Origin: Chytridium lagenaria
Taxonomy: Eukaryota; Chytridiomycota; Chytridiomycetes; Chytridiales; Chytridiaceae
NCBI GenBank assembly: GCA_025449115.1
Contig: JAHLKC010000041.1
Span: 1-64,000, forward strand
DNA length: 64,000 bases
Reading direction: 5' to 3'
Both the position numbers and the translations under genes were made by a program. Positions 1-64,000 of the stretch are shown here, in pieces (the stretch's first letter is position 1; each line of letters begins with the position of its first letter). A model generated the notes under the pieces. It was not told the origin of the DNA and searched no databases. It was given only the letters and a program-made list of their open reading frames with translations.

Positions 1-1560
1 GGTAGGGTAAAGATCAGGACGAGTGCCGTTTGCTATGTAGAGTACAGAGCCCACCAATGCACGATAATCAAAGTGCTTGGGGAGCGACTCCCCCATGTGG
101 GTTAGGCCTTGCGCAAAGATTGGCGAGAGTCCAGAGGGTGATGACGGGCTGGCAGTCTTGCATGCCAAATCTTGCCAAGACTGCAGAGATGTGGCCCGGC
201 TGACTAAGCTTGAGGGTACTACTTGAGCGTGAGATCTTGAGGCCTAAGAAGTTGGTCGGTTTGCCAAGGCTGGTGATATCAAACTTGTTCTTGATCATCG
301 ATTGTACCAGCGAGCAGGTGGTGGGGTCGGAACAAAAGATGATGAAGTCATCAACATAGAAGATGATGATCACTAAGGTATCTTTGATGTAGCCGATAAA
401 GACACATTCGTCGGCTGCTGCCTTTCGCAACCCCATTTCCGCAATATGGGTTGTGAAAGTATTGTACCATTCCTCCGAGGCCGTAAAGGGTCTTCTTCAT
501 CTCGCACACCAAGTCCTCTTTCCCAATGATCTCGTACCCAGGTGGTTGCCTCATGAACTTCATCCTTACTCAACGTTGAGTTCAGGTAAGCCGCTTTAAC
601 GTCCCCTGCTAGTTCCGTCCAGCCGTATTGGCTTGCAATGGCCAGGATGACTCGTAAAGATGCTTGCTTCGCGACTGGAGAAAACGTTTTATTGAAGTCA
701 ATGCCTGGGATCTGAGTGAATCCCTGGGCGACGAGTCGAGCCTTGTAACTGGTAGGTTTACCGTTCGCGTCGCGTTTGAGCCTAAGAACCCACTTGCATC
801 CAATCTTCTTGCGGCCGGGTGGTAGCTTGGTGAGGGACAAAGCTTGACGGTCTTTGAGGCTGGTGAGTTCGGCTTGCATTGCGGATATCCACTTGCGTTT
901 GTCGGCGCTGGCTAGGCTTCTTGTACAGTCGGTTCATCTGGTTGGCAGCGGATTGATGGTTTGCTTTAAGGGCGCGTGGATCGCTTGCAGATCGGTTGAA
1001 CTGCTTGTCGTTCTTGTCGTATGAGAGGATTTGTGGTTGGAACTTTTGTCGGTTTGATCGTCAAAGGGTGGTTCCTGGTTCTGCGGATGGTGAAGGTGAT
1101 GGAGGGTCTTGGCGGTTGTTGAAGGATGGTCTGGTGCCGTAAGTTCTTGGGGTGCTGCTTCCCAAACCTCTTGGTGTGACAAAGGTGTCCGAGGGAGTTG
1201 ATTGCGGTGACCACGGATCTCTAGGTGGTATTGAAGGAGGAGTCGAGGGAGGAGCATCGTAATCTTCTCCATCTTCATTCTCCCCTCCCACTCCCTTGAC
1301 TCCGACGGTGCGTCCAGGTCCTCGGAAGGCGTTTCTTCATGTTCTTCACGCGAGTTTGGGTCAATGGTGGGGTTTTTCAGGGTGTTGAGGGAGATTTTCA
1401 GGTTGGGGATGGGGTTCAAGATCATCGTTTTGGGGTGGGGATAGTGGATAGAGGTGTAGTAGTTATCATTGAGGTAAGGGACAGAGTGGGATTGAATGGA
1501 ATTAAAGTGAACGGGGGCTGTAACAACTGTGTTTCCCTGAAAATGACTGACTTTGAATTG
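1..1560 (-). pseudogene. Ty1/copia pol fragment (IN-RT linker, RT, start of RNase H)
   Basis: Read on the minus strand, this is a broken Ty1/copia polyprotein. From about 1560 down to 930 lies a low-complexity, Pro/Ser/Thr-rich stretch like the linker between copia integrase and reverse transcriptase. RT follows: CKWVLRLKRDANGKP and YKARLVAQGFTQIPGIDF (about 720-800), then FSPVAKQASLRVILAIAS, the VKAAYLNSTL box, and the catalytic YVDD at 347-358. The RT frame breaks twice (near 570 and 430). Distal copia RT/RNase H sequence (FLGLKISR, SQPGHISAVLARFGM) continues to the window edge, so the element is cut by the edge. A true copia would have gag, protease and integrase core upstream; these are absent because at about 1560 the sequence switches to an opposite-strand copia copy. 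Not functional as it stands. Confidence 0.9.
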
Positions 1561-1573
1561 AAAGGAGGTCCAG

Positions 1574-3835
1574 TTGGCTTGTAGCTTCGTTAACGGGTAC
1601 AACGATGTATGCGGACGACTTGCCACCAACGTATCCGGACCTATGAAAACCGCGTCAAATGGTGGCGCACGTTACTTCCTTACCATTGTCGATAGTGCGA
1701 CAAACTACGTTACCGTTTACCTGTGCAAGAAGAAGAATGAGTTGTTCAAGTACATCAAAAGTTTTAAAGAAGAAGCCGAGAAGAAAATCAAAAGGAAGCT
1801 TATTGAAGTAGTGGCAGACAACGGCGGCGAAATTCAACAACAAACAATGAAAGATTGGTGTTAGAGCATGGGATTCGACTTACCTTCACCATGCCGTACA
1901 CACCGCAACAGAACGGTGTTGCTGAACGTGAACAGGACCTTGAACGAGAGGTCTAAAAGCATGTTAAGTTCTCAAAACTCGAAACGCGTTTTTGGGGTGA
2001 AGCCGTGATGGCTGCAGCTTACCTCATTAACCGATCACCAACCCGAACGAACGAACAAGATGCAACGCCGCTTGAGAGATTCGCTGGAGTGAAACCTGAC
2101 TTGTCAGACTTCGTGGTGGGGTGCCTGGCACTCGTCTTGATACCCAAGCAGCAACGAAAGAAGGGAGATTTAATGCACGACGGTGTGCTCTCGTTGGGTA
2201 TGAGCCGCTGGGCTATCGCCTTTGGGATTTGCAAACAATAAGTTGGTTAGAAGCAAGTCAGTGATTTTTAACGAGGGAGTAATGGCGGCGGAAGCAGAGA
2301 AGGGAGAATCAAAGTTTGAAGGGGAGTTCAAGAGTGGAAAAATGATCTAGACTTGCTGGATTACTCCACAGACTCGTCAAGCTCTGGTGGAAGTGAAGTT
2401 GATACGGCAGTAAATGACGAAGATTCTGAAGATGACAAGATGATATGTTAGTTATCATACACCCGATCGCGAACGACGATGAAGACGAAGAAAGAGAGGA
2501 ACCTCACTCACCTACGGTTCGTCGATCCGGTGGAAGAAGAGTTCGAAACTTCGTGAAGACCTGGATGAACCATACGAGACATCCCTTCGAAGGTCATCAC
2601 GGAACAAGAAGAAGCCTGGAGAGTTTTGGACGGTTAGACCATCAGCAAACACCGCATCGTTAGAAGATGATGACGAACCAAAGACCTACCAGGAAGCGAT
2701 GGGTAGGAAGGAAAGGACGAGTGGAGGAAAGCGATGGAGGAGGAAATGAAGAGTTTGGTTGAGATGGGAACATGGAGGTTGGTTCCCCGACCTAAAAGGG
2801 AGAAAGATTATTAAATCAGGATGGGTGTACAAAACAGAGCGAGATGAGTTGGGAAATCTCGAAAACGCAAAGCTAGATTTGTCGCTAAAGGTTATTCGCA
2901 AAAACAAGGAATCAACTATGACGAGAAGTTCGCACCTGTCATCAAGCAAGCGACGCTGAGAGTGATGCTTGCGGTCGCTTGTCAAGAAAACATGGAGATT
3001 CGGCAATACGACGTCAAGACCGCGTTCTTAATGGCAAGCTTGAAGATCATGAGATTTATATCGAACAACCAGAAGATTCGTCGTCGAAGGGAAAAAGATG
3101 GGTGTGCCTGTGCATGAAGAGCCTCTACGGACTCGTTCAAGCACCAATGTGTTTCAACACCGACTTGAACACGTTCCAAGTCGACGAGGAGAAGTTTACT
3201 CGCTCCGCAGCGATCACGTCTTTACTACAAGCGAAACGGCAAGGATCTTACCTTGAAGGGAGTCTATGTCGATGATATCATAGAAGCGTCGACAAGCAAG
3301 GAATTAGACCGATCAGAAAAACGGTTCATGAGACGTTACCGAGGTACAAGAGCTCCAAGTTTTCGATACGTCCTGGGGTGGCAATGTCGCTATGATCGTG
3401 TAAAAGGGAAGATTGTGGTGTTCCAGCAGAGATACATCGAAACGATGGGTCAAAAGCTGGAATTACCGAAAACTCTTTTACACTATACCCCAATGGACGC
3501 CGTGAAGAAACTCCTGAAGAACATGGAAGGGCAGATAATGAAAACGAACGAGAAGAATTAAGGATACCACAATACACTGGATCCTTGATGCATGCAATGA
3601 TCAGGACAAGACCTGACATTGCATTCGCATTCGGAATGAGCGCTAGATTACAATAGAGCCCTTACCCTGCGCATTGGGATGCACTTTATGAACGTGTGGA
3701 TATTTGCAGCAAACGAAGCAATTGGGAATTCAGTACACTAGAAAAGACAAGTTGGAATTGGTGGATATGCGGATGCCGACATGGGAACTGATCCTGACGA
3801 CATGAAGTCAACGAGTGTTCTCATGTATTGAGAAA
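1574..3835 (+). pseudogene. Ty1/copia pol fragment (integrase, RT, RNase H), degenerate
   Basis: Plus-strand copia remnant, broken into at least six frames. Integrase core begins near 1610 (ARYFLTIVDSATNYVTVY), shows the second catalytic Asp in VVADNGGE (about 1809), a stop at 1861, then the PYTPQQNGVAERE box with the catalytic Glu (about 1890-1930) and AAYLINRSPTRTNEQ (about 2010). An acidic linker follows (2400-2660). RT pieces run from 2690: the SLVEMGTWRLVPRP region, YGLVQAP (about 3125), and a catalytic YVDD at 3265-3276. RNase H-like sequence (RPDIAFAFGMSARL, YADADMGTD, STSVLMY) ends near 3830. It differs clearly from the minus-strand copy at 1-1560, so they are two elements, not one inverted duplicate. 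No LTR was identified. Confidence 0.88.
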
Positions 3836-4019
3836 AAGGTGTTTAACATCAAAATATGGAAGTTTCATCTTTTATTAGCTCCCTGTCACCTCTGGAGACT
3901 CCATCATCAGTTTTTCCTAGTTTATTTACTTTATTAACTTATTATACTTTAATTACATTTGAGCACTGTAACCCCTACACTTTGGTCAAGGCTTGAATAG
4001 CAGAGGGACAAAGGGCTTC

Positions 4020-4180
4020 ACAGTGGTCTCTCCCGGCCACGCCATCACCTTAGCATCTGCTGGCAACATTCAATGCACTATGGTAAAATCTCAGCCAGAG
4101 GCTGACCTGAAGCAGGAGGGCCTTCAAGGTCTTTTGGGTGAACGTAATCTATTTAACTTTCTACAAGTAATTAAACAAAA
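4020..4180 (+). repeat. Repeat A, copy 1
   Basis: About 160 bp with a diverged direct copy at 5160-5325. Shared blocks include gtctctcc, ccaacattcaat, tcagccagaggctg and tgaagcaggaggg, then tcaactttctaca. Non-coding. It is one module of the gene-free repeat field between the copia remnants and the gypsy element. Confidence 0.7.
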
Positions 4181-4254
4181 CATAAACGGGAATCAAATGA
4201 CAACAACAGGCATCTCAACTAATGTGAATAATGTCATAAGTTGGCATACTACTT

Positions 4255-4420
4255 TGACACCCCTTCCTTCTATAAAAACCTCTCTTGTATCTATGAGTAA
4301 CAACTATGAAAACCCCCGAGAGGGTAAAGAATGGAATGGGAACAGGAAGTAATAAGGGCTCAACATCTAAAAAAGCAACGCATTGGTGCCTCTTGGGAGG
4401 TTATCTTATTAATCTCACAT
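4255..4420 (-). repeat. Degenerate LTR-like piece, copy 1
   Basis: Contains ctataaaaacctctct followed by aaaacccccgagagg and aagaatggaatgggaaca. The same order in reverse complement occurs at 6760-6865, and the same orientation at 7038-7110. The order (pyrimidine block, gggttttc, then tttttatag and gaagg) matches the first 150 bp of the gypsy LTR at 7980-8090 in outline. A distant relative of that LTR family is likely, but this is inferred by eye. Confidence 0.5.
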
Positions 4421-4461
4421 CCTAGCCTTTTATTACATATTGCGTTCAAGTACCCTGTGAG

Positions 4462-4585
4462 ACATATGCGCGCCACCTTCATCAAAAATAACCTATGAAC
4501 ATGGGGAAGAAAGTATATATAAAAAACCTGGAGGGAACAGAATGGAGATTCAATATGACACATAAATGTACGCGTTGACGTGGGA
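4462..4585 (-). repeat. Degenerate LTR-like piece, copy 2
   Basis: Reverse-complement relative of 5430-5550: gcgcgccaccttca, a tataaaaaacctgg block and gtacgcgttgacg occur in mirrored order there. Non-coding. Confidence 0.45.
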
Positions 4586-4683
4586 TAAAATAAACTCAAT
4601 GGAATTAGGCAAAATATTTCTTCACATACTCTTTTGTTATTTGTAGAAAGTTAAATAGATTCTGTGAAGTTCTCCCCAGTGCC

Positions 4684-5165
4684 TCCCTGCTAAGCATTGA
4701 CATACGTTAGAGAACCACATTTTAGGTGACAATAATAACTCTCTGGATGTACTCCATAGTCGAGAATAAAGCCCCACCCATCAATTACATATGCAAGAAT
4801 TTGTTGTGCTGTAGGGTTTTATTTGGTCGTTTTACTGTCAGCAATAAGGCAAATAAAGAAGAAAGAACTAGGTCTAAAGTGACAAGGGGAAAGGGTTCTA
4901 CAAGAAGGGATTTCATCTCGTTCCAAGGAATGTGTCAGGTCTCTGTTTCTGCTCCTTATAACTGATTTAACATGTTGTTTCTATTGTCTCATCCATCAAC
5001 AGGCTTCTGACGTGCGGCTTCTTCAACTACAAAAATTGGGATAGCAGATGTTGTCAATAATATAGCAACAAACATGGTTCTCTGACCAGACCCTTGAAGG
5101 AATTTGCAAGTAAGGTGTCTACCTACTGCTCATACCTTCTTTGAAGTTCATCTAGGTCTGGGTCC
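4684..5165 (+). repeat. Repeat B, copy 1
   Basis: About 480 bp. It begins near tgctaagcattgac and tagagaaccacat, runs through ggtctaaagtgacaagggg, ctacaagaagggat and tcaggtctctgtttctgctc, and ends near tactgctcatacc. A near full-length inverted copy lies at 7320-7812 and a shorter direct copy at 6365-6665. It has no long ORF or recognisable protein, so it is probably a non-autonomous element or part of an LTR. Confidence 0.7.
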
Positions 5166-5325
5166 AGTCTCTCCTGGCAACATCATCACCTGAACACCCA
5201 CTGCCAACATTCAATACTGCATGGATAATTAAAAAGGTTGGTGAAAGCTCAGCCAGAGGCTGGACTGAAGCAGGAGGGTCTCCAAGTCTTTGGGGTAAAC
5301 GGAAATTATTCAACTTTCTACAATG
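5160..5325 (+). repeat. Repeat A, copy 2
   Basis: Direct diverged copy of 4020-4180 (tcagccagaggctggactga, then gtctttgggg and ttcaactttctacaa). It directly follows repeat B copy 1, so A and B may be parts of one larger unit. Confidence 0.65.
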
Positions 5326-5429
5326 TGAAGTTATTATATAACCTCACCAATATGTTAAGAATTACATTATTCACATGGCCTATGGCTCATAAGGACATTT
5401 TGACTAAGTCCGTTGAGTTCCGTTATATC

Positions 5430-5550
5430 CCGCAATGACGCATATATTCTGTACGCGTCATATTGAATCCTCCCCTTCTCTTCCCTCTGGTTTTTTAGAT
5501 GTACTTTTTCCCCACGTTTATAGGGTTTTTATTGAAGGAGGTGCGCGCAT
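5430..5550 (+). repeat. Degenerate LTR-like piece, copy 3
   Basis: Resembles the gypsy LTR segment 7980-8090: acgcgtca, a pyrimidine run with cttctcttccctctggttt, then tttttccccacg and tatagggtttttattgaagga. Same orientation as the intact LTR, heavily diverged. Confidence 0.5.
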
Positions 5551-5559
5551 ATGTGCCAT

Positions 5560-6360
5560 TTATGTGTGTGTGCATATGTTGTGTCTATTATTTATTTGTA
5601 TTTTGTGTATTACTTTAATATGAGAGATTTCTTGTTTAATTTGTACCTGTTGAATTAAGTAGTCGATATTGAGTTGATCCCCCATCCTCTATCTCACGCG
5701 CGTAGCCTGGCCGGATCTCCCTACACTTGTTCTTGGATGCGAGCCCACCCCTCTACCCCCTGCCACCTGGTGAAGCTAAAATCCAGCTATTTGAAGCAGA
5801 AGTCTGCGATGGGAGCTGAAGGATCCTCCTCATTGTCAGTGTCCCTTGGCTTAGGCTTGGTCGGCTACATTCCACCTCTGATGATCCCTGAGCTGGTGAT
5901 CGACGCTGCAGGCAGGTGATGAGTGAGGTTACCCTGTGCCAGCCTGTGAGGCAACGAGATCATCACGTTCCAAAAGGTGCCACAGCAGTAAGGCAAGGAG
6001 GCTTTCAGCCCTCCCCAATCGCCAGGAGACAATCTGGTGCTCATATTGGTTTATTAGCAAGGTAAGTTGACATAGAAGATACTAAACACGTTCCCTTCTC
6101 CCGTTATTAAGCAGAATCTCGCGATCACTCACCCACACCATCGCCAAACAACATTAACATCACTTAGATTCAGGAGTACATCCTGTCCCTAGGTGCTCTG
6201 TGGACTTGCTCGGCTGGAGCAACTCCTTTACTCTTCTCCCCTACCTCTAGTTGAAGCTAGGTAGGGAGGGATGGGTCAAGAGAAGATCACAAAGAGGCAT
6301 AAACGCGTCATATTTATTATAGTTCTTGTGCTTAGTTTATGTTTTGTCAAGTTCCCTCTA
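5560..6360. other. Gene-free stretch, nothing recognised
   Basis: Short open frames occur (for example 5674-5919), but none has a recognisable motif, and codon usage looks random. A TG-rich patch (gtgtgtgtgcatatg) sits at about 5565. I see no RNA gene, terminal repeats or protein remnant here. Confidence 0.5.
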
Positions 6361-6364
6361 TGGC

Positions 6365-6665
6365 CCCCTCTGCTAAGCCCTGGCACACAGAGGTAGAGAA
6401 CCACATAAAAGGGAGGAAACTAAAGTCTAGGAAGTACTCCTACATCAACAGACAAGCCCTATTCTGCCTTTAGTGACAGCAGGGATTTATGTTGCTGTGG
6501 TTTTCGTTCTAATTGTTAATATTAAGGGAATAAAGGAAGGGAAATGCCTACAGACTAGATCTAAAGTGACCAGGGGAAAGGGGTCTACAAGAATAGATTC
6601 CATCCCGCTCCAAGGAGTGTACCAGGCCTTACTTGCCGCAATATGCCGTTTTAAGATATTATCTC
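6365..6665 (+). repeat. Repeat B, copy 2 (partial)
   Basis: Shares tagagaaccacat, ctattctgcctttagtgaca, ttgctgtggtttt, gggaaatgcc, tctaaagtgaccagggg and ctacaagaatagatt with repeat B at 4684-5165 and its inverse at 7320-7812. It is shorter at the distal end than the other copies. Confidence 0.65.
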
Positions 6666-6699
6666 AATCTAATCTACCTAGGGCCCTGCTCATGTTGTG

Positions 6700-6870
6700 A
6701 GATTATTGGATAACCTCACCGAGAGGCATGAATGCGTCGCTTATATAGACGTCTTGCCCATATTCTTATTTCCTTGTTCCCATTCCATTCTTTTCCCTCT
6801 TGGGGGTTTTCACAGTTTTGCCCCATAGATACGAGAGAGGTTTTTATAGAAGGAAGGGCGGTTGACGTGG
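6700..6870 (+). repeat. Degenerate LTR-like piece, copy 4
   Basis: Reads gataacctcaccgagaggcatgaa, a pyrimidine block with attcttttccctcttggggg, then agaggtttttatagaaggaa. It is the mirror image of 4255-4440 and 7038-7190, and is in the LTR orientation. Confidence 0.55.
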
Positions 6871-7037
6871 TGTGCCAAGTTATGACATGCTACCACGTTG
6901 GTCGAGATGCCTGTTGTTGTTATTTGATTCCCCTTTATGTATTGTTTTATTATTTGTAGAAAGTTGAATAGATTTACGTACACCTCTTCAGTCCTGGATT
7001 AAGCCCTCTGCACATTCAGGCCAGCCCCTGGTGGGCT

Positions 7038-7190
7038 GTGCTATAAAAACCTTCTTGGAAGAACTTTGAAAAACCCCCAAGAGGAAAAAGAATGGAACGG
7101 GAACAAGGAAATAAGGAATATGGGCATGAGTCTATATAAGCGACGTGTTCACGCCTTTAGGTGAGGGTATCTTATAGTCTCACAATTTGT
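7038..7190 (-). repeat. Degenerate LTR-like piece, copy 5
   Basis: Reads ctataaaaaccttcttgg, aaaaacccccaagagg, aagaatggaacgggaacaagg and tgagggtatcttatagtctc. Inverted relative to 6700-6870, from which it is separated by only about 170 bp. Confidence 0.55.
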
Positions 7191-7319
7191 GTACACCCCA
7201 ATGACCTTGGGCATACCTCTATAGCTTTAGGCTAGCCTTAGGGCTGTGCTTTCTACACCCCTACTTCAATTTAGTGTTTTGAGTAGTGTCAAGGGCGCCC
7301 AGGTTGCATGCCACCACGG

Positions 7320-7812
7320 GAGACCGTAATACGGACCAAGATGAAGTTCTAAGAAGGTATGAGCTATGGATAGATGCCTTATGGGCACAATTTTTTTAAG
7401 AGAATCACGTGTGCTGCTAGATTATTGACGGCATATGCCATCCCAATGTTTGAAGTGTGAGTAGCGGCACATAAGAAGCTCGTGGATGATGAGAGGACAG
7501 AAACAACATGTTTAATCAGTTATAAGGAGCAGAAACAGAGACCTGACGCATTCCTTGAAGTAAGCTTAAATCCCGTCTTGTAGAACTCTTTCCCCTAGTC
7601 ATTTGGATCCAATTATTAGGCACTTTCCCTTCTTTACTCCCCTTTTATTAACAATCAGAACAAAACACAAACCACAGCAACTCAAATCCCCGCTGTCACT
7701 AAAGGCAGAATAGGCTTGAAACTTGATCTAGGATTACATACTAGACTCTCTTCTTGACACCTATTATGTGGTTCTCTACCTCTATATGCAGGGGTTTAGC
7801 AGAGGAGGCGGC
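7320..7812 (-). repeat. Repeat B, copy 3 (inverted)
   Basis: Reverse complement of 4684-5165, about 490 bp, running from ggtatgagctatgg through ttataaggagcagaaacaga and cactaaaggcagaatag to tatgtggttctctacctct and tttagcagagg. With copy 1 it forms a long imperfect inverted repeat around about 2.1 kb. It ends about 100 bp before the 5' LTR of the gypsy element. Confidence 0.7.
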
Positions 7813-8147
7813 TAGAGAGAGCTTTACAGTTCATCAACATCCATCTTGCTCACGTCTGCCGTGAAGCTGAGTGATTGCAGGGTTGAAGGTAACACCTTCC
7901 CATTAGCATCTGTGTGTGAGATTTTGCACTTCTGGGTGCATCTCACTAAGTTCACGTTACTTATGCAAAGTGAATACTTAGACGCGTTTACGCGTTCACC
8001 CCTCGTAAGTCCTCTTCTTTTCCCTTTTAGTGGTTTTCTACTTTTTCCCACGCGTTGTTATAAGGGTTTTTGTCGAAGAGGGAAGGCACTCGTGCCTTGG
8101 TTGTGTTTTGTTCTTGTTTGTTTGTCATTATTTTGGTTTGTCTCCAG

Positions 8148-8154
8148 TATAAAA
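8148..8154 (+). promoter_or_regulatory. LTR TATA box
   Basis: TATAAAA inside an inverted context (tctccagTATAAAAtggaga), followed 20 bases later by AATAAA at 8175-8180. Both are conserved in the 3' LTR (22532-22538). The position about 230 bp into the LTR fits the U3/R boundary, although the transcription start is inferred, not seen. Confidence 0.65.
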
Positions 8155-8234
8155 TGGAGACATTTTGTGTTTTGAATAAATTTGATAATTCTTTCCTCTT
8201 GATTTTGGCCCAGTTCCTAGCCTTTCTCCAGTTG

Positions 8235-8264
8235 GAGCCAACTCCCTGTCCTTGGAGTTGGCTC
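8235..8264 (+). other. LTR stem-loop 1
   Basis: Perfect 11-bp stem (GAGCCAACTCC / GGAGTTGGCTC; arms 8235-8245 and 8254-8264) with the 8-base loop ctgtcctt, about 55 bases after AATAAA. In the 3' LTR (22619-22648) one A-to-G change keeps pairing as G-U. It could be a polyadenylation, packaging or dimerisation structure in the R/U5 RNA. Confidence 0.6.
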
Positions 8265-8913
8265 GGATTATCCCCATCTCTTATCATTGACGATCTGCCC
8301 TAGCCTCTGTAGTGACCGCCGGACTGAGCCTCTCGCAGCCCCACTTACGGGTCGGAGACCCGAGGACGCGACGCCTTGGGAGCCGGATCTACCCCACTAC
8401 TGCAGTCTGGGTCCCGGGAACCCCTCCCCCTTGGTAAGTCAACTCCCGAGCCCCGATTATCACGTCGCTGGCCACAGTGTGGGCGGGCCAGTCGTCACTC
8501 CCTCTCCCAACTCCCTATGATTCCGACTTTTGCTGAGGTAGCGAGGGCGAGGCAGTCTCCCGTCGGATGAGGCTTAGTAGGATTGGTGCACACGCCAACG
8601 GTGAAAAGGTCGCGTACGCAGGGCCGGACTATTGTGATCGTCACCGACGTCTCTCACCTGGAGCGTTGTGGATGCAGGACATTAGGTAAGTGTTGTGATT
8701 GTTTATTGACGATAGTCTTTATTTACTAGGTTGAGAGCAAACTCATTAAAAGAATCACGAGAAAACGATGCACCTCTGGCGGGTCCTTTGAATAACTACC
8801 GTCCGGCGCCAGGAGGACCTTCTGAGCCGGGTAGCGAGTAGAGGACTTTAACGAAAACTGATTAAAGAAATGTAAGTGACTACTTAAACTCCTGAAGACC
8901 TCCCTCGGGTCTA

Positions 8914-8933
8914 CTATCATTCGAACATGATAG
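8914..8933 (+). other. LTR stem-loop 2 near the U5 end
   Basis: CTATCAT / ATGATAG around the loop tcgaac, preceded by a small AGACC / GGTCT hairpin (about 8896-8912). In the 3' LTR the second arm reads ATGGTAG, which keeps the stem through a G-U pair although this LTR section is otherwise diverged. This suggests RNA-level selection. Confidence 0.5.
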
Positions 8934-8967
8934 GCGAACCCCTCTAGACGAGAGGGAGAAAGTCACA

Positions 8968-8990
8968 GTGGGGGCCCAACCAAAGCGGGA
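8968..8990 (+). other. Candidate primer-binding site
   Basis: Directly after the 5' LTR, the sequence reads gTGGGGGCCCAACCAAAGC. A TGG start one base after the LTR is the usual position and opening of a tRNA-primed PBS. I could not match the rest to a specific tRNA 3' end with the expected T-arm spacing, so the primer is unassigned. Confidence 0.45.
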
Positions 8991-9116
8991 TTCCACCAGA
9001 GGTTAGTAAAATCGTTTTCCCCGTTGTTTCTCGGGTCTTTTTACTTTTACCCCCATCCCCTTTGCTTCCTCAATCTTTCTGGTCTTCTCCTCAGACCACT
9101 ACCCTCTAGCACCAAA

Positions 9117-9144
9117 TCACTAGCGTTCTCTTTCACGCTAGTGA
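9117..9144 (+). other. Leader stem-loop (perfect 10-bp stem)
   Basis: TCACTAGCGT and ACGCTAGTGA flank the 8-base pyrimidine loop tctctttc. It is the strongest of several hairpins in the 1.1-kb untranslated leader. Confidence 0.55.
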
Positions 9145-9257
9145 CTTGTGCTTAACAAGACTCCGACCTTTTCAATCAGGGTCGTTGAGTCAATATTAGA
9201 ACTCGTTGCCGCTTCTCTTCAGCTGGTAACCCCTTCTTTCACTAACCTTGTGCTTTA

Positions 9258-9296
9258 GTGCTATTTTTTAGCACCTTTCTAGTGACCTGCCACTAG
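9258..9296 (+). other. Two adjacent leader hairpins
   Basis: GTGCTA/TAGCAC with a T5 loop (9258-9274) is followed after four bases by CTAGTG/CACTAG with the loop acctgc (9279-9296). Stems are short, but both are perfect. Confidence 0.4.
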
Positions 9297-9956
9297 TTTA
9301 ACCCCTGTATCATGGCTTTTAGCCGTCTTACATGCCTAACTCATTATGTCTGCGAAATCCCCATCCTTACCCCATTGGCACTATATCGCTAATGGTAGTC
9401 CCTCAAGAAACTTTTTCCTAATCACGCTTTCATATAGACTGGGAATTGACCACGAGGTGATCTTCATCCACGGTCGTTGTCTACTTATATGACCTTTACC
9501 CCTTCATGACGGTCTCCTCGGATCCCTCCCAAGAATAAAAATTTATCGCCTCAGCCTTGTGCGACCTGTATCACCATGTGTAACCCTGGTGCTACTCTTG
9601 CCGGTATAGCTAAAACATTTCACTTTATTATTATATATGTTAACTCATACACATATTAATAAAACCCGACGGGCCATTAAGCTGCTACCCGTACCCGGTT
9701 TACTCGCCTTTCCAAAAATAATAATGGTACCAGTGTTTTAAATATGGGACTTTAATAATTGACGATATGATAAATTGGCATTTATTTATATCTAATTCCT
9801 CATAAAAATAGACATTTATATTTACGACAATACAGTCTAAAATAATGAGATGCTATTGTAAAAATTGGTAATCACGAATGGGGACTCACCTCTTTTTGTT
9901 TATCACACATGCGTTTCAATGAGGGAGTTCGAATCCCCCTATTGGACCTACTTGTA

Positions 9957-9978
9957 GGGTGCCCTCTTTACGGCACCC
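9957..9978 (+). other. Leader stem-loop before ORF A
   Basis: GGGTGCC / GGCACCC around the 8-base loop ctctttac. It is the third perfect hairpin in LTR plus leader with an 8-base pyrimidine-rich loop. It lies about 130 bases before ORF A. Confidence 0.45.
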
Positions 9979-10096
9979 TCGTTTCAAAAAGGGGATGCCC
10001 TTTAATAAAAACCATCTCAACCAGCACATCTTTCCCCTCCTACCTACATCGGATTCGCTAACAAATAAGTTCCCTCTTTATCGTTCTCCAACTTAA

Positions 10097-11440
10097 CCTA
10101 ACGAAAAAGTGAGTATCGCCATCAATCTATCTGTTCACCCCCTGGTCTTCTATTTCAGACCCATTTCCACGGCTTCTCCTCAGCCTATATCTTCTAGCGC
10201 CGTTCTCATCGGAGCTAACAACGATTTTCCTTCTCTAGTGCACTCTGCACCTTCAGGAAATTCGACCCATCACGACGCCGCCCTTCACCAGAAGGCTGGT
10301 GGCAGGCGTGATAAGCGCCGTCCTACTCAGCGACGTGCAAACGGCCTCCCCACGACTTTTAATCCCAACGTCGTCGGTCAAAAGCAGTTTGTCGCCTCTC
10401 TCGCAAGCTCCAACTCTGTCTCTGGTCGCCTTTACGCCTTCTTTCAGCACTCCAGTTACCCTTACTGCGATCACAACGTTGGTGAGTTCCTCAAAACGGA
10501 ATCCAACCCTACCTACCTCGCCCGATACTTTAGCCTGGAGGACTGTCAACGCCGAAAGGTTAAGCTCCTTGATATTGGCAAGCTTGGCGCAAAGCTCCCC
10601 TCCTCAAAGGTACCATCTCCTCCAGTAACCTCTTCTGACGAGGTCGACACCTCCCCCATCACCGAGGTAATCTCCGTCACCGAAGATTCCGAAGACGACG
10701 AAGTCGAACCAGCCCTTCGTGTCGACGATCCCAACCACGGCCCTCTCTTCACCGACGGCACGGCGTTTAAGAAAGTTCGCGGAAACCACCGTAAACCCAA
10801 CTCCGTCGCTTCCCAGGTGGCCACCATCGAGGTCTGGCTTGAAGCCCTATCCCTTGTCGATCCCTCAACCGCCAGTGCCCCCCTTCCTCGCACTATCGAC
10901 TTGCAAAAGAAGAAAGACATCCGCCTAGCGCTTATTGTTGATCTCAAACGCCGCCATCTGGAAGCGAGGCAACGCATTTACAAGCAACTCCAAGAGCGTC
11001 ACGCCTCCCTTCCCCCAGGAACGTACCACTCACCCCTTGAGCCCCTTTACCTCATTAGCGATAGGCGCCTTTTAGCTCTCGTCGAACTCCTTCAATCTTA
11101 CCTCACTCCCCCTTTTGCTCGTGCAAAACAGGGTGCTCTTGATCGTGCTCCACCACCTCCGTTGGTTCCGGTCCCACCTCCTCCTCCTCCCGCACTAAGC
11201 AAGCCTACCGAGTCTGCTGTGTCATCACCATCTGACGCTGCTCCTCCGGCATCCCTTTCGGTTGCTCCACCTGCACCGAAATCTCGTTCGTCTGTCTCTT
11301 CCTTGACTGTCGTGACGACTCATCCTTCCTTCAAAGGAAAACGGCACTACTTTAAAACCAAATCCCAAAAAGCCGACTCCTCCTCTTCAGCTTCTGGCAA
11401 CCCCATGGACATCGATCCCCCAACCAAAACGAAAGAATAA
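10097..11440 (+). CDS. ORF A of gypsy element: large protein of unknown function, no AUG
   Basis: Open from the stop at 10094-10096 to the stop at 11438-11440 (about 447 codons). The only in-frame ATG is 11 codons before the end (MDIDPPTKTKE). Translation would have to use a near-cognate codon (a GTG at 10109 is possible), a spliced leader exon or a frameshift. The protein has a basic Arg-rich patch (GGRRDKRRPTQRR, near residue 70), an acidic Asp/Glu/Ser segment (EDSEDDEVEP, near 195), a helical basic segment with RRHLEARQRIYKQLQERH (near 290), and a Pro/Ala/Ser-rich tail with polyproline (near 345). It does not match any gag or enzyme family I know. Its place before gag suggests a capsid, RNA-binding or chaperone role, which is speculative. 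The frame is fully open while pol is broken, so it may be under selection. Confidence 0.65.
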   Translation, partial: PNEKVSIAINLSVHPLVFYFRPISTASPQPISSSAVLIGANNDFPSLVHSAPSGNSTHHDAALHQKAGGRRDKRRPTQRRANGLPTTFNPNVVGQKQFVASLASSNSVSGRLYAFFQHSSYPYCDHNVGEFLKTESNPTYLARYFSLEDCQRRKVKLLDIGKLGAKLPSSKVPSPPVTSSDEVDTSPITEVISVTEDSEDDEVEPALRVDDPNHGPLFTDGTAFKKVRGNHRKPNSVASQVATIEVWLEALSLVDPSTASAPLPRTIDLQKKKDIRLALIVDLKRRHLEARQRIYKQLQERHASLPPGTYHSPLEPLYLISDRRLLALVELLQSYLTPPFARAKQGALDRAPPPPLVPVPPPPPPALSKPTESAVSSPSDAAPPASLSVAPPAPKSRSSVSSLTVVTTHPSFKGKRHYFKTKSQKADSSSSASGNPMDIDPPTKTKE

Positions 11441-11482
11441 CCGATATTACTTTGTTTTATTGAAAGTTATTAATAAAAAGAC

Positions 11483-11914
11483 ATGGTCTTTACATCCGAA
11501 CCCCCCCGCTATGCGTGCATGATGGTTTACTTTCATGACGAAAAAGCCTATAAACCATTCTGGTTTCGAGTAATTACAGAAACCAATCCCGAAAGCCTCA
11601 CCTTACGCTCAATTATCCGTGTATCCATTGCCGTCGTATCCTATGTCCAGGGTGAAGAGGTCCTTTGCTATACCCAGAAGTATAGTCCGTCAGACTTTGA
11701 TGTTGGTGAGTCCTTTCCCCGTCAAAGAGCTACTCAGGCCTTTTTGGCTTACCTCGATGCCATCCCGGGTGTCCTTCTTTCTCACCGGGACTTTGCCAGA
11801 ACCTTCTCGCCCGATGGTGACTCCTTCTCTTTCCCGGATCCACCCATCCCCATTTTTAACGGTTCCTTCATCCCTTTTGCACATAATATGGATCCTGAAA
11901 CTTCTACATTCTAG
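11483..11914 (+). CDS. ORF B of gypsy element, unknown, 143 aa
   Basis: ATG start about 40 bases after ORF A, in another frame. It encodes a compact protein without coiled coil, membrane segment or zinc motif. Aromatic and beta-strand-like stretches (MMVYFHDEKAYKPFWFRVI, VSYVQGEEVLCYTQKY) suggest a small folded domain. A Phe/Pro-rich tail (FSFPDPPIPIFNGSFIPF) follows. I do not recognise the family. The complete frame between ORF A and gag suggests a genuine accessory protein of this retroelement. A spliced or readthrough relation to gag, 77 bases downstream, cannot be excluded. Confidence 0.55.
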   Translation: MVFTSEPPRYACMMVYFHDEKAYKPFWFRVITETNPESLTLRSIIRVSIAVVSYVQGEEVLCYTQKYSPSDFDVGESFPRQRATQAFLAYLDAIPGVLLSHRDFARTFSPDGDSFSFPDPPIPIFNGSFIPFAHNMDPETSTF

Positions 11915-11991
11915 AAAATGACAAGTTTGTTCCACAAATCTGCTCATCATTCACATTACCTCTGTCGGAAATTCATAACCCCTCCCCAATA

Positions 11992-13662
11992 ATGGACGAA
12001 ACACCGCCTGTCAACGTCCACCTACTTTCGGTGAGTGAAACCTCCATGTCGCTGCCAACTCACCGTGAACAATCTCACATTGGTTTGGATGATGAGACTT
12101 CCATAGGCTCCCAGGGGTCAAGCCCACCTCTTGACTCCATCCATCGGTATGTTTCATCCCCCCATGAATTTCCTAACGCCACCTTTAACGCCCCCTCCTC
12201 TCCTGGTACCTCCGTTACCTCAAATTCTGACTCGACATCTAACGGACCTATCAGTGATGGATCCTTTGTTGATGCCGTTGAAATGGGTTCAACCCCCAGC
12301 TCCGCGGGTAATACCACTGATCCCGTCTTTATCCTCAGACAGCTTGCCGCTCCTGTACCTTCACCTGCTCAGCAACCCGTCCTCTCATTTCAACCTCCTC
12401 CATTTATTATGTCTGGACCTTACAACGCCGCTTCTCCTACCGGATCTGCCATCTCCGTCTCAACTCCCAAAATACTGGATGGAATGAACGCTAAACGCGC
12501 ACAGGATCGGGTCAAGGACCTCCGATTTCGTGGTGAAGATGCCGACGAGGCCACTGACTTCCTTGATGAATTGGAGGACATTCTTTCACAACACGTCGCA
12601 GACCCCCTCAACCCCCGAGAACTCCGCCCATTTACCTCCATGGACGCTGCATTCAAATCGACCTGGAACCCTTCCACCATCCTCCAGGATAAGGCAGCTA
12701 TCCTTCGTCGACAATCTCGAACCTGCACCTGGAACGAATTCAAGGCTCTCATCCTGGGTCACTTCGCTTCCAAAAACAGCGACAAAATCCTCCGTTCTCG
12801 AGTACGTACCTTCCAATGGGATCCCTCCACCACAATTCCCAGCCAGGCTCTCGCGGAGCTTACGAACCTTAACTCCCGCGTTCCCCTGGCCACCCGCGTG
12901 AAAAATGAAGACATCAAAGATCTTTTCATCACGGGTTGCAAGGATGATACTTGGATTAACGCTGCCTATGCCGAAACCTACAACAAGCTCAGCTGGGACC
13001 ATCCCACCGTTACGACTCTAGACATCGCTAATCAGATGCACGCCCTCCACCCTCGCAACAACACCTCTCTTAGCTCGTCAAGTACGATTGCTACACTCCA
13101 AGCTCGCCACGAGGCCCAGGAAATGATGCTTCGGGACATTGCTCGCAGCTTGAAGAATTTGCAACGACAAGGTGTAAACACCAAGCCTGCACCTCGCACC
13201 AACCTCCTCTCATTCTTGACGGAGGAACTCAAAATTGCACCGCCTTCTGAAGGTATGAGTGAAACCCTTATGCACAACATGATCACCATGACCGCCGACA
13301 GTGCTACTGCCGCCTCGTTGGAGTCCGGAGATGAACCCCCGTCGGAGGTCGACATACTCAACTTTGCTGCTGAAATGGACAACATTCGTCTCGGTCGACA
13401 GCCGGCTCCCTACAAACCAGGCTACCCTCGCCCTGGTGGAACTTCCAATACTTCGGCTATTCCCAAGCCTCCTTACCAGCTCGTAGCCCTCCTCAATGGT
13501 GCCCCTTCCATCAGGAGAACCATTGGACTGCTTGTCCTTACAACCAACTCACCACGGCGGACCTTGACGCGCTCCTCGATCGAAAAGGTGAGTCTTCTGC
13601 TCTTAACCTACGCAAATCCTTACCTGCTTTACTTAGTCAAACAAACGACGACTCAGCTGTGA
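11992..13662 (+). CDS. gag: Gag polyprotein of the gypsy element
   Basis: 556 codons from ATG 11992. The first about 160 residues are Ser/Pro/Thr-rich and disordered. A capsid-like retrotransposon-gag domain follows (residues about 165-370), with DGMNAKRAQDRVKDLRF, FLDELEDILSQHVADPL, TWNEFKALILGHFASKN, VRTFQWDPSTTIPSQAL and a final helix ALHPRN. A helical linker (about 370-460) follows. The nucleic-acid-binding zinc knuckle is not in this frame. It appears in the -1 frame at about 13497-13545 as CPFHQENHWTAC (C-x2-H-x4-H-x3-C as read, close to the C-x2-H-x4-H-x4-C box of plant gypsy gags). That frame is open from 13335 into the protease ORF. The last about 60 residues of this frame are therefore probably not native Gag. 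The remnant at 25.7-26.1 kb is homologous to the capsid start. Confidence 0.82.
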   Translation: MDETPPVNVHLLSVSETSMSLPTHREQSHIGLDDETSIGSQGSSPPLDSIHRYVSSPHEFPNATFNAPSSPGTSVTSNSDSTSNGPISDGSFVDAVEMGSTPSSAGNTTDPVFILRQLAAPVPSPAQQPVLSFQPPPFIMSGPYNAASPTGSAISVSTPKILDGMNAKRAQDRVKDLRFRGEDADEATDFLDELEDILSQHVADPLNPRELRPFTSMDAAFKSTWNPSTILQDKAAILRRQSRTCTWNEFKALILGHFASKNSDKILRSRVRTFQWDPSTTIPSQALAELTNLNSRVPLATRVKNEDIKDLFITGCKDDTWINAAYAETYNKLSWDHPTVTTLDIANQMHALHPRNNTSLSSSSTIATLQARHEAQEMMLRDIARSLKNLQRQGVNTKPAPRTNLLSFLTEELKIAPPSEGMSETLMHNMITMTADSATAASLESGDEPPSEVDILNFAAEMDNIRLGRQPAPYKPGYPRPGGTSNTSAIPKPPYQLVALLNGAPSIRRTIGLLVLTTNSPRRTLTRSSIEKVSLLLLTYANPYLLYLVKQTTTQL

Positions 13663-15063
13663 TCCCGCCTCACTTGGTCTTTTCCATATCTCAACACTTT
13701 TTTCCTGACCAACAACATGTACCCTATTGTTTGGTTAGCAGTAAAAATAAAACCTTTCGTTATTCTGATGGCATACCTTCCATTCCACTTTCATCTTTAT
13801 ATGAAAATAGTGTCGATCCATCTATTGAACTTAATAAAACTGTTTTTATCCCTTCAAACAATGACGAATTGAATTCATTTCTTATTCACATGCACGCTTC
13901 TGGCGGCTCTGGCATCGTTTTAACAACGCCAACGACAAACATCTCTTCTTGTACTTTATTGAAACAAACATCATGCAAACAACCACTCATTGTTCGCATT
14001 CAATTCCCTCACGTTCATAAAATACAATCAGATCCCTCCACATTCTGCACCGCGTGGTTGGTTTCTGCTCAAACTGAGGCAGATTACATAACTGATGAAG
14101 ACTTTTTACCTAGTCACGAATTACTTCCCGTCACCGTGAATACAAAAACTTCTACATTATACCGATGTCGTCCGATTCTAAATCGACATCACGTATCTCC
14201 CTTCCTTAAGATGCTTACCAGCACTTCAAATCGCCCACGCATTCTTCGAAAGAATGCTCCTCCCGTCGTACTCAATAAAACATTAACTGACGATGCCATA
14301 TCATTGGCCTCTCTCGCCATTTCCCTACCTACCCACCCCCATCTCCCTAATGCGGAAAAGTCGCAACTGTTGCGACGCTATCTTCAAGAGACGGCCATGG
14401 TACGAAAATTCGAAAACGATATATTCGTACACGAGGTCTCTCAGGAAACCGAGAGAAGTTTATCAAATTCTTCCTCTCGAAGAGAGGCTGGAACGAATAC
14501 TCATGTCAGTAACGAGAGTGTCATCCCAGACGTTGCTAAAATATCCGACGTGTCGCTTGTGGCTTTACCTTTGGAGACTGCTAAGGTTGAGACGAAAGAA
14601 ATGGACTGCCAGACTGACTTCGATATTATTATATCGGACGTTCCCAAACACCTCATCGAAAAGGATGATGCATGCATTGCCCAGATTTGCTCTCGAATCC
14701 AAGGTGTCTACGTCGGTGATGTCTTGCTAGATACAGGATCCAATTGTAACATCGTCACTAAACAGTTTCCTTCGACGACTGGCTGAGGCTGGAAGAAGAG
14801 TCAAAATTATCCCTTTTCCCAAACCTCGCTACTCTCGAGGTATTGGAGGAAGACAACCCATCCTTGGGAGGTGTCTCCTAGATGTATCACCAGGTCTCGT
14901 GAGTCCGCGAATAAAGAAGCTTCAGGAATTTAATATTGTTGAACGCTGCCCACGTCCGATTATACTCGGCACCCCTGTTATCAACGCTTTTCATATGGAT
15001 ATTCTCGCAAGCCAAATATGGTTCGGTTCTATTACTATAGACCTGGACTCCCCCATCTCGTGA
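13335..15063 (+). CDS. Gag C-terminus / Pol N-terminus with retropepsin-like protease
   Basis: Open frame 13335-14786 overlaps the end of gag in the -1 frame. It starts with the zinc-knuckle-like CPFHQENHWTAC and continues through a region of unknown function. It reaches the protease flap-side motif VLLDTGSNCNIVT at about 14727-14762; the DTG triad is the catalytic Asp of an aspartic protease. One frame break at about 14761 moves the rest (RRLAEAGRRVKI, then PIILGTPVINAF at about 14958) into the next frame, which stops at 15061. The ILG motif is the second retropepsin hallmark. The enzyme would cleave Gag-Pol as a dimer. The broken frame means it is inactive as written, unless the break is an assembly error. 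Confidence 0.75.
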
Positions 15064-15954
15064 AAATCCCCCTCCTTCACCAGCGAGTTATCAGGGCAGT
15101 TCCGACAGTGACTGGTCATCCGTCCTTTCCGAGCCTTACGTCAACTCTTGTCCAGTTCTTCACTACACCACCCCGCTTAAGCTGGTGTCCCGTGCTCATA
15201 CCTATCTGAGTGCCTCTCCCTACGTACGTGTCATTGTTGCCAGGGATGTGGACCTGGACATGGACACCACTACTAAGGTCGAGTGTATTATTGATCGACT
15301 CCCCGATATACCTGATTCTACTTACACGGTACTTCCACGTACCGACTTACCAGACCTTTTTCCCCAACGAACTATCTTCGACCATGCCGACTTATTCCCA
15401 GACGGTATGATTTCTAATCCCATCAAAAAGAAATGGAATAAGTCCAGGAAAACCAAGTATGAGGAGAATATGTCCGTCCACATGACTCCCTTCCCTTTGC
15501 TGGTAACTTACCTTGGCCCTTTCCCCACCAAACTAACGGCGGGAATGGAGATTGGTTACATGGTCGACGATCATCAACAAGACACTCGATTTGTTTGCCT
15601 CTTAGCGACAAGATCATGGACGACGATGAATCCATGATCTCCTTACTCAGTGAGCTTATGGTCAATAATAAACTTAAATCTCTCAAAGACCTCCTCATAC
15701 ATTATTCAATTCTTGCTGAATCATGTGGAGACTTAGAAAGGAACGACCTTCGTCGTTACAGACGAACTAATAAAGGACATTCCACTCGAATTCCCAAACC
15801 TCCTATATCCTCAGCCCTCCGACGTCTTGACTCCTTAGCCAAGGAGCTTGATTTACCCAGTGACCCTCTCCTCGACGATCATCACGACGATGAGGACATA
15901 TCCCTAGTTGTCGATGATTCGTTACCTCAGCTTGACGCGTCGAACTTGATTTGA
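15064..15954 (+). CDS. Pol linker between protease and reverse transcriptase
   Basis: Read mainly in one frame to 15637, then in another at 15595-15954. It contains the beta-strand-rich segment usual after gypsy proteases (VRVIVARDVDLDMD... and FPTKLTAGMEIGYMVD), then an acidic Asp-rich stretch (LLDDHHDDEDISLVVDD). This is a normal, if long, protease-RT connection. At least two frame breaks occur. No separate enzymatic domain is recognised. Confidence 0.6.
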
Positions 15955-16040
15955 ACGAATCTGCTAATTCTTGGAGCCGTCGAAGGCGAAAAAGAGGCCC
16001 TTGCTCATCTCCAACCCAAAGATCCCACCAATGAGGATCG

Positions 16041-17520
16041 ATGGACTACCTCAAGGAACAAACCCCTGCTTCTTTTGAGGAAATTTGGAATCGTTTCGAT
16101 TTTGACCACCTGAAATCCTCTCCTGAACGCCTTAAGGCACTCCGAAGCTTCTTAGAAAAAGGACAGAACATGGACGTTTTTCGTGAATCTGTTCAAACAG
16201 GCACCAAATCTCCCGGTCAACACACCATCGAGCTTAAACCTTATGCTCGTGCTCCAAACCTTGCTCCTTATCCTGTAGGATTGGAGCGTGCTAAAATTAT
16301 TCGCGACCACATCGCTGAAATGCTTAAAACCAAGATTATTAGTGAGTCGCGATCCCCTTACGCCTCTCCTGTTTGTCTTGCAAAGAAAAAGGATAACTCT
16401 GTCCGATTCTGTACCGACTTCAGGAGATTAAATGAAGTCACAATAAAAGATAAATATCCTCTTCCCCGCATCGACGAGACTTTTGACCGTCTTGCGGGTA
16501 TGACTTTATTCACCTCGTTGGATCTTTTGTCCGGTTTCTGGCAAATACCCGTTGCTCCGGAAGACCGACACAAAACTGCTTTCGTTACCCCCGATGGTCT
16601 TTATGAGTATTTGGTTATGCCTTTCGGCCTTACTAACAGTCCACCTACTTTCCAACGTTGTATGGATATGGCTCTAGCTGGACTAAAATGGATAAATTGT
16701 ATGGTCTACATTGACGATATAATCATCTTTTCAAAGGACGAGGAAACCCACTTCGCCAACTTACAGCTAGTATTCGACCGGCTACTGGAATATAATCTAA
16801 AACTAAAACCCAAAAAATGTCAGTTCCTTTTTGAAGTACTCCCATTTTTAGGCCATGTTATTTCGAAAGATGGCATAAAAGCCGACCCAGAAAAACTCGG
16901 TAAGCTAGATAGCTGGCCTACTCCAAAATCCGTTCGCGACGTTCAACGTTTCCTAGGATTCACCAACTATTTTCGACGCTTTGTGCCTAACTTCACTGAT
17001 GTCGCATATCCTCTATATAGTCTTCTCAAGAAGTCTTCTCCTTTTTCGTGGACGGATTCCTGTGAGTCGTCTTTTCAACACCTTTTGAAAACTTTGAAAG
17101 CAGAGGTCCTCCTCACTAATCCTCTTCCCGACGATAAGCTCGTTATTTCTTGCGACGCTTCCAAAATTGGTATAGGCGCTGCTCTCTTTATCGATCGTGA
17201 CGGCATTTATCACCCCGTTGCTTTTGCCTCTCGAACTCTGAATGACGCAGAACAAAACTACTCCAACACCGATCGCGAAGGCCTCGCCGTCGCGTGGAGT
17301 GCTAGTCTTTTTGAACCCTACACTTGGGGAAAATCCTACAAAATTGAAACAGACCATTCTGCACTCGTCCCCTTTTTTCCAAGGGTGATCTCAAAGGCAG
17401 ATTTGCCCGCTGGATGTATGCCCTGCAGGAGCATAACATTGAGCTTGTCCACACTCCAGGAAAGAGCCACGAAGTTGCCGACGCTCTCTCCCGTGCCTTT
17501 AAGCCAACTGAAACCTTCAC
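16041..17520 (+). CDS. pol: Reverse transcriptase and RNase H of the gypsy element
   Basis: RT copies the element RNA and RNase H removes it. Starting at ATG 16041, the RT fold runs from about residue 60 (HTIELKPYARAPNLAPYP) through SPYASPVCLAKKKD, FCTDFRRLNEVTIKDKYPLP, FTSLDLLSGFWQIPV, MPFGLTNSPPTFQRCMD and the catalytic YIDD at residues 223-226 (16707-16718), to LGHVISKDGIKADPEK. The connection segment RDVQRFLGFTNYFRRFVPNF is typical Ty3/gypsy. RNase H follows with ISCDASKIGIGAAL (catalytic Asp), NTDREGLAVAWS (Glu) and IETDHSAL (Asp). The frame slips near 17375 in a T6 run. RNase H then finishes in the next frame with YALQEHNIELVHTPGKSHEV and ADALSRAF (about 17415-17500). All catalytic residues are present, so only the slip would disable it. 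Confidence 0.92.
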
Positions 17521-18660
17521 TGATGGTTCTGATGTTGTCACAATCTGTTCTGATTCTTCACGAGTCTTTATTGGCGCCAATTCTAAGTACCAAAATAAAA
17601 AGTTGAAGCAAAAGCACTCTGATCGCTCTAAGCGCTATGACGAAGTCTTTTCCACACTTTTAATGCGTTTCAATGCGGAAACAGCTGCTTCGTTAATAAA
17701 CAGCTCCACTAACTACCTGTTCTCACAACACCTGTTGCCCCAACGAGTCCGGCACGTTTGGGTACTTCAAACCAACCCAACCGCGCTCACCTACGTTTTA
17801 GCCATTGATGCCGTTTGCCTTCCTGGTGAACTTAATGATTCCTCACCTACCAGTCAGGATTTCAATGACGGTACCTCTCAATATAAGTATGCTTACCCAA
17901 TTCGGGCTAAGTATGAAATCAAAAAGCCTCTATCTGCAGATACGATCTCTTCTTTCAACGTTGACACCCAGAACTCCTGGCATCACTTACCTACAAGTGT
18001 ATTAAATAAATACCTCTTACAAAAACGATGTTAATAAAACGATGTTAATCAGTACCCACCCTCCCTCCCATACTCTTTTGACACCCCCCCGGATCTTGAC
18101 GATATAAGTCTTGTGAATGGGATCATCGACGCCTCTAACTTAGAAATCGATCCTCCCCCTCAAAAGATTGAAGACACTCCATCCGACATCTTTGTCAGAA
18201 TGAGCGCTCCACGTGTCCAGGATCTCCTTTCAGGACGACGCGAGCATGAGTACCTCCCACTGAAACTTGACGGCCTCACCTCTCTTTGGATATGCCAGTG
18301 GGAAGAGACTTTCCCTAATGACAAGGGTCGCCGACCAAAACCACCGCCAGGGTGCGTAAGTCACGTTGCCGTTGTTGGCGACGCAATTCCCCCAACTAGT
18401 CCAGACTTTCCGAAGCCTGTGATTTACGGTTTGGGAGGGGATCTTGAAACTTATTATGCCTACCGCATACTCCAGGTTTTCGAAATCCCTGATATTCTTA
18501 TGGAACGGAAATTAAATAAAGATGAGCCTCCTTCTCTGCGTGAGCTCTATGATGTTCATACCACGCGAGGAAACCCCACCGTTCCTTTGCGGATGGTGAT
18601 TGACTATAACTTGCTAAAGCTTAAAAAGGTTTATCCCCTCCCTGCTAAAGTGTCCCCTTT
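17521..18660 (+). CDS. Unrecognised Pol spacer between RNase H and endonuclease
   Basis: One reading frame covers 17414-18034 and resumes 18050-19288, separated by TAA TAA inside a 14-base tandem duplication (18020-18047). The encoded about 380 residues contain ordered-looking blocks (YLFSQHLLPQRVRHVWVL, YAYPIRAKYEIKKPLSAD, WICQWEETFPNDKG, VIYGLGGDLETYYAYRIL) but match no family I know. In ordinary chromoviruses, RNase H is followed almost directly by the integrase zinc domain. This segment and the endonuclease after it are therefore extra. It could be a partner domain that positions the endonuclease; this is inference. Confidence 0.55.
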
Positions 18661-19480
18661 TGAGGACTTCACCCTTAAAATGGTCACCTGGAACGTCAAC
18701 AGTTTAAACGCTCTATGTAAGAAATTATACCAGCGTAAACCTGAAACAGAGGACCTTAACCGGGTCGAATTCTTTGCGAGATACCTCGAGAAAATGGGTT
18801 ACTCTATTGTTTGCCTTCAGGAGACCAAATTAGGCGAAGGAGCCAGAAAGTTATGGCAACAACTACAGCACCTCACCAACTGGAATATCCATGCGGATGA
18901 AAAACATGATGGATCTAATGGTGTCATCACTATGGTCCGAAAGGAAGTCCCTGTGATTTCGGTTCACACCGGGACCTCTCTTGATTCCACTAACGACGAC
19001 TTTGTTGAGGAAGGTCGTTGCCTCACCATTTGTTTACCTGGTTTGAACATCGTCAATGTCTACTGCCCTAATGGCACTCGGCATGAACACCGTCATTATT
19101 ACAAGATGCGCTTTTTAAACAGGCTTTATGCCCTCGTAAAAGACTTACGTAAGAATAATAAAACTATATTACTTGGTGATTTCAATATCTCTCATACCTC
19201 ACAAGACACCCGATACCTGCGCGTTGCTTGGGCTACTCAGGGTTCAGAGACGACGAACGAGCATTGTTTGATAGTTTCCTCCGTCTAGGTTTCCTTGACG
19301 GCTACCGCACTTGCCACCCAAATTCCCCAGGCTACACCTGGCACGACCCCCAGTCTTTCTACCAGGCTGTATGGCGAGTTGACTACGCTCTTGTCGACTA
19401 TAGAATTCCATGTTCTTGGAGAGTAAACCATTATTTTGCAGCAGGTCTTACTGACCACAGTGCTGTGGAACTTGAGCTTA
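18661..19480 (+). CDS. ExoIII/APE1-like endonuclease domain inside gypsy Pol
   Basis: Part of the ORF starting at 18113. It shows the ordered signature of exonuclease III / AP endonucleases (EEP superfamily): VTWNVNSL (Asn, residue 194 of the ORF), VCLQETKLG (catalytic Glu237), VNVYCPNG (Tyr317, Asn320) and ILLGDFNISHT (Asp356, Asn358). After one frame slip at about 19225 come FRDDERALFDSFLRLGFLD, SPGYTWHDP, WRVDYALVD (19375-19401) and the final LTDHSAVEL with the Asp-His pair at 19453-19458. The order and spacing match a complete metal-dependent phosphodiesterase fold of about 260 residues. In non-LTR elements (LINEs) this enzyme nicks target DNA. Its presence between RNase H and integrase of an LTR element is unexpected. 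Catalytic residues look intact despite the slip, which implies recent function. Confidence 0.9.
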
Positions 19481-20748
19481 AAAATGACTTTGCACAACAG
19501 TTTGAGAGTGATCAGCATGTAACCCTCGCTTCTCTTGACACCTATGCTAATGTCCCTTCTTTGACCCTTCGAAATCACGGGAAATCCCGCTCTTCACGGG
19601 TTGCATCCAATGACGCCCCAATAGTCGCTGTTGAGTTCCTGGCTCTGGGGAAAGGCTTCGCCTGAGCTTCGAAAACTTCAACTGACCGACCCTGACTTTG
19701 GGCCTATTCGTCGCTTCTTGGAAAAAGGGAACAACCTTCCAATGATCAAGACCGCTCTGCGGTCCTCAAGAGTGCTCAGCACTCCGTCATGCGGGGTGGA
19801 TTACTTTACCGCGTTCTTCACGTTTCTGAATACCTTATGAAGCGATCGCCAGTGCGCCTTGCTCTTTGCGTCCCTCGCGGACTGAGAGAAGTTGCGTTTG
19901 ACCAAGTACATAATGATATGATGACCGGAGCTCACCTCGGCTCCCAAAAACTCCTGTCCACTACCCTTGAACGATACTGGTGGCTACTATTCATCGCGAT
20001 CTTGTCGCCTACGTACAAGGTTGCTCCACTTGCCAGAAATGTAAGGATTCCCTTAAGAAAGTCGGCGCTATTAAGCCGGTCCCCTTTGGTAACCAGCCTT
20101 GGGAACGCGTAGCCATTGATATCGTTGGTCCTCTTAAAGAGAGCAAACATGGTAATAAATACATTGTTGTCATCACGGATTACTTTACCCGATGGGCTGA
20201 CGCTTTCAGTGTTCCTGATATTACCTCGGATACTGTTGCTCGTACTATCGTCGAGCAGTGCTTTTGTCGATTTGGCATTCCCTTGGTCCTTCACTCTGAT
20301 CAAGGCCAGCCTTTCGTCAGTGAATTGTTAAAGAAGGTGAGCATCGTCCTCGGCCTCCGTCAATCTTCTCGTCGCCTTACTGGCCTCAAGCCAACGGCCT
20401 TGTCGAGCGCACCAACAAAACCCTCTGTCAGATGATAAGGGCTTACGTTAACCAAGATAGTCATGACGACTGGGATGAGATTCTACCATACGTTCTTTTC
20501 GCCTATCGCACCACAGTGCATCCCACTACCCGCGAAACCCCGTTCCTCCTGATGTTTGGTCGAGACCCCTTGACTCCTGCCGACCTCAGGTTCGGCATTT
20601 CCTCCGACGATGTCTTTGCTGAGACTTACCCTGATCCCCGTACTTGGGCGGGTCAGTTACCAAAATCCTATGATGACGTCCACGTCGCCTTGGCGATGGC
20701 ACCTCACACCCCTCTCGTGATCCTGATTTCCCCAGGATTGCTGTTATG
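19481..20748 (+). CDS. Integrase (zinc-binding and catalytic core) of the gypsy element
   Basis: Inserts the DNA copy into the host genome. The HHCC zinc domain is split over frames: FDQVHNDMMTGAHLGSQKLL (two His, about 19895-19950), then LERYWW, and CSTCQKC (Cys pair, about 20023-20045). The catalytic core has AIDIVGP (first Asp at 20118-20120), YIVVITDYFTRWADAF, VLHSDQGQPF (second Asp at 20298-20300) and, after a slip near 20375, YWPQANGLVERTNK (Glu at 20405-20407). WDEILPYVLFAYRTTVH and TPFLLMFGRDPLTP complete the core. The DDE triad is complete. At least three frame breaks are present (near 19800, 19980, 20375). The segment 19560-19790 before the zinc domain contains a short basic linker. 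Confidence 0.88.
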
Positions 20749-21300
20749 ACCTCTGGTGCTCGACACGTCGTGGTTCAGAGGCTTTCGAAGACTGTCCACG
20801 GTCTTAAAACCGCTGCTGATAGGGACGACTACCTATTAGCTGGTGACTTTCTTATTAAACATCATCTGGATATATTCTACGTCCTCCACACAACCCCACT
20901 AAACAGGAGACATCCCAAGTTCTTCTGGCGCACCCTCGGTGATAATAACCGCGTGCCAATGTATGCAATAACCTCTAAAGTTGTCCCTCTCCGCCGAGCA
21001 TGGTGGAGCCCACACCTTCGTCACAATTTTCCACAAGGGCATCATCACCTCTGACTTCCCGTTCCTCCCTTACGGTGGGCCCTCAGATGAATCTGCTATA
21101 CCACAACCAGACCCTCGTCTCTCCCACTTCCCCGTGTGATCCTAACCGTGATCAAACACTTGATCCCAACGTCCCTCAATCTATTTATTGTCTCCTCCTG
21201 ATCAAGGAGTCGTGAGGAGCCCCGCGTCACCACCTGTGGCTCCAGTCGCCCCTGGAAAAACTGAAGGCACAAAAACGGCCTCTTGATACGGTCGCGTAAA
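20749..21300 (+). CDS. Extra segment inside integrase, unknown
   Basis: Between the integrase core (ends near PDPRTWAGQL, 20635-20665) and the helical lead-in to GPY/F (DPPSYRDYVNQLTSRLALA, from about 21340) lie about 600 bases that are not part of normal gypsy integrases. A frame at 20746-21054 reads HVVVQRLSKTVHGLKTAADR and IKHHLDIFYVLHTTPLNRRH. A second, Pro/Ser-rich stretch follows in other frames (21000-21215). No family recognised. It may be an inserted accessory ORF or a lineage-specific linker. Confidence 0.45.
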
Positions 21301-22236
21301 GTGTTGAACTCTTCCATGACTTTTGTATTGCAGGATGATCCGCCTAGTTATCGCGACTATGTCAATCAGCTCACTTCCAGGCTTGCTCTTGCCAAGAGTA
21401 TACTCCTTCGAGAGTCTATGAAGCGGCGCGAAAGTGCCTCTGAGAAAACAAATAAGTCTCGACATCGTTTCGAAATTGGTGACCTTGTTTGGTTATCCGT
21501 ACCTCTACGCACTGAAGCGGCAACCAAAGATAAAGAATCTACGATAAAGAAGTTTCAATTTCGGTGGGCTGGTCCCATGCGTGTTATTGGTCATTCCCCA
21601 GATAACTTTAGGTTCAACCTCGTTGAGACCCTGCCTGATGGAAGGCTTCTGGCTAGAACCGCTAACTCTGCGAGGATGCGTCCTTACCATCCCTCTCCCC
21701 CAATAGACTCGGCAAACACTGCCGCCAACCGTGTTCTCACAGATGACTTTGAGGCCGAGATTGAGGCCTGGAAGAGCCTCCGCATTGTTCAACGGCGCCC
21801 CAAAACTAAGGTTGCTGTGGGCGTTAATCGTGAATTATTCCGACGCTTTGATGCTGACGTGCTTGAAGCTGACATCGACGACCCTGAGTTCTATGTCGAG
21901 AAAATTGATAACCATACTTTCCATAAAGAAAGGATGTCTTATGAGTACCATATTAAGTGGCTCGGCCAAGGTACTTCTCATAACCTCTGGCTTGAGGAGG
22001 TTGAAATCCCAGCATTATTGGTTCAAGATTATTGGAACCAGATGGCTACTAAAGACCCTCATGAGTACCGTGATCGTCTACGCTTCACATCTAAAAAGGG
22101 CATCCCTAAGCGAACCAAAACCATTCCTGGATATACTGTTGCCGCTGATAACGATGGATATGAAAGTGACCACGGTGAAAATCGGTCCATGACTTACCGC
22201 CACCAGTTGTTACCACTCCGGCAGATGTTCCTCTAG
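21283..22236 (+). CDS. Integrase C-terminus with GPY/F module and chromodomain
   Basis: One intact frame. A helix (residues about 20-55) and FEIGDLVWLSVPL lead to the GPY/F module FQFRWAGPMRVIGH...ARMRPYHP (21553-21690), which binds DNA near the integrase core. After an acidic linker comes a chromodomain at residues about 202-252 (21886-22038): FYVEKIDNH, EYHIKWLGQ, NLWLEEVEI and LVQDYWNQ. These keep the aromatic-cage positions (Tyr/Phe, Trp, Trp) that read methylated histone H3. Chromodomains steer chromovirus integration into heterochromatin. A basic tail (SKKGIPKRTKT) follows. The stop at 22234 is about 60 bases before the 3' LTR. Confidence 0.88.
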   Translation: MIRSRKVLNSSMTFVLQDDPPSYRDYVNQLTSRLALAKSILLRESMKRRESASEKTNKSRHRFEIGDLVWLSVPLRTEAATKDKESTIKKFQFRWAGPMRVIGHSPDNFRFNLVETLPDGRLLARTANSARMRPYHPSPPIDSANTAANRVLTDDFEAEIEAWKSLRIVQRRPKTKVAVGVNRELFRRFDADVLEADIDDPEFYVEKIDNHTFHKERMSYEYHIKWLGQGTSHNLWLEEVEIPALLVQDYWNQMATKDPHEYRDRLRFTSKKGIPKRTKTIPGYTVAADNDGYESDHGENRSMTYRHQLLPLRQMFL

Positions 22237-22298
22237 CCTTGGAAGATTTCATGGACAATGATTCCGAAAATATATCCTCCCCTTGAAAAATAGGCCAA

Positions 22299-23350
22299 TG
22301 TGAGATTTTGCACTTCTTGGTGCATCTCACTAAGTTCACGTTACTTAGTAAAGTGAATACTTAGACGCGTTTACGCGTTTACCCCTCGTAAGTCCTCTTC
22401 TTTTCCCTTTAGTGGTTTTCTACTTTTTCCCACGCGTTGTTTATAAGGGTTTTTGTCGAAGAGGGAAGGCACTCGTGCCTTGGTTGTGTTTTGTTCTTGT
22501 TTGTTTGTTATTTATTTTGGTTTGTCTCCAGTATAAAATGGAGACATTTTGTGTTTTGAATAAATTTGATAATTCTTTCCTCTTGATTTTGGCCCAGTTC
22601 CTAGCCTTTCTCCAGTTGGAGCCAACTCCCTGTCCTTGGGGTTGGCTCGGATTATCCCCATCTCTTATCATTGACGATCTGCCCTAGCCTCTGTAGTGAC
22701 CGCCGGACTGAGCCTCTCGCAGCCCCACTTACGGGTCGGAGACCCGAGGACGCGACGCCTTGGGAGCCGGATCTACCCCACTATTGCAGTCTGGGTCCCG
22801 GGAACCCCTCCCCCTTGGTAAGTCAACTCCCGAGCCCCGATTATCACGTCGCTGGCCACAGTGTGGGCGGGCCAGTCGTCACTCCCTTTCCCAACTCCCT
22901 ATGATTCCGACTTTTGCTGAGGTAGCGAGGGCGAGACAGCCTCCCGTCGGATGAGGCTTAGTAGGATCGGTGCACACGCCAACGGTGAAAAGGTCGCGTA
23001 CGCAGGGCCGGACTATTGTGATCGTCACCGACGTCTCTCGCCTGGAGCGTTGTGGATGCAGGACATTAGGTAAGTGTTGTGATTGTTTATTGACGTTAGT
23101 CTATTCAAAATACAGGTTATTCCCCTCTTTATTACGATGGTGCGAAGGAAAAACGATACGCTCCGGTTGGTCCGTTCTAACTGCCGTCTGGTGCCAAGAG
23201 TACCTCTTGAGCCAGGTAGCGAGCAGAGGACTTCAATGAACACTGATTAAAGAATGTAAGTTAGTATTTGAACTCCTTAAGACCTCCCTCGGGTCTACTA
23301 TCATTCGAAGATGGTAGGTGAACCTTAGACAAGAGGGAGAGAAAGTCACA
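22299..23350 (+). repeat. 3' LTR of the gypsy element
   Basis: Pairs with 7915-8967, starting TGTGAGATTTTGCACTTCT and ending GAAAGTCACA. TATA box at 22532-22538 and stem-loop 1 at 22619-22648 are conserved. From about 23097 to 23330 it differs strongly from the 5' LTR, then the final about 70 bases are again similar. The purine stretch just upstream (ttgaaaaatagg, 22283-22294) is the only candidate polypurine tract and is weak. Confidence 0.93.
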
Positions 23351-23746
23351 ATAATATACGACAAAACAAACAAGAAACGAGAAAAATTTTAACAATTAAC
23401 ACATAAACCCCTATATACATAGGTACTTCTGCTTGTTCCTAACGCGTCTATACAGCTTTAAACAATCATGCATTAGTAACTTCAGTCGTAATCTGACAAC
23501 AAAGAGATATCATAAAAGAAAGCACGTGCTCTTGGAAATAGAAGTGATGCCTACGCTAAGATAGTCACTTATAGTCATCATATCTTTTATTTATAGTAAA
23601 ATATATCACGTGAATTATAAGAAAAGCTTCCATATTTCACATCAGTCCTTGTACCTTAGTTACAGTCTGTCCCAAAGCACCTCTTGCTGCCTCCTCTCAG
23701 GACGCTCCACCATGTCAGAGCCATGATGAATCATTTTGATCCAGCA
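23351..23746. other. AT-rich gap, nothing recognised
   Basis: About 400 bases between the 3' LTR and the next element remnant. No ORF, RNA gene or copy of the left flank of the gypsy element was recognised. It therefore offers no target-site duplication. Confidence 0.5.
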
Positions 23747-25640
23747 TGAATCCCCGCAAGAAAGAGCCAGGCAGCAATCAATACATTATTGATGCCATCC
23801 TCTCCCTCATGGAACGCCTAAAGGCCCTGGACGTTGATGTTATTGTCAACAAGAACAAGCTTAAAAGCAACACGACTTACTGTAACAAATCTCACATCCT
23901 TCACCAGTCTTGTCAATGATTGTCGCAAACTTCTCTACAAAACAAAGAGCGGGGTTAGGGAGATGCTTGTTGACGCTACCTCTGACATTGAGAAACTCCT
24001 GCAGACCCCCAGCCCACTGTTTGCCTGTTGGCAGATGGGGATGCGTACAATGACACTTCCTTTGTTTTTGGCCCGTGTCCTTACAGAAAGTCAGTTGAAG
24101 AGGCTCGTGCTATGTAACTTCCTTGCGCTGATCCTCCCCACCTCTACCACCTCTGCCTTACTCCCATCCTTTAAGGTTTCTGGCACTGCGGTTCTCCTAC
24201 CACCCAACCACCCTCTCCTACGTTGAGGTGAAGGGTCTGTCATTGATGTTGATGGCGATTCTCACACCGACACCATCACCGCATCCGTCGGATCCATCAG
24301 TGATGATGAGGATCATCCTGACCCTTGCCAGGTAGCTCTTTCTGTCTCCTCTGTTCGACGGAAGGCCCCTTGTTATGATTTGTCTTGTCCAAGAGTCCAT
24401 GGGTTAGATGATGCCAGGCACAAGAAGTTGGATGTTGATGGGATTACCTAAAGACTTACCCTTCTTCAATACCGCCAACCTCATCCTGGATCGTTGTCCT
24501 CAGCTTGCAGGTTCCTCTCCTTCACTAAGGAGACTAATGCAATTGCAGCTAACGTAAGGGGTTCAGTTCAGGTTAATCAAACCTCAACTGATTCACTTAC
24601 CACCTCTCCTGCAACTGATGTTGTTCTTTTTGTGCTCATGCGATGCAATATCCATTATAGTAGTTGGTGATCCCTTGTTGATTTCCTTCGCGGATCTTCA
24701 AGTTTTCACTCTCTTATCTAAAAAAGATGCAAAACTATTCTCTCTTTACACCGGAAAACCCATCCGACCCCTTCTTTTTTAAGGCTTCACTTACAACGAA
24801 TATCCATTGAGGACGACCTGCCATTCACGAAACTTGGGGGTTCCTTTTCTTCACCACTAGCTTTGTAAGTACGCCTTTTTCTTCCTCATCTTTTGTTGTG
24901 ACGTTGCAGCTTGTTGACGAGATTACGGCCAACAGGAGCGTCCTCTTTCACCCTCGTCTCTTCCACCTTCCAGACCTTACCTTTGGTGCAATCACCTACC
25001 GGAGATCTCGCCGTCAGAGAGCATCACTTGACTACCTTGCCTCTCACCGCAATTGCCTGTTCACCCCGGGCAGATCTCTTTAGATTCCTTGGACCTGGAC
25101 CTGTTTCACAGCTCCTCGTCACTAGGAACCACCATTTCATCTCAAGCTTACTTTAAATCCTCATTACGATGATCCCAGCTCCAGTTGGCGCTCAAGCTTC
25201 TTCTGCTCCAGCACAATCTCCATGCGTTTATACGCCTGGATCATTGACAGTTTCATATGTCCCACAGTTTACTGCTGCTCTAGTTTTACAACAGCAGCTC
25301 TTCTCTCCCTCTCTACCGGCTTTCTCGCCGGTTACAGGTATGAGTTTACTTTCTGTTGGAGTTCCTCATCCAACTAATAACCCGTCTTGTCTTCTTCATC
25401 AGATTATATCCTCTGATGACAACAATTATCTTCCTAGCAACACTGACAAGGCTTTTGATGACTGAGTCTGAAGTTTCCCTCTCTTGTCACCATCAATCAT
25501 ACACATTGGACCGGATCTTCTCCTCTGCCTCTGCTCCTTCCATTTTTTCTTGGATCCAGTCAGGTCCCACTCCTGCTGCATCCAGTGAGTTAGTTGATGC
25601 TCCTTGCGCTATTCCAGTCACAACTGCTGAGACTTAATCT
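23747..25640 (+). pseudogene. Degenerate 5' ORF region of a second retroelement (tentative)
   Basis: A chain of short broken frames with the same codon bias as the gypsy element lies directly upstream of a recognisable gag remnant. The first is an ATG frame at 23747 with IDAILSLMERLKALDVDV. Others are LLYKTKSGVREMLVDATSDI (about 23930) and a Ser/Pro-rich part (25150-25640) with PSLPAFSPVTGMS-like sequence. By position it corresponds to ORF A, ORF B and the disordered Gag start of the element at 7.9-23.4 kb. Direct similarity is weak by eye, so the assignment rests mainly on order. Confidence 0.4.
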
Positions 25641-25682
25641 CGTGAAGTTCAATTTTCACACACAGATAACAAAGGTCCGACT

Positions 25683-26130
25683 TTGACAAATCCACCTTTA
25701 CCTATACCTCCCATCTTCACCATGTCTGGTGCCAGTGGTTCTACTTCTTTTTCCAGGTCCTCATCCACTGCCTCTTTGGCTGTATCTGTTAAGAGAAAAG
25801 ATGGCATGAATGCCAAAAGTGCAAAGGATGATATGGCTACTGTGGTTCTTGACTCCCCAAAGCCTGCGTCCATCTGTTGTTTTATAAGAAAGATTGAGAT
25901 TATTCTCTCCCAATACGTTGCTGCTCCTACTGCGCCAGATCTTGCTTGTCCTTTTCATGATCTGGAGAATCCTGTCATAAACTTACGACCTGCTGTCAAC
26001 CATTGAGTCAACTTATAAAGATCCTTACCGTAACTTTGCTCCTAATACGGACAAGTTGGATCTTGTTACAAAAGTTGAGCAATTTCAATGGGACACCTCT
26101 CGCAAGTCCTCCCACATCATTTTTTCTTTT
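25683..26130 (+). pseudogene. Gag remnant of a second gypsy-type element
   Basis: Reads FTMSGASGSTSFSRSSSTAS, KDGMNAKSAKDD, FIRKIEIILSQYVAAP and, after a break, LVTKVEQFQWDTSRK. The intact Gag at 12.4-12.85 kb has FIMSGPYNAASPTGSAIS, LDGMNAKRAQDR, FLDELEDILSQHVADP and LRSRVRTFQWDPSTT in the same order. Identity is partial, so this is a different family or an old copy. Nothing recognisable of its pol remains downstream. Confidence 0.75.
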
Positions 26131-26695
26131 AAATCTTGTATTGTTTCTAACTTCTTTCTTTCCGGATGGATCTACACCCGTTATACTGGATCATCCACAC
26201 TCATTCATTCACTCACTCACTGATATATTCGACCCTATCCCATCCCAACTTTCATTTATCATTCTTCTTCCATCGTTTTTCACGCTTTTATTTTATTTTG
26301 TAATATTGATTGTGGTCACGTGATCTTCTCATGATGTATTTTCTTTTTGTGGTACATATCATATGTGGGTAATAGTAAAGATCTGATGGTTAGTGCAAAC
26401 ATCAAGGCTCAGAAGGAACAATTTGTCTCTGGCTGTCGGGGACCACTGTCGCAGACAACCTCCTGGTGCTCTCAGTCTGTTTGGTTGGTGCAAGTTTCTT
26501 TCTCCTTCCTTGCTGGCTCTCATCCCTCTCGAAGCACATCGTGCATGGGAGAATAGCGAGTATTCAAATGCAACACCATCCATCAAACCCATATCGGCTG
26601 TTAACTCATTTTATCAATAAAAGTCATCATACTGTCTTTGGAAGTCGGTGTCGCGCTTTTTAACGCCCAAGCAGGATTCCTTGTTCAATTTTATT
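26131..26695. other. Gap before PIGW, no gene recognised
   Basis: Contains a short ttcattcactcactcactg simple repeat (about 26200-26222) and weak ORFs without motifs (26347-26660). The last part must include the promoter of the PIGW-like gene. No core element stands out. Confidence 0.4.
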
Positions 26696-28104
26696 ATGGA
26701 ATGGCTGTTGCTCATAGGACCAACACTCCTCGCCGTCACATTGTCCGAATTGAATACCGTCGTTGCAATAAGTTTCTTCAGTTTATCGTTCCTCCTATAC
26801 CTGCTGTCATTTCCTCCATCCAAGAAGAAAGCGAGGCAGGGACCTCGCGAGATGGAAATACCTTGATTCCGTTCTCATCGTTCGTGGTCGCTTTTAGAGC
26901 TGTTCTGCAGATTTTGACGATATTGTGCATATTGGCTGTGGATTTCAAAGTCTTCCCGCGCAAGTTTGCAAAAACAGAAACTTACGGAACGTCATTGGTA
27001 AACTCGGCGAGTGTTCTGCCGCTTACAATCTTAGATGGATTTGGGAGTGGGTGGATTTATCTTTTCGGGAGGTTTTGTTTTCGGACCAAAGATTGAGAAG
27101 AACCAGGGCTTTCTGTACTCGTTCAAGAGTGCTTTCCCCTTAATGCTGCTTGGGTCGGCGAGAACCTTTTTGACAAAAGCATCAAATTATCAGGTTCGTC
27201 CACCTTCCCAAGTTGATCTCTTTTTTTTTTTAACTTACTCCGTGATTAGGAACATGTTTCGGAATACGGTGTTCACTGGAACTTTTTTTTCACCTTAGGA
27301 CTCTTGCCAATATTTACGAGTTTAATGTTCAAGTTCTTCAAGAAAGATGCCCTGATTCCTGTTTCCGCCATTGTTCTGCTGATGTATGAAGTTCTCCTCC
27401 AAAGAGGGCTCGGTGATTACATAATATCTGCCCCACGAACGGATTTGTTTTCCATGAATAGAGAAGGAATCTGCAGTATGCTAGGTGCACGCTTCGATAC
27501 AGCAATTTATATTGATAATCATAGGGTATTGGGCCATATTTCTCTTCTCGGCCGGTGTCGGAGCAATTATTATTCCTATGGCTTCGAGTGCAAAATCCGG
27601 CGAGAAAAAAAGAGCGACGACTTTTTTATGCCTTAACTTTGGCGTCATCTTTGGGTTATTCCTAATACTGCGTTTGGTTTTGGACTTCCAGGTTTCAAGA
27701 AGAATGGTGACACTCTTTTTCTCTCTTTTTTGTTCTGACCGTTGTTTTCTTCATTTTTCAGGCAAACTCCACCTACTGCCTTTGGGTGGCATTTTCTTGT
27801 TTGTTTTTCATTTCTGGGGCGTCTATCGTAGACCAAATATTCTCTGATGTGAATGTCTCAGCACCGACAATATTTGCTAGCGTCAATTACAATCCTTTAC
27901 CGTTATTTTTGTTTGTAAGTATGTAAACGCAAGCAAAGTTAACCTGGAAAGGCAAATGTGGTAACGGGTTTGGTGAACATATCGATAAATACTTTGGAAG
28001 TTTCCAGTATCGTCGCGTTCACGATTTTATCATGTTATTCGATTACCGTTCTCGGATTGGCTTCTTATATGAGAGTAAAGAAATGGAGACTCAAGATAAC
28101 TTAA
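26696..28104 (+). CDS. GWT1: GPI-anchor inositol acyltransferase (PIGW / GWT1)
   Basis: Acylates the inositol of glucosaminyl-phosphatidylinositol in the ER, an early step of GPI-anchor synthesis. It is a multi-pass membrane protein. Family blocks appear in order: ILAVDFKVFPRKFAKTETYG, then MDLGVGGFIFSGG, LLGSARTFLTKASNYQ, EHVSEYGVHWNFFFTLG, GLGDYI, NREGICSMLG, VSRRM, and a C-terminal NVVTGLVNISINTLEVSS that fits the conserved end of human PIGW. I read five introns of 37-56 nt: 26997-27033, 27194-27249, 27485-27524, 27717-27761 and 27915-27951. ATG 26696 opens a hydrophobic segment. The frame slips once at about 26865 without a splice site, probably a one-base assembly error. The gene is convergent with the next one, 26 bases from its stop. 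Confidence 0.92.
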
Positions 28105-28130
28105 AATATCATAGGACTTCTACCCTTAGT

Positions 28131-29404
28131 CTATTTTTTTTTATGTACTTTCAACGCTGCCTTTGTGGTTTTTGGGACAGGCTTCGGGGACTCCACAATC
28201 TTTGAAATTTTCTCGATCTTCCCCTTCTTAGCAGACACTCTGCTTGCCGATACGCCGTTCTTCTTCTCAATGGCTGTCTTGATTTCCTTTTCCGCTCCCT
28301 CTTCTTTAGCTGGGACTGCGATAAAGTCCTTCTGTGACTTGCCTTTACGGCTAGACGAACCTGTTGATGAGGAAAGCGGCGAGACAACGACCGGCACGGC
28401 CTGCGCAACGATTTTGGTTACTTCCTTCGCAGCAACTTTCTCCGAGAGACAGTCGAAAATAGGAAGGGTTGGTGAATGGTCCGATTTCAAGGCGATGGAT
28501 TGGACGTTGCTCCAGCTCTCAGGAAGTTTAGAGACAATCTGCTCTACGGAGTGCATAATGTTTGCAATAACCTCGTCGGAAGTTTGAAAGTTTTTGCCGA
28601 CCTTGACAGAGCTAAGAAACTCGATTACAATAACACGATGGATGAACTCTTACTTGCAAACCCCTGCGCTCGGGTAGAAGAATGTGGATCCAAGCGCAGA
28701 TTCAATTTCCCTCTTAAACCTCTTTGAACGCACGTCCACAGTTGCTGGTTGCCTAAAATCTGTCAGTTAAGGTCCAATTACAGAGACACTAAAGAAGAAA
28801 AGAGGAATTTTGAATGCTTACTTCTTTTTAGTAAAAAACACCTTGCCAAGCAAAGGAGGCAGGAGCGTAACAATCCGCTCGTCTGGAAAAGGTCGTAGCT
28901 TGCACAAAGCTTTCTCTTAGCCTCATACTGCGTGTACTTTCGCCTTCAACTTCGATAATCCAATAACCTGACCAACTTAGTTCAATCAAGGAACAAGATG
29001 TCGTCACCTTTGAAATCGATACACCAGTTTCGCAACCAAGTTTTTGTATTCTCTTTGAGGGTCCTTTGTAAAGAGACACACTTCCGAGTCCTTGTTGATT
29101 AAGAATGCAAAAGCGGTCTGAACAATAACCATTAGACCACGAACAAGTGGGTAAACCATTCTCAAAAAACGCACATTCTGTAAGGCTTGACTTTTACTCA
29201 ATCTGGCATCAGCTTTGTTGTAATTATCCAAAAGCCGTACGAACTGGGATCCGCAGACGATGACTTTGCGGCATTGTTGGTTTCTTCAAAGCTGACAAGT
29301 GAACGAACAGCCTGGGCAACCTTTAACGTGAAGAGGCGAGCATCCGTTAGTAAGAGTCAGACTGTCAACACAATAGCGCTTACTTGATCCTGGTCGATAC
29401 TCAT
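28131..29404 (-). CDS. Ribosomal-L1-domain nucleolar protein (RSL1D1 / CIC1 / UTP30 type)
   Basis: Nucleolar ribosome-biogenesis protein with an L1 fold. Start MSIDQDQ (codon at 29402-29404), then an intron of about 62 nt with a TACTAAC branch site, then VAQAVRSLVSFEETN and FWIITTKLMP. The L1 core shows FLINKDSEVCLFTKDPQREY (about 29040-29100), YEAKRKLCASYDLF (about 28900) and LLGKVFF (about 28850), as in RSL1D1 (TKDP...YDLF...LGKxFF). WSNVQSIALKSDHSPTLPIF (about 28440-28520) corresponds to the end of the L1 domain. The tail is Lys-rich and disordered (SRKGKSQKD, KKGKIEK, KVHKKK), as in nucleolar members. Several introns interrupt the middle. The paralogue identity (CIC1 or UTP30) cannot be decided by eye. 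Confidence 0.75.
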
Positions 29405-29544
29405 CCTGTGAGGTATTCCTGTGGGCAGTTCTAATGAAAGCTTCGCAGAGAAATGTCAAATAGAATGAGTCTGGTTTTTTTTAGAGTCGTCTTTTTTTTT
29501 TTTTTTTTTTGGTAACTTGTCCGAGTGTTTGTCAGAAAGCAAGA

Positions 29545-32500
29545 ATGCCAACGAACTCACTAGACCTCTACTGGGATCTAGCATCTCTGGATGCATCGCA
29601 GAGACTCAAGGCAGCTCAGAGTCTTCTGGTGCATTCAAAAAGTATTAGAAGGAGGTTTGCATGAGGATCAGGCCATGGACAACCAGAGTCTTTGAAGGAT
29701 GAAATATCTTATGGACTTCGTCGACTTCTCCGAGGCCTTCCCTCTTCAAGAGACGGTGCAAGGCAGGGATTTGCGGTCGCCTTGGCGGAACTCTTAACTC
29801 TTGACACGTCTATTACGATTGGATGGTTTTGGACATCTTGGACTCTGTCACGACAATCACAAAGAGCCTTAAGGGCAGGTTGGAAAGCCCATACTGGCGT
29901 GAGCTGACTTTTGAAAGGAACAACGAGAGATGCTTTTTGGAAAACTCTTTGGAATTCGGGCCATACTTTTGTCCGGAATGATCGTGAGAGACGAGGCTGC
30001 TCCAGAGGAACTCGAGAGAATTTGCGATGTTATTCTTTACTGTTCCAACTCAAAGATCTTTTTGCGTGAGGCCTGTTATGACGTTCTGAACCAGTTCTTT
30101 TCGGATGTTCTATCATGCTCGTCTGCTGGAAAGGCGGCTATGGTTGAGATTAATGCCAAACATTTTTAAGAAAGCGCTTACTGGAGGGATTACTAGCGTG
30201 GAGCAGTTATGGCTCGTTATTCACATGCAATACAAGCATTCGTTCCGGAATTCGCAAAGGTAACATGCATTTATTTAAATATTATTGAAGTTAGATTGAT
30301 TGGTCGGAGATGCTGCCGTTGTGGAAAAAGCCAGCCGACGTTCTTAACTCGGACAACAGGACAGTGTTAGCGGAAGTTTTGAAGGTATTCTGCCAGCTTT
30401 ATGAAAGATTATAATGAGACGTGTAGGAGTCTTCTGCTGCATTGCCTCGCCTTCATTCTGCCTGGGATTCTATTTTGGATGCGGTTTTGACGAAACAATG
30501 TCAAATGAGCCTCCAAGAGTTTTGGAGCTTTTGTGTGATGACCTCTGATGCCTCAAGTCACGAACGCAAATATACAGCTCTTCTCCTTTTTGAAAAACTT
30601 CTCCCGCGTTTGGAATCAAGCGATATAGGTTCGTCTTCTCTCCCCGCATGCTAAGCTGTTTGGTCACCAGTCTTGGCCAACAGAAAACATACCTTCATAA
30701 GATTTCAAAATCAGTGGTAAGTTTGAAAGCCTTGGGAATGGATAGAAAATGGTCTAAATTGCATTTCTAGGTTAAGCAAATTACTACAATCTCGGAGGCG
30801 AATCCTGAGGTGTGTCTTCAAGTAATCGTTCAGTTAAACGGCAAAACGGCAACATGCTTTTCGACAAAATCGCGAAATCGGGTCCGGCGCTCTTTAACTA
30901 ACTCCTTGTCACCTGAAGGCTTAGAGAAATATGTTGATCTGCTCATCTCGAAGTTTTTGGAACCGGAACCGGAAACGTAATTGACCCTTTTTATATAAGC
31001 TGACTAGTAATGCAGTGGGGATGATGAGCTCCGTCCGGCTGAACGCCAGAGAGTTTGGATATTGGATCAACTTCTTTCATTCGTGAAGAATAAGCGTGTG
31101 ACGAAAACGGAAGAACTGTTACTTCGTGTGTGCAAGTTCCTTGGATTGTATGCTGTCTATACCGTCACAAAAAGCTTTAAAATGGGAGACTTGGCTGTGA
31201 AGGTTCCGACTCCTGCGTTGCCTGAAAACATTCAAAAGCAGTGTGGGGTTCGCTTGCTTAGCATTTGGCGAAGTCTCGTCCGGCCAAGAAAAGCCCAAAG
31301 GTATGTGAGCATTGTGTTGTAAAGTAGATTAATATGTGTTAGCTGAAAACATTGTTAACTCTATTAACAACTGTGCTATGGAGGTGCTGATCTTTTTGGA
31401 CGAAGCTGGGAAGAAGTCGACAAGGGGAATTTGGTTGAAAATTGTAAAACTGAAGACGATGACAACACGATTACTGAGGCTTTGGCTGCTTTGAAAAGCT
31501 TCAGAAAGCTTCAAAGTCCCCGAATAGCCAAGTATCTTTGCAGAAAAATGCTATATCGGCCTTGATGTCGGCGTTGGCACTGCACTCGCGTGTGACGGGT
31601 GGCGGTTTCCTCGACATTCTTCAGGTATGAAAATACGTACACGATCATATAACTCTTTACAGGAACTTGCTAGCCTGCAAGAAATTTATTCCCGAAAGCT
31701 GAAAAGAAATCCACAAAGAGAAAATCTACAGAAGGAAATGAGGAAGGCCTTGAAAGTATAGAGAGACTTGTTGACGTTCTTGTCAGTGTGATCTCGAGCC
31801 CTCTCATTTGTTTCGAAAGGTTTCGCAACACGTGTTTGAAGTTTTTGGAGATCAGGCGACCGAAAAAGCTATTGAGTTGGTTTTAAATGTTTGTGATTTG
31901 TGGATATTTCATTCTAACTCAGAAAGGCTTTGACGGCAAAGGTTGATGCGGAAGAGTTTGAAATGGAGGAGGATGATCCGGAGATCGAGGGAGAGGAGAA
32001 GGTAGTGACGATAGCGACAATGAAGACGACAACGATGACGATTCGACGACGATGACGATGCCTTGGAGTCAAATGATGATGAGGCTTTGATTGGATTCGA
32101 CCAGAGTCTTTTGCAAGCAGACGTTGAGAATGGGAAGATGACGAAGACTCGGATGAAGGGGTTGGAGACGAAGAAATGGAGGAATACGACAAAAAGCTTG
32201 CAGAAATTTTCAGGGAAAAGAAGCGCCTCGCGGCTCTAAAAAAGAGTGGGTGTTGGAATACCTAAGGTGTATCTGACAGGTTTTTTAGCTGCTAAGGTGG
32301 AATTTATTCACATGAAATTGCGATACTGCGATCTCGTGGACACTTTCTTTAAAATCAACACACATCTATTGTCGCAATTAAAACCATCCCCAAGGTTCTG
32401 CAACTATCGATCAGCAATCTGTTTACGGAGGCAAAGGATATCTCAGCAAACTTGAAGGAATTGTTAGGAACAGGATTTGCCGGTCTAAAGACGCTATTAT

Positions 32501-33405
32501 CCCCGAAATGTCACAGATCAGTACCTGTTTGAAGGAAGTCCACGCTGTGGCAACCCGTGCGCATTCTTCAGCGAATGTGAAGCTGTGTGGAGAAGTTTCG
32601 ACATTTCTCCTTCGCTTGGCTGCCAAAACTTCTGAAACCTTTTTCTTGGATGCTAGCAAGGACGTCACGGAGACGCCAAAGAAAAAAGGGAAAAAATCAT
32701 CAAAATCTGCTGAAGCTAAAACTGGAAACGCCTTCGTTGAATCTTTCTCTGCACTCCTCAAGAGTTTCCTGAATAACAAGAAGTCAGCACTACATTTGTC
32801 GATTTTTGAGAAACCGTTCAAAGCTTTCCCGGCTTTTGCTGCGGAGCTACTCCCCGTGGTTCTTGATTTGTTGCAGACGGATAAGGTTCCAAAGGCTTTC
32901 CAAATGAGCCAAGGATTTAAGATTCTTTCTCTGGTCATCCAAAATCACAAACTGTTAAAGGTCGGCTCTTTTAAATTGTATAGTTATGCTGAACGTTCTT
33001 AGGAGAACAAGCACGCGTTAGCTCAACTGACCTCTTCAATCCAACTTATTGCATCACGGCTTTTGGATGTGTTCAACGCTGCTGACTTGAATCGGGAGGA
33101 TTGCCTTCGGGGCTTGAACGCAGATAGATTAAAGGAAATCGTTACATATTCGAAATTAATAGTAAAGCCTTGCTTCGAGTTCGAACTTCAAGAGGTACAG
33201 CCTTTTTTTGGACACGGTCCATTTGCTCATGTAGTAATTTCGTTTTTACTTAAAGGTTTCGAAGGCGTGGAAGTTGGAGGAATTCAAAAAGATCTCACAA
33301 AAAGTTATCGCGACGGAAATGTTCGCAAGACCGTCTCTACGGAAAGCATTGTCAGAGTTTGAAGCTTCGTTTTCACCAATGGTCAAAAAGGCCAAGAGTT
33401 CCTAA
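29545..33405 (+). CDS. POL5: POL5 / MYBBP1A (DNA polymerase phi family) nucleolar protein
   Basis: Despite its name, this family acts in rRNA transcription and ribosome assembly in the nucleolus, as a HEAT-repeat scaffold. ATG 29545 begins NSLDLYWDLASLDASQRLKA. The family hallmark YGLRRLLRGLPSSRDGARQG then FAVALAELL follows at 29706-29790. Long helical repeat exons follow (ERNNERCFLENSLEFGP frame near 29915, AAPEELERICDVILYCSNSK, QVLVKQITTISEANPEVCLQ near 30770). A strongly acidic Asp/Glu segment lies at 31950-32160 (SDDSDNEDDNDDD), then IFREKKRLAALKK. The C-terminus includes PKKKGKKSSKSAEAKTGNA (about 32680) and ends with VKKAKSS. Many short introns. Several one-base slips sit in the acidic region. 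The protein would be about 1,100 residues, normal for fungal POL5. Confidence 0.87.
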
Positions 33406-33470
33406 ATCATTTATGCGCAATAGACAGTTTAATATTATAAATCAATATTTATATTGTTTCGTTTAATCGT

Positions 33471-34100
33471 ATGTGTAATTCATCAGTTATTTTATGTAGG
33501 ATATCATTCGCGTCTTCTTTTTTTACATTTTGTTTAATATTCAACGAGCTGCTAAATTGGAAATACCGATTGTGCCCGCCATCGCATGACGGCTGTATGC
33601 CCAATACTAAGAAATCAATGCCCCAAACTTTTCGTTTTACTTCTCATCGACGCACTTTTTGCTTGACCAAACACCTCGCACCGTATGATAGAGGATCTGA
33701 CGTCAGCAACAAACTCATCCGCTTTAAGAGCTCTCTCCTCACCATAGCGATCTTTGGCAAGAAAACGCCTGATTTTGGGCTTCAATGTATATCATTAATA
33801 GATAGAATTATGTGGAAACCTTACATAGCTACCATTTATTTGCCGATACCTCCGCGAAACTTCACCCTGAAGCCAACGTATCGTCTTTGGCGTTCCGCAT
33901 GGCCCGGAATGGTATGGTACACCGAAAGATCTGTTTCCCAGCTGGACCGAAATTTTCATATCCTCCTCAGCGTGGGCATTTTTGTCTTAAACATTGTGTC
34001 AAAGAAGTCGTAGGGAAACGGGTCACATACCTGTGACAATTTTCCTGAATGAGCGCACATCTTTTGCGTCTTCTACGTCGCTACATTGAGATAAGAAAAG
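33471..34100. other. Possible small gene, strand unresolved
   Basis: A 180-codon plus-strand frame (33471-34013) overlaps a minus-strand set of fragments. The minus fragments include an ATG at 34060 (MCAHSGKLSQ) followed by a plausible donor GTATGTG, and KIRRFLAKDRYGEERALKAD near 33740. The charged minus-strand peptide looks more protein-like than the plus frame. I recognise neither. It lies between the end of POL5 and the end of the TPR gene. Confidence 0.3.
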
Positions 34101-34166
34101 GATACAACATTGCTTCATCTACCTCATGAGGTCTTCACAAATGACGGAATCTTGGCTATTGATTGC

Positions 34167-36415
34167 TCAATCAAATATTGCTAGCAATGCATACCTTGCG
34201 AAGTCCGCACTTCTTCTCCTCTTCGGCGAGACTCGGAACATTCTGGTCGGGCTCTGAATATAATTACTTGAATCAGTGTTCGAACCAAGACCAGTATCTA
34301 ACTCCATTGGGTTCTGATTAATATTTTGTTCAGGTCTGCGATTGATACTGGAGGTGAAGAAAATATTTCGAAGACGCTTTCCTGGAGAAAAGCTCAGTAA
34401 CGAAATGAATATCCCTCTGTGACGTACAGAATTGGGTCTTGCTTGCGGTGACTTGACAACGGAATGCAAGCTTTGAGGATTGAGAATTTCCGTCAACGAC
34501 CGCAAGGCTGACCGAATCTCATTTGCCTTGTAGACTATAGAGAAATCCTCGCAGATCTTCAAGGCTTCCTTTAATAGCTGCCTTCTGCTCGAGACAGCTA
34601 CTGCACGAGACAAACCTCGAAATCCCTCCAAAATTCGTTCAATTCTTTTGGATGCGTCTTGAAGTTACGGATGTTAAATCAATGATTAGATAACAAAAAA
34701 AACCTCCTGAGATGAGCATATAGACCGGATAATGTTTAAAATATCGGTAAGCTTCGTAAGGCCCTCAGATATATGCAGTCCTCTTTTGTAGCTGCCAATA
34801 GCTGCCGACATGTTCCCGAGTTCTGTGTACACATCGCCTTGATATAGTCAGAATCTTTGGCCAAGTATAAAAAAGCAACCATATCCAAAATAAAGATCCT
34901 TTAACAAAGTTTTGGAAGCTTGTGACGTAATCAATAGCTCCTCAAGCTTCTTCAAGTCTCGGAGCGCGTCTGTAAAATTTTTTATGGACCTTCACAATTA
35001 GCGAGAGTTAGAGTAATATACGCACGAGTGTAGACTGGCTCTTTGGCGTATGGCGATAGCTAGCCTTTCAGAGTCTTTTACTTTATCGTAACTTTCTATG
35101 GCCCTGCTTAAATTCTGGATTGCCCTCTCGGAGTTTAACGCTTTTGAAGCTTCATTAAATGCGATATTCGCCTCATTCAACCCTTCGGTATCATTTACAG
35201 ACTTAAAATGATCTGCAGAAAAGCAGGGGAAAGCGTTTACAAAAAGGAAGACCATGCAAGGTAGAGACAAACAGATGACTCACTAAGTAGCTTTTGATAT
35301 GATTCGGCAGCATTTTCATAGCGCTTTGCTTCCATGTAACGAAAGCCTGCATAGCGTCAGCGTAATTTCGACATACATCATACCCAGCTCTCTCAATGTT
35401 GTGACAAAACCATCCATATCTTGCAATTCCACTGCAAGTTTATTTTCCTTAATCAAATACTACAGAATCTAAGTTATCTACAAAATCGCTTGACTTACAG
35501 AAATGCACTCATTTAGGCGACCCATGTTATAGTAAGTTAAACTGAGGTTGCAATATGAGTCTTTGACCATCTCCCTCATTCCTTTCCACATTACAATTTC
35601 ACACGAAATATAACCTACTTGTATCCCACGCGAGCTTTAAAGCTTTTTCCAGGGCTTGCACAGAAAAATCATAGTTTCATTATATCGACTGGTGATGCCA
35701 ATATTCATAAACAAATTGCATTTCTCAGATTTGGTCAAATTCGGTGTTTCTAAACGCATGAGATAACCTTTCATTAGGCCAAACCTCGCAGCAACTTTTC
35801 GAAAAGAGACTGAGCTGAAGAAAAATCTGTTTTTCGAGCGCCATCTGATTCACTTTAAAAAAGTTTAGAGATACATGTTGTACTTTATTTACCCTCTTTT
35901 CAGATAACCAAGACCTAGTTCAAACTGAATCTCATAAAGAAATGTTGATTTCGACTCTTCACAAGCAAGCCCTTGGACTCGATCTAGTGCAGAACGAAGA
36001 CTTCTAATAGCACCGTCAAACTGTTCAAGACTGCAATCATCTCAGCTATAATAACATGGTAAACAACTCAAACCCAATCAAAGCCCTCCCAACACAAAGC
36101 TGCGCACTGACAGGATAGTTCAATACTATTTAAACACAAAGATATCTACCCTACGAATGACGATAGATATATTCTCTCATTTCCCTTGGCAAAAGCAATG
36201 ACATCCTCGGCATATTGTATTGCTTTCGCATAGTCTCCCGTTTCCTGAAATAGTTCTGATAAACTTTTTGCATGCTCGATGGTCTGGCTTGTTTTGCCTG
36301 AAGCTTTTGATGATTCCAGAAGACGTATGAGTTTTCTCGCATCTTTTACGAAGTTTGAAGGCTGCACATCCACATGAAGCTCTCGCCGCAGTGAGTAAAT
36401 AACTTGCTTTGGCAT
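34167..36415 (-). CDS. TPR-repeat protein (possibly TONSL-like)
   Basis: Probable start MPKQVIYSLRREL (codon at 36413-36415), about 100 bases from the divergent DDI1 start. Exons encode helix pairs of tetratricopeptide repeats: GDYAKAIQYAEDVIAF (about 36200), YEIQFELGLGYLKRG (about 35900), YMEAKRYENAAESYQKLL (about 35290-35335), LNSERAIQNLSRAIESYDKV (about 35090). The tail (34167-34630) holds KEALKICEDFSIVYKANEIR, then a polar, basic segment (SPKRRRSADF). Repeated short introns separate the TPRs. Repeat spacing and a TPR-only N-terminus recall TONSL/Tonsoku, but ankyrin, ubiquitin-like and leucine-rich parts of TONSL are not seen. The family assignment is therefore weak; a TPR scaffold is safe. 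Confidence 0.55.
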
Positions 36416-36514
36416 TTGCTCTACAATTGATGATGGATATATCCTCTCATTTCCGATGACAAAAAGCCGATGACTAGCTCTGGACAGCCTGTCCGGTTGC
36501 ACAAATCTGAGAAG

Positions 36515-37964
36515 ATGCCACGCGTAACAATCACTACGTTTTCGGAGGTACTTGATGGGTTGCAATTCTCCACTGACAGGAATACTTAGAGGACAATGTA
36601 GACCTTACGAGCTCGATGGAGACTATACCATTGAGGATGTGAAGGCTCTGGTTGAAGTGGACTTTGAGGTTCCTGTGGCTCAGCAGAGTCTCTTCCACAA
36701 CGGAAGAGAGCTTTTGAATGAGAAGGCAAAGTATGCGGGGTTTGGAAGGCGACTCTAAAAGATTAAGGATTAAAGATCTCGGTATCGTTGAAGACGATGT
36801 TATCCTGGTGCGACAGGCGACGCCACAAAGGCAAGCCGGACCGTCTGCTCCAGCATCCGCAACGCCCTGACGAAGTTGAGACAGTTCGGAATCACATTTT
36901 GAAGAACAAGGACGTTCTGGACAACATCAGAAGAAACAATCAACAACTGGCAATTCTGTCAATAATCCGACCGAATTTCGTCGGCTCTATCTTCAACTAG
37001 AAGCCGAGAGGCGGAAAGTCGAGGAAAAAGGAGCGACTGTCAAGGCTGCAGCTTGAGATTGCTGACCCATTTGATGTTGAGGCGCAAAAGCGTATTGAAG
37101 AGGAGATTCGTAAGGAAATGGTCAACCAAAATTATGAGGTCTGTTACATCCTTTGGCTCGATGGATTAAATTCTTCCCTCTTTTAGTTGGCAATGGAGCA
37201 TCACCCCGAGTCTTTTGGAAGGGTAGGTGTGAGACTTGGTATCCCGTTAAACAAATATTAGGTGGAGATGCTATATGTTCCCGTCGAGGTGAACGGTCGA
37301 AAGTTGAATGCTTTTGTCGATTCAGGAGCTCAAGCAACCATCATGTCAACAGGTGAGCCCAATGAATTTTTGTACGGCACTTAACACATATAAGAATGCG
37401 CCAAAAAATGCAACATCATGCATTTAGTGGATGAAAGATTTACCAGCATTGCTGAGGGAGTTGGAACCGCCAAGATTTTGGGAAGAGTTCACACGGCGCA
37501 GATTAAAATTGGCAACCAATTTCTTCCATGTTCCTTCTCAATTATGGAGGGAAAAATGGAATTTTTATTCGGTCTAGATATGCTTAAACGTCACTTGGTG
37601 GGGATTTTTTTCTATAAGCTTGACATAATAATTCTAGGCGTGTATTGATTTGGAGAAGGATTGCCTTCGGATCAATGGAGTTGAGATTCCATTCTTGTCA
37701 GAACATGAGTTAAAAAAGTCTCTTGCTGCTGATGCTGCTGAGGCTGCGTTAACAGGGGTTGATTCACAAACCATGGTCGACAACCCGAAGGTGGAAGCTC
37801 CACCCGCGACATCCGCAATAATTGGATCATCGAGTGCGGCGGTGCCTGCCAATGATCCTGTTCAGAAATTAATGGATTTGGGAGTTTCCCGTGAACAAGC
37901 CATTGTAATCCTGGAACAAACAAATGGAGATGTGGACGCGGCCGCGAGTCTTCTCTTCATGTGA
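36515..37964 (+). CDS. DDI1: DDI1-type ubiquitin-dependent aspartic protease / proteasome shuttle
   Basis: Binds ubiquitinated proteins and the proteasome and can cleave highly ubiquitinated substrates. Domains in order: N-terminal ubiquitin-like domain starting [11 protein letters not shown], with [17 protein letters not shown] and [12 protein letters not shown] (36600-36740); helical domain ([36 protein letters not shown], 36960-37120); retropepsin-like domain with [20 protein letters not shown] (about 37270-37330; DSGA is the catalytic box) then [50 protein letters not shown]; and a C-terminal UBA domain ([19 protein letters not shown], about 37863). Introns of 33-60 nt. One or two frame slips in the UBL and linker. 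Length about 390 residues, as in yeast Ddi1. Divergent from the TPR gene. Confidence 0.93.
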
Positions 37965-38062
37965 TGATGTTTACATAATTGTGAAAGATTTATTCGAAAA
38001 TGTACAAGGTGAGACGCAATCTAATTACCTACAAATATACATATCTCAATACGTTATTTGCC

Positions 38063-39694
38063 TCAGAGTTTGCTCTGTTTAAGAAGATCTCCCTGTTTCG
38101 ATGAATAAATATGCTTGATACTAAAGCAGTTACCTTCAAGTCTTTTAAAATAGACGACATGGAGGATATTTCCTTTCCAGCGTGATCGCGAGAGAAAGAA
38201 GGGCAAGCTCGCGATCCTCTAACGTGCCAAACCGGAGAAGGACTTTTTCCAATGTCTGCAATTTTAAGCGTTTTTGAAGTTTCCACCATATTACCCTAAT
38301 CTGATTTCGCAATGCAACAATATCGCTTGTAAACCCCTCTATCTCAAGCTTTCGTCTCACTTTGAGATTTGAATGGCTGATTTGAATTAAATATGATGAT
38401 ATAAAAATTAACGGATACTTTTGAGACAGCCGAAGTAGTTTAGACTGGATCGCATCTATCTTTTTCTCTGTATAGACTCGGCCTTTTCAATTTCGTCCTG
38501 AGATATAATAGTCAGCAGTTCAAACGATAAAAAAAAACCCACCTTTGCTGCTTTCAATTCTCTCTTGTATTCGACTATCTGTTCTTCGAGTTCCGCCACT
38601 ACGGTATTTTGCTTCATCTCCAAGGTTTTCTCAAACGTCTCGTTTAAAGAATAAGATGAAAGATAGGGAAGGTGAAAATACAAATCTACCTTTTCAATTT
38701 TTTGCAGCCGTTCTTGTTCTGCAACAAACTGGGTTTTGTTTTCTGAAGCTCTTCATTTAAGACATATTTATCCTCAACCAATCTTTTTCCCTTTCATGAA
38801 GGCTTTTTTTAGAATGGAGTAACTCTGACGAATACATCAGCACAGCGCCAGAGAAAGACAAAGCAAACCTCTTGTGTTTTCTCGGTTCAACGAGCGAAGC
38901 CTTTGCATTTATCAAGAAGCTCGGCAACCTTTTTTTTATCGTGTTCTTCTCGAATGCAAGCCTCTTGGAGCAATGTTTTTCGATCCCTTAACAAGCCAGC
39001 AATAGTTTCCTCCGCGTGTCTTTTCTATTTTTCAAGATTAGGTAATGGAATTTTAAATTATTCCTTGCCTGTTCATCGATTTGGGCTACAAGGCTAGATA
39101 TTCTCATTTGCATGCTTTCAATGTCATGCTCTTTTGGTTCCGTCTTTTTAAACTCATCTGGTTTCCCAGGTTTCACTAGCCGTTTATCGATCGCATCCCT
39201 CAAATAAGTGATTTCGTCATGCGTGCAAGATGATAACGACATTAAAAGTTAATCTTCTTCCTGTCTTTCAGCTCTTGAACTAAAACGCGTTAATGCCAAT
39301 ACTGAAACACGCTATACTTTTCAAATCATCATTCTCTGCGACTACTCTTAAGCTAATTAAATATGCATAATAAAAATATCTAACCTTAATAACTGTTTTC
39401 GTTCATCGAACAGCTGGGTTTGAGCGTCGCTTAATGATCTTTGAAGCTTTAAAATCTCAGATTCTCGCTTTGAAGCTCCCATTGAAGTTGATGATACTGC
39501 TCATGCGGGACTTTAAGCTCGTCAACTTTTGTCAAAGCTTCCTGATAATCAGATTCAAGGCGCTCTATGAAATTTGAGTAAAGCTATCAGCGTGCAACAA
39601 TACCAATACGAGATCTGTAAAATTGTAACAACTCTGATTTATCGTAGTCATCTCTGACATTTCCAAAAGAGGTTTTGGCTGCACCTTTGATCAT
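38063..39694 (-). CDS. CCDC77: CCDC77-like centrosomal/flagellar coiled-coil protein
   Basis: Coiled-coil protein of centrioles and basal bodies in animals. The N-terminus reads MIKGAAKTSFGNVRDDYDKS then ELLQFYRSRIE, matching the CCDC77 SKELLEYYQKKM block. A 39-nt intron (removing 39576-39614 approximately) restores IERLESDYQEALTKVDELKV, then PHEQYHQLQWEL and SLSDAQTQLFDE, the CCDC77 core motif. Coiled-coil exons follow (AVVAELEEQIVEYKREL-like at about 38600). The C-terminus has RRKLEIEGFTSDIVALRNQI (about 38290-38355) like the RRILEVEGFKTDI of human CCDC77. It ends DLLKQSKL after a 41-nt intron, stop at 38063-38065. Start is chosen at 39694; a longer frame reaches 39931 but would leave only about 30 bases to the divergent MED17-like ATG. 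Supports a flagellated organism. Confidence 0.78.
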
Positions 39695-39961
39695 GCCCGC
39701 CAACAAAAGGAGGATATTGGCTGCTGTCCGGAGTGTGCCGCTCAAGTAATATCCGATTTCACTCCTTTTAATTAACTTTACGTAGGGCGTTGCGTACGGA
39801 GCCTGTATGAATCGTCTTTTCGCTGATGTCAAGCAAGGATCCTGCGACAAGGAATTCGGATCGTTTAAGGAATGCGTAAAGGTGATGATGGAAGATATGT
39901 TCGGACAAAAACTAATGCGAGAAGAAGGCACTCCGAAAAATGTAATGCATTAATATGAAAA

Positions 39962-41623
39962 ATGGAACCTCCGATCGAAAATGCTTTTGATGTAACGTCT
40001 GATGGAGAGGAGGTCCCAGAGTTGTAGGGACAGTTCCGATTATATCTTAATAAACCGGCTAGGCTTCCAAACGCAACTACACTTTTACGAGAGAATGCAA
40101 GCAGGATACTGGCGACTTCCAGAAAAAGAAATGCATCCAAAGCATTCGACCCATCCCGGATGCCGTCCACTTTCACATCATTGAAAGACAAGATCTAGTT
40201 TGTATTTGCATGATAGGGACTGAGAGCTCATGATAGTAGTTTTGCTCGGGATGAAGCAAGACTCGCAATCGATATTTTGGGTTACTTATCGAGCAGTCCG
40301 GATCTACCAGTTGCAGGTTCTGGATCTGTGGCGAAGATTGGCCGACCTCCCCAAAAGACGCTGGCGAATCAACTAGTATCTGGAGAGCTTGCATTGAAGC
40401 TTAAGCGAAAGGTTGGAACTAGATTCGTAGACTCTGGTCTAATCGGGTCAGGATTTAAGAGAAGCCGCTACTTCATTGAGGCGAGCAGCGACAAGTGTAG
40501 AGGCGGTATTACTTCAAGAGAAAACTTTCTATGCAGATTATGCGATGTCTTTTAGACAAAACAGTAGAGTTTTGCGATTAACGGGAAAGGAAGCGTATCA
40601 TCGCTCAGTCATGTCAACGGACTATGGATACCAGAAAGGTTATCTCCGTTTTAAACTTTATTGCTTAAATATTCCAGCTGGCTCGTTCAGCCAAGAAGAT
40701 TGCAACGCCATTTTGGCGAGGAAAACAGAATCTGAATCTGGACAGTCATTCATCACCATAAAGGTGCCTCACGCATATAGATATGGTGTCCGATTCTCGA
40801 TGAAAGAGGATGGTGCACGCCCACAGCCCCAAGCACTTCGGGAAACTAGCTATGTCCAGACGATCATGAACGAGCTGTCGTCTGTTCAAAAGTCCATTTT
40901 TGATAAGGAGCTTTTCCATTTGGTTTGAATTGACATTTTTGTAATTTTAACAACGTCCTTAGATTCTCAACGAACTTATTTATAGTCCACAAAGATTTAG
41001 GTACAAAGCTGATTCGAATAATATTATGATGGAGGGTCTTTTCTACAATATCACAATAAGCCTTCAGGAAAAAGGGGCTTTGCAAATAGCTTTACCGCAT
41101 AAGCATGGGTACCCGACTGCTAACGAGAATGGAAGCCTTACATCGGAACCAAGTGTGGACGAAGAAACCCTTTCGCTTCTATCAAAATTGCAAATGCGTC
41201 GATCTCATCGCTTCAACCGAGCACGTTTCGAGAGCTCCGGTTTTTTAATATCCGATCACGTCATGGCACGACCGCCTTCAGTTTTTAATGCCGTCATGCA
41301 CTGGTTTACGTTTTTAAACATATCCGAAGTCATTAGACGTGTCACGGCAGACTTGCTTGTCGACTTGAGGACAGGTACTATAATGCGCGTTCACTTTACG
41401 ACGGAGAAGAAGGGAAAGCAATGGACTTTTGAAGTGAAGCCAAAGTAAGTTTTCCTTTTTTCTTCAGATTTTTTATAATAATCTTTATAGCTTTGCGGTT
41501 GTTCTTACGCTGACACGATCTGGAGACGTTCTCATGTTTTCTTCGCGATCATCAAAGACGATCAACGTGTCCGACATAAATTCACTCTGTGATATTTTGA
41601 AAAACGAAATAAATGGACTATGA
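39962..41623 (+). CDS. MED17: Mediator subunit MED17-like protein
   Basis: MED17 is the central head-module subunit of Mediator, bridging activators to RNA polymerase II. ATG 39962 opens MEPPIENAFDVTSDGEEVPE, close to the LEP...I.D.T.DG.E opening of MED17. The middle block has QEKTFYADYAMSFRQNSRVL and SVMSTDYGYQKG (40510-40640), comparable to MED17 FF.EL..LR..W and DYGYR. GQSFITIKVPHAYRYGVRF and IMNELSSVQKSIFDKELFHL (40860-40925) follow, then YNITISLQEKGALQIALP and FLNISEVIRRVTADLL. The last exon (41494-41623) ends ILKNEINGL. Several introns. Identification is from motif order only; confidence is moderate. Confidence 0.6.
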
Positions 41624-41747
41624 AGTTCTTCACCGCGTCTCCACCTCCCAACCGGAATTTTGAAGATCTTGCCAAGCCTAAAATTAAAAAGCAAGAGGAG
41701 AGTCCATCGATTTTTTAAATTGTGAAGGCAGTGAGAGAGCTTGACAA

Positions 41748-42600
41748 TGCGTAGCTTTATGGAAGCTTTGGGGATTCGAGAGCTTTCACTCGATAGCTTG
41801 ACACCACCGGTTTTTTCTTCCTTTCACTTCCATCGATAAAATTATTTAGTTCCAGAATAGGTTTCTATTATTTGTCTGGATTGAAAAACTGCTGGATGAG
41901 GAAGTTTCCGAAGGCGGTGACATACGAGGAGTTGACATGTGTGTCTGTTTGCAGTTTGAAGCATTAAAGTGTTACAGTGGAAGAGGTGCTTCCTGTATAT
42001 ATATGTCCATTAATGGTTATCAAAGAAGCAGCTCACGGTCATTTCTGGCACTAGGTGTTCTAGCCTGAAGAATTTAAACTCACGTCTGCAGAAAATATCC
42101 GAAGGATCTGTTAAATTAGCCCGCGAAAAACGTGCAGCGGAACAAGATGCTTGATAGACTCAAAGTAGAGCTAATGAGCGCGAACACCATTTTCCCTCAG
42201 ACTCTTTTCGCTCAGTACAGCTTTAATCATTATCGTAATTTGACTTCGCAGGTAATCGTGTGATTTCCGCATGTGCAATCCTCCGTTTTTATGCAAATAC
42301 CGAGTACTTAATGCAAAGATATAAAACCAAAGACAACCAACCTACGACGGTAAGACATTGTCCACGCGGTAACTAATAATTATGTCAGGTATGCACAGGT
42401 TCAGGGCAAAAATTGAGAGATCAGCATCATGGAAAAAAACGTTAAAAGAAGTCTACTGATATCGCAATCAAGAAGATGATGATTTCATTTGAACTTTGCT
42501 GACTCGGCACAGGTGGTTTACAACACTAGTTCCAAGGCAAACTTTAATAAAATTTGGAGAGAGCTAGCGCAGGATCACGTTGGTTCACATCCTTCTTTAT
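41748..42600 (+). CDS. Unrecognised short spliced gene with coiled coil
   Basis: ATG 41748 gives MRSFMEALGIRELSLDSLTP, then after a probable short intron FLLFVWIEKLLDEEVSEGGD. This recalls calponin-homology-like starts of IFT38/CLUAP1, but the downstream part does not fit. Further exons read LKNLNSRLQKISEGSVKLAR (about 42070) and LDRLKVELMSAN (about 42150), weakly coiled coil, then LFAQYSFNHYRNLTSQV. Exon joining beyond 42250 is unclear. No confident family. Confidence 0.35.
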
Positions 42601-42727
42601 AGTTCTAAAATTTTGAGCTAAGAGTAATTATCAAAGTCGCAGAATTTCGCCACACGCGAACTGTGCGCTGGGTATAGCGTCAACTGTTAATCCAAAAAAC
42701 CTCACACGGAAACGAGACAGAAGAGCT

Positions 42728-44579
42728 CTAAAGTAATCCTTGGCGACGTAAATCTAGCAATGTTAGCCTAAACGAGGAAGAACGAGCTCACCTTCGAATG
42801 TCTTTTTATTAAATACATTTCCTTCGGCATCCTCAAATTCCTCCATGGCATCCGCCTTAAAGGATTCTGTTTTCGCCTGCAGTTTAAGCTTTTCAAATAC
42901 TAGAAAGAGGCAGTTGAATATCTGAAACCCGTTTACTAAAAGACTCACATGCATATGCATCCGCAATTACAGTAATTTCGTGAAAGTGGCGAGTATTCGG
43001 AATACCAAGGCATCTCATGCCATGCGCATGCCTCCATTCCTAAAATATTATAAGAAGTTTTCTCGCATGAAATGACGTACCTGGAAATGCCGATCAAATG
43101 CTTTTCTACCCATATATACGTAGTTTCCACAAATCTCGCAAGTGTACTCCACACCAAGCCCATGCAGCTTGTATAGCCAGTACGGAATAGGCTTCCCGTC
43201 CCAGCCCAAAGGCAGCTTTAGAGGATTGTAGATTTTTTCGTCGTCTTCATCGTCCGAGACAATCAATTCCTCTTCCACTTCTTCTTCAGCATCCACCATC
43301 TGCGAAGGAAAAAGAAGAATAGTCAGTCGCCTACATCGCACTACCACAAGTAGTACCCTTTCTTTAATGGTAAGTGCTTGTTTCCTTTCAACGTGTGACT
43401 TGGTTTCCTCCAATTGCGGCGATAGCATATTGCTGTATTTTTTTATAAATAACTCTGACAGTGTCGCCGCATGTTGCACATCTAATACAGCCGACCTTCC
43501 GGTATCAGACTTATCTGTCTTCATCGCTTCTACGGCTTTCAAGTGCTTCTTCCCGGTCAAATGTCCATCGTACACAGTTCGCTTGGTGAAAAGCTTTTTA
43601 CCTGAGAAAGGACATGTCAAAGAATTCAGTGAATTAACGTCCTTACATGCTTTACAAAAAAGATCTTCGTCAGCTCCTTCTCCTAAAGCTGATAAGGGAT
43701 TTTCTTGCATGCTTTCCTCAAAAGACTTTACGATTCCCTCCTTGAATGACACTAAATCGAACAGCGGCTGCGTTCTTTCCAGGTAACTCTGCAGATGTTG
43801 CTGCAGTAAATCCAGATACCTTTAATGGAGCGCATAAGTTATTTCAACAAAACTAATGTTCTTACTTAAGATAGTTAGGGGTTCTTCTCGTCTCAATAGG
43901 AATATTTGAGAAGTTCTCAAACTCGCTCAAGTAAGCCAGATAGTTTAACTTCTTTGAACCTTTTAAGTTGATGTATGTTTCGAAAACTTGATTCAAATCA
44001 AGATATCGACCCAAGCTCTCCTCTCCCGAAAACATGTTGTCCAATTCTGCTTGCGTTAAAACAAACCCGCAAGAAACAGCTAGAAAAAAGTTACCTTCCT
44101 CGTCCTCTCGCTCGTTTTCGGAATAAGAGTCATATCAAAGGGTTCGGCTAACTTCATTCGGGAATCTTCTGTGATGGTCTTTCACGTCTTTCAATCTCTG
44201 GTAGAATTCACTGAACTCATTTTGTCCAGGAACAGCTGTGATTGCTGCAATTTCGGACTTTCGAAGTCTAAATTCGTTAAATCCAAAGTATTCTCTACGC
44301 ATTACCCATCCACATCCTGATAAGAATCGTACAGATATTGGCTTTTCTGTTGAATGCCGCCTGTTCATGTTATCAACTGATGCAACAACTGACAATTACC
44401 AAGGATCTTGAACAGCCGGTGCTGCTGGAGGAGTTTATCTTTTTGCTTTAAAATTTAGCTAGCTGGCAGCATCATCCTCGTACTATTTTGGGCTTTTCCA
44501 GCAACCCCTTGACCATGGCATCCTCTAGTCTGTCAAGCTCCTCATGGGCTCGCCGTTGGCTTTCTAGGAAAGATTCCAT
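42728..44579 (-). CDS. SF3A3: Splicing factor 3A subunit 3 (SF3a60 / Prp9)
   Basis: Part of the U2 snRNP SF3a complex that helps U2 bind the branch site. Start [20 protein letters not shown] (44579) matches METILEQQRRYHEEKERL. Then [20 protein letters not shown] and HHRRFPNE (44150-44260), [18 protein letters not shown] and [10 protein letters not shown] (43900-44020). A variable middle includes a C2H2-like [24 protein letters not shown] region (about 43550-43680), then the Prp9 block [14 protein letters not shown] (about 43390) and acidic [40 protein letters not shown] and the zinc finger [20 protein letters not shown] (43090-43150) lead to C-terminal exons: [16 protein letters not shown], a 40-nt intron, and DLRRQGLL. 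Near full length (about 480 aa). Strong match, introns short. Confidence 0.95.
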
Positions 44580-44716
44580 TATGAAAAAATTTGAATGCAA
44601 CAACTGCAGAGTGATCCCTCTGTAGCAACGCAAAGAAAGACTAGATAATATTTCAAAAATCTGTTTGAGTAGAAACGTGCGACGATGGTTGAGCAACGAC
44701 AATAAAAAGAATGGAG

Positions 44717-44929
44717 CTATTTATTCGAATGTTCTTTACAGATGCAAACCGAACGTATGCCATAAGCGAGTTTGCCCAAATGCCATTTTCCGAGCATCAG
44801 ATCACTCCATGCCCACTTAAAGCACAGCACCCCCTTCATCCTTAACGTCCAGCAAAGACCATACGGCATTGGGTGGCTCCATTGCAACTGTCCTTCTTTC
44901 AAAGAGTTGACAAACAAATCGCAGATCAA
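44717..44929 (-). CDS. Small hypothetical ORF
   Basis: A 70-codon frame between SF3A3 and calcineurin B, reading SLKEGQLQWSHPMPYGLCWT then LMLGKWHLGKLAYGIRSVCI. Trp-rich, amphipathic, and more protein-like than a random frame, so it may be the last exon of a small gene. Upstream exons were not found and I do not recognise it. Divergent from calcineurin B, whose ATG is 52 bases away. Confidence 0.3.
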   Translation of the reverse strand: MICDLFVNSLKEGQLQWSHPMPYGLCWTLRMKGVLCFKWAWSDLMLGKWHLGKLAYGIRSVCICKEHSNK

Positions 44930-44980
44930 ATTTTAGTTGATTATTTGAAAATACAGATAATATTTATTTGAATAAACGAA

Positions 44981-45662
44981 ATGGGAAACAACGCATCACA
45001 ACTCGAGGAGATGGTGGCCTCATCCAACTGTTCGTCTCTGGTCCAGCACAATCATATTTTAACCTTTTTTTCCTTGATGCGCTACAGTCTCTGCGGATGA
45101 GGTTTGAGCAAGAATCCATTTCTTTTGTGGTTAACCGTCGGGTTGGATAGGTCCAAAGGCTTTACAAGCGATTCGTCAAGTTGGACAAGGACGGATCCGG
45201 AACCATTGATAAGGAAGAATTCCTTGCTCTGCCTCAGATCGGAAACAACCCGCTCGCAGCAAGATTGCTATCTCTTGGATGGTGACGGCACTGGCGACAT
45301 TGACTTTAAGGAATTTATTGCTGGCTTGAGTGCTTTTCTTCAAAGGGCAACAAGGAGGACAAGCTTAGATGTGAGACTTTCACTGATCTGGCCGATGGAT
45401 TTTTTTAATGCTGCCTCTAGTCGCATTTAAGGTATACGACATGGATCGTGATGGATTTATTTCAAACGGAGAGCTCTTTTTTGGTGTTAAAGATGATGGT
45501 GGGAACAACCTTCGGGACAACCAACTTCAACAGATTGTGGATAAAACTATCATGGAGGCGGACGTGGACCAAGACGGGAAGATATCCTTTGAGGAATTTA
45601 CAAAAGTTGTGGAAAATACCGACATTGCTCGGCAGATGACGTTAGAGAGTGACAGATTTTAA
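44981..45662 (+). CDS. CNB1: Calcineurin regulatory subunit B
   Basis: Ca2+-binding regulatory subunit of the protein phosphatase calcineurin. Starts [11 protein letters not shown], with the N-myristoylation signal MGxxxS of the family. Introns at about 45030-45087 and 45097-45149 join [20 protein letters not shown]. Four EF-hands: [39 protein letters not shown] and [13 protein letters not shown], each with Asp/Asn/Ser at the coordinating positions. [18 protein letters not shown] is the conserved inter-hand segment. The family LMMVGNN-type sequence at about 45480-45505 is read as GVKDDGGNN because two compensating indels shift the frame locally (the third frame reads FLVLKMMVG). Another slip occurs near 45278. 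About 175 residues, normal length. Confidence 0.95.
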
Positions 45663-45708
45663 ATGGTGTTTAATATTTTATAACAAACAAATGTACATTA
45701 TCATTTTA

Positions 45709-48401
45709 TTATGTTGCAAGATGTGCGCGCTCCATGGCTAGTCTGATGCGTTGCCGCAATTGTTGTGCGTAAGAGCTTGCGATGGGCCATATTTGCCCCA
45801 AGTTATCCATGATGGGCAGAAAAAGAGAGGGAAGGGACTCAATCCTCCCGTCTTGGGTAGAATTGATTGCAAGTGGTGACCACAGCAGGGCACCCAGGTC
45901 TTTCTGCTCCAGTAAAATGCAAGGGGCGGGCATGAGAAGACACGGGATGATAGGGGCCAACGCAATATGTACAGGTGGTGGGGCACTGGGCGGTGGAGGA
46001 ACACGATCTGAATATGCAAAGCGAAGAATAAAGCATTGAGCGCGGTAGGCAATAAGACACATGTCGAGGGAGGAGAATGTCACGTGGGAGCCGGGAGAAA
46101 GACTGAAAGTGAGTCCAGTAACCGGCGAGCCGGTCCTTGGGAGATATGGGTGAACGTTGCGGTGATGAAGTAGGACCAGTGCTGTGAATACCATTAAGTT
46201 AAGTTGCAAAGCAAATTTTGGTAAACTTTGGCACTGCGGGTGTTGGATGATGGCAGTTCCGTTTATAAGAGACTCAAGATTCCGAATAAATTTCATCTCT
46301 CCAGGAAGGTTCTCATACCATTCAAGCAACTGATTATGCAGTAGCAAGATAGTTTCGACACGAGATTTAGAACCTCCAAGGGCCTCTTTTAAACCAGACG
46401 TGCGGCCAAACAATTGCGAAACATCGATGCTTTGCCCTTTGTTGAATCGAACGATCTTCCGAACGTAGTAGCTCAATTGAACTAGGAAATGCATATCTTC
46501 TGCTTTTGCGAAAAATGTATCCGTCACGCCAGGCCGTGGGCTCTGTGCGTTGTCCATGAAAACAGTTGGAGCAGCCGGTCGATTAATAAAGTCGACCCAT
46601 CGACCATCGAACCCGAGTGATAACAGCTCATCCTGAAGGTTAATGGAGGACTTGGCATCCCAATAATCCATGACCACAAGACTGTTCTCGCCAGCAAAAG
46701 TTTCGATATAATCATCTTCGTATATCAAAAACGGATCGCCGGTGGATAACGTAACGTAGGTGTCGATCATGACCGCAGCCCACCACACCCTATGTCATCA
46801 GCCAAGCAATGGACTCGTCAATACCTTTTTCTTTCTTGAATTCCTGATACCATCGCCGCCTTGGGCTTTCCGTTATAAACCGAGAAAAAATCGTCGATTG
46901 TATTTAAGAACGCAGTGTCTAGCCTCTGAGCCAGCCTTTTTTTAAGAAATTTAGCCGCTACTTATTAATTGTTTTCCTCACCTACAGCCCATTCCAGTGT
47001 ACATCCATGACCGTTGACCACGCCTGCAGCCAAAATCGCCCAGCGATAATAATAATGTCGCCTGACATACAAAAAGGGTTTCAAAGTTTCGGAACGATTT
47101 GCTCGCTGTGGCGGGTATGAGGGTTGCTGCGCGGCTGGCAAAATACGCACTGGCTCGTTGAGGTGAGTAAAATGGGGGTTTAAAAATTAAGGGATGTTTT
47201 GAATAAACACATCCAATAGAGTATATCGCGGACAGCAGCATAGCATGATGTTTGTTCACCGGTATTAAGGCTTCGAAAAACTGACGCTCGTTCAGTATAG
47301 GAAGACTTTGATGGAAATATTTGAAGAAGCTAGAAAAGGTTAAAACCATATTAGATTATGCTCATTTACTTCTGTATCAAATGAAGATAAAATTCCCCAG
47401 GAGTTTCCGGCAAGTCCCGCAATTAAAAAGCCACCCATAACTGCAGATTCCTCATGTGGCATGGTATCTGTAATTTTAGCTGGTGACCACGGAAGGGCAT
47501 CCTCGACCGACCCTGAAAATGATACCACTTTGTCATATAGGTCTGGGGATAGCTGCACGGGCGACGGGAATCGCAGACTTGGGGATTTTATGATAGACTG
47601 GAGACCCATACCGTTCCGAGCTTGCGAATATCTTAGTTGAATGTATAAGTTGAAATGGTACGTACCGTTAGCTATGTACATAGCAGCGGCAGGATCGTGC
47701 AGAAATTGAGAGTCAAGTTGTTGCAGGTCAAAATTAAATTCTTCCGCATAAGACCTCAAATCCCACAGAGATCGAGGAGACATGCTTTTTTCGCTCGGTA
47801 ATGATGAAGACCGCGAAGCGACTTGCCACGTCGAGCTTATTTCGTCAATTCCTGAGTTTGGACTCAAAAACGATGGAGACGGGTTCTGCTGACTATTGCT
47901 GATATCTTCTTCCAACAGCGGTAGCAAACCGGAGTTTCCATTTGAATGCCGTAAGGTGTCTTGATACGCGATATCTGATGGTGATCGTTTTGCTGTAATG
48001 CTTTCTTCAAAGGAATCATTCAAGCTTGTATTAGCCGAATAAAACGCATCACGATCGCGGTCATAGGCGCTGCCCAATTTGAAGTCATCTGGAACCTCCG
48101 TCTCACTGTCTACCCTCTGCCTTTTCTGTTTTCGAGGTATCTCCTCCCCATCATTCGGCCTGTCGCTCCCTCGTTTTGGACCTCTCTTTTTTGGCTCAAC
48201 CAGCATTGTGCACACTGCGTTGGCCTTCGTACAATTTGCGCAGGGACGCAAGCCATCGCATCGCCGTTTCTTCTCCCTGCATCTATCACAACTCTGTGTC
48301 TGTCGTTTCCTTTTAGCAGCAGAAACAGGGTCGGCTCCGATGAGGTCCTCATCTTCATCGGGCTTGGGGTGGGTAAATCCAGGCGGAAACATAGACGACA
48401 T
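45709..48401 (-). CDS. Zn2Cys6 fungal transcription factor
   Basis: Start MSSMFPPGFTHPKPDEDED. The DNA-binding Zn2Cys6 cluster has Cys at residues 38, 41, 48, 54, 57 and 64 (CDRCREKKRRCDG, CANCTKANAVC), followed by the basic linker KKRGPKRG. A Ser-rich disordered region follows (residues 110-230). A short intron near 47345 connects to the fungal-specific transcription-factor domain: FFKYFHQSLPILNERQFFEA (about 47300), LSAIYSIGCVYS, and after another intron near 46900 MWWAAVMIDTYVTLSTGDP (46740-46790). A long helical middle region follows. A variable tail ends in QLRQRIRLAMERAHLAT. It most resembles XlnR/GAL4-type regulators in layout. The target pathway cannot be told from sequence. This family is fungal-specific and is the best single evidence for a fungus. 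Confidence 0.9.
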
Positions 48402-48559
48402 TCTCGAAACCTTCCTGAAAGGGGAAATTGATTTGCTTTGTCTAATAAATACATAGCGTTTTTAGAATTGGATTCATGTGCCTTGAGATCCAATAGCAGC
48501 GATCATCCGCACTACGAGCAATCCGCAGCCAGAGGAGAGCGCATGGGGAATGATGTACC

Positions 48560-49994
48560 ATGGAACAGAATGAGCCAAGCTTTGAAGCATCGCAGCATGG
48601 CACGAATATATCACCATCAAGCCTTCTCTCTGGAGAAAGCTCAATATCAGATACAAAAGGGATGGGACGGCCTGACGGCATGGACGTCGATAAAGACCCT
48701 GTTCGAACGGTCGAAAGGGAAAAGCCCAGAAAGTATATTGGAAAGTACAAGTTGTCGAAAACCATTGGGCAAGGGACCTTGGGGAAGGTCAAGATTGCCG
48801 TCGACACACTCACGGGAGCCACGCGAGCGTGCAAGATAATACACTATCGTGGAATCCGGTCGATTCCGGTATCAAGCGACCCGTTGACCACGTCTGTGGG
48901 GTCCATACCAGGAGTTTCAACATATCAAAACACGGATCAAGGAACACCACAATGTGATATGGCAACAGAAAGAAAGATTGTGAAGGAAGCCGCTATTGGA
49001 CTGCTACTAAAGCATCCTAATATTTGCGAGCTGCTTGAAATCGCTGTCATGTCGAATTACTACTACTTCTTCTTTGAGTTTGTGGAAGGCGGTCACGTAA
49101 ATATTAAGACCCATAGATGAGTATTAATCAATAATTAAGATGCTGGATCACATTATATCCCATGGCCCTTTCCAAGAAAAGCATGCTCGCAAGCTGATGA
49201 GACAGCTTATATCTGCCGTTGATTATTGCCATTTTAACAACATTGTTCATAGAGTACGTGTCAAAATCGTTAGTATGCTAACACAGGTGTTTTAAAGGAC
49301 CTTAAAATTGAGAATATTCTCTTGGATGCACATGGGAATGTGAAACTTATCGATTTTGGATTCTCAAATCTCTACTCCTCAGCATCGCAACTCTCTACAT
49401 TTTGTGGAAGTCTTTACTATGCAGCCCCGAGCTTTTACGTGCAAAACCTTATATTGGCCCTGAAATCGATATTTGGAGCTTGGTATAGTGGCGTGCAGAG
49501 TCAAAGCTAAATTACTAGGGTGTCATTTTGTACGTGCTTGTTTGCGGAAGAGTCCCATTTGACGATGAGAGCCTTCCTGCATTGCAAGCGAAGATAAAAA
49601 GAGGTCGAGTGGTGTATCCGCCGCACCTATCCAATGGTTTGTTGGCATTTTTTTTGCTACATTAACATTAAATCTAGACTGCAAGGACCTTATTTCAGAG
49701 ATGCTTATCGTGGATCCAAATTTGAGGGTACCCATGAAGTCGATAAAATATCATCGTTGGATTTTGGATGGATTATCGTCACTTCCCGACAATAATCTTC
49801 CAAAACGCTCGGCCCTAAATGGCAATATTGACGATGATATTTTGAGGCATATGAAGGGCTTTGAGTTTGGCTCGGAAGACGCCATGCGCCAGCGTCTATT
49901 AGCTTGCCAGGGCGACTCGCATCCCTCTCTGGATCCGATTTTAAGCGTGTATCATTTGGTTCGGGAAAAGCTGCAGCGAGAGCGGTGCATCTAG
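48560..49994 (+). CDS. Kin1-like (PAR-1/MARK family) Ser/Thr protein kinase
   Basis: Cell-polarity type kinase. After a Ser-rich N-terminus, the catalytic domain begins [20 protein letters not shown] (glycine-rich loop), with ACKII (Lys of subdomain II), REIV-type helix [20 protein letters not shown], and [19 protein letters not shown] joined across an intron (49096-49139). [17 protein letters not shown] is the catalytic loop, split by an intron (49253-49298). LIDFGFSNL carries the DFG motif, then [28 protein letters not shown] (49515-49565), and [14 protein letters not shown]. This matches Kin1 of yeasts (KIIP, REAALLLLLKHP, GGQMLDYIISHG). The C-terminal part is only about 90 residues and ends RERCI; the long tail and KA1 domain of yeast Kin1 are missing. 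Divergent from the Zn2Cys6 gene (159 bases). Confidence 0.85.
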
Positions 49995-50166
49995 ACTGAT
50001 GGTATTTTAAATTGGACTTTTAATCGGACGAGAAAAGAGAATACTTTGTTCTGCGATAACGCAACTGCTGGCGATAGGGAAAGAATTGTTGGTTATGAAG
50101 TGGCCAAGGTGCTGGCCACCAGTTCTATTATTCTATATTTTAAATTATTTACAAACTACGTAAAGT

Positions 50167-51245
50167 TCACGACTGTTCAATGAAAACGACAACGTTCGTA
50201 ATGTTGTCGTCCAAACTTTTCGCATCCATTCCAGCTAACGCACTTTTGGTCAACGCTTTACTCGCACTTTGGGGGCTCTTATGATTTCCAACAATTGATA
50301 TTACTTCATCCGCATCAAGACCGTCCCAAAGTCCATCTGTTCCCAGAACAAAGCACCTGTCATTTCGGCCAATTGCCATGACATTGACCTCGGGTTCACA
50401 GAGTACACCCAGCCTGCCCGCAACTGCATCGCCCAAAGAGCGTGTAACGACCAACCTTTGAATGACAAAATGTACTTAGCTCATATGAAGAAGGCCCACA
50501 GAGAAAAAAGAGTAAAGTCATTCCGTAACTTACCCAGGGTATGGTAAAGTTCCTTTGAAAATGCGAAGGGGACCTGCAATACTAAGCGACTACATTTTGT
50601 TTAAATCCTCACCGTCCTTGGAATCCCCTATTTGAAGCTGCTCAATTCGAGCACCCCTCGCTTTCACACGATCTAATTCGGCAGGATTACTGCATGTGTG
50701 ATCTCTAGCCTTTGTTAGTAGTAATCCATCGGAAGGACGACGTACGTCGTGATTTGAATTGCTTGCCAGCGCCGCTCTTCGAGTCTACTCTCCCTAGTAA
50801 TACACGAGAATCTCCAACGTTGGCCACGATCGCCCTGTCCTCATCTTCTAAAACAAGGAGAAGAACTGCTGGTTCCTGACATGTACGTGTCAATAGACTC
50901 ATTTTCGGTAAGCATAGATTCACAGTGGCGTAAGCAGTTTTCATCGTTTCCACAGGATCTCGAATAAATTCGTTCTTGACCGACCGCAGTACCTCTGGGA
51001 AATATCTCTTCACATAGCTTGAGGCTTTGCCACCTTCACTCCCTGACAAGCAATGGTGGTCAAAATAGCCACAAAGTATACGACAACGATAAGAATGATC
51101 TGCACATCTACCAACCATGGCCATCGAACACAGCATATAGCTTCGCTTGCGGGTGCCCTTTAAAGAGATCGTCCGCTACAAGGTACTCGTCCTGCTGAGA
51201 CGCTCGCCTGCCAATGTCGGTGCTAAACCCACAAGATAGGTGCAT
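50167..51245 (-). CDS. PP2C-type protein phosphatase
   Basis: Mg/Mn-dependent Ser/Thr phosphatase. Starts MHLSCGFSTDIGRRASQQDE; RRxxQQDE and then AKLYAVFDGHG (51125-51150) are the PP2C metal-binding motifs I-II. Later exons give EDRAIVANVGDSRVLLGRV (about 50790-50830), ARDHTCSNPAELDRVKARGA (50640-50700), YPGLVVTRSLGDAVAG (about 50430-50540), RCFVLGTDGLWDGLDADEVI (metal-binding Asp) and DDNITNVVVFIEQS at the end. Introns are short; one slip is seen near 50760 and another near 50850. It is about 330 residues. Its ATG is only 61 bases from that of TOM70, so both are likely driven by one bidirectional promoter. Confidence 0.9.
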
Positions 51246-51306
51246 TATTGTTCTGTACAACCTTGAGTGGTTTTGGCTCTTTTTTACGAGGTGATAAAAG
51301 TTGGAG

Positions 51307-53585
51307 ATGGACAAGAGCACATTTTGGGAGAGGCATTGGCGGACGGTGCTCATCGCAGTGTCAGTGGCCGGGGTGGTTGGAGGGGCATCCTACCTTCTTA
51401 TGTCATCCAAACCTTCGAAGCCTCGATCGGATGCAAAGAAAGCTCGTCGTCAAGGAGGCAAGGAAAAGAAGGCTACTTCTAAGGTTGCCGAGGCTGCCGA
51501 GTCCGATGCCAACACACCGAGCGTGAGCGCTGAGGAAAAAGAAGTGGAAGGTAGAGTCTTGAATGCAAAGGTTATTTACCAACCTTTTTGACAGTGCATG
51601 CCGAATTGTTCCCTGCGAGCGTAGAAACCCTCTCGGACGACGTAGGATAATGCAGAAAATATTGACCGTTCTAACTGGAATAAATATAACAGATTCGGTG
51701 AATTGAGTCAAAAAGCGAAAGGTTGTGGGTAACCGGCTATTCGGCGAGCGAAAGTACGAGGAGGCGATTAAATACTACACTCAGGCATCAACTTAAACCT
51801 GACGCTGTTTTCTACGCTAATCGCGCTGCATGCGCAGCGAACCTTGTGAGTATTAAGAGTTGCATTACACCGAACACTAATTACTTCTAGGGACGTTATA
51901 ATGAAGTTATTGAGGACTGCAACTTGGTATGAAGGAAGGAACTACGTCAGATCTAATATCTTTAAAGCACTTGGATTGGATGCCCGTTACGTGAAAGCTA
52001 TTTACCGACGAGCCCAAGCCTACGTTTCACTGGAGGACCATGAACATGCGTTGTTGGGTAAGGTTTGGAAGTCGGTCAAAATCTCATAATCAGACTACAC
52101 CGCAATTTGCATGCTCGAGGAGTTTAAAAAAGAATCGTCTATTGCCACTACCGACCGTATACTCAAGGAAATTGGAAAAAAGAGAACCGACGAAATCATG
52201 AAGACAAAGTCGTTTGAGTTACCGAGCGGAACCTTCGTTGCTGCTTATATGGATTCGTTCAGAGAGAGTACGATTTGAATGATTATTAGAGCTAATTGAT
52301 GTAAGCTCGATCAGCGACGAAAGCTTTGGAGTTAACCGCTGAAAAGGATGCCGATAAACTTGTATTTCTGCGTACAAGGCGTTGAGCGAACGAAACTGGG
52401 ACCAAGCATGGCGCAAATTTTGGAAGCTGTGACGTTGGACCTCTCTGCTGCATTTAAAACCTTGCTTTGAACTTGTCCGGAACTTTTTCCTTTTGAGAGG
52501 AGAAGGTAATAATAACGATGTTTCTCTTTCTCACAGATATAGTTGAAAAGGCTGCCACTTACTTAGATGAAGCTTTGACCCTTAACCCAAAGACACGAAT
52601 GCTATGATAAAGAAGGCGTCGGTTTGTATGGAAAGGGCAGAGATGAGGCAGCATCAACTCTACACTGACGCGGAAGAAATTGACCCAAACAACGCTGACA
52701 TTTTCTATCATCGGTATGTTGACTTCTTTTTTCAGAATTGAACGACTAACTTTCCTCAGAGGTAACTTATATTGTTGTCCTTTGTGGATATTTACAGAAA
52801 TCGAATTTAGGCCAAGTGAAGTTCCTTACGGGAAACCTTAGTGCGGCAATCGAAGACTACCGCAAGAGTCTTTCCATCGATAATGATTTATCTACGCCCA
52901 CATTCAGTTAGGAGTTGCATGTACAAATCTGGAGAGCAATCCCAGGCGTCCCTTGTCTTTGAGAAGCTAAGCGAAAGTTTCCCGGAAGCCCCGAAATTTT
53001 CAATTACTACGGCGAAGTTGAAGATTGATCAGCAACAATTGAAGAGGGTATGTTCCAGTTTGTTGTTTTGTTTTGTTTTTTTTGACGATCTGTCTACAGC
53101 ATTGAAAAACTTTGACATGTCTATCGAAATTAATCCGTCATCGCCATTGCCTTACATCAACAAGTGTATGTTTTTAATTTGCACATGTGTTTAATTTAAT
53201 GCTTTTGTAGCAATTCTTTTCTCTCAATGGAAAAAGGACCTGAAGATGTCGGAAACCCTATGCAAGAAAGCCTTGGAAGTTGACCCGCTCTGTGATATTG
53301 CGCATATTCAACTTGCGCAACTCTATATACAGCAAAGTGATTTTGAATCTGCAGTGAACTCATACGAAGCAGCGGTTCGCGAATTCGTTTGTTATGTTGT
53401 TTATTAAATTTTTGTAGATCAAAGTATGCCGGACGGAGGCAGAGCTTTTGAATGCTATCTGCTGTCGAGAGGTAACGCGTATGATCGATTTTTTTTCTCA
53501 TCTTTGTATTTAGGCTACCGTTGCGCAGCAGCATATTGCACAATTGTACCCTGATATTTACGCAAAACTTAGGTCTTTCATGTAA
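51307..53585 (+). CDS. TOM70: TOM70 mitochondrial import receptor
   Basis: Outer-membrane receptor that accepts chaperone-bound precursors. Start MDKSTFWERHWRTVLIAVSV; residues about 12-33 form the single N-terminal membrane anchor (VLIAVSVAGVVGGASYLLM), followed by a basic linker (KKARRQGGKEKKATSK). The clamp-type TPRs begin KVVGNRLFGERKYEEAIKYY (51720-51770), FYANRAACAANL, GRYNEVIEDCN (interrupted by an intron 51847-51891), ALGLDARYVKAIYRRAQAYV (51965-52025). Further TPRs: DRILKEIGKKRTDEIMKTKS, GTFVAAYMDSFR, then DIFYHRG.., ATAIEDYRKSLSID, SGEQSQASLVFEKLSESFPE, ALKNFDMSIEINPSSPLPYI and LAQLYIQQSDFESAVNSYEA. It ends QLYPDIYAKLRSFM. Note ATG is at 51307; an upstream TTG is not a start. Many short introns; length as in yeast. 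Confidence 0.9.
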
Positions 53586-53785
53586 AGTACCCTAAAGCGC
53601 TGCTGTGAGTTGTCCTACTCTATCGGTTGTTATCAGTACGGGGTTTGACTCTTCTACTTTGTTGATGTTTTTAATTCGGAACAATATTGTTCCAATCACA
53701 TTTGTTTGAAAATGGTATTCTTTTTGAAAAGTACTACCACAGTTTGAATATGATAGCGTATGCTTAAACTACTTTCGCCTGTGCA

Positions 53786-54163
53786 ATGACTCGTACCTCT
53801 GTAGATAACAGGAGGAAGAAAACTAAAACTAAAGTCTTTGTCTCCCTGGAGTTGCCGCGTAAAATAATGGAGGGTATAGGATGTTCTGGATCATGTTCAG
53901 GGGGAAGTAGGAGAAGTCCGTGTAGAATCTGCGTCGCGGAAACCGAATCTCGAAATTCAATGTACTTGCAAGAGCCATTTCCACCTCGTTGGGATAGCAT
54001 GGATCCACCCATATTCCAGCCACACGCTACCAAAACTGTAATGCCGGCAATCGATAAGGAAGGCAGACCAATCGTCGGAAAGATGAAGTCGTTCAAGCCG
54101 AACTTGGACAACACCAAACGACCCTTTCAAGAGTTTGCGTCATCGCATATTCCATTCAACTGA
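53786..54163 (+). CDS. Small Cys-containing hypothetical protein
   Basis: 125 codons from ATG 53786: a basic start (RRKKTKTKVFVSLELPRKIM), a Cys cluster (CSGSCSGGSRRSPCRICVAE; four Cys in 17 residues) and a Pro/Phe-rich half with EPFPPRWDSMDPPIFQPHA and KEGRPIVGKMKSFKPNLD. The latter recalls the Trp/Pro motifs of small microtubule inner proteins of flagella, but I cannot name it. No intron needed. Convergent with RAD51C, 24 bases from its stop. Confidence 0.5.
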   Translation: MTRTSVDNRRKKTKTKVFVSLELPRKIMEGIGCSGSCSGGSRRSPCRICVAETESRNSMYLQEPFPPRWDSMDPPIFQPHATKTVMPAIDKEGRPIVGKMKSFKPNLDNTKRPFQEFASSHIPFN

Positions 54164-54187
54164 GGTCGTCAGGTATAGCAAAAAAAA

Positions 54188-55404
54188 CTAGCTTACCGAT
54201 ATCTGAAATCTCGCCACTCCATTCGACAGATAGCTTGATTTTTTGATACATGCTTGCCTAAATATCAGTTGGGAAGCAAGGTTGTGACTAAACCGTGAAG
54301 ACTCGTCCCAGCTTAATTCCAACCGAATATTGCTGGCATGACCCCAACTCTCACCTTAATGGTATTGATTAATCGACAACTTGACAGGGACTAACCTAGT
54401 GCAGGGATGTAAAGTGGCGTATCTCCACTTCGATCTGAAGAGGAAGTCAAGTGGTTCACCAAAAGAATCTGGTAAGGAACACAATTAACACAATAAAATA
54501 AAATTCATTTTAACACATACTGCAATATCATCTTCACAGGCTAAAGAACGAAGCACCTTGGCGGCATCATGCAGTGCCCTAGATTTTCGTCCCATATCCG
54601 CGAAACCGTACCGGAAATGAAATGCAAAACTATCAAAAGCTATAAAGCGGACCTTTTGATCATTAGTAGAATCTTAAATCAATATACTACGCACCGATTC
54701 CTCCGTCCTAACCATATTTGGCAGCGCTTTCAACAGCTCCTCTAGTTCATCATAATCTAGGATCCTGATGACGCGAATTCTTGATAAAATGTCCTGAGCG
54801 TCCATGCCGGACCGTTGGCTCACTGCATTAGCCATTTGCTCGAAGCGGTCCATGAAACAACTTCCTTCAGTGTCTAAATTGTGAATAGAAGTAAGGAAAG
54901 GGAGCCGTACCAATGAAAAAGGCATAAGCATCCTGTCCCCGCTACGTAATAGCTGAAGATTGACACACAACTGCATGCTTTATTTGTAAAAAGAAACATA
55001 TTCGCACAGGTACATACGCAAGTTGAGTCTTTCCAATTCCAGGTGGTCCATATACCTCCGTCAGAAGTCCGAACGGCACCCCACCCCCCAATATAGCATC
55101 CAAATCCTGCACGAAGTTGAAATCCCTTTCACGGCATTCTTTCGCACAGATTTAGGTTGAAGCCTGACTATACACTGTCATTCAAAACTAGGCAAACCAA
55201 ACGCTCACGTGTTTGAATGTTGGCCAGTATAGCTTCCGAATCATGCAGTTCCAACACCTCGTTTAAGGCAAGCCCATCAAGCCGTCCATGCCACACATCA
55301 TGAAGGTGCAGGAACCCAGCCTTCTCTGCATTCTCCTTTGTGCTTTGTGGAATATTAAGAGAGGATATACGTCTGGACAAGAGAGGTGGTTTTGACATCT
55401 GCAT
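54188..55404 (-). CDS. RAD51C: RAD51C-type recombinase paralogue
   Basis: RecA-like ATPase that assists RAD51 in homologous recombination. The N-terminal helix-hairpin part reads SLNIPQSTKENAEKAGFLHL then DVWHGRLDGLAL. The ATPase core has FNFVQDLDAILGGGVPFGLL and EVYGPPGIGKTQLA (Walker A, about 55020-55060), LQLCVNLQL, NLDTEGSCFMDRFEQMANAV (54800-54870; Walker-type DTEGS of RAD51C), IRILDYDELEELLKALP, then KVRFIAFDSFAFHFRYGFAD (Walker B, 54600-54660), ALHDAAKVLRSLACEDDIAV, NHLTSSSDRSGD and GESWGHASNIRLELSWD (54285-54335). Ends VARFQISVS. RAD51C rather than RAD51 because of the LGGGVP..EV.G and DTEGS..DR spacing and the GESWGHA box. Introns short. About 330 residues. Confidence 0.88.
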
Positions 55405-55423
55405 TTACTGTATTATATTTTTG

Positions 55424-55720
55424 TCAATTTTGTTCAGCTGGTTTGGGTATTGGCAGAGGTGGGAGTGGTGGGAGCATGGAAAATGCCATGGCGGATTTCC
55501 TGGTGACGGATTTAGGAGGGGGTCTTCTGACGGTGGGTAAGCCGATTTCTGGAGGTTTTGGGAACAATGTTGGATTCATGGATGATGAGGTGACCGCGAT
55601 GGATAAGTCCAGGAACGGGCAAATTCGTTTGTTGAAGGAGTCAACAAGGCCATAGAATTTACCCAGCTTGGACTCGTGAGGTTTGAATCTCAACAACACA
55701 GTTTGAAGGGTTGATGTCAT
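55424..55720 (-). CDS. Small hypothetical ORF, Pro-rich C-terminus
   Basis: 99 codons from the ATG at 55718-55720: TLQTVLLRFKPHESKLGKFY, then KSVTRKSAMAFSMLPPLPPL. It lies between RAD51C and the end of the next minus-strand gene (stop 55755), 35 bases apart. A short basic protein that could be mitochondrial (start is Leu/Arg-rich) or an unprocessed tail; no family recognised. The plus-strand Gly-rich frame here is its shadow. Confidence 0.4.
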   Translation of the reverse strand: MTSTLQTVLLRFKPHESKLGKFYGLVDSFNKRICPFLDLSIAVTSSSMNPTLFPKPPEIGLPTVRRPPPKSVTRKSAMAFSMLPPLPPLPIPKPAEQN

Positions 55721-55754
55721 GACATTTAAACCTAGAGTAATGGTTAAACGTGAA

Positions 55755-57860
55755 TTACGCGTGCTCCAAACCATTCTCGAGAAACCACAAAAGCTCATCA
55801 TAATCGTAATCCTGACGTTTGAAGTCTTGCCTATCAGCGCTATGATTACGGTCTTGGCGCTTCTGGTCAGATAAGACGGATCGCGACATTGTGCCAGAAA
55901 CAGAATTTGGCCGTTGAGAGTCGCGTTTCTCGTTAAACAGCTTCCGAAATGCACTCAGTTTCTCCTCAAGTTGGTCAAAAAGATTCGTCATGCAGAGATG
56001 AAGATGGTGATGACCCTCATTTAATTTGTCCCGCTCCGAAAAATATTTTATATCTCTAACGCCAACGAGGATATTGAAGAGAAGGCTGATGCAAGATGCA
56101 AGGCCTGTCCACGCCCGAACATATTGATACATTCTTATAAATGTTGTGCATCCTCTCTGAAGAACATTATCATCATCATTAAAACACCCAATACAAGCCA
56201 AGCCGATTATGATTGTGACCTCCGCCGATACTTTCTCTATGTTCGCTGTTGCCGAGGTTTTTGCGAAGCCTTGAGAGTCATATAGAGCTCTTGATAGAAG
56301 CCAATATTTTGTCAAATACTCCGAGGCACCACACCAGGCTTCTGACTCCCCATTTAGACAGATTCGCTTCAAAAATCAATGAAACGCGATCTTCTTTTCC
56401 ATTTTTCGCTTTTCGTAAGGAAGAGTCGCAAAGCGACGACAGCAGGCCAGAGCCAGCTCGCTCAGAGAAAAGATGACAAACATTATAAACTATCGCACAG
56501 CCGTCATCCGTGATGAGCATTGGACTAAGAAAAAGGCGCAGACGATGCAGGAGTGAATCCACTGATAGTCTATTGTAGTAAGACATGCCACCACTCATTT
56601 GACTCTACATAAGCAAATAAAATGCTCAGAATATGCAAAGCGGAAGAAAGATATGTTTTACCATCTCATCCATACTGAAATTTAGAGCAATAGCATTGCA
56701 GATGAAATCTTGGACCCAATCTGATCTTATTTCTTTCTCCAGGTTCCTTTGCAATAATAAGATCACACGTTTAAAAATAGAAGTATTACAGTTTCTTAGC
56801 GGTGTCTAAAGCGCATTTTATACCATCAAAAATAAGTAATGATTTTGATGATGTAGCTATTCCGGCTTCAACTGCTCCTCTGGATCTTTCGAGAATACTC
56901 CCAAATAGTCGAACGGGAAACTCTGTCGTAAAACCCTCCCTGAAAATTATGTGTCAAAGCCAGCATAATTGAAAAGTACATACAGAGCTTTTAAAAAGAT
57001 TATAGAGGTATCGAGTGTTGTTCCAACCAAATCACAACCCGCGTTATCGATCAGTGTGAAAACGTCGTCTCTTATGTTCTCCATCAAGGCTATTACGGAT
57101 AAAGAAATGTTTCTATAAAGTGTAAAGGCTAGCCATAATTATATGAAGGCTACCTTTCAAAACGGTCCACGTCTTTTAGAAATATATTGAGAATATCGGT
57201 GTCAACCCTCGATAGGCATGTGTGAAGAATCATGACGGTACATTTCGCACGTTTTAAGACAGTCTTCTTATCCGATGAATGTGGTAATTCTGTTGCTAGG
57301 TTGTGTAATAACGTGCTCAAGCGGCGAATGACGTTTTTCGGATGGGCTAGTATCAAAATAGCATTTTTCTTAAATGTTACAACGTATAACAGTGATAATC
57401 CTACTTTTATGTCTTCATCATCGTCGTTGTCGTTAGAATCGGCTGCCGCAGATGGAGAGAGAAGACCCTCCAGAATTTTTAAAACATTCAAAGAATCCTG
57501 AAACCAAGAAGTCACTATTTTGTACCTCATGATTCTTTTATCTTACTTGTTGAGATTTAGAGTTTAAAAGGAAAGGGTGAAGACACTGTAAAGCATCCAC
57601 TTCCTCGTTAAAGAGAAGTTTTCGCCTGATAACTTCTGACTGCGATCTAAGTGTCAATCCAAAGGAAAACAATTAGTACATAAACAACAGACTTAACGCC
57701 ATCCTTAACGAAATGCTTAACGCCATGACCGCCTGCTCCTAGCGCACCATTACCTTCTGCATAAGCACTGAAGGACGCTGGATATCGCATGCGCATCTGA
57801 GAGGTCGTTCAACTTGTCAATGAGCTCGCAGAATGTCCTAATTCTGACATTGTCACACAT
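55755..57860 (-). CDS. Large helical (armadillo-like) protein, unrecognised
   Basis: Several minus-strand exons with the pattern of an alpha-solenoid: VGLSLLYVVTFKKNAILILA and HPKNVIRRLSTLLHNLATEL (57270-57420), CTVMILHTCLSRVDTDILNI, SVDSLLHRLRLFLSPMLITD (56500-56560), VYNVCHLFSERAGSGLLSSL, SAEVTIIIGLACIGCFNDDD (56160-56230) and LTKYWLLSRALYDSQGFA. Leu/Ile-rich helices of similar length and an Asp-rich loop (DSNDNDDDED) suggest HEAT/armadillo repeats. The C-terminus is basic and polar (KRQDRNHSADRQDFKRQDYD). Introns of 40-60 nt. The start is before 57800 and not fixed. It is divergent from RPB11, with the start region overlapping its upstream DNA. I do not recognise the family. Confidence 0.55.
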
Positions 57861-57877
57861 ATTCATTGAAATCAAAA

Positions 57878-58411
57878 ATGAATGCACCAGATCGTTATGA
57901 GGTAAGTTGGTCCGAGGGACGAACGAGATTCCTTGCCGTTGGTTGGTTGGCCAAGACTCATGCGTTCTTCAACTTTTGTATTTAGTTGTTCCTATCCGGA
58001 TGGTCAGTCCAAGGTGACTATGGCATGGACAGCAAGATTCCGAATGCCGCACTGTTCACCATTTTGAAGGAAGACCACACCCTTGGGAACATTTTGAGGA
58101 TGTACAGACTTTGCATGATGAGATGTCTAGAATTAACCCCTTAAAGGCAGCTTTTGAAGAACCCTAAAGTTTGTTTTCTGGATAAAGTTCCCACCCTTTG
58201 GAACATACATTTGTCTTGAGGTTCAAACACCAGATGCAGCCCGCTCGACACTTTACAAAACGAGATCATAATTAATCAACGAGATTTCGAACATTAAGCG
58301 CAAATTTCAGGTGGGAGATTCACGTCTTCAATAATATTCTAACCAGATTTGCAGGATGAGCTCACTTTACATGAGCTCGGAGGGAATGACCGGATTGATA
58401 GCAATTTCTAA
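57878..58411 (+). CDS. RPB11: RNA polymerase II subunit RPB11
   Basis: Small core subunit that pairs with RPB3. Start MNAPDRYE, then an 84-nt intron (57902-57985). LFL...PDGQSKVTM and [20 protein letters not shown] follow (58005-58090), then NIL, an intron, QLLKNPKV, the conserved [20 protein letters not shown] block (about 58175-58235), [20 protein letters not shown], and C-terminal [18 protein letters not shown]. This is the RPB11/AC19 alpha-like fold; the NAPDRYE start and PHPLEH favour RPB11 over RPC19. The reading needs three to four one-base corrections outside introns, a strong sign of assembly indels because the gene is essential. About 120 residues. Confidence 0.93.
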
Positions 58412-58422
58412 GCCGTCACAGT

Positions 58423-59928
58423 TTATTTCTCTTTTCCACCGGCTTTTGCGGTAGCTACTTTTTTCTTCGCATTTCCCTTCTGACTCTGTATCACGCCACA
58501 CAGCTTGTATCAAGGTTGCAGCGTCCACCATTCGCCGGTATTGTTTTTCTTGCTCCTTTTTAGCTCCTGCGCCAGTTTCTCTCTCCATTATTCTCTCGTA
58601 TTCTGTTGCAGCTCGTTATATCTCGCTTGCAGCTCATCCAGTTGTGCCTTTTCCTCCATGTTATTGCTTTTAATTTGAGGAAATTATGTCGTGTTACTTA
58701 TATCAGACTGTACAAAAGAATGATAAGAAGATTCCTACAGTTAATCCTCAATTCTGATTGTTTTTCCTCCATATCTTGGTCGTATTTATGGATCCAGTTT
58801 CTACTTCGGACTCAATTTTAAACTTCTTTTCCGTACTGGCCCTCTCTCGATTCTTTTTGGTCAACTCATCAGCTGTGACTGGAGGGACGAAATCTCTTGT
58901 TTTAAAACAGTTCCTGATGGTGTTAACAAATCTTTTTCTCTTTTTCGTGAAAACCTTTCCTTGCGTTTGCATCTCTTGGTCTTCTTTTGTTAGACCGCTT
59001 TCCATTCGCTTCGTTGTTTCCCAGCCTGCTGCTTAATGCTCTAAGCTTCTGTGATGATTAATTTCCGATTTCGAAGAAACTACCTTTAAGTCTTCTAATG
59101 ATTTCATTTCTTTTGGACTTCAGCTGTTCTTTTTTTTGGCTTTTCCACTTCATCTTTAAGGCACGAACTTCGTTACTTGTCTAATAAATTAACTTCGTTT
59201 ACTGTAGATATTACTCTTGTTCTTTCGCGATGATTATTGATAATGGTCCTGACGTGCCTTTTCTCCTCAACCGTCGTCTCAGCTTTCGTATACGAGACCT
59301 TTGATTTCATTTACCAAGGATCGAATTGTAAAAGGTCGAAGGTTTGTTGCCTTAAGTATTTAATTTGCTGATTGATCCAGGGGTTTGAATATTGCCGCAA
59401 ATGGTTCGAGTTAATGTTCGCAGGAGTTTCCGTTTTTTTAATCAGCCTACAATGTTAAATTAAATTATAAGTTAATTACTGTATATCATCCGAATTGTTT
59501 GTGTTTTCCCTAGAGCTTTCTTCTCCGCAGGAATTTGTATCTTTCTTCAAGGGTTTTGAATTCTAGATGTTTATATTTAAATGATTTCGGCCTTTCTTCC
59601 TTCTTCTTCACCTTTATCAGCAATTGTTTCAGGAAGAAGGGTGTTTGCAGTCCTCGATCAATGACATCGGGCAGAGTGTCGACGATAGTAATCTTTATTT
59701 GCAGCTCTTGCAACTGACATGACTCTCTGGCTCACATTGGACAGCTTGCTCGAAATCGTTATCTCTCATTTCCAGCTGGCAAATCATGAATGCTCCTCCG
59801 CGCCACTCCACGCCATCCTGCTGATGGGATATCGGAGGCAGTGGCGGCTCTGGGGAAGAAATCGTCTTCCCAATGTCATGGCCATTTGCAAATAAATCAC
59901 CAACGACAATCTTTGACAGGGCATTCAT
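58423..59928 (-). CDS. IQ-motif coiled-coil flagellar protein (DRC9/IQCG-like)
   Basis: The nexin-dynein regulatory complex links axonemal doublets; DRC9 and DRC10 are its IQ-containing members. A start at 59928 gives MNALSKIVVGDLFANG. Then LQIKITIVDTLPDVIDRGLQ and HLEFKTLEERYKFL (59510-59713), coiled-coil exons, NRERASTEKKFKIESEVETW and a HKYDQDMEEKQSEL-like block (58760-58860), then EKQYRRMVDAATLIQAVWRG (58500-58560): an IQ motif of the form IQxxWR. It ends in a Lys-rich tail (KKKVATAKAGGKEK). This layout (helical N-terminus, KYDxDMxEKQ, C-terminal IQ, basic tail) matches DRC9/IQCG. DRC10/IQCD is an alternative. Convergent with RPB11, 11 bases between stops. Confidence 0.6.
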
Positions 59929-59934
59929 TCATGA

Positions 59935-61954
59935 AATGAAGACAAGAGCCTCCAAGTGGGGCGGCAGATTGAAAGACCACGGTCATCGACGATGAGCTTC
60001 ATGATCTCAAGCTGAGGTTTGAGCTACTCGGTACGTATAGTTTTCCCAGCGATGGATGAAGATGGATATTCTGATGGTATTGTTGTAGAGGCGATCGAAA
60101 GGCATACTATGAACAAGTCAATGGGCAATCCGGCAGAACAAGGAGGAGATTGGAGGTCTAAGGGGTTAAAAAAGAGCTAAGTGAGCTATACTCGATTGAA
60201 GAAGGTATTTGTATTAAGCTTAGTGCTTCGTTGATGTATTTAAGAATGAAGCCGATTATACACGAATCGAATGTCCATGACGGGCTCGAGAACCTGACCA
60301 TCGGATCAGTGGATTCATAAAAAGTACGATGAGTTGCAAGCAGAGGCGGGAGAAGGGGAGACTTCGGGAAATGAGGATCAATTGGCAGACTTAAAAAGGG
60401 AATCTGAATGGTGAAGTCCAACCTGCAAGATTCTCCTCAGCCAAGGTAAGATTCGTTACGATAGGATGAGAACCAAAAATTACAGGAAATACGTATGCTG
60501 GAAAATCGCCTTGACAAGCCATGATCAAATATAACGAAGCCCAATCCATCAGGAAAACCTACGAACATATCGTAAAAAGGCTACAGGAAGAACGACTTTC
60601 GTTTGATAATCAGCTAGCAATTTTGAGAAGGCTTTGAAGTCAAAAAAACAGGACGCTTTAGAATTGAAATGATGTCACGAGACGCAAATCATGCAAAAGA
60701 AGTCGCCAAGGTTTGATACTTCTTTTTTTTGGACCTTACTAATAAAATAAGACAGAGCTAGCAAGATTCGAACAGCAAATAAATGAGGAAAGAAAGCAGA
60801 GGGAAAAGGACTTACAAACGCGAAAGGAGCTTGTGAAGCAAAAGATGGAGATTAACGACAAACTGGACAGAAAGGTAACCAATACCAGAAACACTCTTTG
60901 ACTTTGAAGTCTCTTCAACTCGATGATCCAAACGCCGAGCTAGGCTTACTTCAAGATCCAGTAAGGAACATTATGATGAAGTTAAGGAAAAGAAAATGGC
61001 AGAATATGAGGAGATCATGAGGTTGATTAAGGAAGCTACGGGTGTCTCCAACATCAACGAAGTTATCGCAAAATTCCAATCCCAAGGCGACACTCATAAC
61101 CACTTGTCCAGCTTCAGAAGCAGAACGAGGCGCGCTCCGAAGATCTTAAAGTTAAAAAAGCCTCTATTCTAGCTGAATATGAGGATCATAAATATACTGG
61201 AGAATCTAAGAACGCGCATTCACAGAGAATCATTGAGGAGTTTCAAGCACATCTACAGGAGGCCCAAACTCGTATGTTTGAGGCGAAACACAAATATGAG
61301 CGTATTGCTAAGTTGCTCACAAATACCCAGGCCGGAATTCAACACTTGACTGATAAATTGGACACGATCCAACTGGTACGTAGCGTGTCAATTAAATTCT
61401 CTGACAATGAAGCCCGATAAAGCTCCAAAACCACCGATATCAGACACTACAATCAAGCAAGTTCTCGACTTTTGTAGTGCCAAATTGGAAATGCTCACAA
61501 ATGGTTTGGAAGGAAAGGAGCTCCCAGAGGTACTTTACATATTTTATACTGTTGTTAAGTTGTTTTTTTAAAAGGCACCACAGCCAGCCCCCAACCAGCA
61601 ACCACCCGGAGAGCCTGTCAGCATCCTACAGGTTAGCCCCGCAACCTTACCCACCTTCAACACACGTGTCAAGCTGCGGCCTGTTGAGTTTGAGGAGGAG
61701 ATCCTTGACGGTATGACCGCTTTTCTATGAATGCTGAATTAACCTTGTAAAAGAAGAAGATGAAAACGATGATGAGTACGGAGAAGTTCCTGACCGCGAG
61801 ACCATCAAGAAGCACACAAACCAAATGTTGAATGCACGCCTGAAGACAAAGCAAGCTAAAAAGGCTAAGAAGAAGAAGGTATGTAGTTGAACATATCAAT
61901 GGACCTTGCTGATGCGTGTTTTCGTTAAAGGTGAAGGAGGACGCCGAGGATTGA
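59935..61954 (+). CDS. ODAD3: Outer dynein arm docking complex protein ODAD3/CCDC151-like
   Basis: Docks outer dynein arms on axonemal doublets. N-terminal block ELHDLKLRFELLE (60000) with, after a 58-nt intron, GDRKAYYEQVNGQSGRTRRR; this equals the LLEGDRKAxYE opening of CCDC151. Then AQSIRKTYEHIVKRLQEERL, SFDNQLANFEKALKSKKQDA, DANHAKEVAKTELARFEQQI (60540-60780), DDPNAELGLLQD, MRLIKEATGVSNINEVIAKF then QSQGDTHNHL (61020-61110), AKHKYERIAKLLTNTQAGIQ and HLTDKLDTIQL (61290-61375). The C-terminus has TLPTFNTRVKLRPVEFEEEI, acidic EDENDDEYGEVPDRETIKKH, and KKAKKKKVKEDAED. Long coiled coil of about 600 residues. Many introns; several slips. Start at 59935 is tentative. The gene directly supports a flagellated cell. 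Confidence 0.82.
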
Positions 61955-62017
61955 TGTGCATAAACATGGAAACTAAATAATTAATTAATAAATAATTAGT
62001 ATTTTGATTTGGTAATC

Positions 62018-63114
62018 ATGGATCAATTGAAGGAAGCAGTGGCGAGCCTTGCTCTCGAGAACTCGGACGTTGATGAAAACAACGCATCACTTCAGCTTTT
62101 CATTAAAGTGCATTGAATGAAATCCTTCTCAACATACTGACTGTATTCATTCAGGCACTCTTATCCATCTTCAACCACAAGATCAGAGTCTCCACAAACC
62201 TGTTCGACCTCAACCCGTTCACTGTTTCCAATCGAGCATGGGATTTTGTAGCGAAACGTTATTGAAGACTCGACGGCAGGATGCACGTTCGTTCTTGACA
62301 ACGATCGACAGTAGCGTTGCAAAGGATTCTGAGAAGCTTGCTCAGTTCATCAAACTCGGACTCTTACAGCAATCTTTGGGGCAATGGGTGGAACTTCTTT
62401 TGAAGGACAAGACGGCAGTTGCTGCAACATATGAACCGTCCGCTTTGCTAAGGAATGAAGATGCATCTCGACAGATGGTGGAGATGTTGAAGGATTTAAA
62501 TAGACGGGAGTTTCAAATCTTCTTGAAGCCATCATCAAAGTCGTTTGTGGAAACTGCCTTCAACTACTGCAACATCACTTGCGACGAACGCTCTTGGGAT
62601 TGGATTATCCACGGTCGCGGTTGCTAAAGAAAAGATGGAAACCTTGGGAAAAGCAGCTTCAAATTCTGTGGATACATCTCGTTTCGCATTTTCATCAGCA
62701 TCCCGCGTGGCCTCGAACAAGCCGTCTCCGGTGCCATCACCACAAAATCCTGATGCGCCTCTTGGAGAGATTGATATTTTGAGAGAGGAGCTTGCTGCTC
62801 TTAAGACTGCTTTTGAAAAAGGTATCCTTTATTAAATATCTTAAAACCTTCTTATCGGAAGACCCTCCTGCATCTAGAAAAAGAGCAAAAGCTTTCTGCA
62901 CAAATAGAGCTTGTTTCAGCAAAGCATAGCCGGGACTTGGAAATATCTCAGCTGAAGGCGAGGTTTTAAAGCTGGAAAAACAGAATGCTGAAATTCAGGA
63001 ACGCCATAAGGTATTATATAGATCTGACGTTCAACTATTTACATCACACTAGATGAAGTAATGGCATTACGCCAGGAAATGGCTTCTTTGATTAAAAAGC
63101 AAGCGTTAGCCTGA
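62018..63114 (+). CDS. RUN-domain protein with C-terminal coiled coil
   Basis: RUN domains bind small GTPases (Rab, Rap) or motors in membrane traffic. ATG 62018: MDQLKEAVASLALENSDVDE, then a 47-nt intron (62109-62155), LLSIFNHKIRVSTNLFDLNP, RAWDFVAKRYLKTRRQDARS, FIKLGLLQQSLGQWVELLLK, YEPSALLRNEDASRQMVEML and LNRREFQIFLK (62240-62540). The LLF.H..R..LF, W.F, YE..ALLR.E and LN..F.FxLK pattern is the RUN fold (residues about 1-160). A Ser/Pro-rich link and coiled coil follow: EIDILREELAALKTAFEKG, LEIS..KA.V.KLEKQNAEIQERH and MASLIKKQALA at the end. Architecture resembles RUFY/RUNDC proteins but is shorter. A slip near 62590 interrupts the middle. Convergent with a partial minus-strand gene. Confidence 0.72.
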
Positions 63115-63204
63115 AGGGTACTCATTTTTTTATTTGTGGATATTATCCAATTGTGTATATTCATAGTGCCATTTGTGCTGCTCTAAATAGATTAAGAACA
63201 GTTT

Positions 63205-64000
63205 AGATTACTTCATTACCTTGATCTTGAGTACACCTTGTTGTTAGTGTTCAACGTGACCGTTGAAGTCAACCCAATAGGGATATCCTTTGAGTTATTG
63301 CGGCCTTCGCTATATCGTTTGAACTCCTCCACTAAAATTGTTTTAGTTACATTTATTTAAAAAAACGACTTACTCTTTTTGCGCCCTCATTGCGTCAATC
63401 GTTGGCTCCGGAAATTTAAACGGGTCGATACTCGTTTTCTGTTGTTGCTCTAGCCAGTCAGAGTAAACTATTGTAAAGGCTTATTTACCGTCAACCTGCG
63501 GGAAGTATTTCATGAAGTCCGATCTCCATTGCTCATAACGTGCCACTCCTTTTTTACCAAACAGTTTCTTTGGTTATTTCTGACGGAGGCATTCCGATTT
63601 GTGACATTGTATCCTGCCCTATATTGAGAATAATTAAAAAGGTGACGATATCAGGAGATTGCGAGAACACTGTTACCTGCAACAACAAACAATTGGTTTG
63701 TTATGATTCCGTTGTGTGCTCCTGAGAGCATTTGCGCGAAACGCATAGTGATTTAGCATTTTTCGTGCTTTATTTGTGGAAGTCTCGTCCTTCAGATTTG
63801 CGAAACAGCAGAGAGGCTCCGTTCAGATGCGCTATCACTCTTAACATCTTGCAAATAAGCTTCCTCTTCTCCCTTATTGTCACATTAGGATTTTATATTT
63901 TTGGCGGACTTACGGCTCGACGTCTCGGAATGCATCCAATTTTGACCCAATTATGATAATCGGAACAGGCAGACTTTCAGATCATCGCTAAAATTACCGT
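63205..64000 (-). CDS. Partial minus-strand gene, unrecognised
   Basis: Exon-like stretches on the minus strand: SQSPDIVTFLIILNIGQDTM and SQIGMPPSEITKE (63560-63660), LFGKKGVARYEQWRSDFMKY (63500-63560), VYSDWLEQQQKTSIDPFKFP then EPTIDAMRAQKE (63375-63470), and a C-terminal NSKDIPIGLTSTVTLNTNNK (about 63240). The frame is coherent after short introns. TM-like hydrophobicity is limited. The gene starts beyond the window or in the poorly resolved part (63700-64000). I do not recognise the family. Confidence 0.45.

Follow-up and report, generated by a model that had tools for sequence, protein, structure and literature searches.

A nuclease that, by its sequence, belongs to the exonuclease III/AP-endonuclease (Xth) family, i.e., to an EEP subfamily other than that of LINEs, is a regular component of the Pol polyprotein of certain families of Ty3-type LTR retrotransposons in Chytridium lagenaria, and is neither a chance feature nor a one-off. 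The earlier note had placed an ExoIII/APE1-like nuclease between the RNase H and the integrase of a Ty3-type pol in a stretch of 64,000 nucleotides of this genome (the window), and this placement holds, with the RNase H upstream (17049-17378 and its tail) and the H2C2/integrase region downstream (19846-20602). Neither the RT-RNase H-ExoIII-integrase architecture nor any report of a regular Xth nuclease in this position of an LTR element was found in the literature searched, with Repbase and subscription papers lying outside the search.

The element in the window

The window carries, on its + strand, a Ty3-type LTR element of 15.4 kb (7915-23350) with LTRs of 1,053 bp (5') and 1,052 bp (3'), the frames of which match, in this order, the Pfam families RVT_1, RNase H, Exo_endo_phos, rve, and Chromo (Table 1). 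The tail of the RNase H sits in the next frame (17348-18031). No Pfam protease match is present among the window frames scanned, and the frame upstream in another copy (L012) has an Asp_protease_2 match that stays under the cut-off (E 3e-4).

Table 1. Features of the LTR element in the window
Feature	Position	Strand	Remarks
5' LTR	7915..8967	+	TGTGAG...GTCACA; 982/1065 alignment columns identical to 3' LTR
gag-like open frame, 587 codons	11899..13662	+	no Pfam match
aspartic protease region, LLDTGSN motif	14706..15063	+	two frames; motif read in translation
reverse transcriptase core, YIDD	16383..16859	+	Pfam RVT_1 E 9.5e-37
RNase H	17049..17450	+	RT_RNaseH_2 E 1e-25, RT_RNaseH E 1.2e-23; in-frame part 17049-17378
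spacer domain, family unassigned	18164..18670	+	follows RNase H, precedes nuclease; 7 genome copies aligned
ExoIII/AP-endonuclease (EEP) domain	18674..19476	+	frameshifted once, at about 19210
integrase zinc-binding (H2C2) region, part	19846..19998	+	sequence comparison
integrase catalytic core	19986..20602	+	two frames; Pfam rve E 5.2e-13
chromodomain	21895..22038	+	Pfam Chromo 26.0 bits, cut-off 25.1
3' LTR	22299..23350	+	99.6% identical to 3' LTR of C44 copy

Given that its pol frames are broken at several places, the window copy is a dead element. It also looks like a recombinant of two LTR types, since its 5' LTR agrees with its 3' LTR at only 81.6% over the last 200 bp, while the 3' LTR matches that of the C44 copy at 99.6%.

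The spacer domain that precedes the nuclease has no Pfam match in any of its seven members, and its single-sequence structure model was useless (pLDDT 33). A likeness to the ASCH/PUA domain, seen by eye, was rejected on this Pfam result and on the lack of any ASCH family match in the genome, while a tandem duplication of the spacer in the copy known as L009 is unsupported (best E 0.09).

Three further observations concern the window. A conserved-looking stretch of unassigned family lies between the integrase and the chromodomain (about 20750-21260), and was also seen by eye in L009, L012, and the protein P0001. A fragment related to the gag-like frame (25638-26006; 35.6% identity, E 1.5e-8) is probably the remnant of another element. 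Directly 5' of the 5' LTR, at about 4026-7828, repeats in both direct and inverted orientation are clustered (73-93% identity).

Identity of the nuclease

The first two thirds of the nuclease are found in the frame 18038-19285, which matches the Pfam Exo_endo_phos profile with 57.4 bits (cut-off 24.5, E 2.3e-15), in agreement with the EEP assignment made previously. The rest is found in the frame 19180-19662, which has no Pfam match when taken alone and reaches E 1.5e-27 against an intact copy; the change of frame, at about 19210, corresponds to the single correction that had been noted at about 19225. All of the signature motifs that had been listed (WNVNS, LQETK, NVYCPNG, LGDFN, YTWHDP..WRVDY, and LTDH) are read in the window translation. 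Against the NCBIfam xth model (TIGR00633, a curated equivalog), the window fragment in the first of these frames scores 95.7 bits, just below the cut-off of 99.05, which is passed by all five complete-domain proteins.

The domain thus resembles ExoIII, ExoA, and APE1 (Xth) in passing the TIGR00633 cut-off and in sharing their catalytic residues and fold. It differs from them in being part of a retroelement polyprotein, in the presence of extra residues after strand 1, in a shorter loop before W-R-[VI]-D-Y, and in remaining below the cut-offs of three narrower NCBIfam ExoIII models (TIGR00195, with a best score of 150.7 against 182.55 bits; NF010489, 104.5 against 503; NF008733, 68.9 against 280). 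The known active-site residues, which we take to be catalytic from what is generally known of ExoIII/APE1, are invariant across the aligned copies, and the ExoIII-type motif GFxxxE is retained in the alignment. In the structure comparison, the fold of the nuclease model is the same as that of ExoIII/ExoA/APE1, although many ExoIII-like proteins were present in the alignment on which the model was built, a composition that biases it towards this fold. The protein Crc is also present among the structure matches, and the LINE endonuclease structures are absent from those listed, which proves nothing.

The capture of a LINE-type nuclease, which the earlier note had contemplated, is rejected as the origin of the domain, given that the LINE frames with an endonuclease score close to nil against the element profile (1.9-5.4 bits in three of the four, the other being absent from the matches listed) and that the one LINE endonuclease tested against the xth model gave no match. 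Free-standing relatives score 87-161 bits against the same element profile (n=56). Of the host APE genes, only exon pieces were seen, which we read from their translations as APE1-like (C71) and APN2-like (C26), and which are too partial to decide the origin of the domain.

Recurrence in the genome

The assembly searched comprises 41.9 Mb in 356 contigs, in which the nuclease region, used as a query, has at least 106 matches (100 of 140 candidates scored). The Pfam matches used numbered 150 for RT (150 of 189 candidates scored), 105 for EEP (120 of 120), and 150 for rve (150 of 309), these counts being lower bounds.

At least 27 integrase loci are preceded by a same-strand RT at a distance of no more than 5 kb, and the nuclease is not a one-off because an EEP domain sits between the two in 16 of them. 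The spacing from RT to integrase is 2.67-3.80 kb in these 16 loci, against 1.25-1.63 kb in 10 loci without an EEP. The one further locus, C13, has a spacing of 3.67 kb and no Pfam EEP match, with degraded EEP pieces found by the region query. When the 105 EEP matches are merged into 101 loci, the arrangements among the matches listed are RT-EEP-IN (16), RT-EEP (13), EEP-IN (13), EEP-RT, i.e., the order of LINEs (27), and neither RT nor integrase (32); an integrase upstream of the EEP was found in none of the 101. One LINE of this same genome (L022:2827-8010) has a single open frame of 1,727 codons, with the EEP followed by the RT.

Long open frames run through the whole arrangement. In L009 (contig C198), one frame of 2,573 codons, limited only by the contig end, holds RT, RNase H, EEP, H2C2, rve, and a Chromo match below threshold, while L010 has 1,604 open codons from upstream of the RT through the integrase; their chromodomains score 20.7 and 18.7 bits, respectively, both below the cut-off of 25.1. 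The Pfam H2C2 and rve matches are found in L009, L010, and L012, and in the proteins P0001 and P0058 described below. With a simple motif scan of the integrase, the three acidic positions were recovered from L009 alone, and the zinc pattern from P0001 alone. In the longest open copy, the protease motif is DGG. Stops occur within the nuclease region in many copies.

Phylogeny and selection

In the RT tree, which took in two of the 10 nuclease-free loci and was built without named reference elements, the lineage of the window element (lineage A) and L033 (13 rows, i.e., 12 genome loci and P0001) are set apart together by a branch supported at 70/94, which gives moderate support to lineage A as a putative separate RT group. 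When a second lineage (B) is left out, lineage A and L033 stand apart from the two nuclease-free elements at 100/100; the nuclease-free rows (L048, L049) are on a long branch. The new clade of LTR elements that the earlier note had envisaged has, as an RT group, support no higher than this, and the same arrangement is present in the second, divergent lineage. In the EEP tree, lineage A and the L033 fragment form one clade (99/97).

When domain-free copies of the family were looked for, the nuclease was present in all 12 genome loci of the RT group of the window element, a count that includes C13 (degraded pieces), C109 (beyond a 4.8 kb insert), and C135 (nuclease spread over two frames). The insert of C109 (L032:4009-8834) separates the RNase H from the spacer and the nuclease in this lineage A element.

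In the small number of close pairs that allow a measurement, purifying selection acts on the nuclease, 16 of the 21 pairs being saturated. The dN/dS values of the EEP domain (NG86) are 0.016 for L012/L031, 0.096 for L012/L014, 0.144 for L014/L031, and 0.275 for L010/L013 (196 codons, with a dS of only 0.024), and one more pair has 0.18 at a dS of 2.7. For the RT-RNase H region of L010/L013, the value is 0.051.

A second lineage and relatives beyond the genome

At six other loci (L015-L019 and L055), pieces are found of a pol that has the order RT-RNase H-EEP-H2C2-integrase and is Ty3-like but very divergent, here called lineage B. Its RT, like that of lineage A, is closest to the Ty3 RT, at E 4e-19 against 2.6e-78 for lineage A, for which the Ty3 RT is the nearest solved structure, and the RT motif reads YLDD in L015 against YIDD in L009 and P0001. 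The integrase of lineage B is below the rve cut-off and was recognised through its similarity to that of lineage A. The copy in C115 (about 119786-129359) has two identical 170-bp LTRs, with starts 9.4 kb apart and no target duplication in their flanks. Given that the right flank is common to C115, C94, and C63, these three near-identical copies point to one insertion copied with its surroundings, i.e., a segmental duplication.

A single EEP clade uniting the two lineages is not rejected (p-AU 0.383), nor is it demonstrated, and the nuclease would go back either to one old capture with subsequent loss or to two captures into the same slot.

Two protein searches (834 and 393 candidates) returned three proteins, P0001, P0058, and P0059, the last from C. 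lagenaria. P0001 (jgi source) has 3,585 aa in one frame, with the protease motif LLDSGA, RT, RNase H, EEP, H2C2, and rve, and without a Pfam chromodomain, while P0058 (ena source; 854 aa) has RNase H, EEP, H2C2, and rve. Both are metagenomic, to judge from their source labels, and are proteins alone, without genomic context, LTRs, or host. The gap from the RNase H to the EEP is only 80-115 residues between Pfam matches in P0001, P0058, and L033, which is too short for the spacer domain aligned in seven genome copies. A degenerate second EEP before the RT of P0001 was also considered and rejected, with no BLASTP match. On viral contigs, eight loci have EEP relatives (23-31% identity), and none of the eight matches an RT or an integrase at E 1e-3; an EEP-integrase alignment scan of viral stretches found no relative among 17.

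LTRs, integration, and priming signals

For the window family, LTRs were read at eight sites, with both outer flanks known in five. A 4-bp direct duplication is found exactly at the LTR ends in three of these five (AGTT at the lone LTR of C25, TCCT in C32, and ACCG in C44), the chance of each 4-bp flank match being about 1 in 256, and no target duplication is present in the other two (the window copy, C41, and the lone LTR of C51). Short duplications of fixed length at the LTR ends are the mark of an integrase rather than of target-primed reverse transcription, and the joining step is therefore ascribed to the integrase. The two LTRs of C44 are 99.2% identical to each other, which argues for recent movement of the window family.

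The flanking LTRs start with TG in the window, C32, C44, and the C115 copy of lineage B. After the 5' LTR, one stretch is conserved in C41, C44, C157, and C32; no tRNA was matched to it, and the window contains no tRNA gene. The sequence before the 3' LTR (ccccttgaaaaataggccaa) is identical in C41, C32, and C37, and is not a long purine run. The C32 locus (G000:C32:35989-42327) has a window-family LTR pair only 4.2 kb apart, with the 4-bp duplication, and is perhaps a non-autonomous derivative.

Possible role of the nuclease

The Xth enzymes cleave DNA at abasic sites and clean up 3' ends, and we lean towards the view that the nuclease repairs and cleans the cDNA ends within the particle, on the basis of what is known of this enzyme family and of a parallel with the retroviral dUTPases. 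As a part of Gag-Pol, the nuclease would enter the particle, where the protease would probably release it, and it would then act on the cDNA ahead of the integrase. Its likely jobs would be the incision of abasic sites arising from uracil or base loss, and the stripping of 3' ends that are blocked or extended by extra bases, or of what is left of RNA primers, by which a repair-competent, clean-ended cDNA would be delivered to the integrase. As for the parallel, some retroviruses have a dUTPase between the RT and the integrase in Gag-Pol, which is expected to be packaged near the RT, as the available text of PMC2427051 describes, i.e., an enzyme of nucleotide or DNA hygiene in the same pol slot. 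The dUTPase hydrolyses dUTP, whereas the enzyme described here, a nuclease of DNA, belongs one step further on, after uracil removal.

The nuclease might instead serve mainly in plus-strand priming or in primer removal, like an RNase H or a 3'-exonuclease, replacing a missing polypurine tract. Some ExoIII/APE1 enzymes cleave RNA/DNA hybrids, and there is no long purine run before the 3' LTR in the three copies mentioned above; nevertheless, this role is doubtful, given that a normal RNase H domain exists and that the lack of the tract is a judgement made by eye, for a single family.

A nicking of the target DNA in the manner of LINEs, with integration partly target-primed or with the nick as an entry point, is improbable. 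The EEP nucleases of LINEs do nick their targets, and the EEP-to-RT elements of the same genome account for 27 of the 101 EEP loci among the matches listed. The domain, however, is of the Xth rather than the LINE type and retains the GFxxxE motif, the order is RT-RH-EEP-IN rather than EEP-RT, and H2C2 and rve are present in the five sequences named above. The target nicking proposed in the earlier note is further disfavoured by the fixed 4-bp duplications, which are found exactly at the LTR ends in three of five insertions, as expected of an integrase.

There is even less in favour of a domain retained as a non-catalytic binder of nucleic acids, like Crc of Pseudomonas. Crc has the EEP fold, plays a non-catalytic role in Pseudomonas, and appears among the structure matches, but the invariant active-site residues of the aligned copies speak against this very unlikely reading. 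Finally, the chance landing in one element of a nuclease gene, or of a piece of a LINE, from elsewhere, a nested insertion, or a chimeric assembly, which the broken and recombinant window copy might have suggested, can be dismissed, given the recurrence in the same slot in 16 of 27 loci, the single open frames, the two proteins from other sources, and the purifying selection.

Comparison with known elements

The element shares with the Ty3/gypsy (Metaviridae) chromodomain elements the LTRs, the PR-RT-RH-IN order, the H2C2 region, the rve core, and the C-terminal chromodomain, and differs from them in the additional ExoIII/AP endonuclease of about 280 residues between the RNase H and the integrase, preceded in several genome copies by the spacer domain. 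With the LINEs that have an APE endonuclease, it shares an EEP fold adjoining the reverse transcriptase; in LINEs, on the other hand, the EEP is of another subfamily and lies upstream of the RT, and there is no integrase.

The nearest mention in the literature searched concerns animal LTR elements, Exo_endo_phos being reported "sporadically" in the Kuafuorterviruses in the available text of PMC11673190, i.e., not as a regular component, and their RT motif is IADD, VADD, or LADD; this xADD motif of the Kuafuorterviridae is absent from L009 and P0001 (YIDD) and from L015 of lineage B (YLDD). The DNMT retrotransposons of Symbiodinium, as far as the available part of PMC5890265 goes, also captured an enzyme that acts on DNA, in that case a methyltransferase, in LINE and DIRS elements. 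A survey of fungal LTR elements describes complex elements with added domains from multiple insertions, and no nuclease is named in the portion available (PMC3248453), while a comparison of chytrid genomes that includes Batrachochytrium repeats mentions, in its available text, apurinic endonucleases for LINEs only (PMC9926174).

Implications for LTR retroelements

A broader and less likely reading is that early-diverging fungi and related microbes harbour an old branch of LTR retroelements for which the AP endonuclease is obligatory in pol. The enzyme would then either predate the split between lineages A and B or have entered the identical slot on two occasions. It may be the nuclease arm of a cDNA quality control that mirrors the retroviral dUTPase, or may even make the nicks and 3' ends that plus-strand synthesis or integration requires.

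LTR elements are taken to require only a protease, an RT, an RNase H, and an integrase. For annotation, an EEP found together with an RT does not necessarily indicate a LINE, and RT-EEP loci in which no integrase is detected are readily misfiled as such. If selection indeed maintains a repair-type nuclease in one and the same slot of two divergent lineages, some retroelements would bring their own DNA-repair enzyme, and the handling of abasic sites and blocked ends in retroelement cDNA would become open to experiment by way of a domain that is small and soluble.
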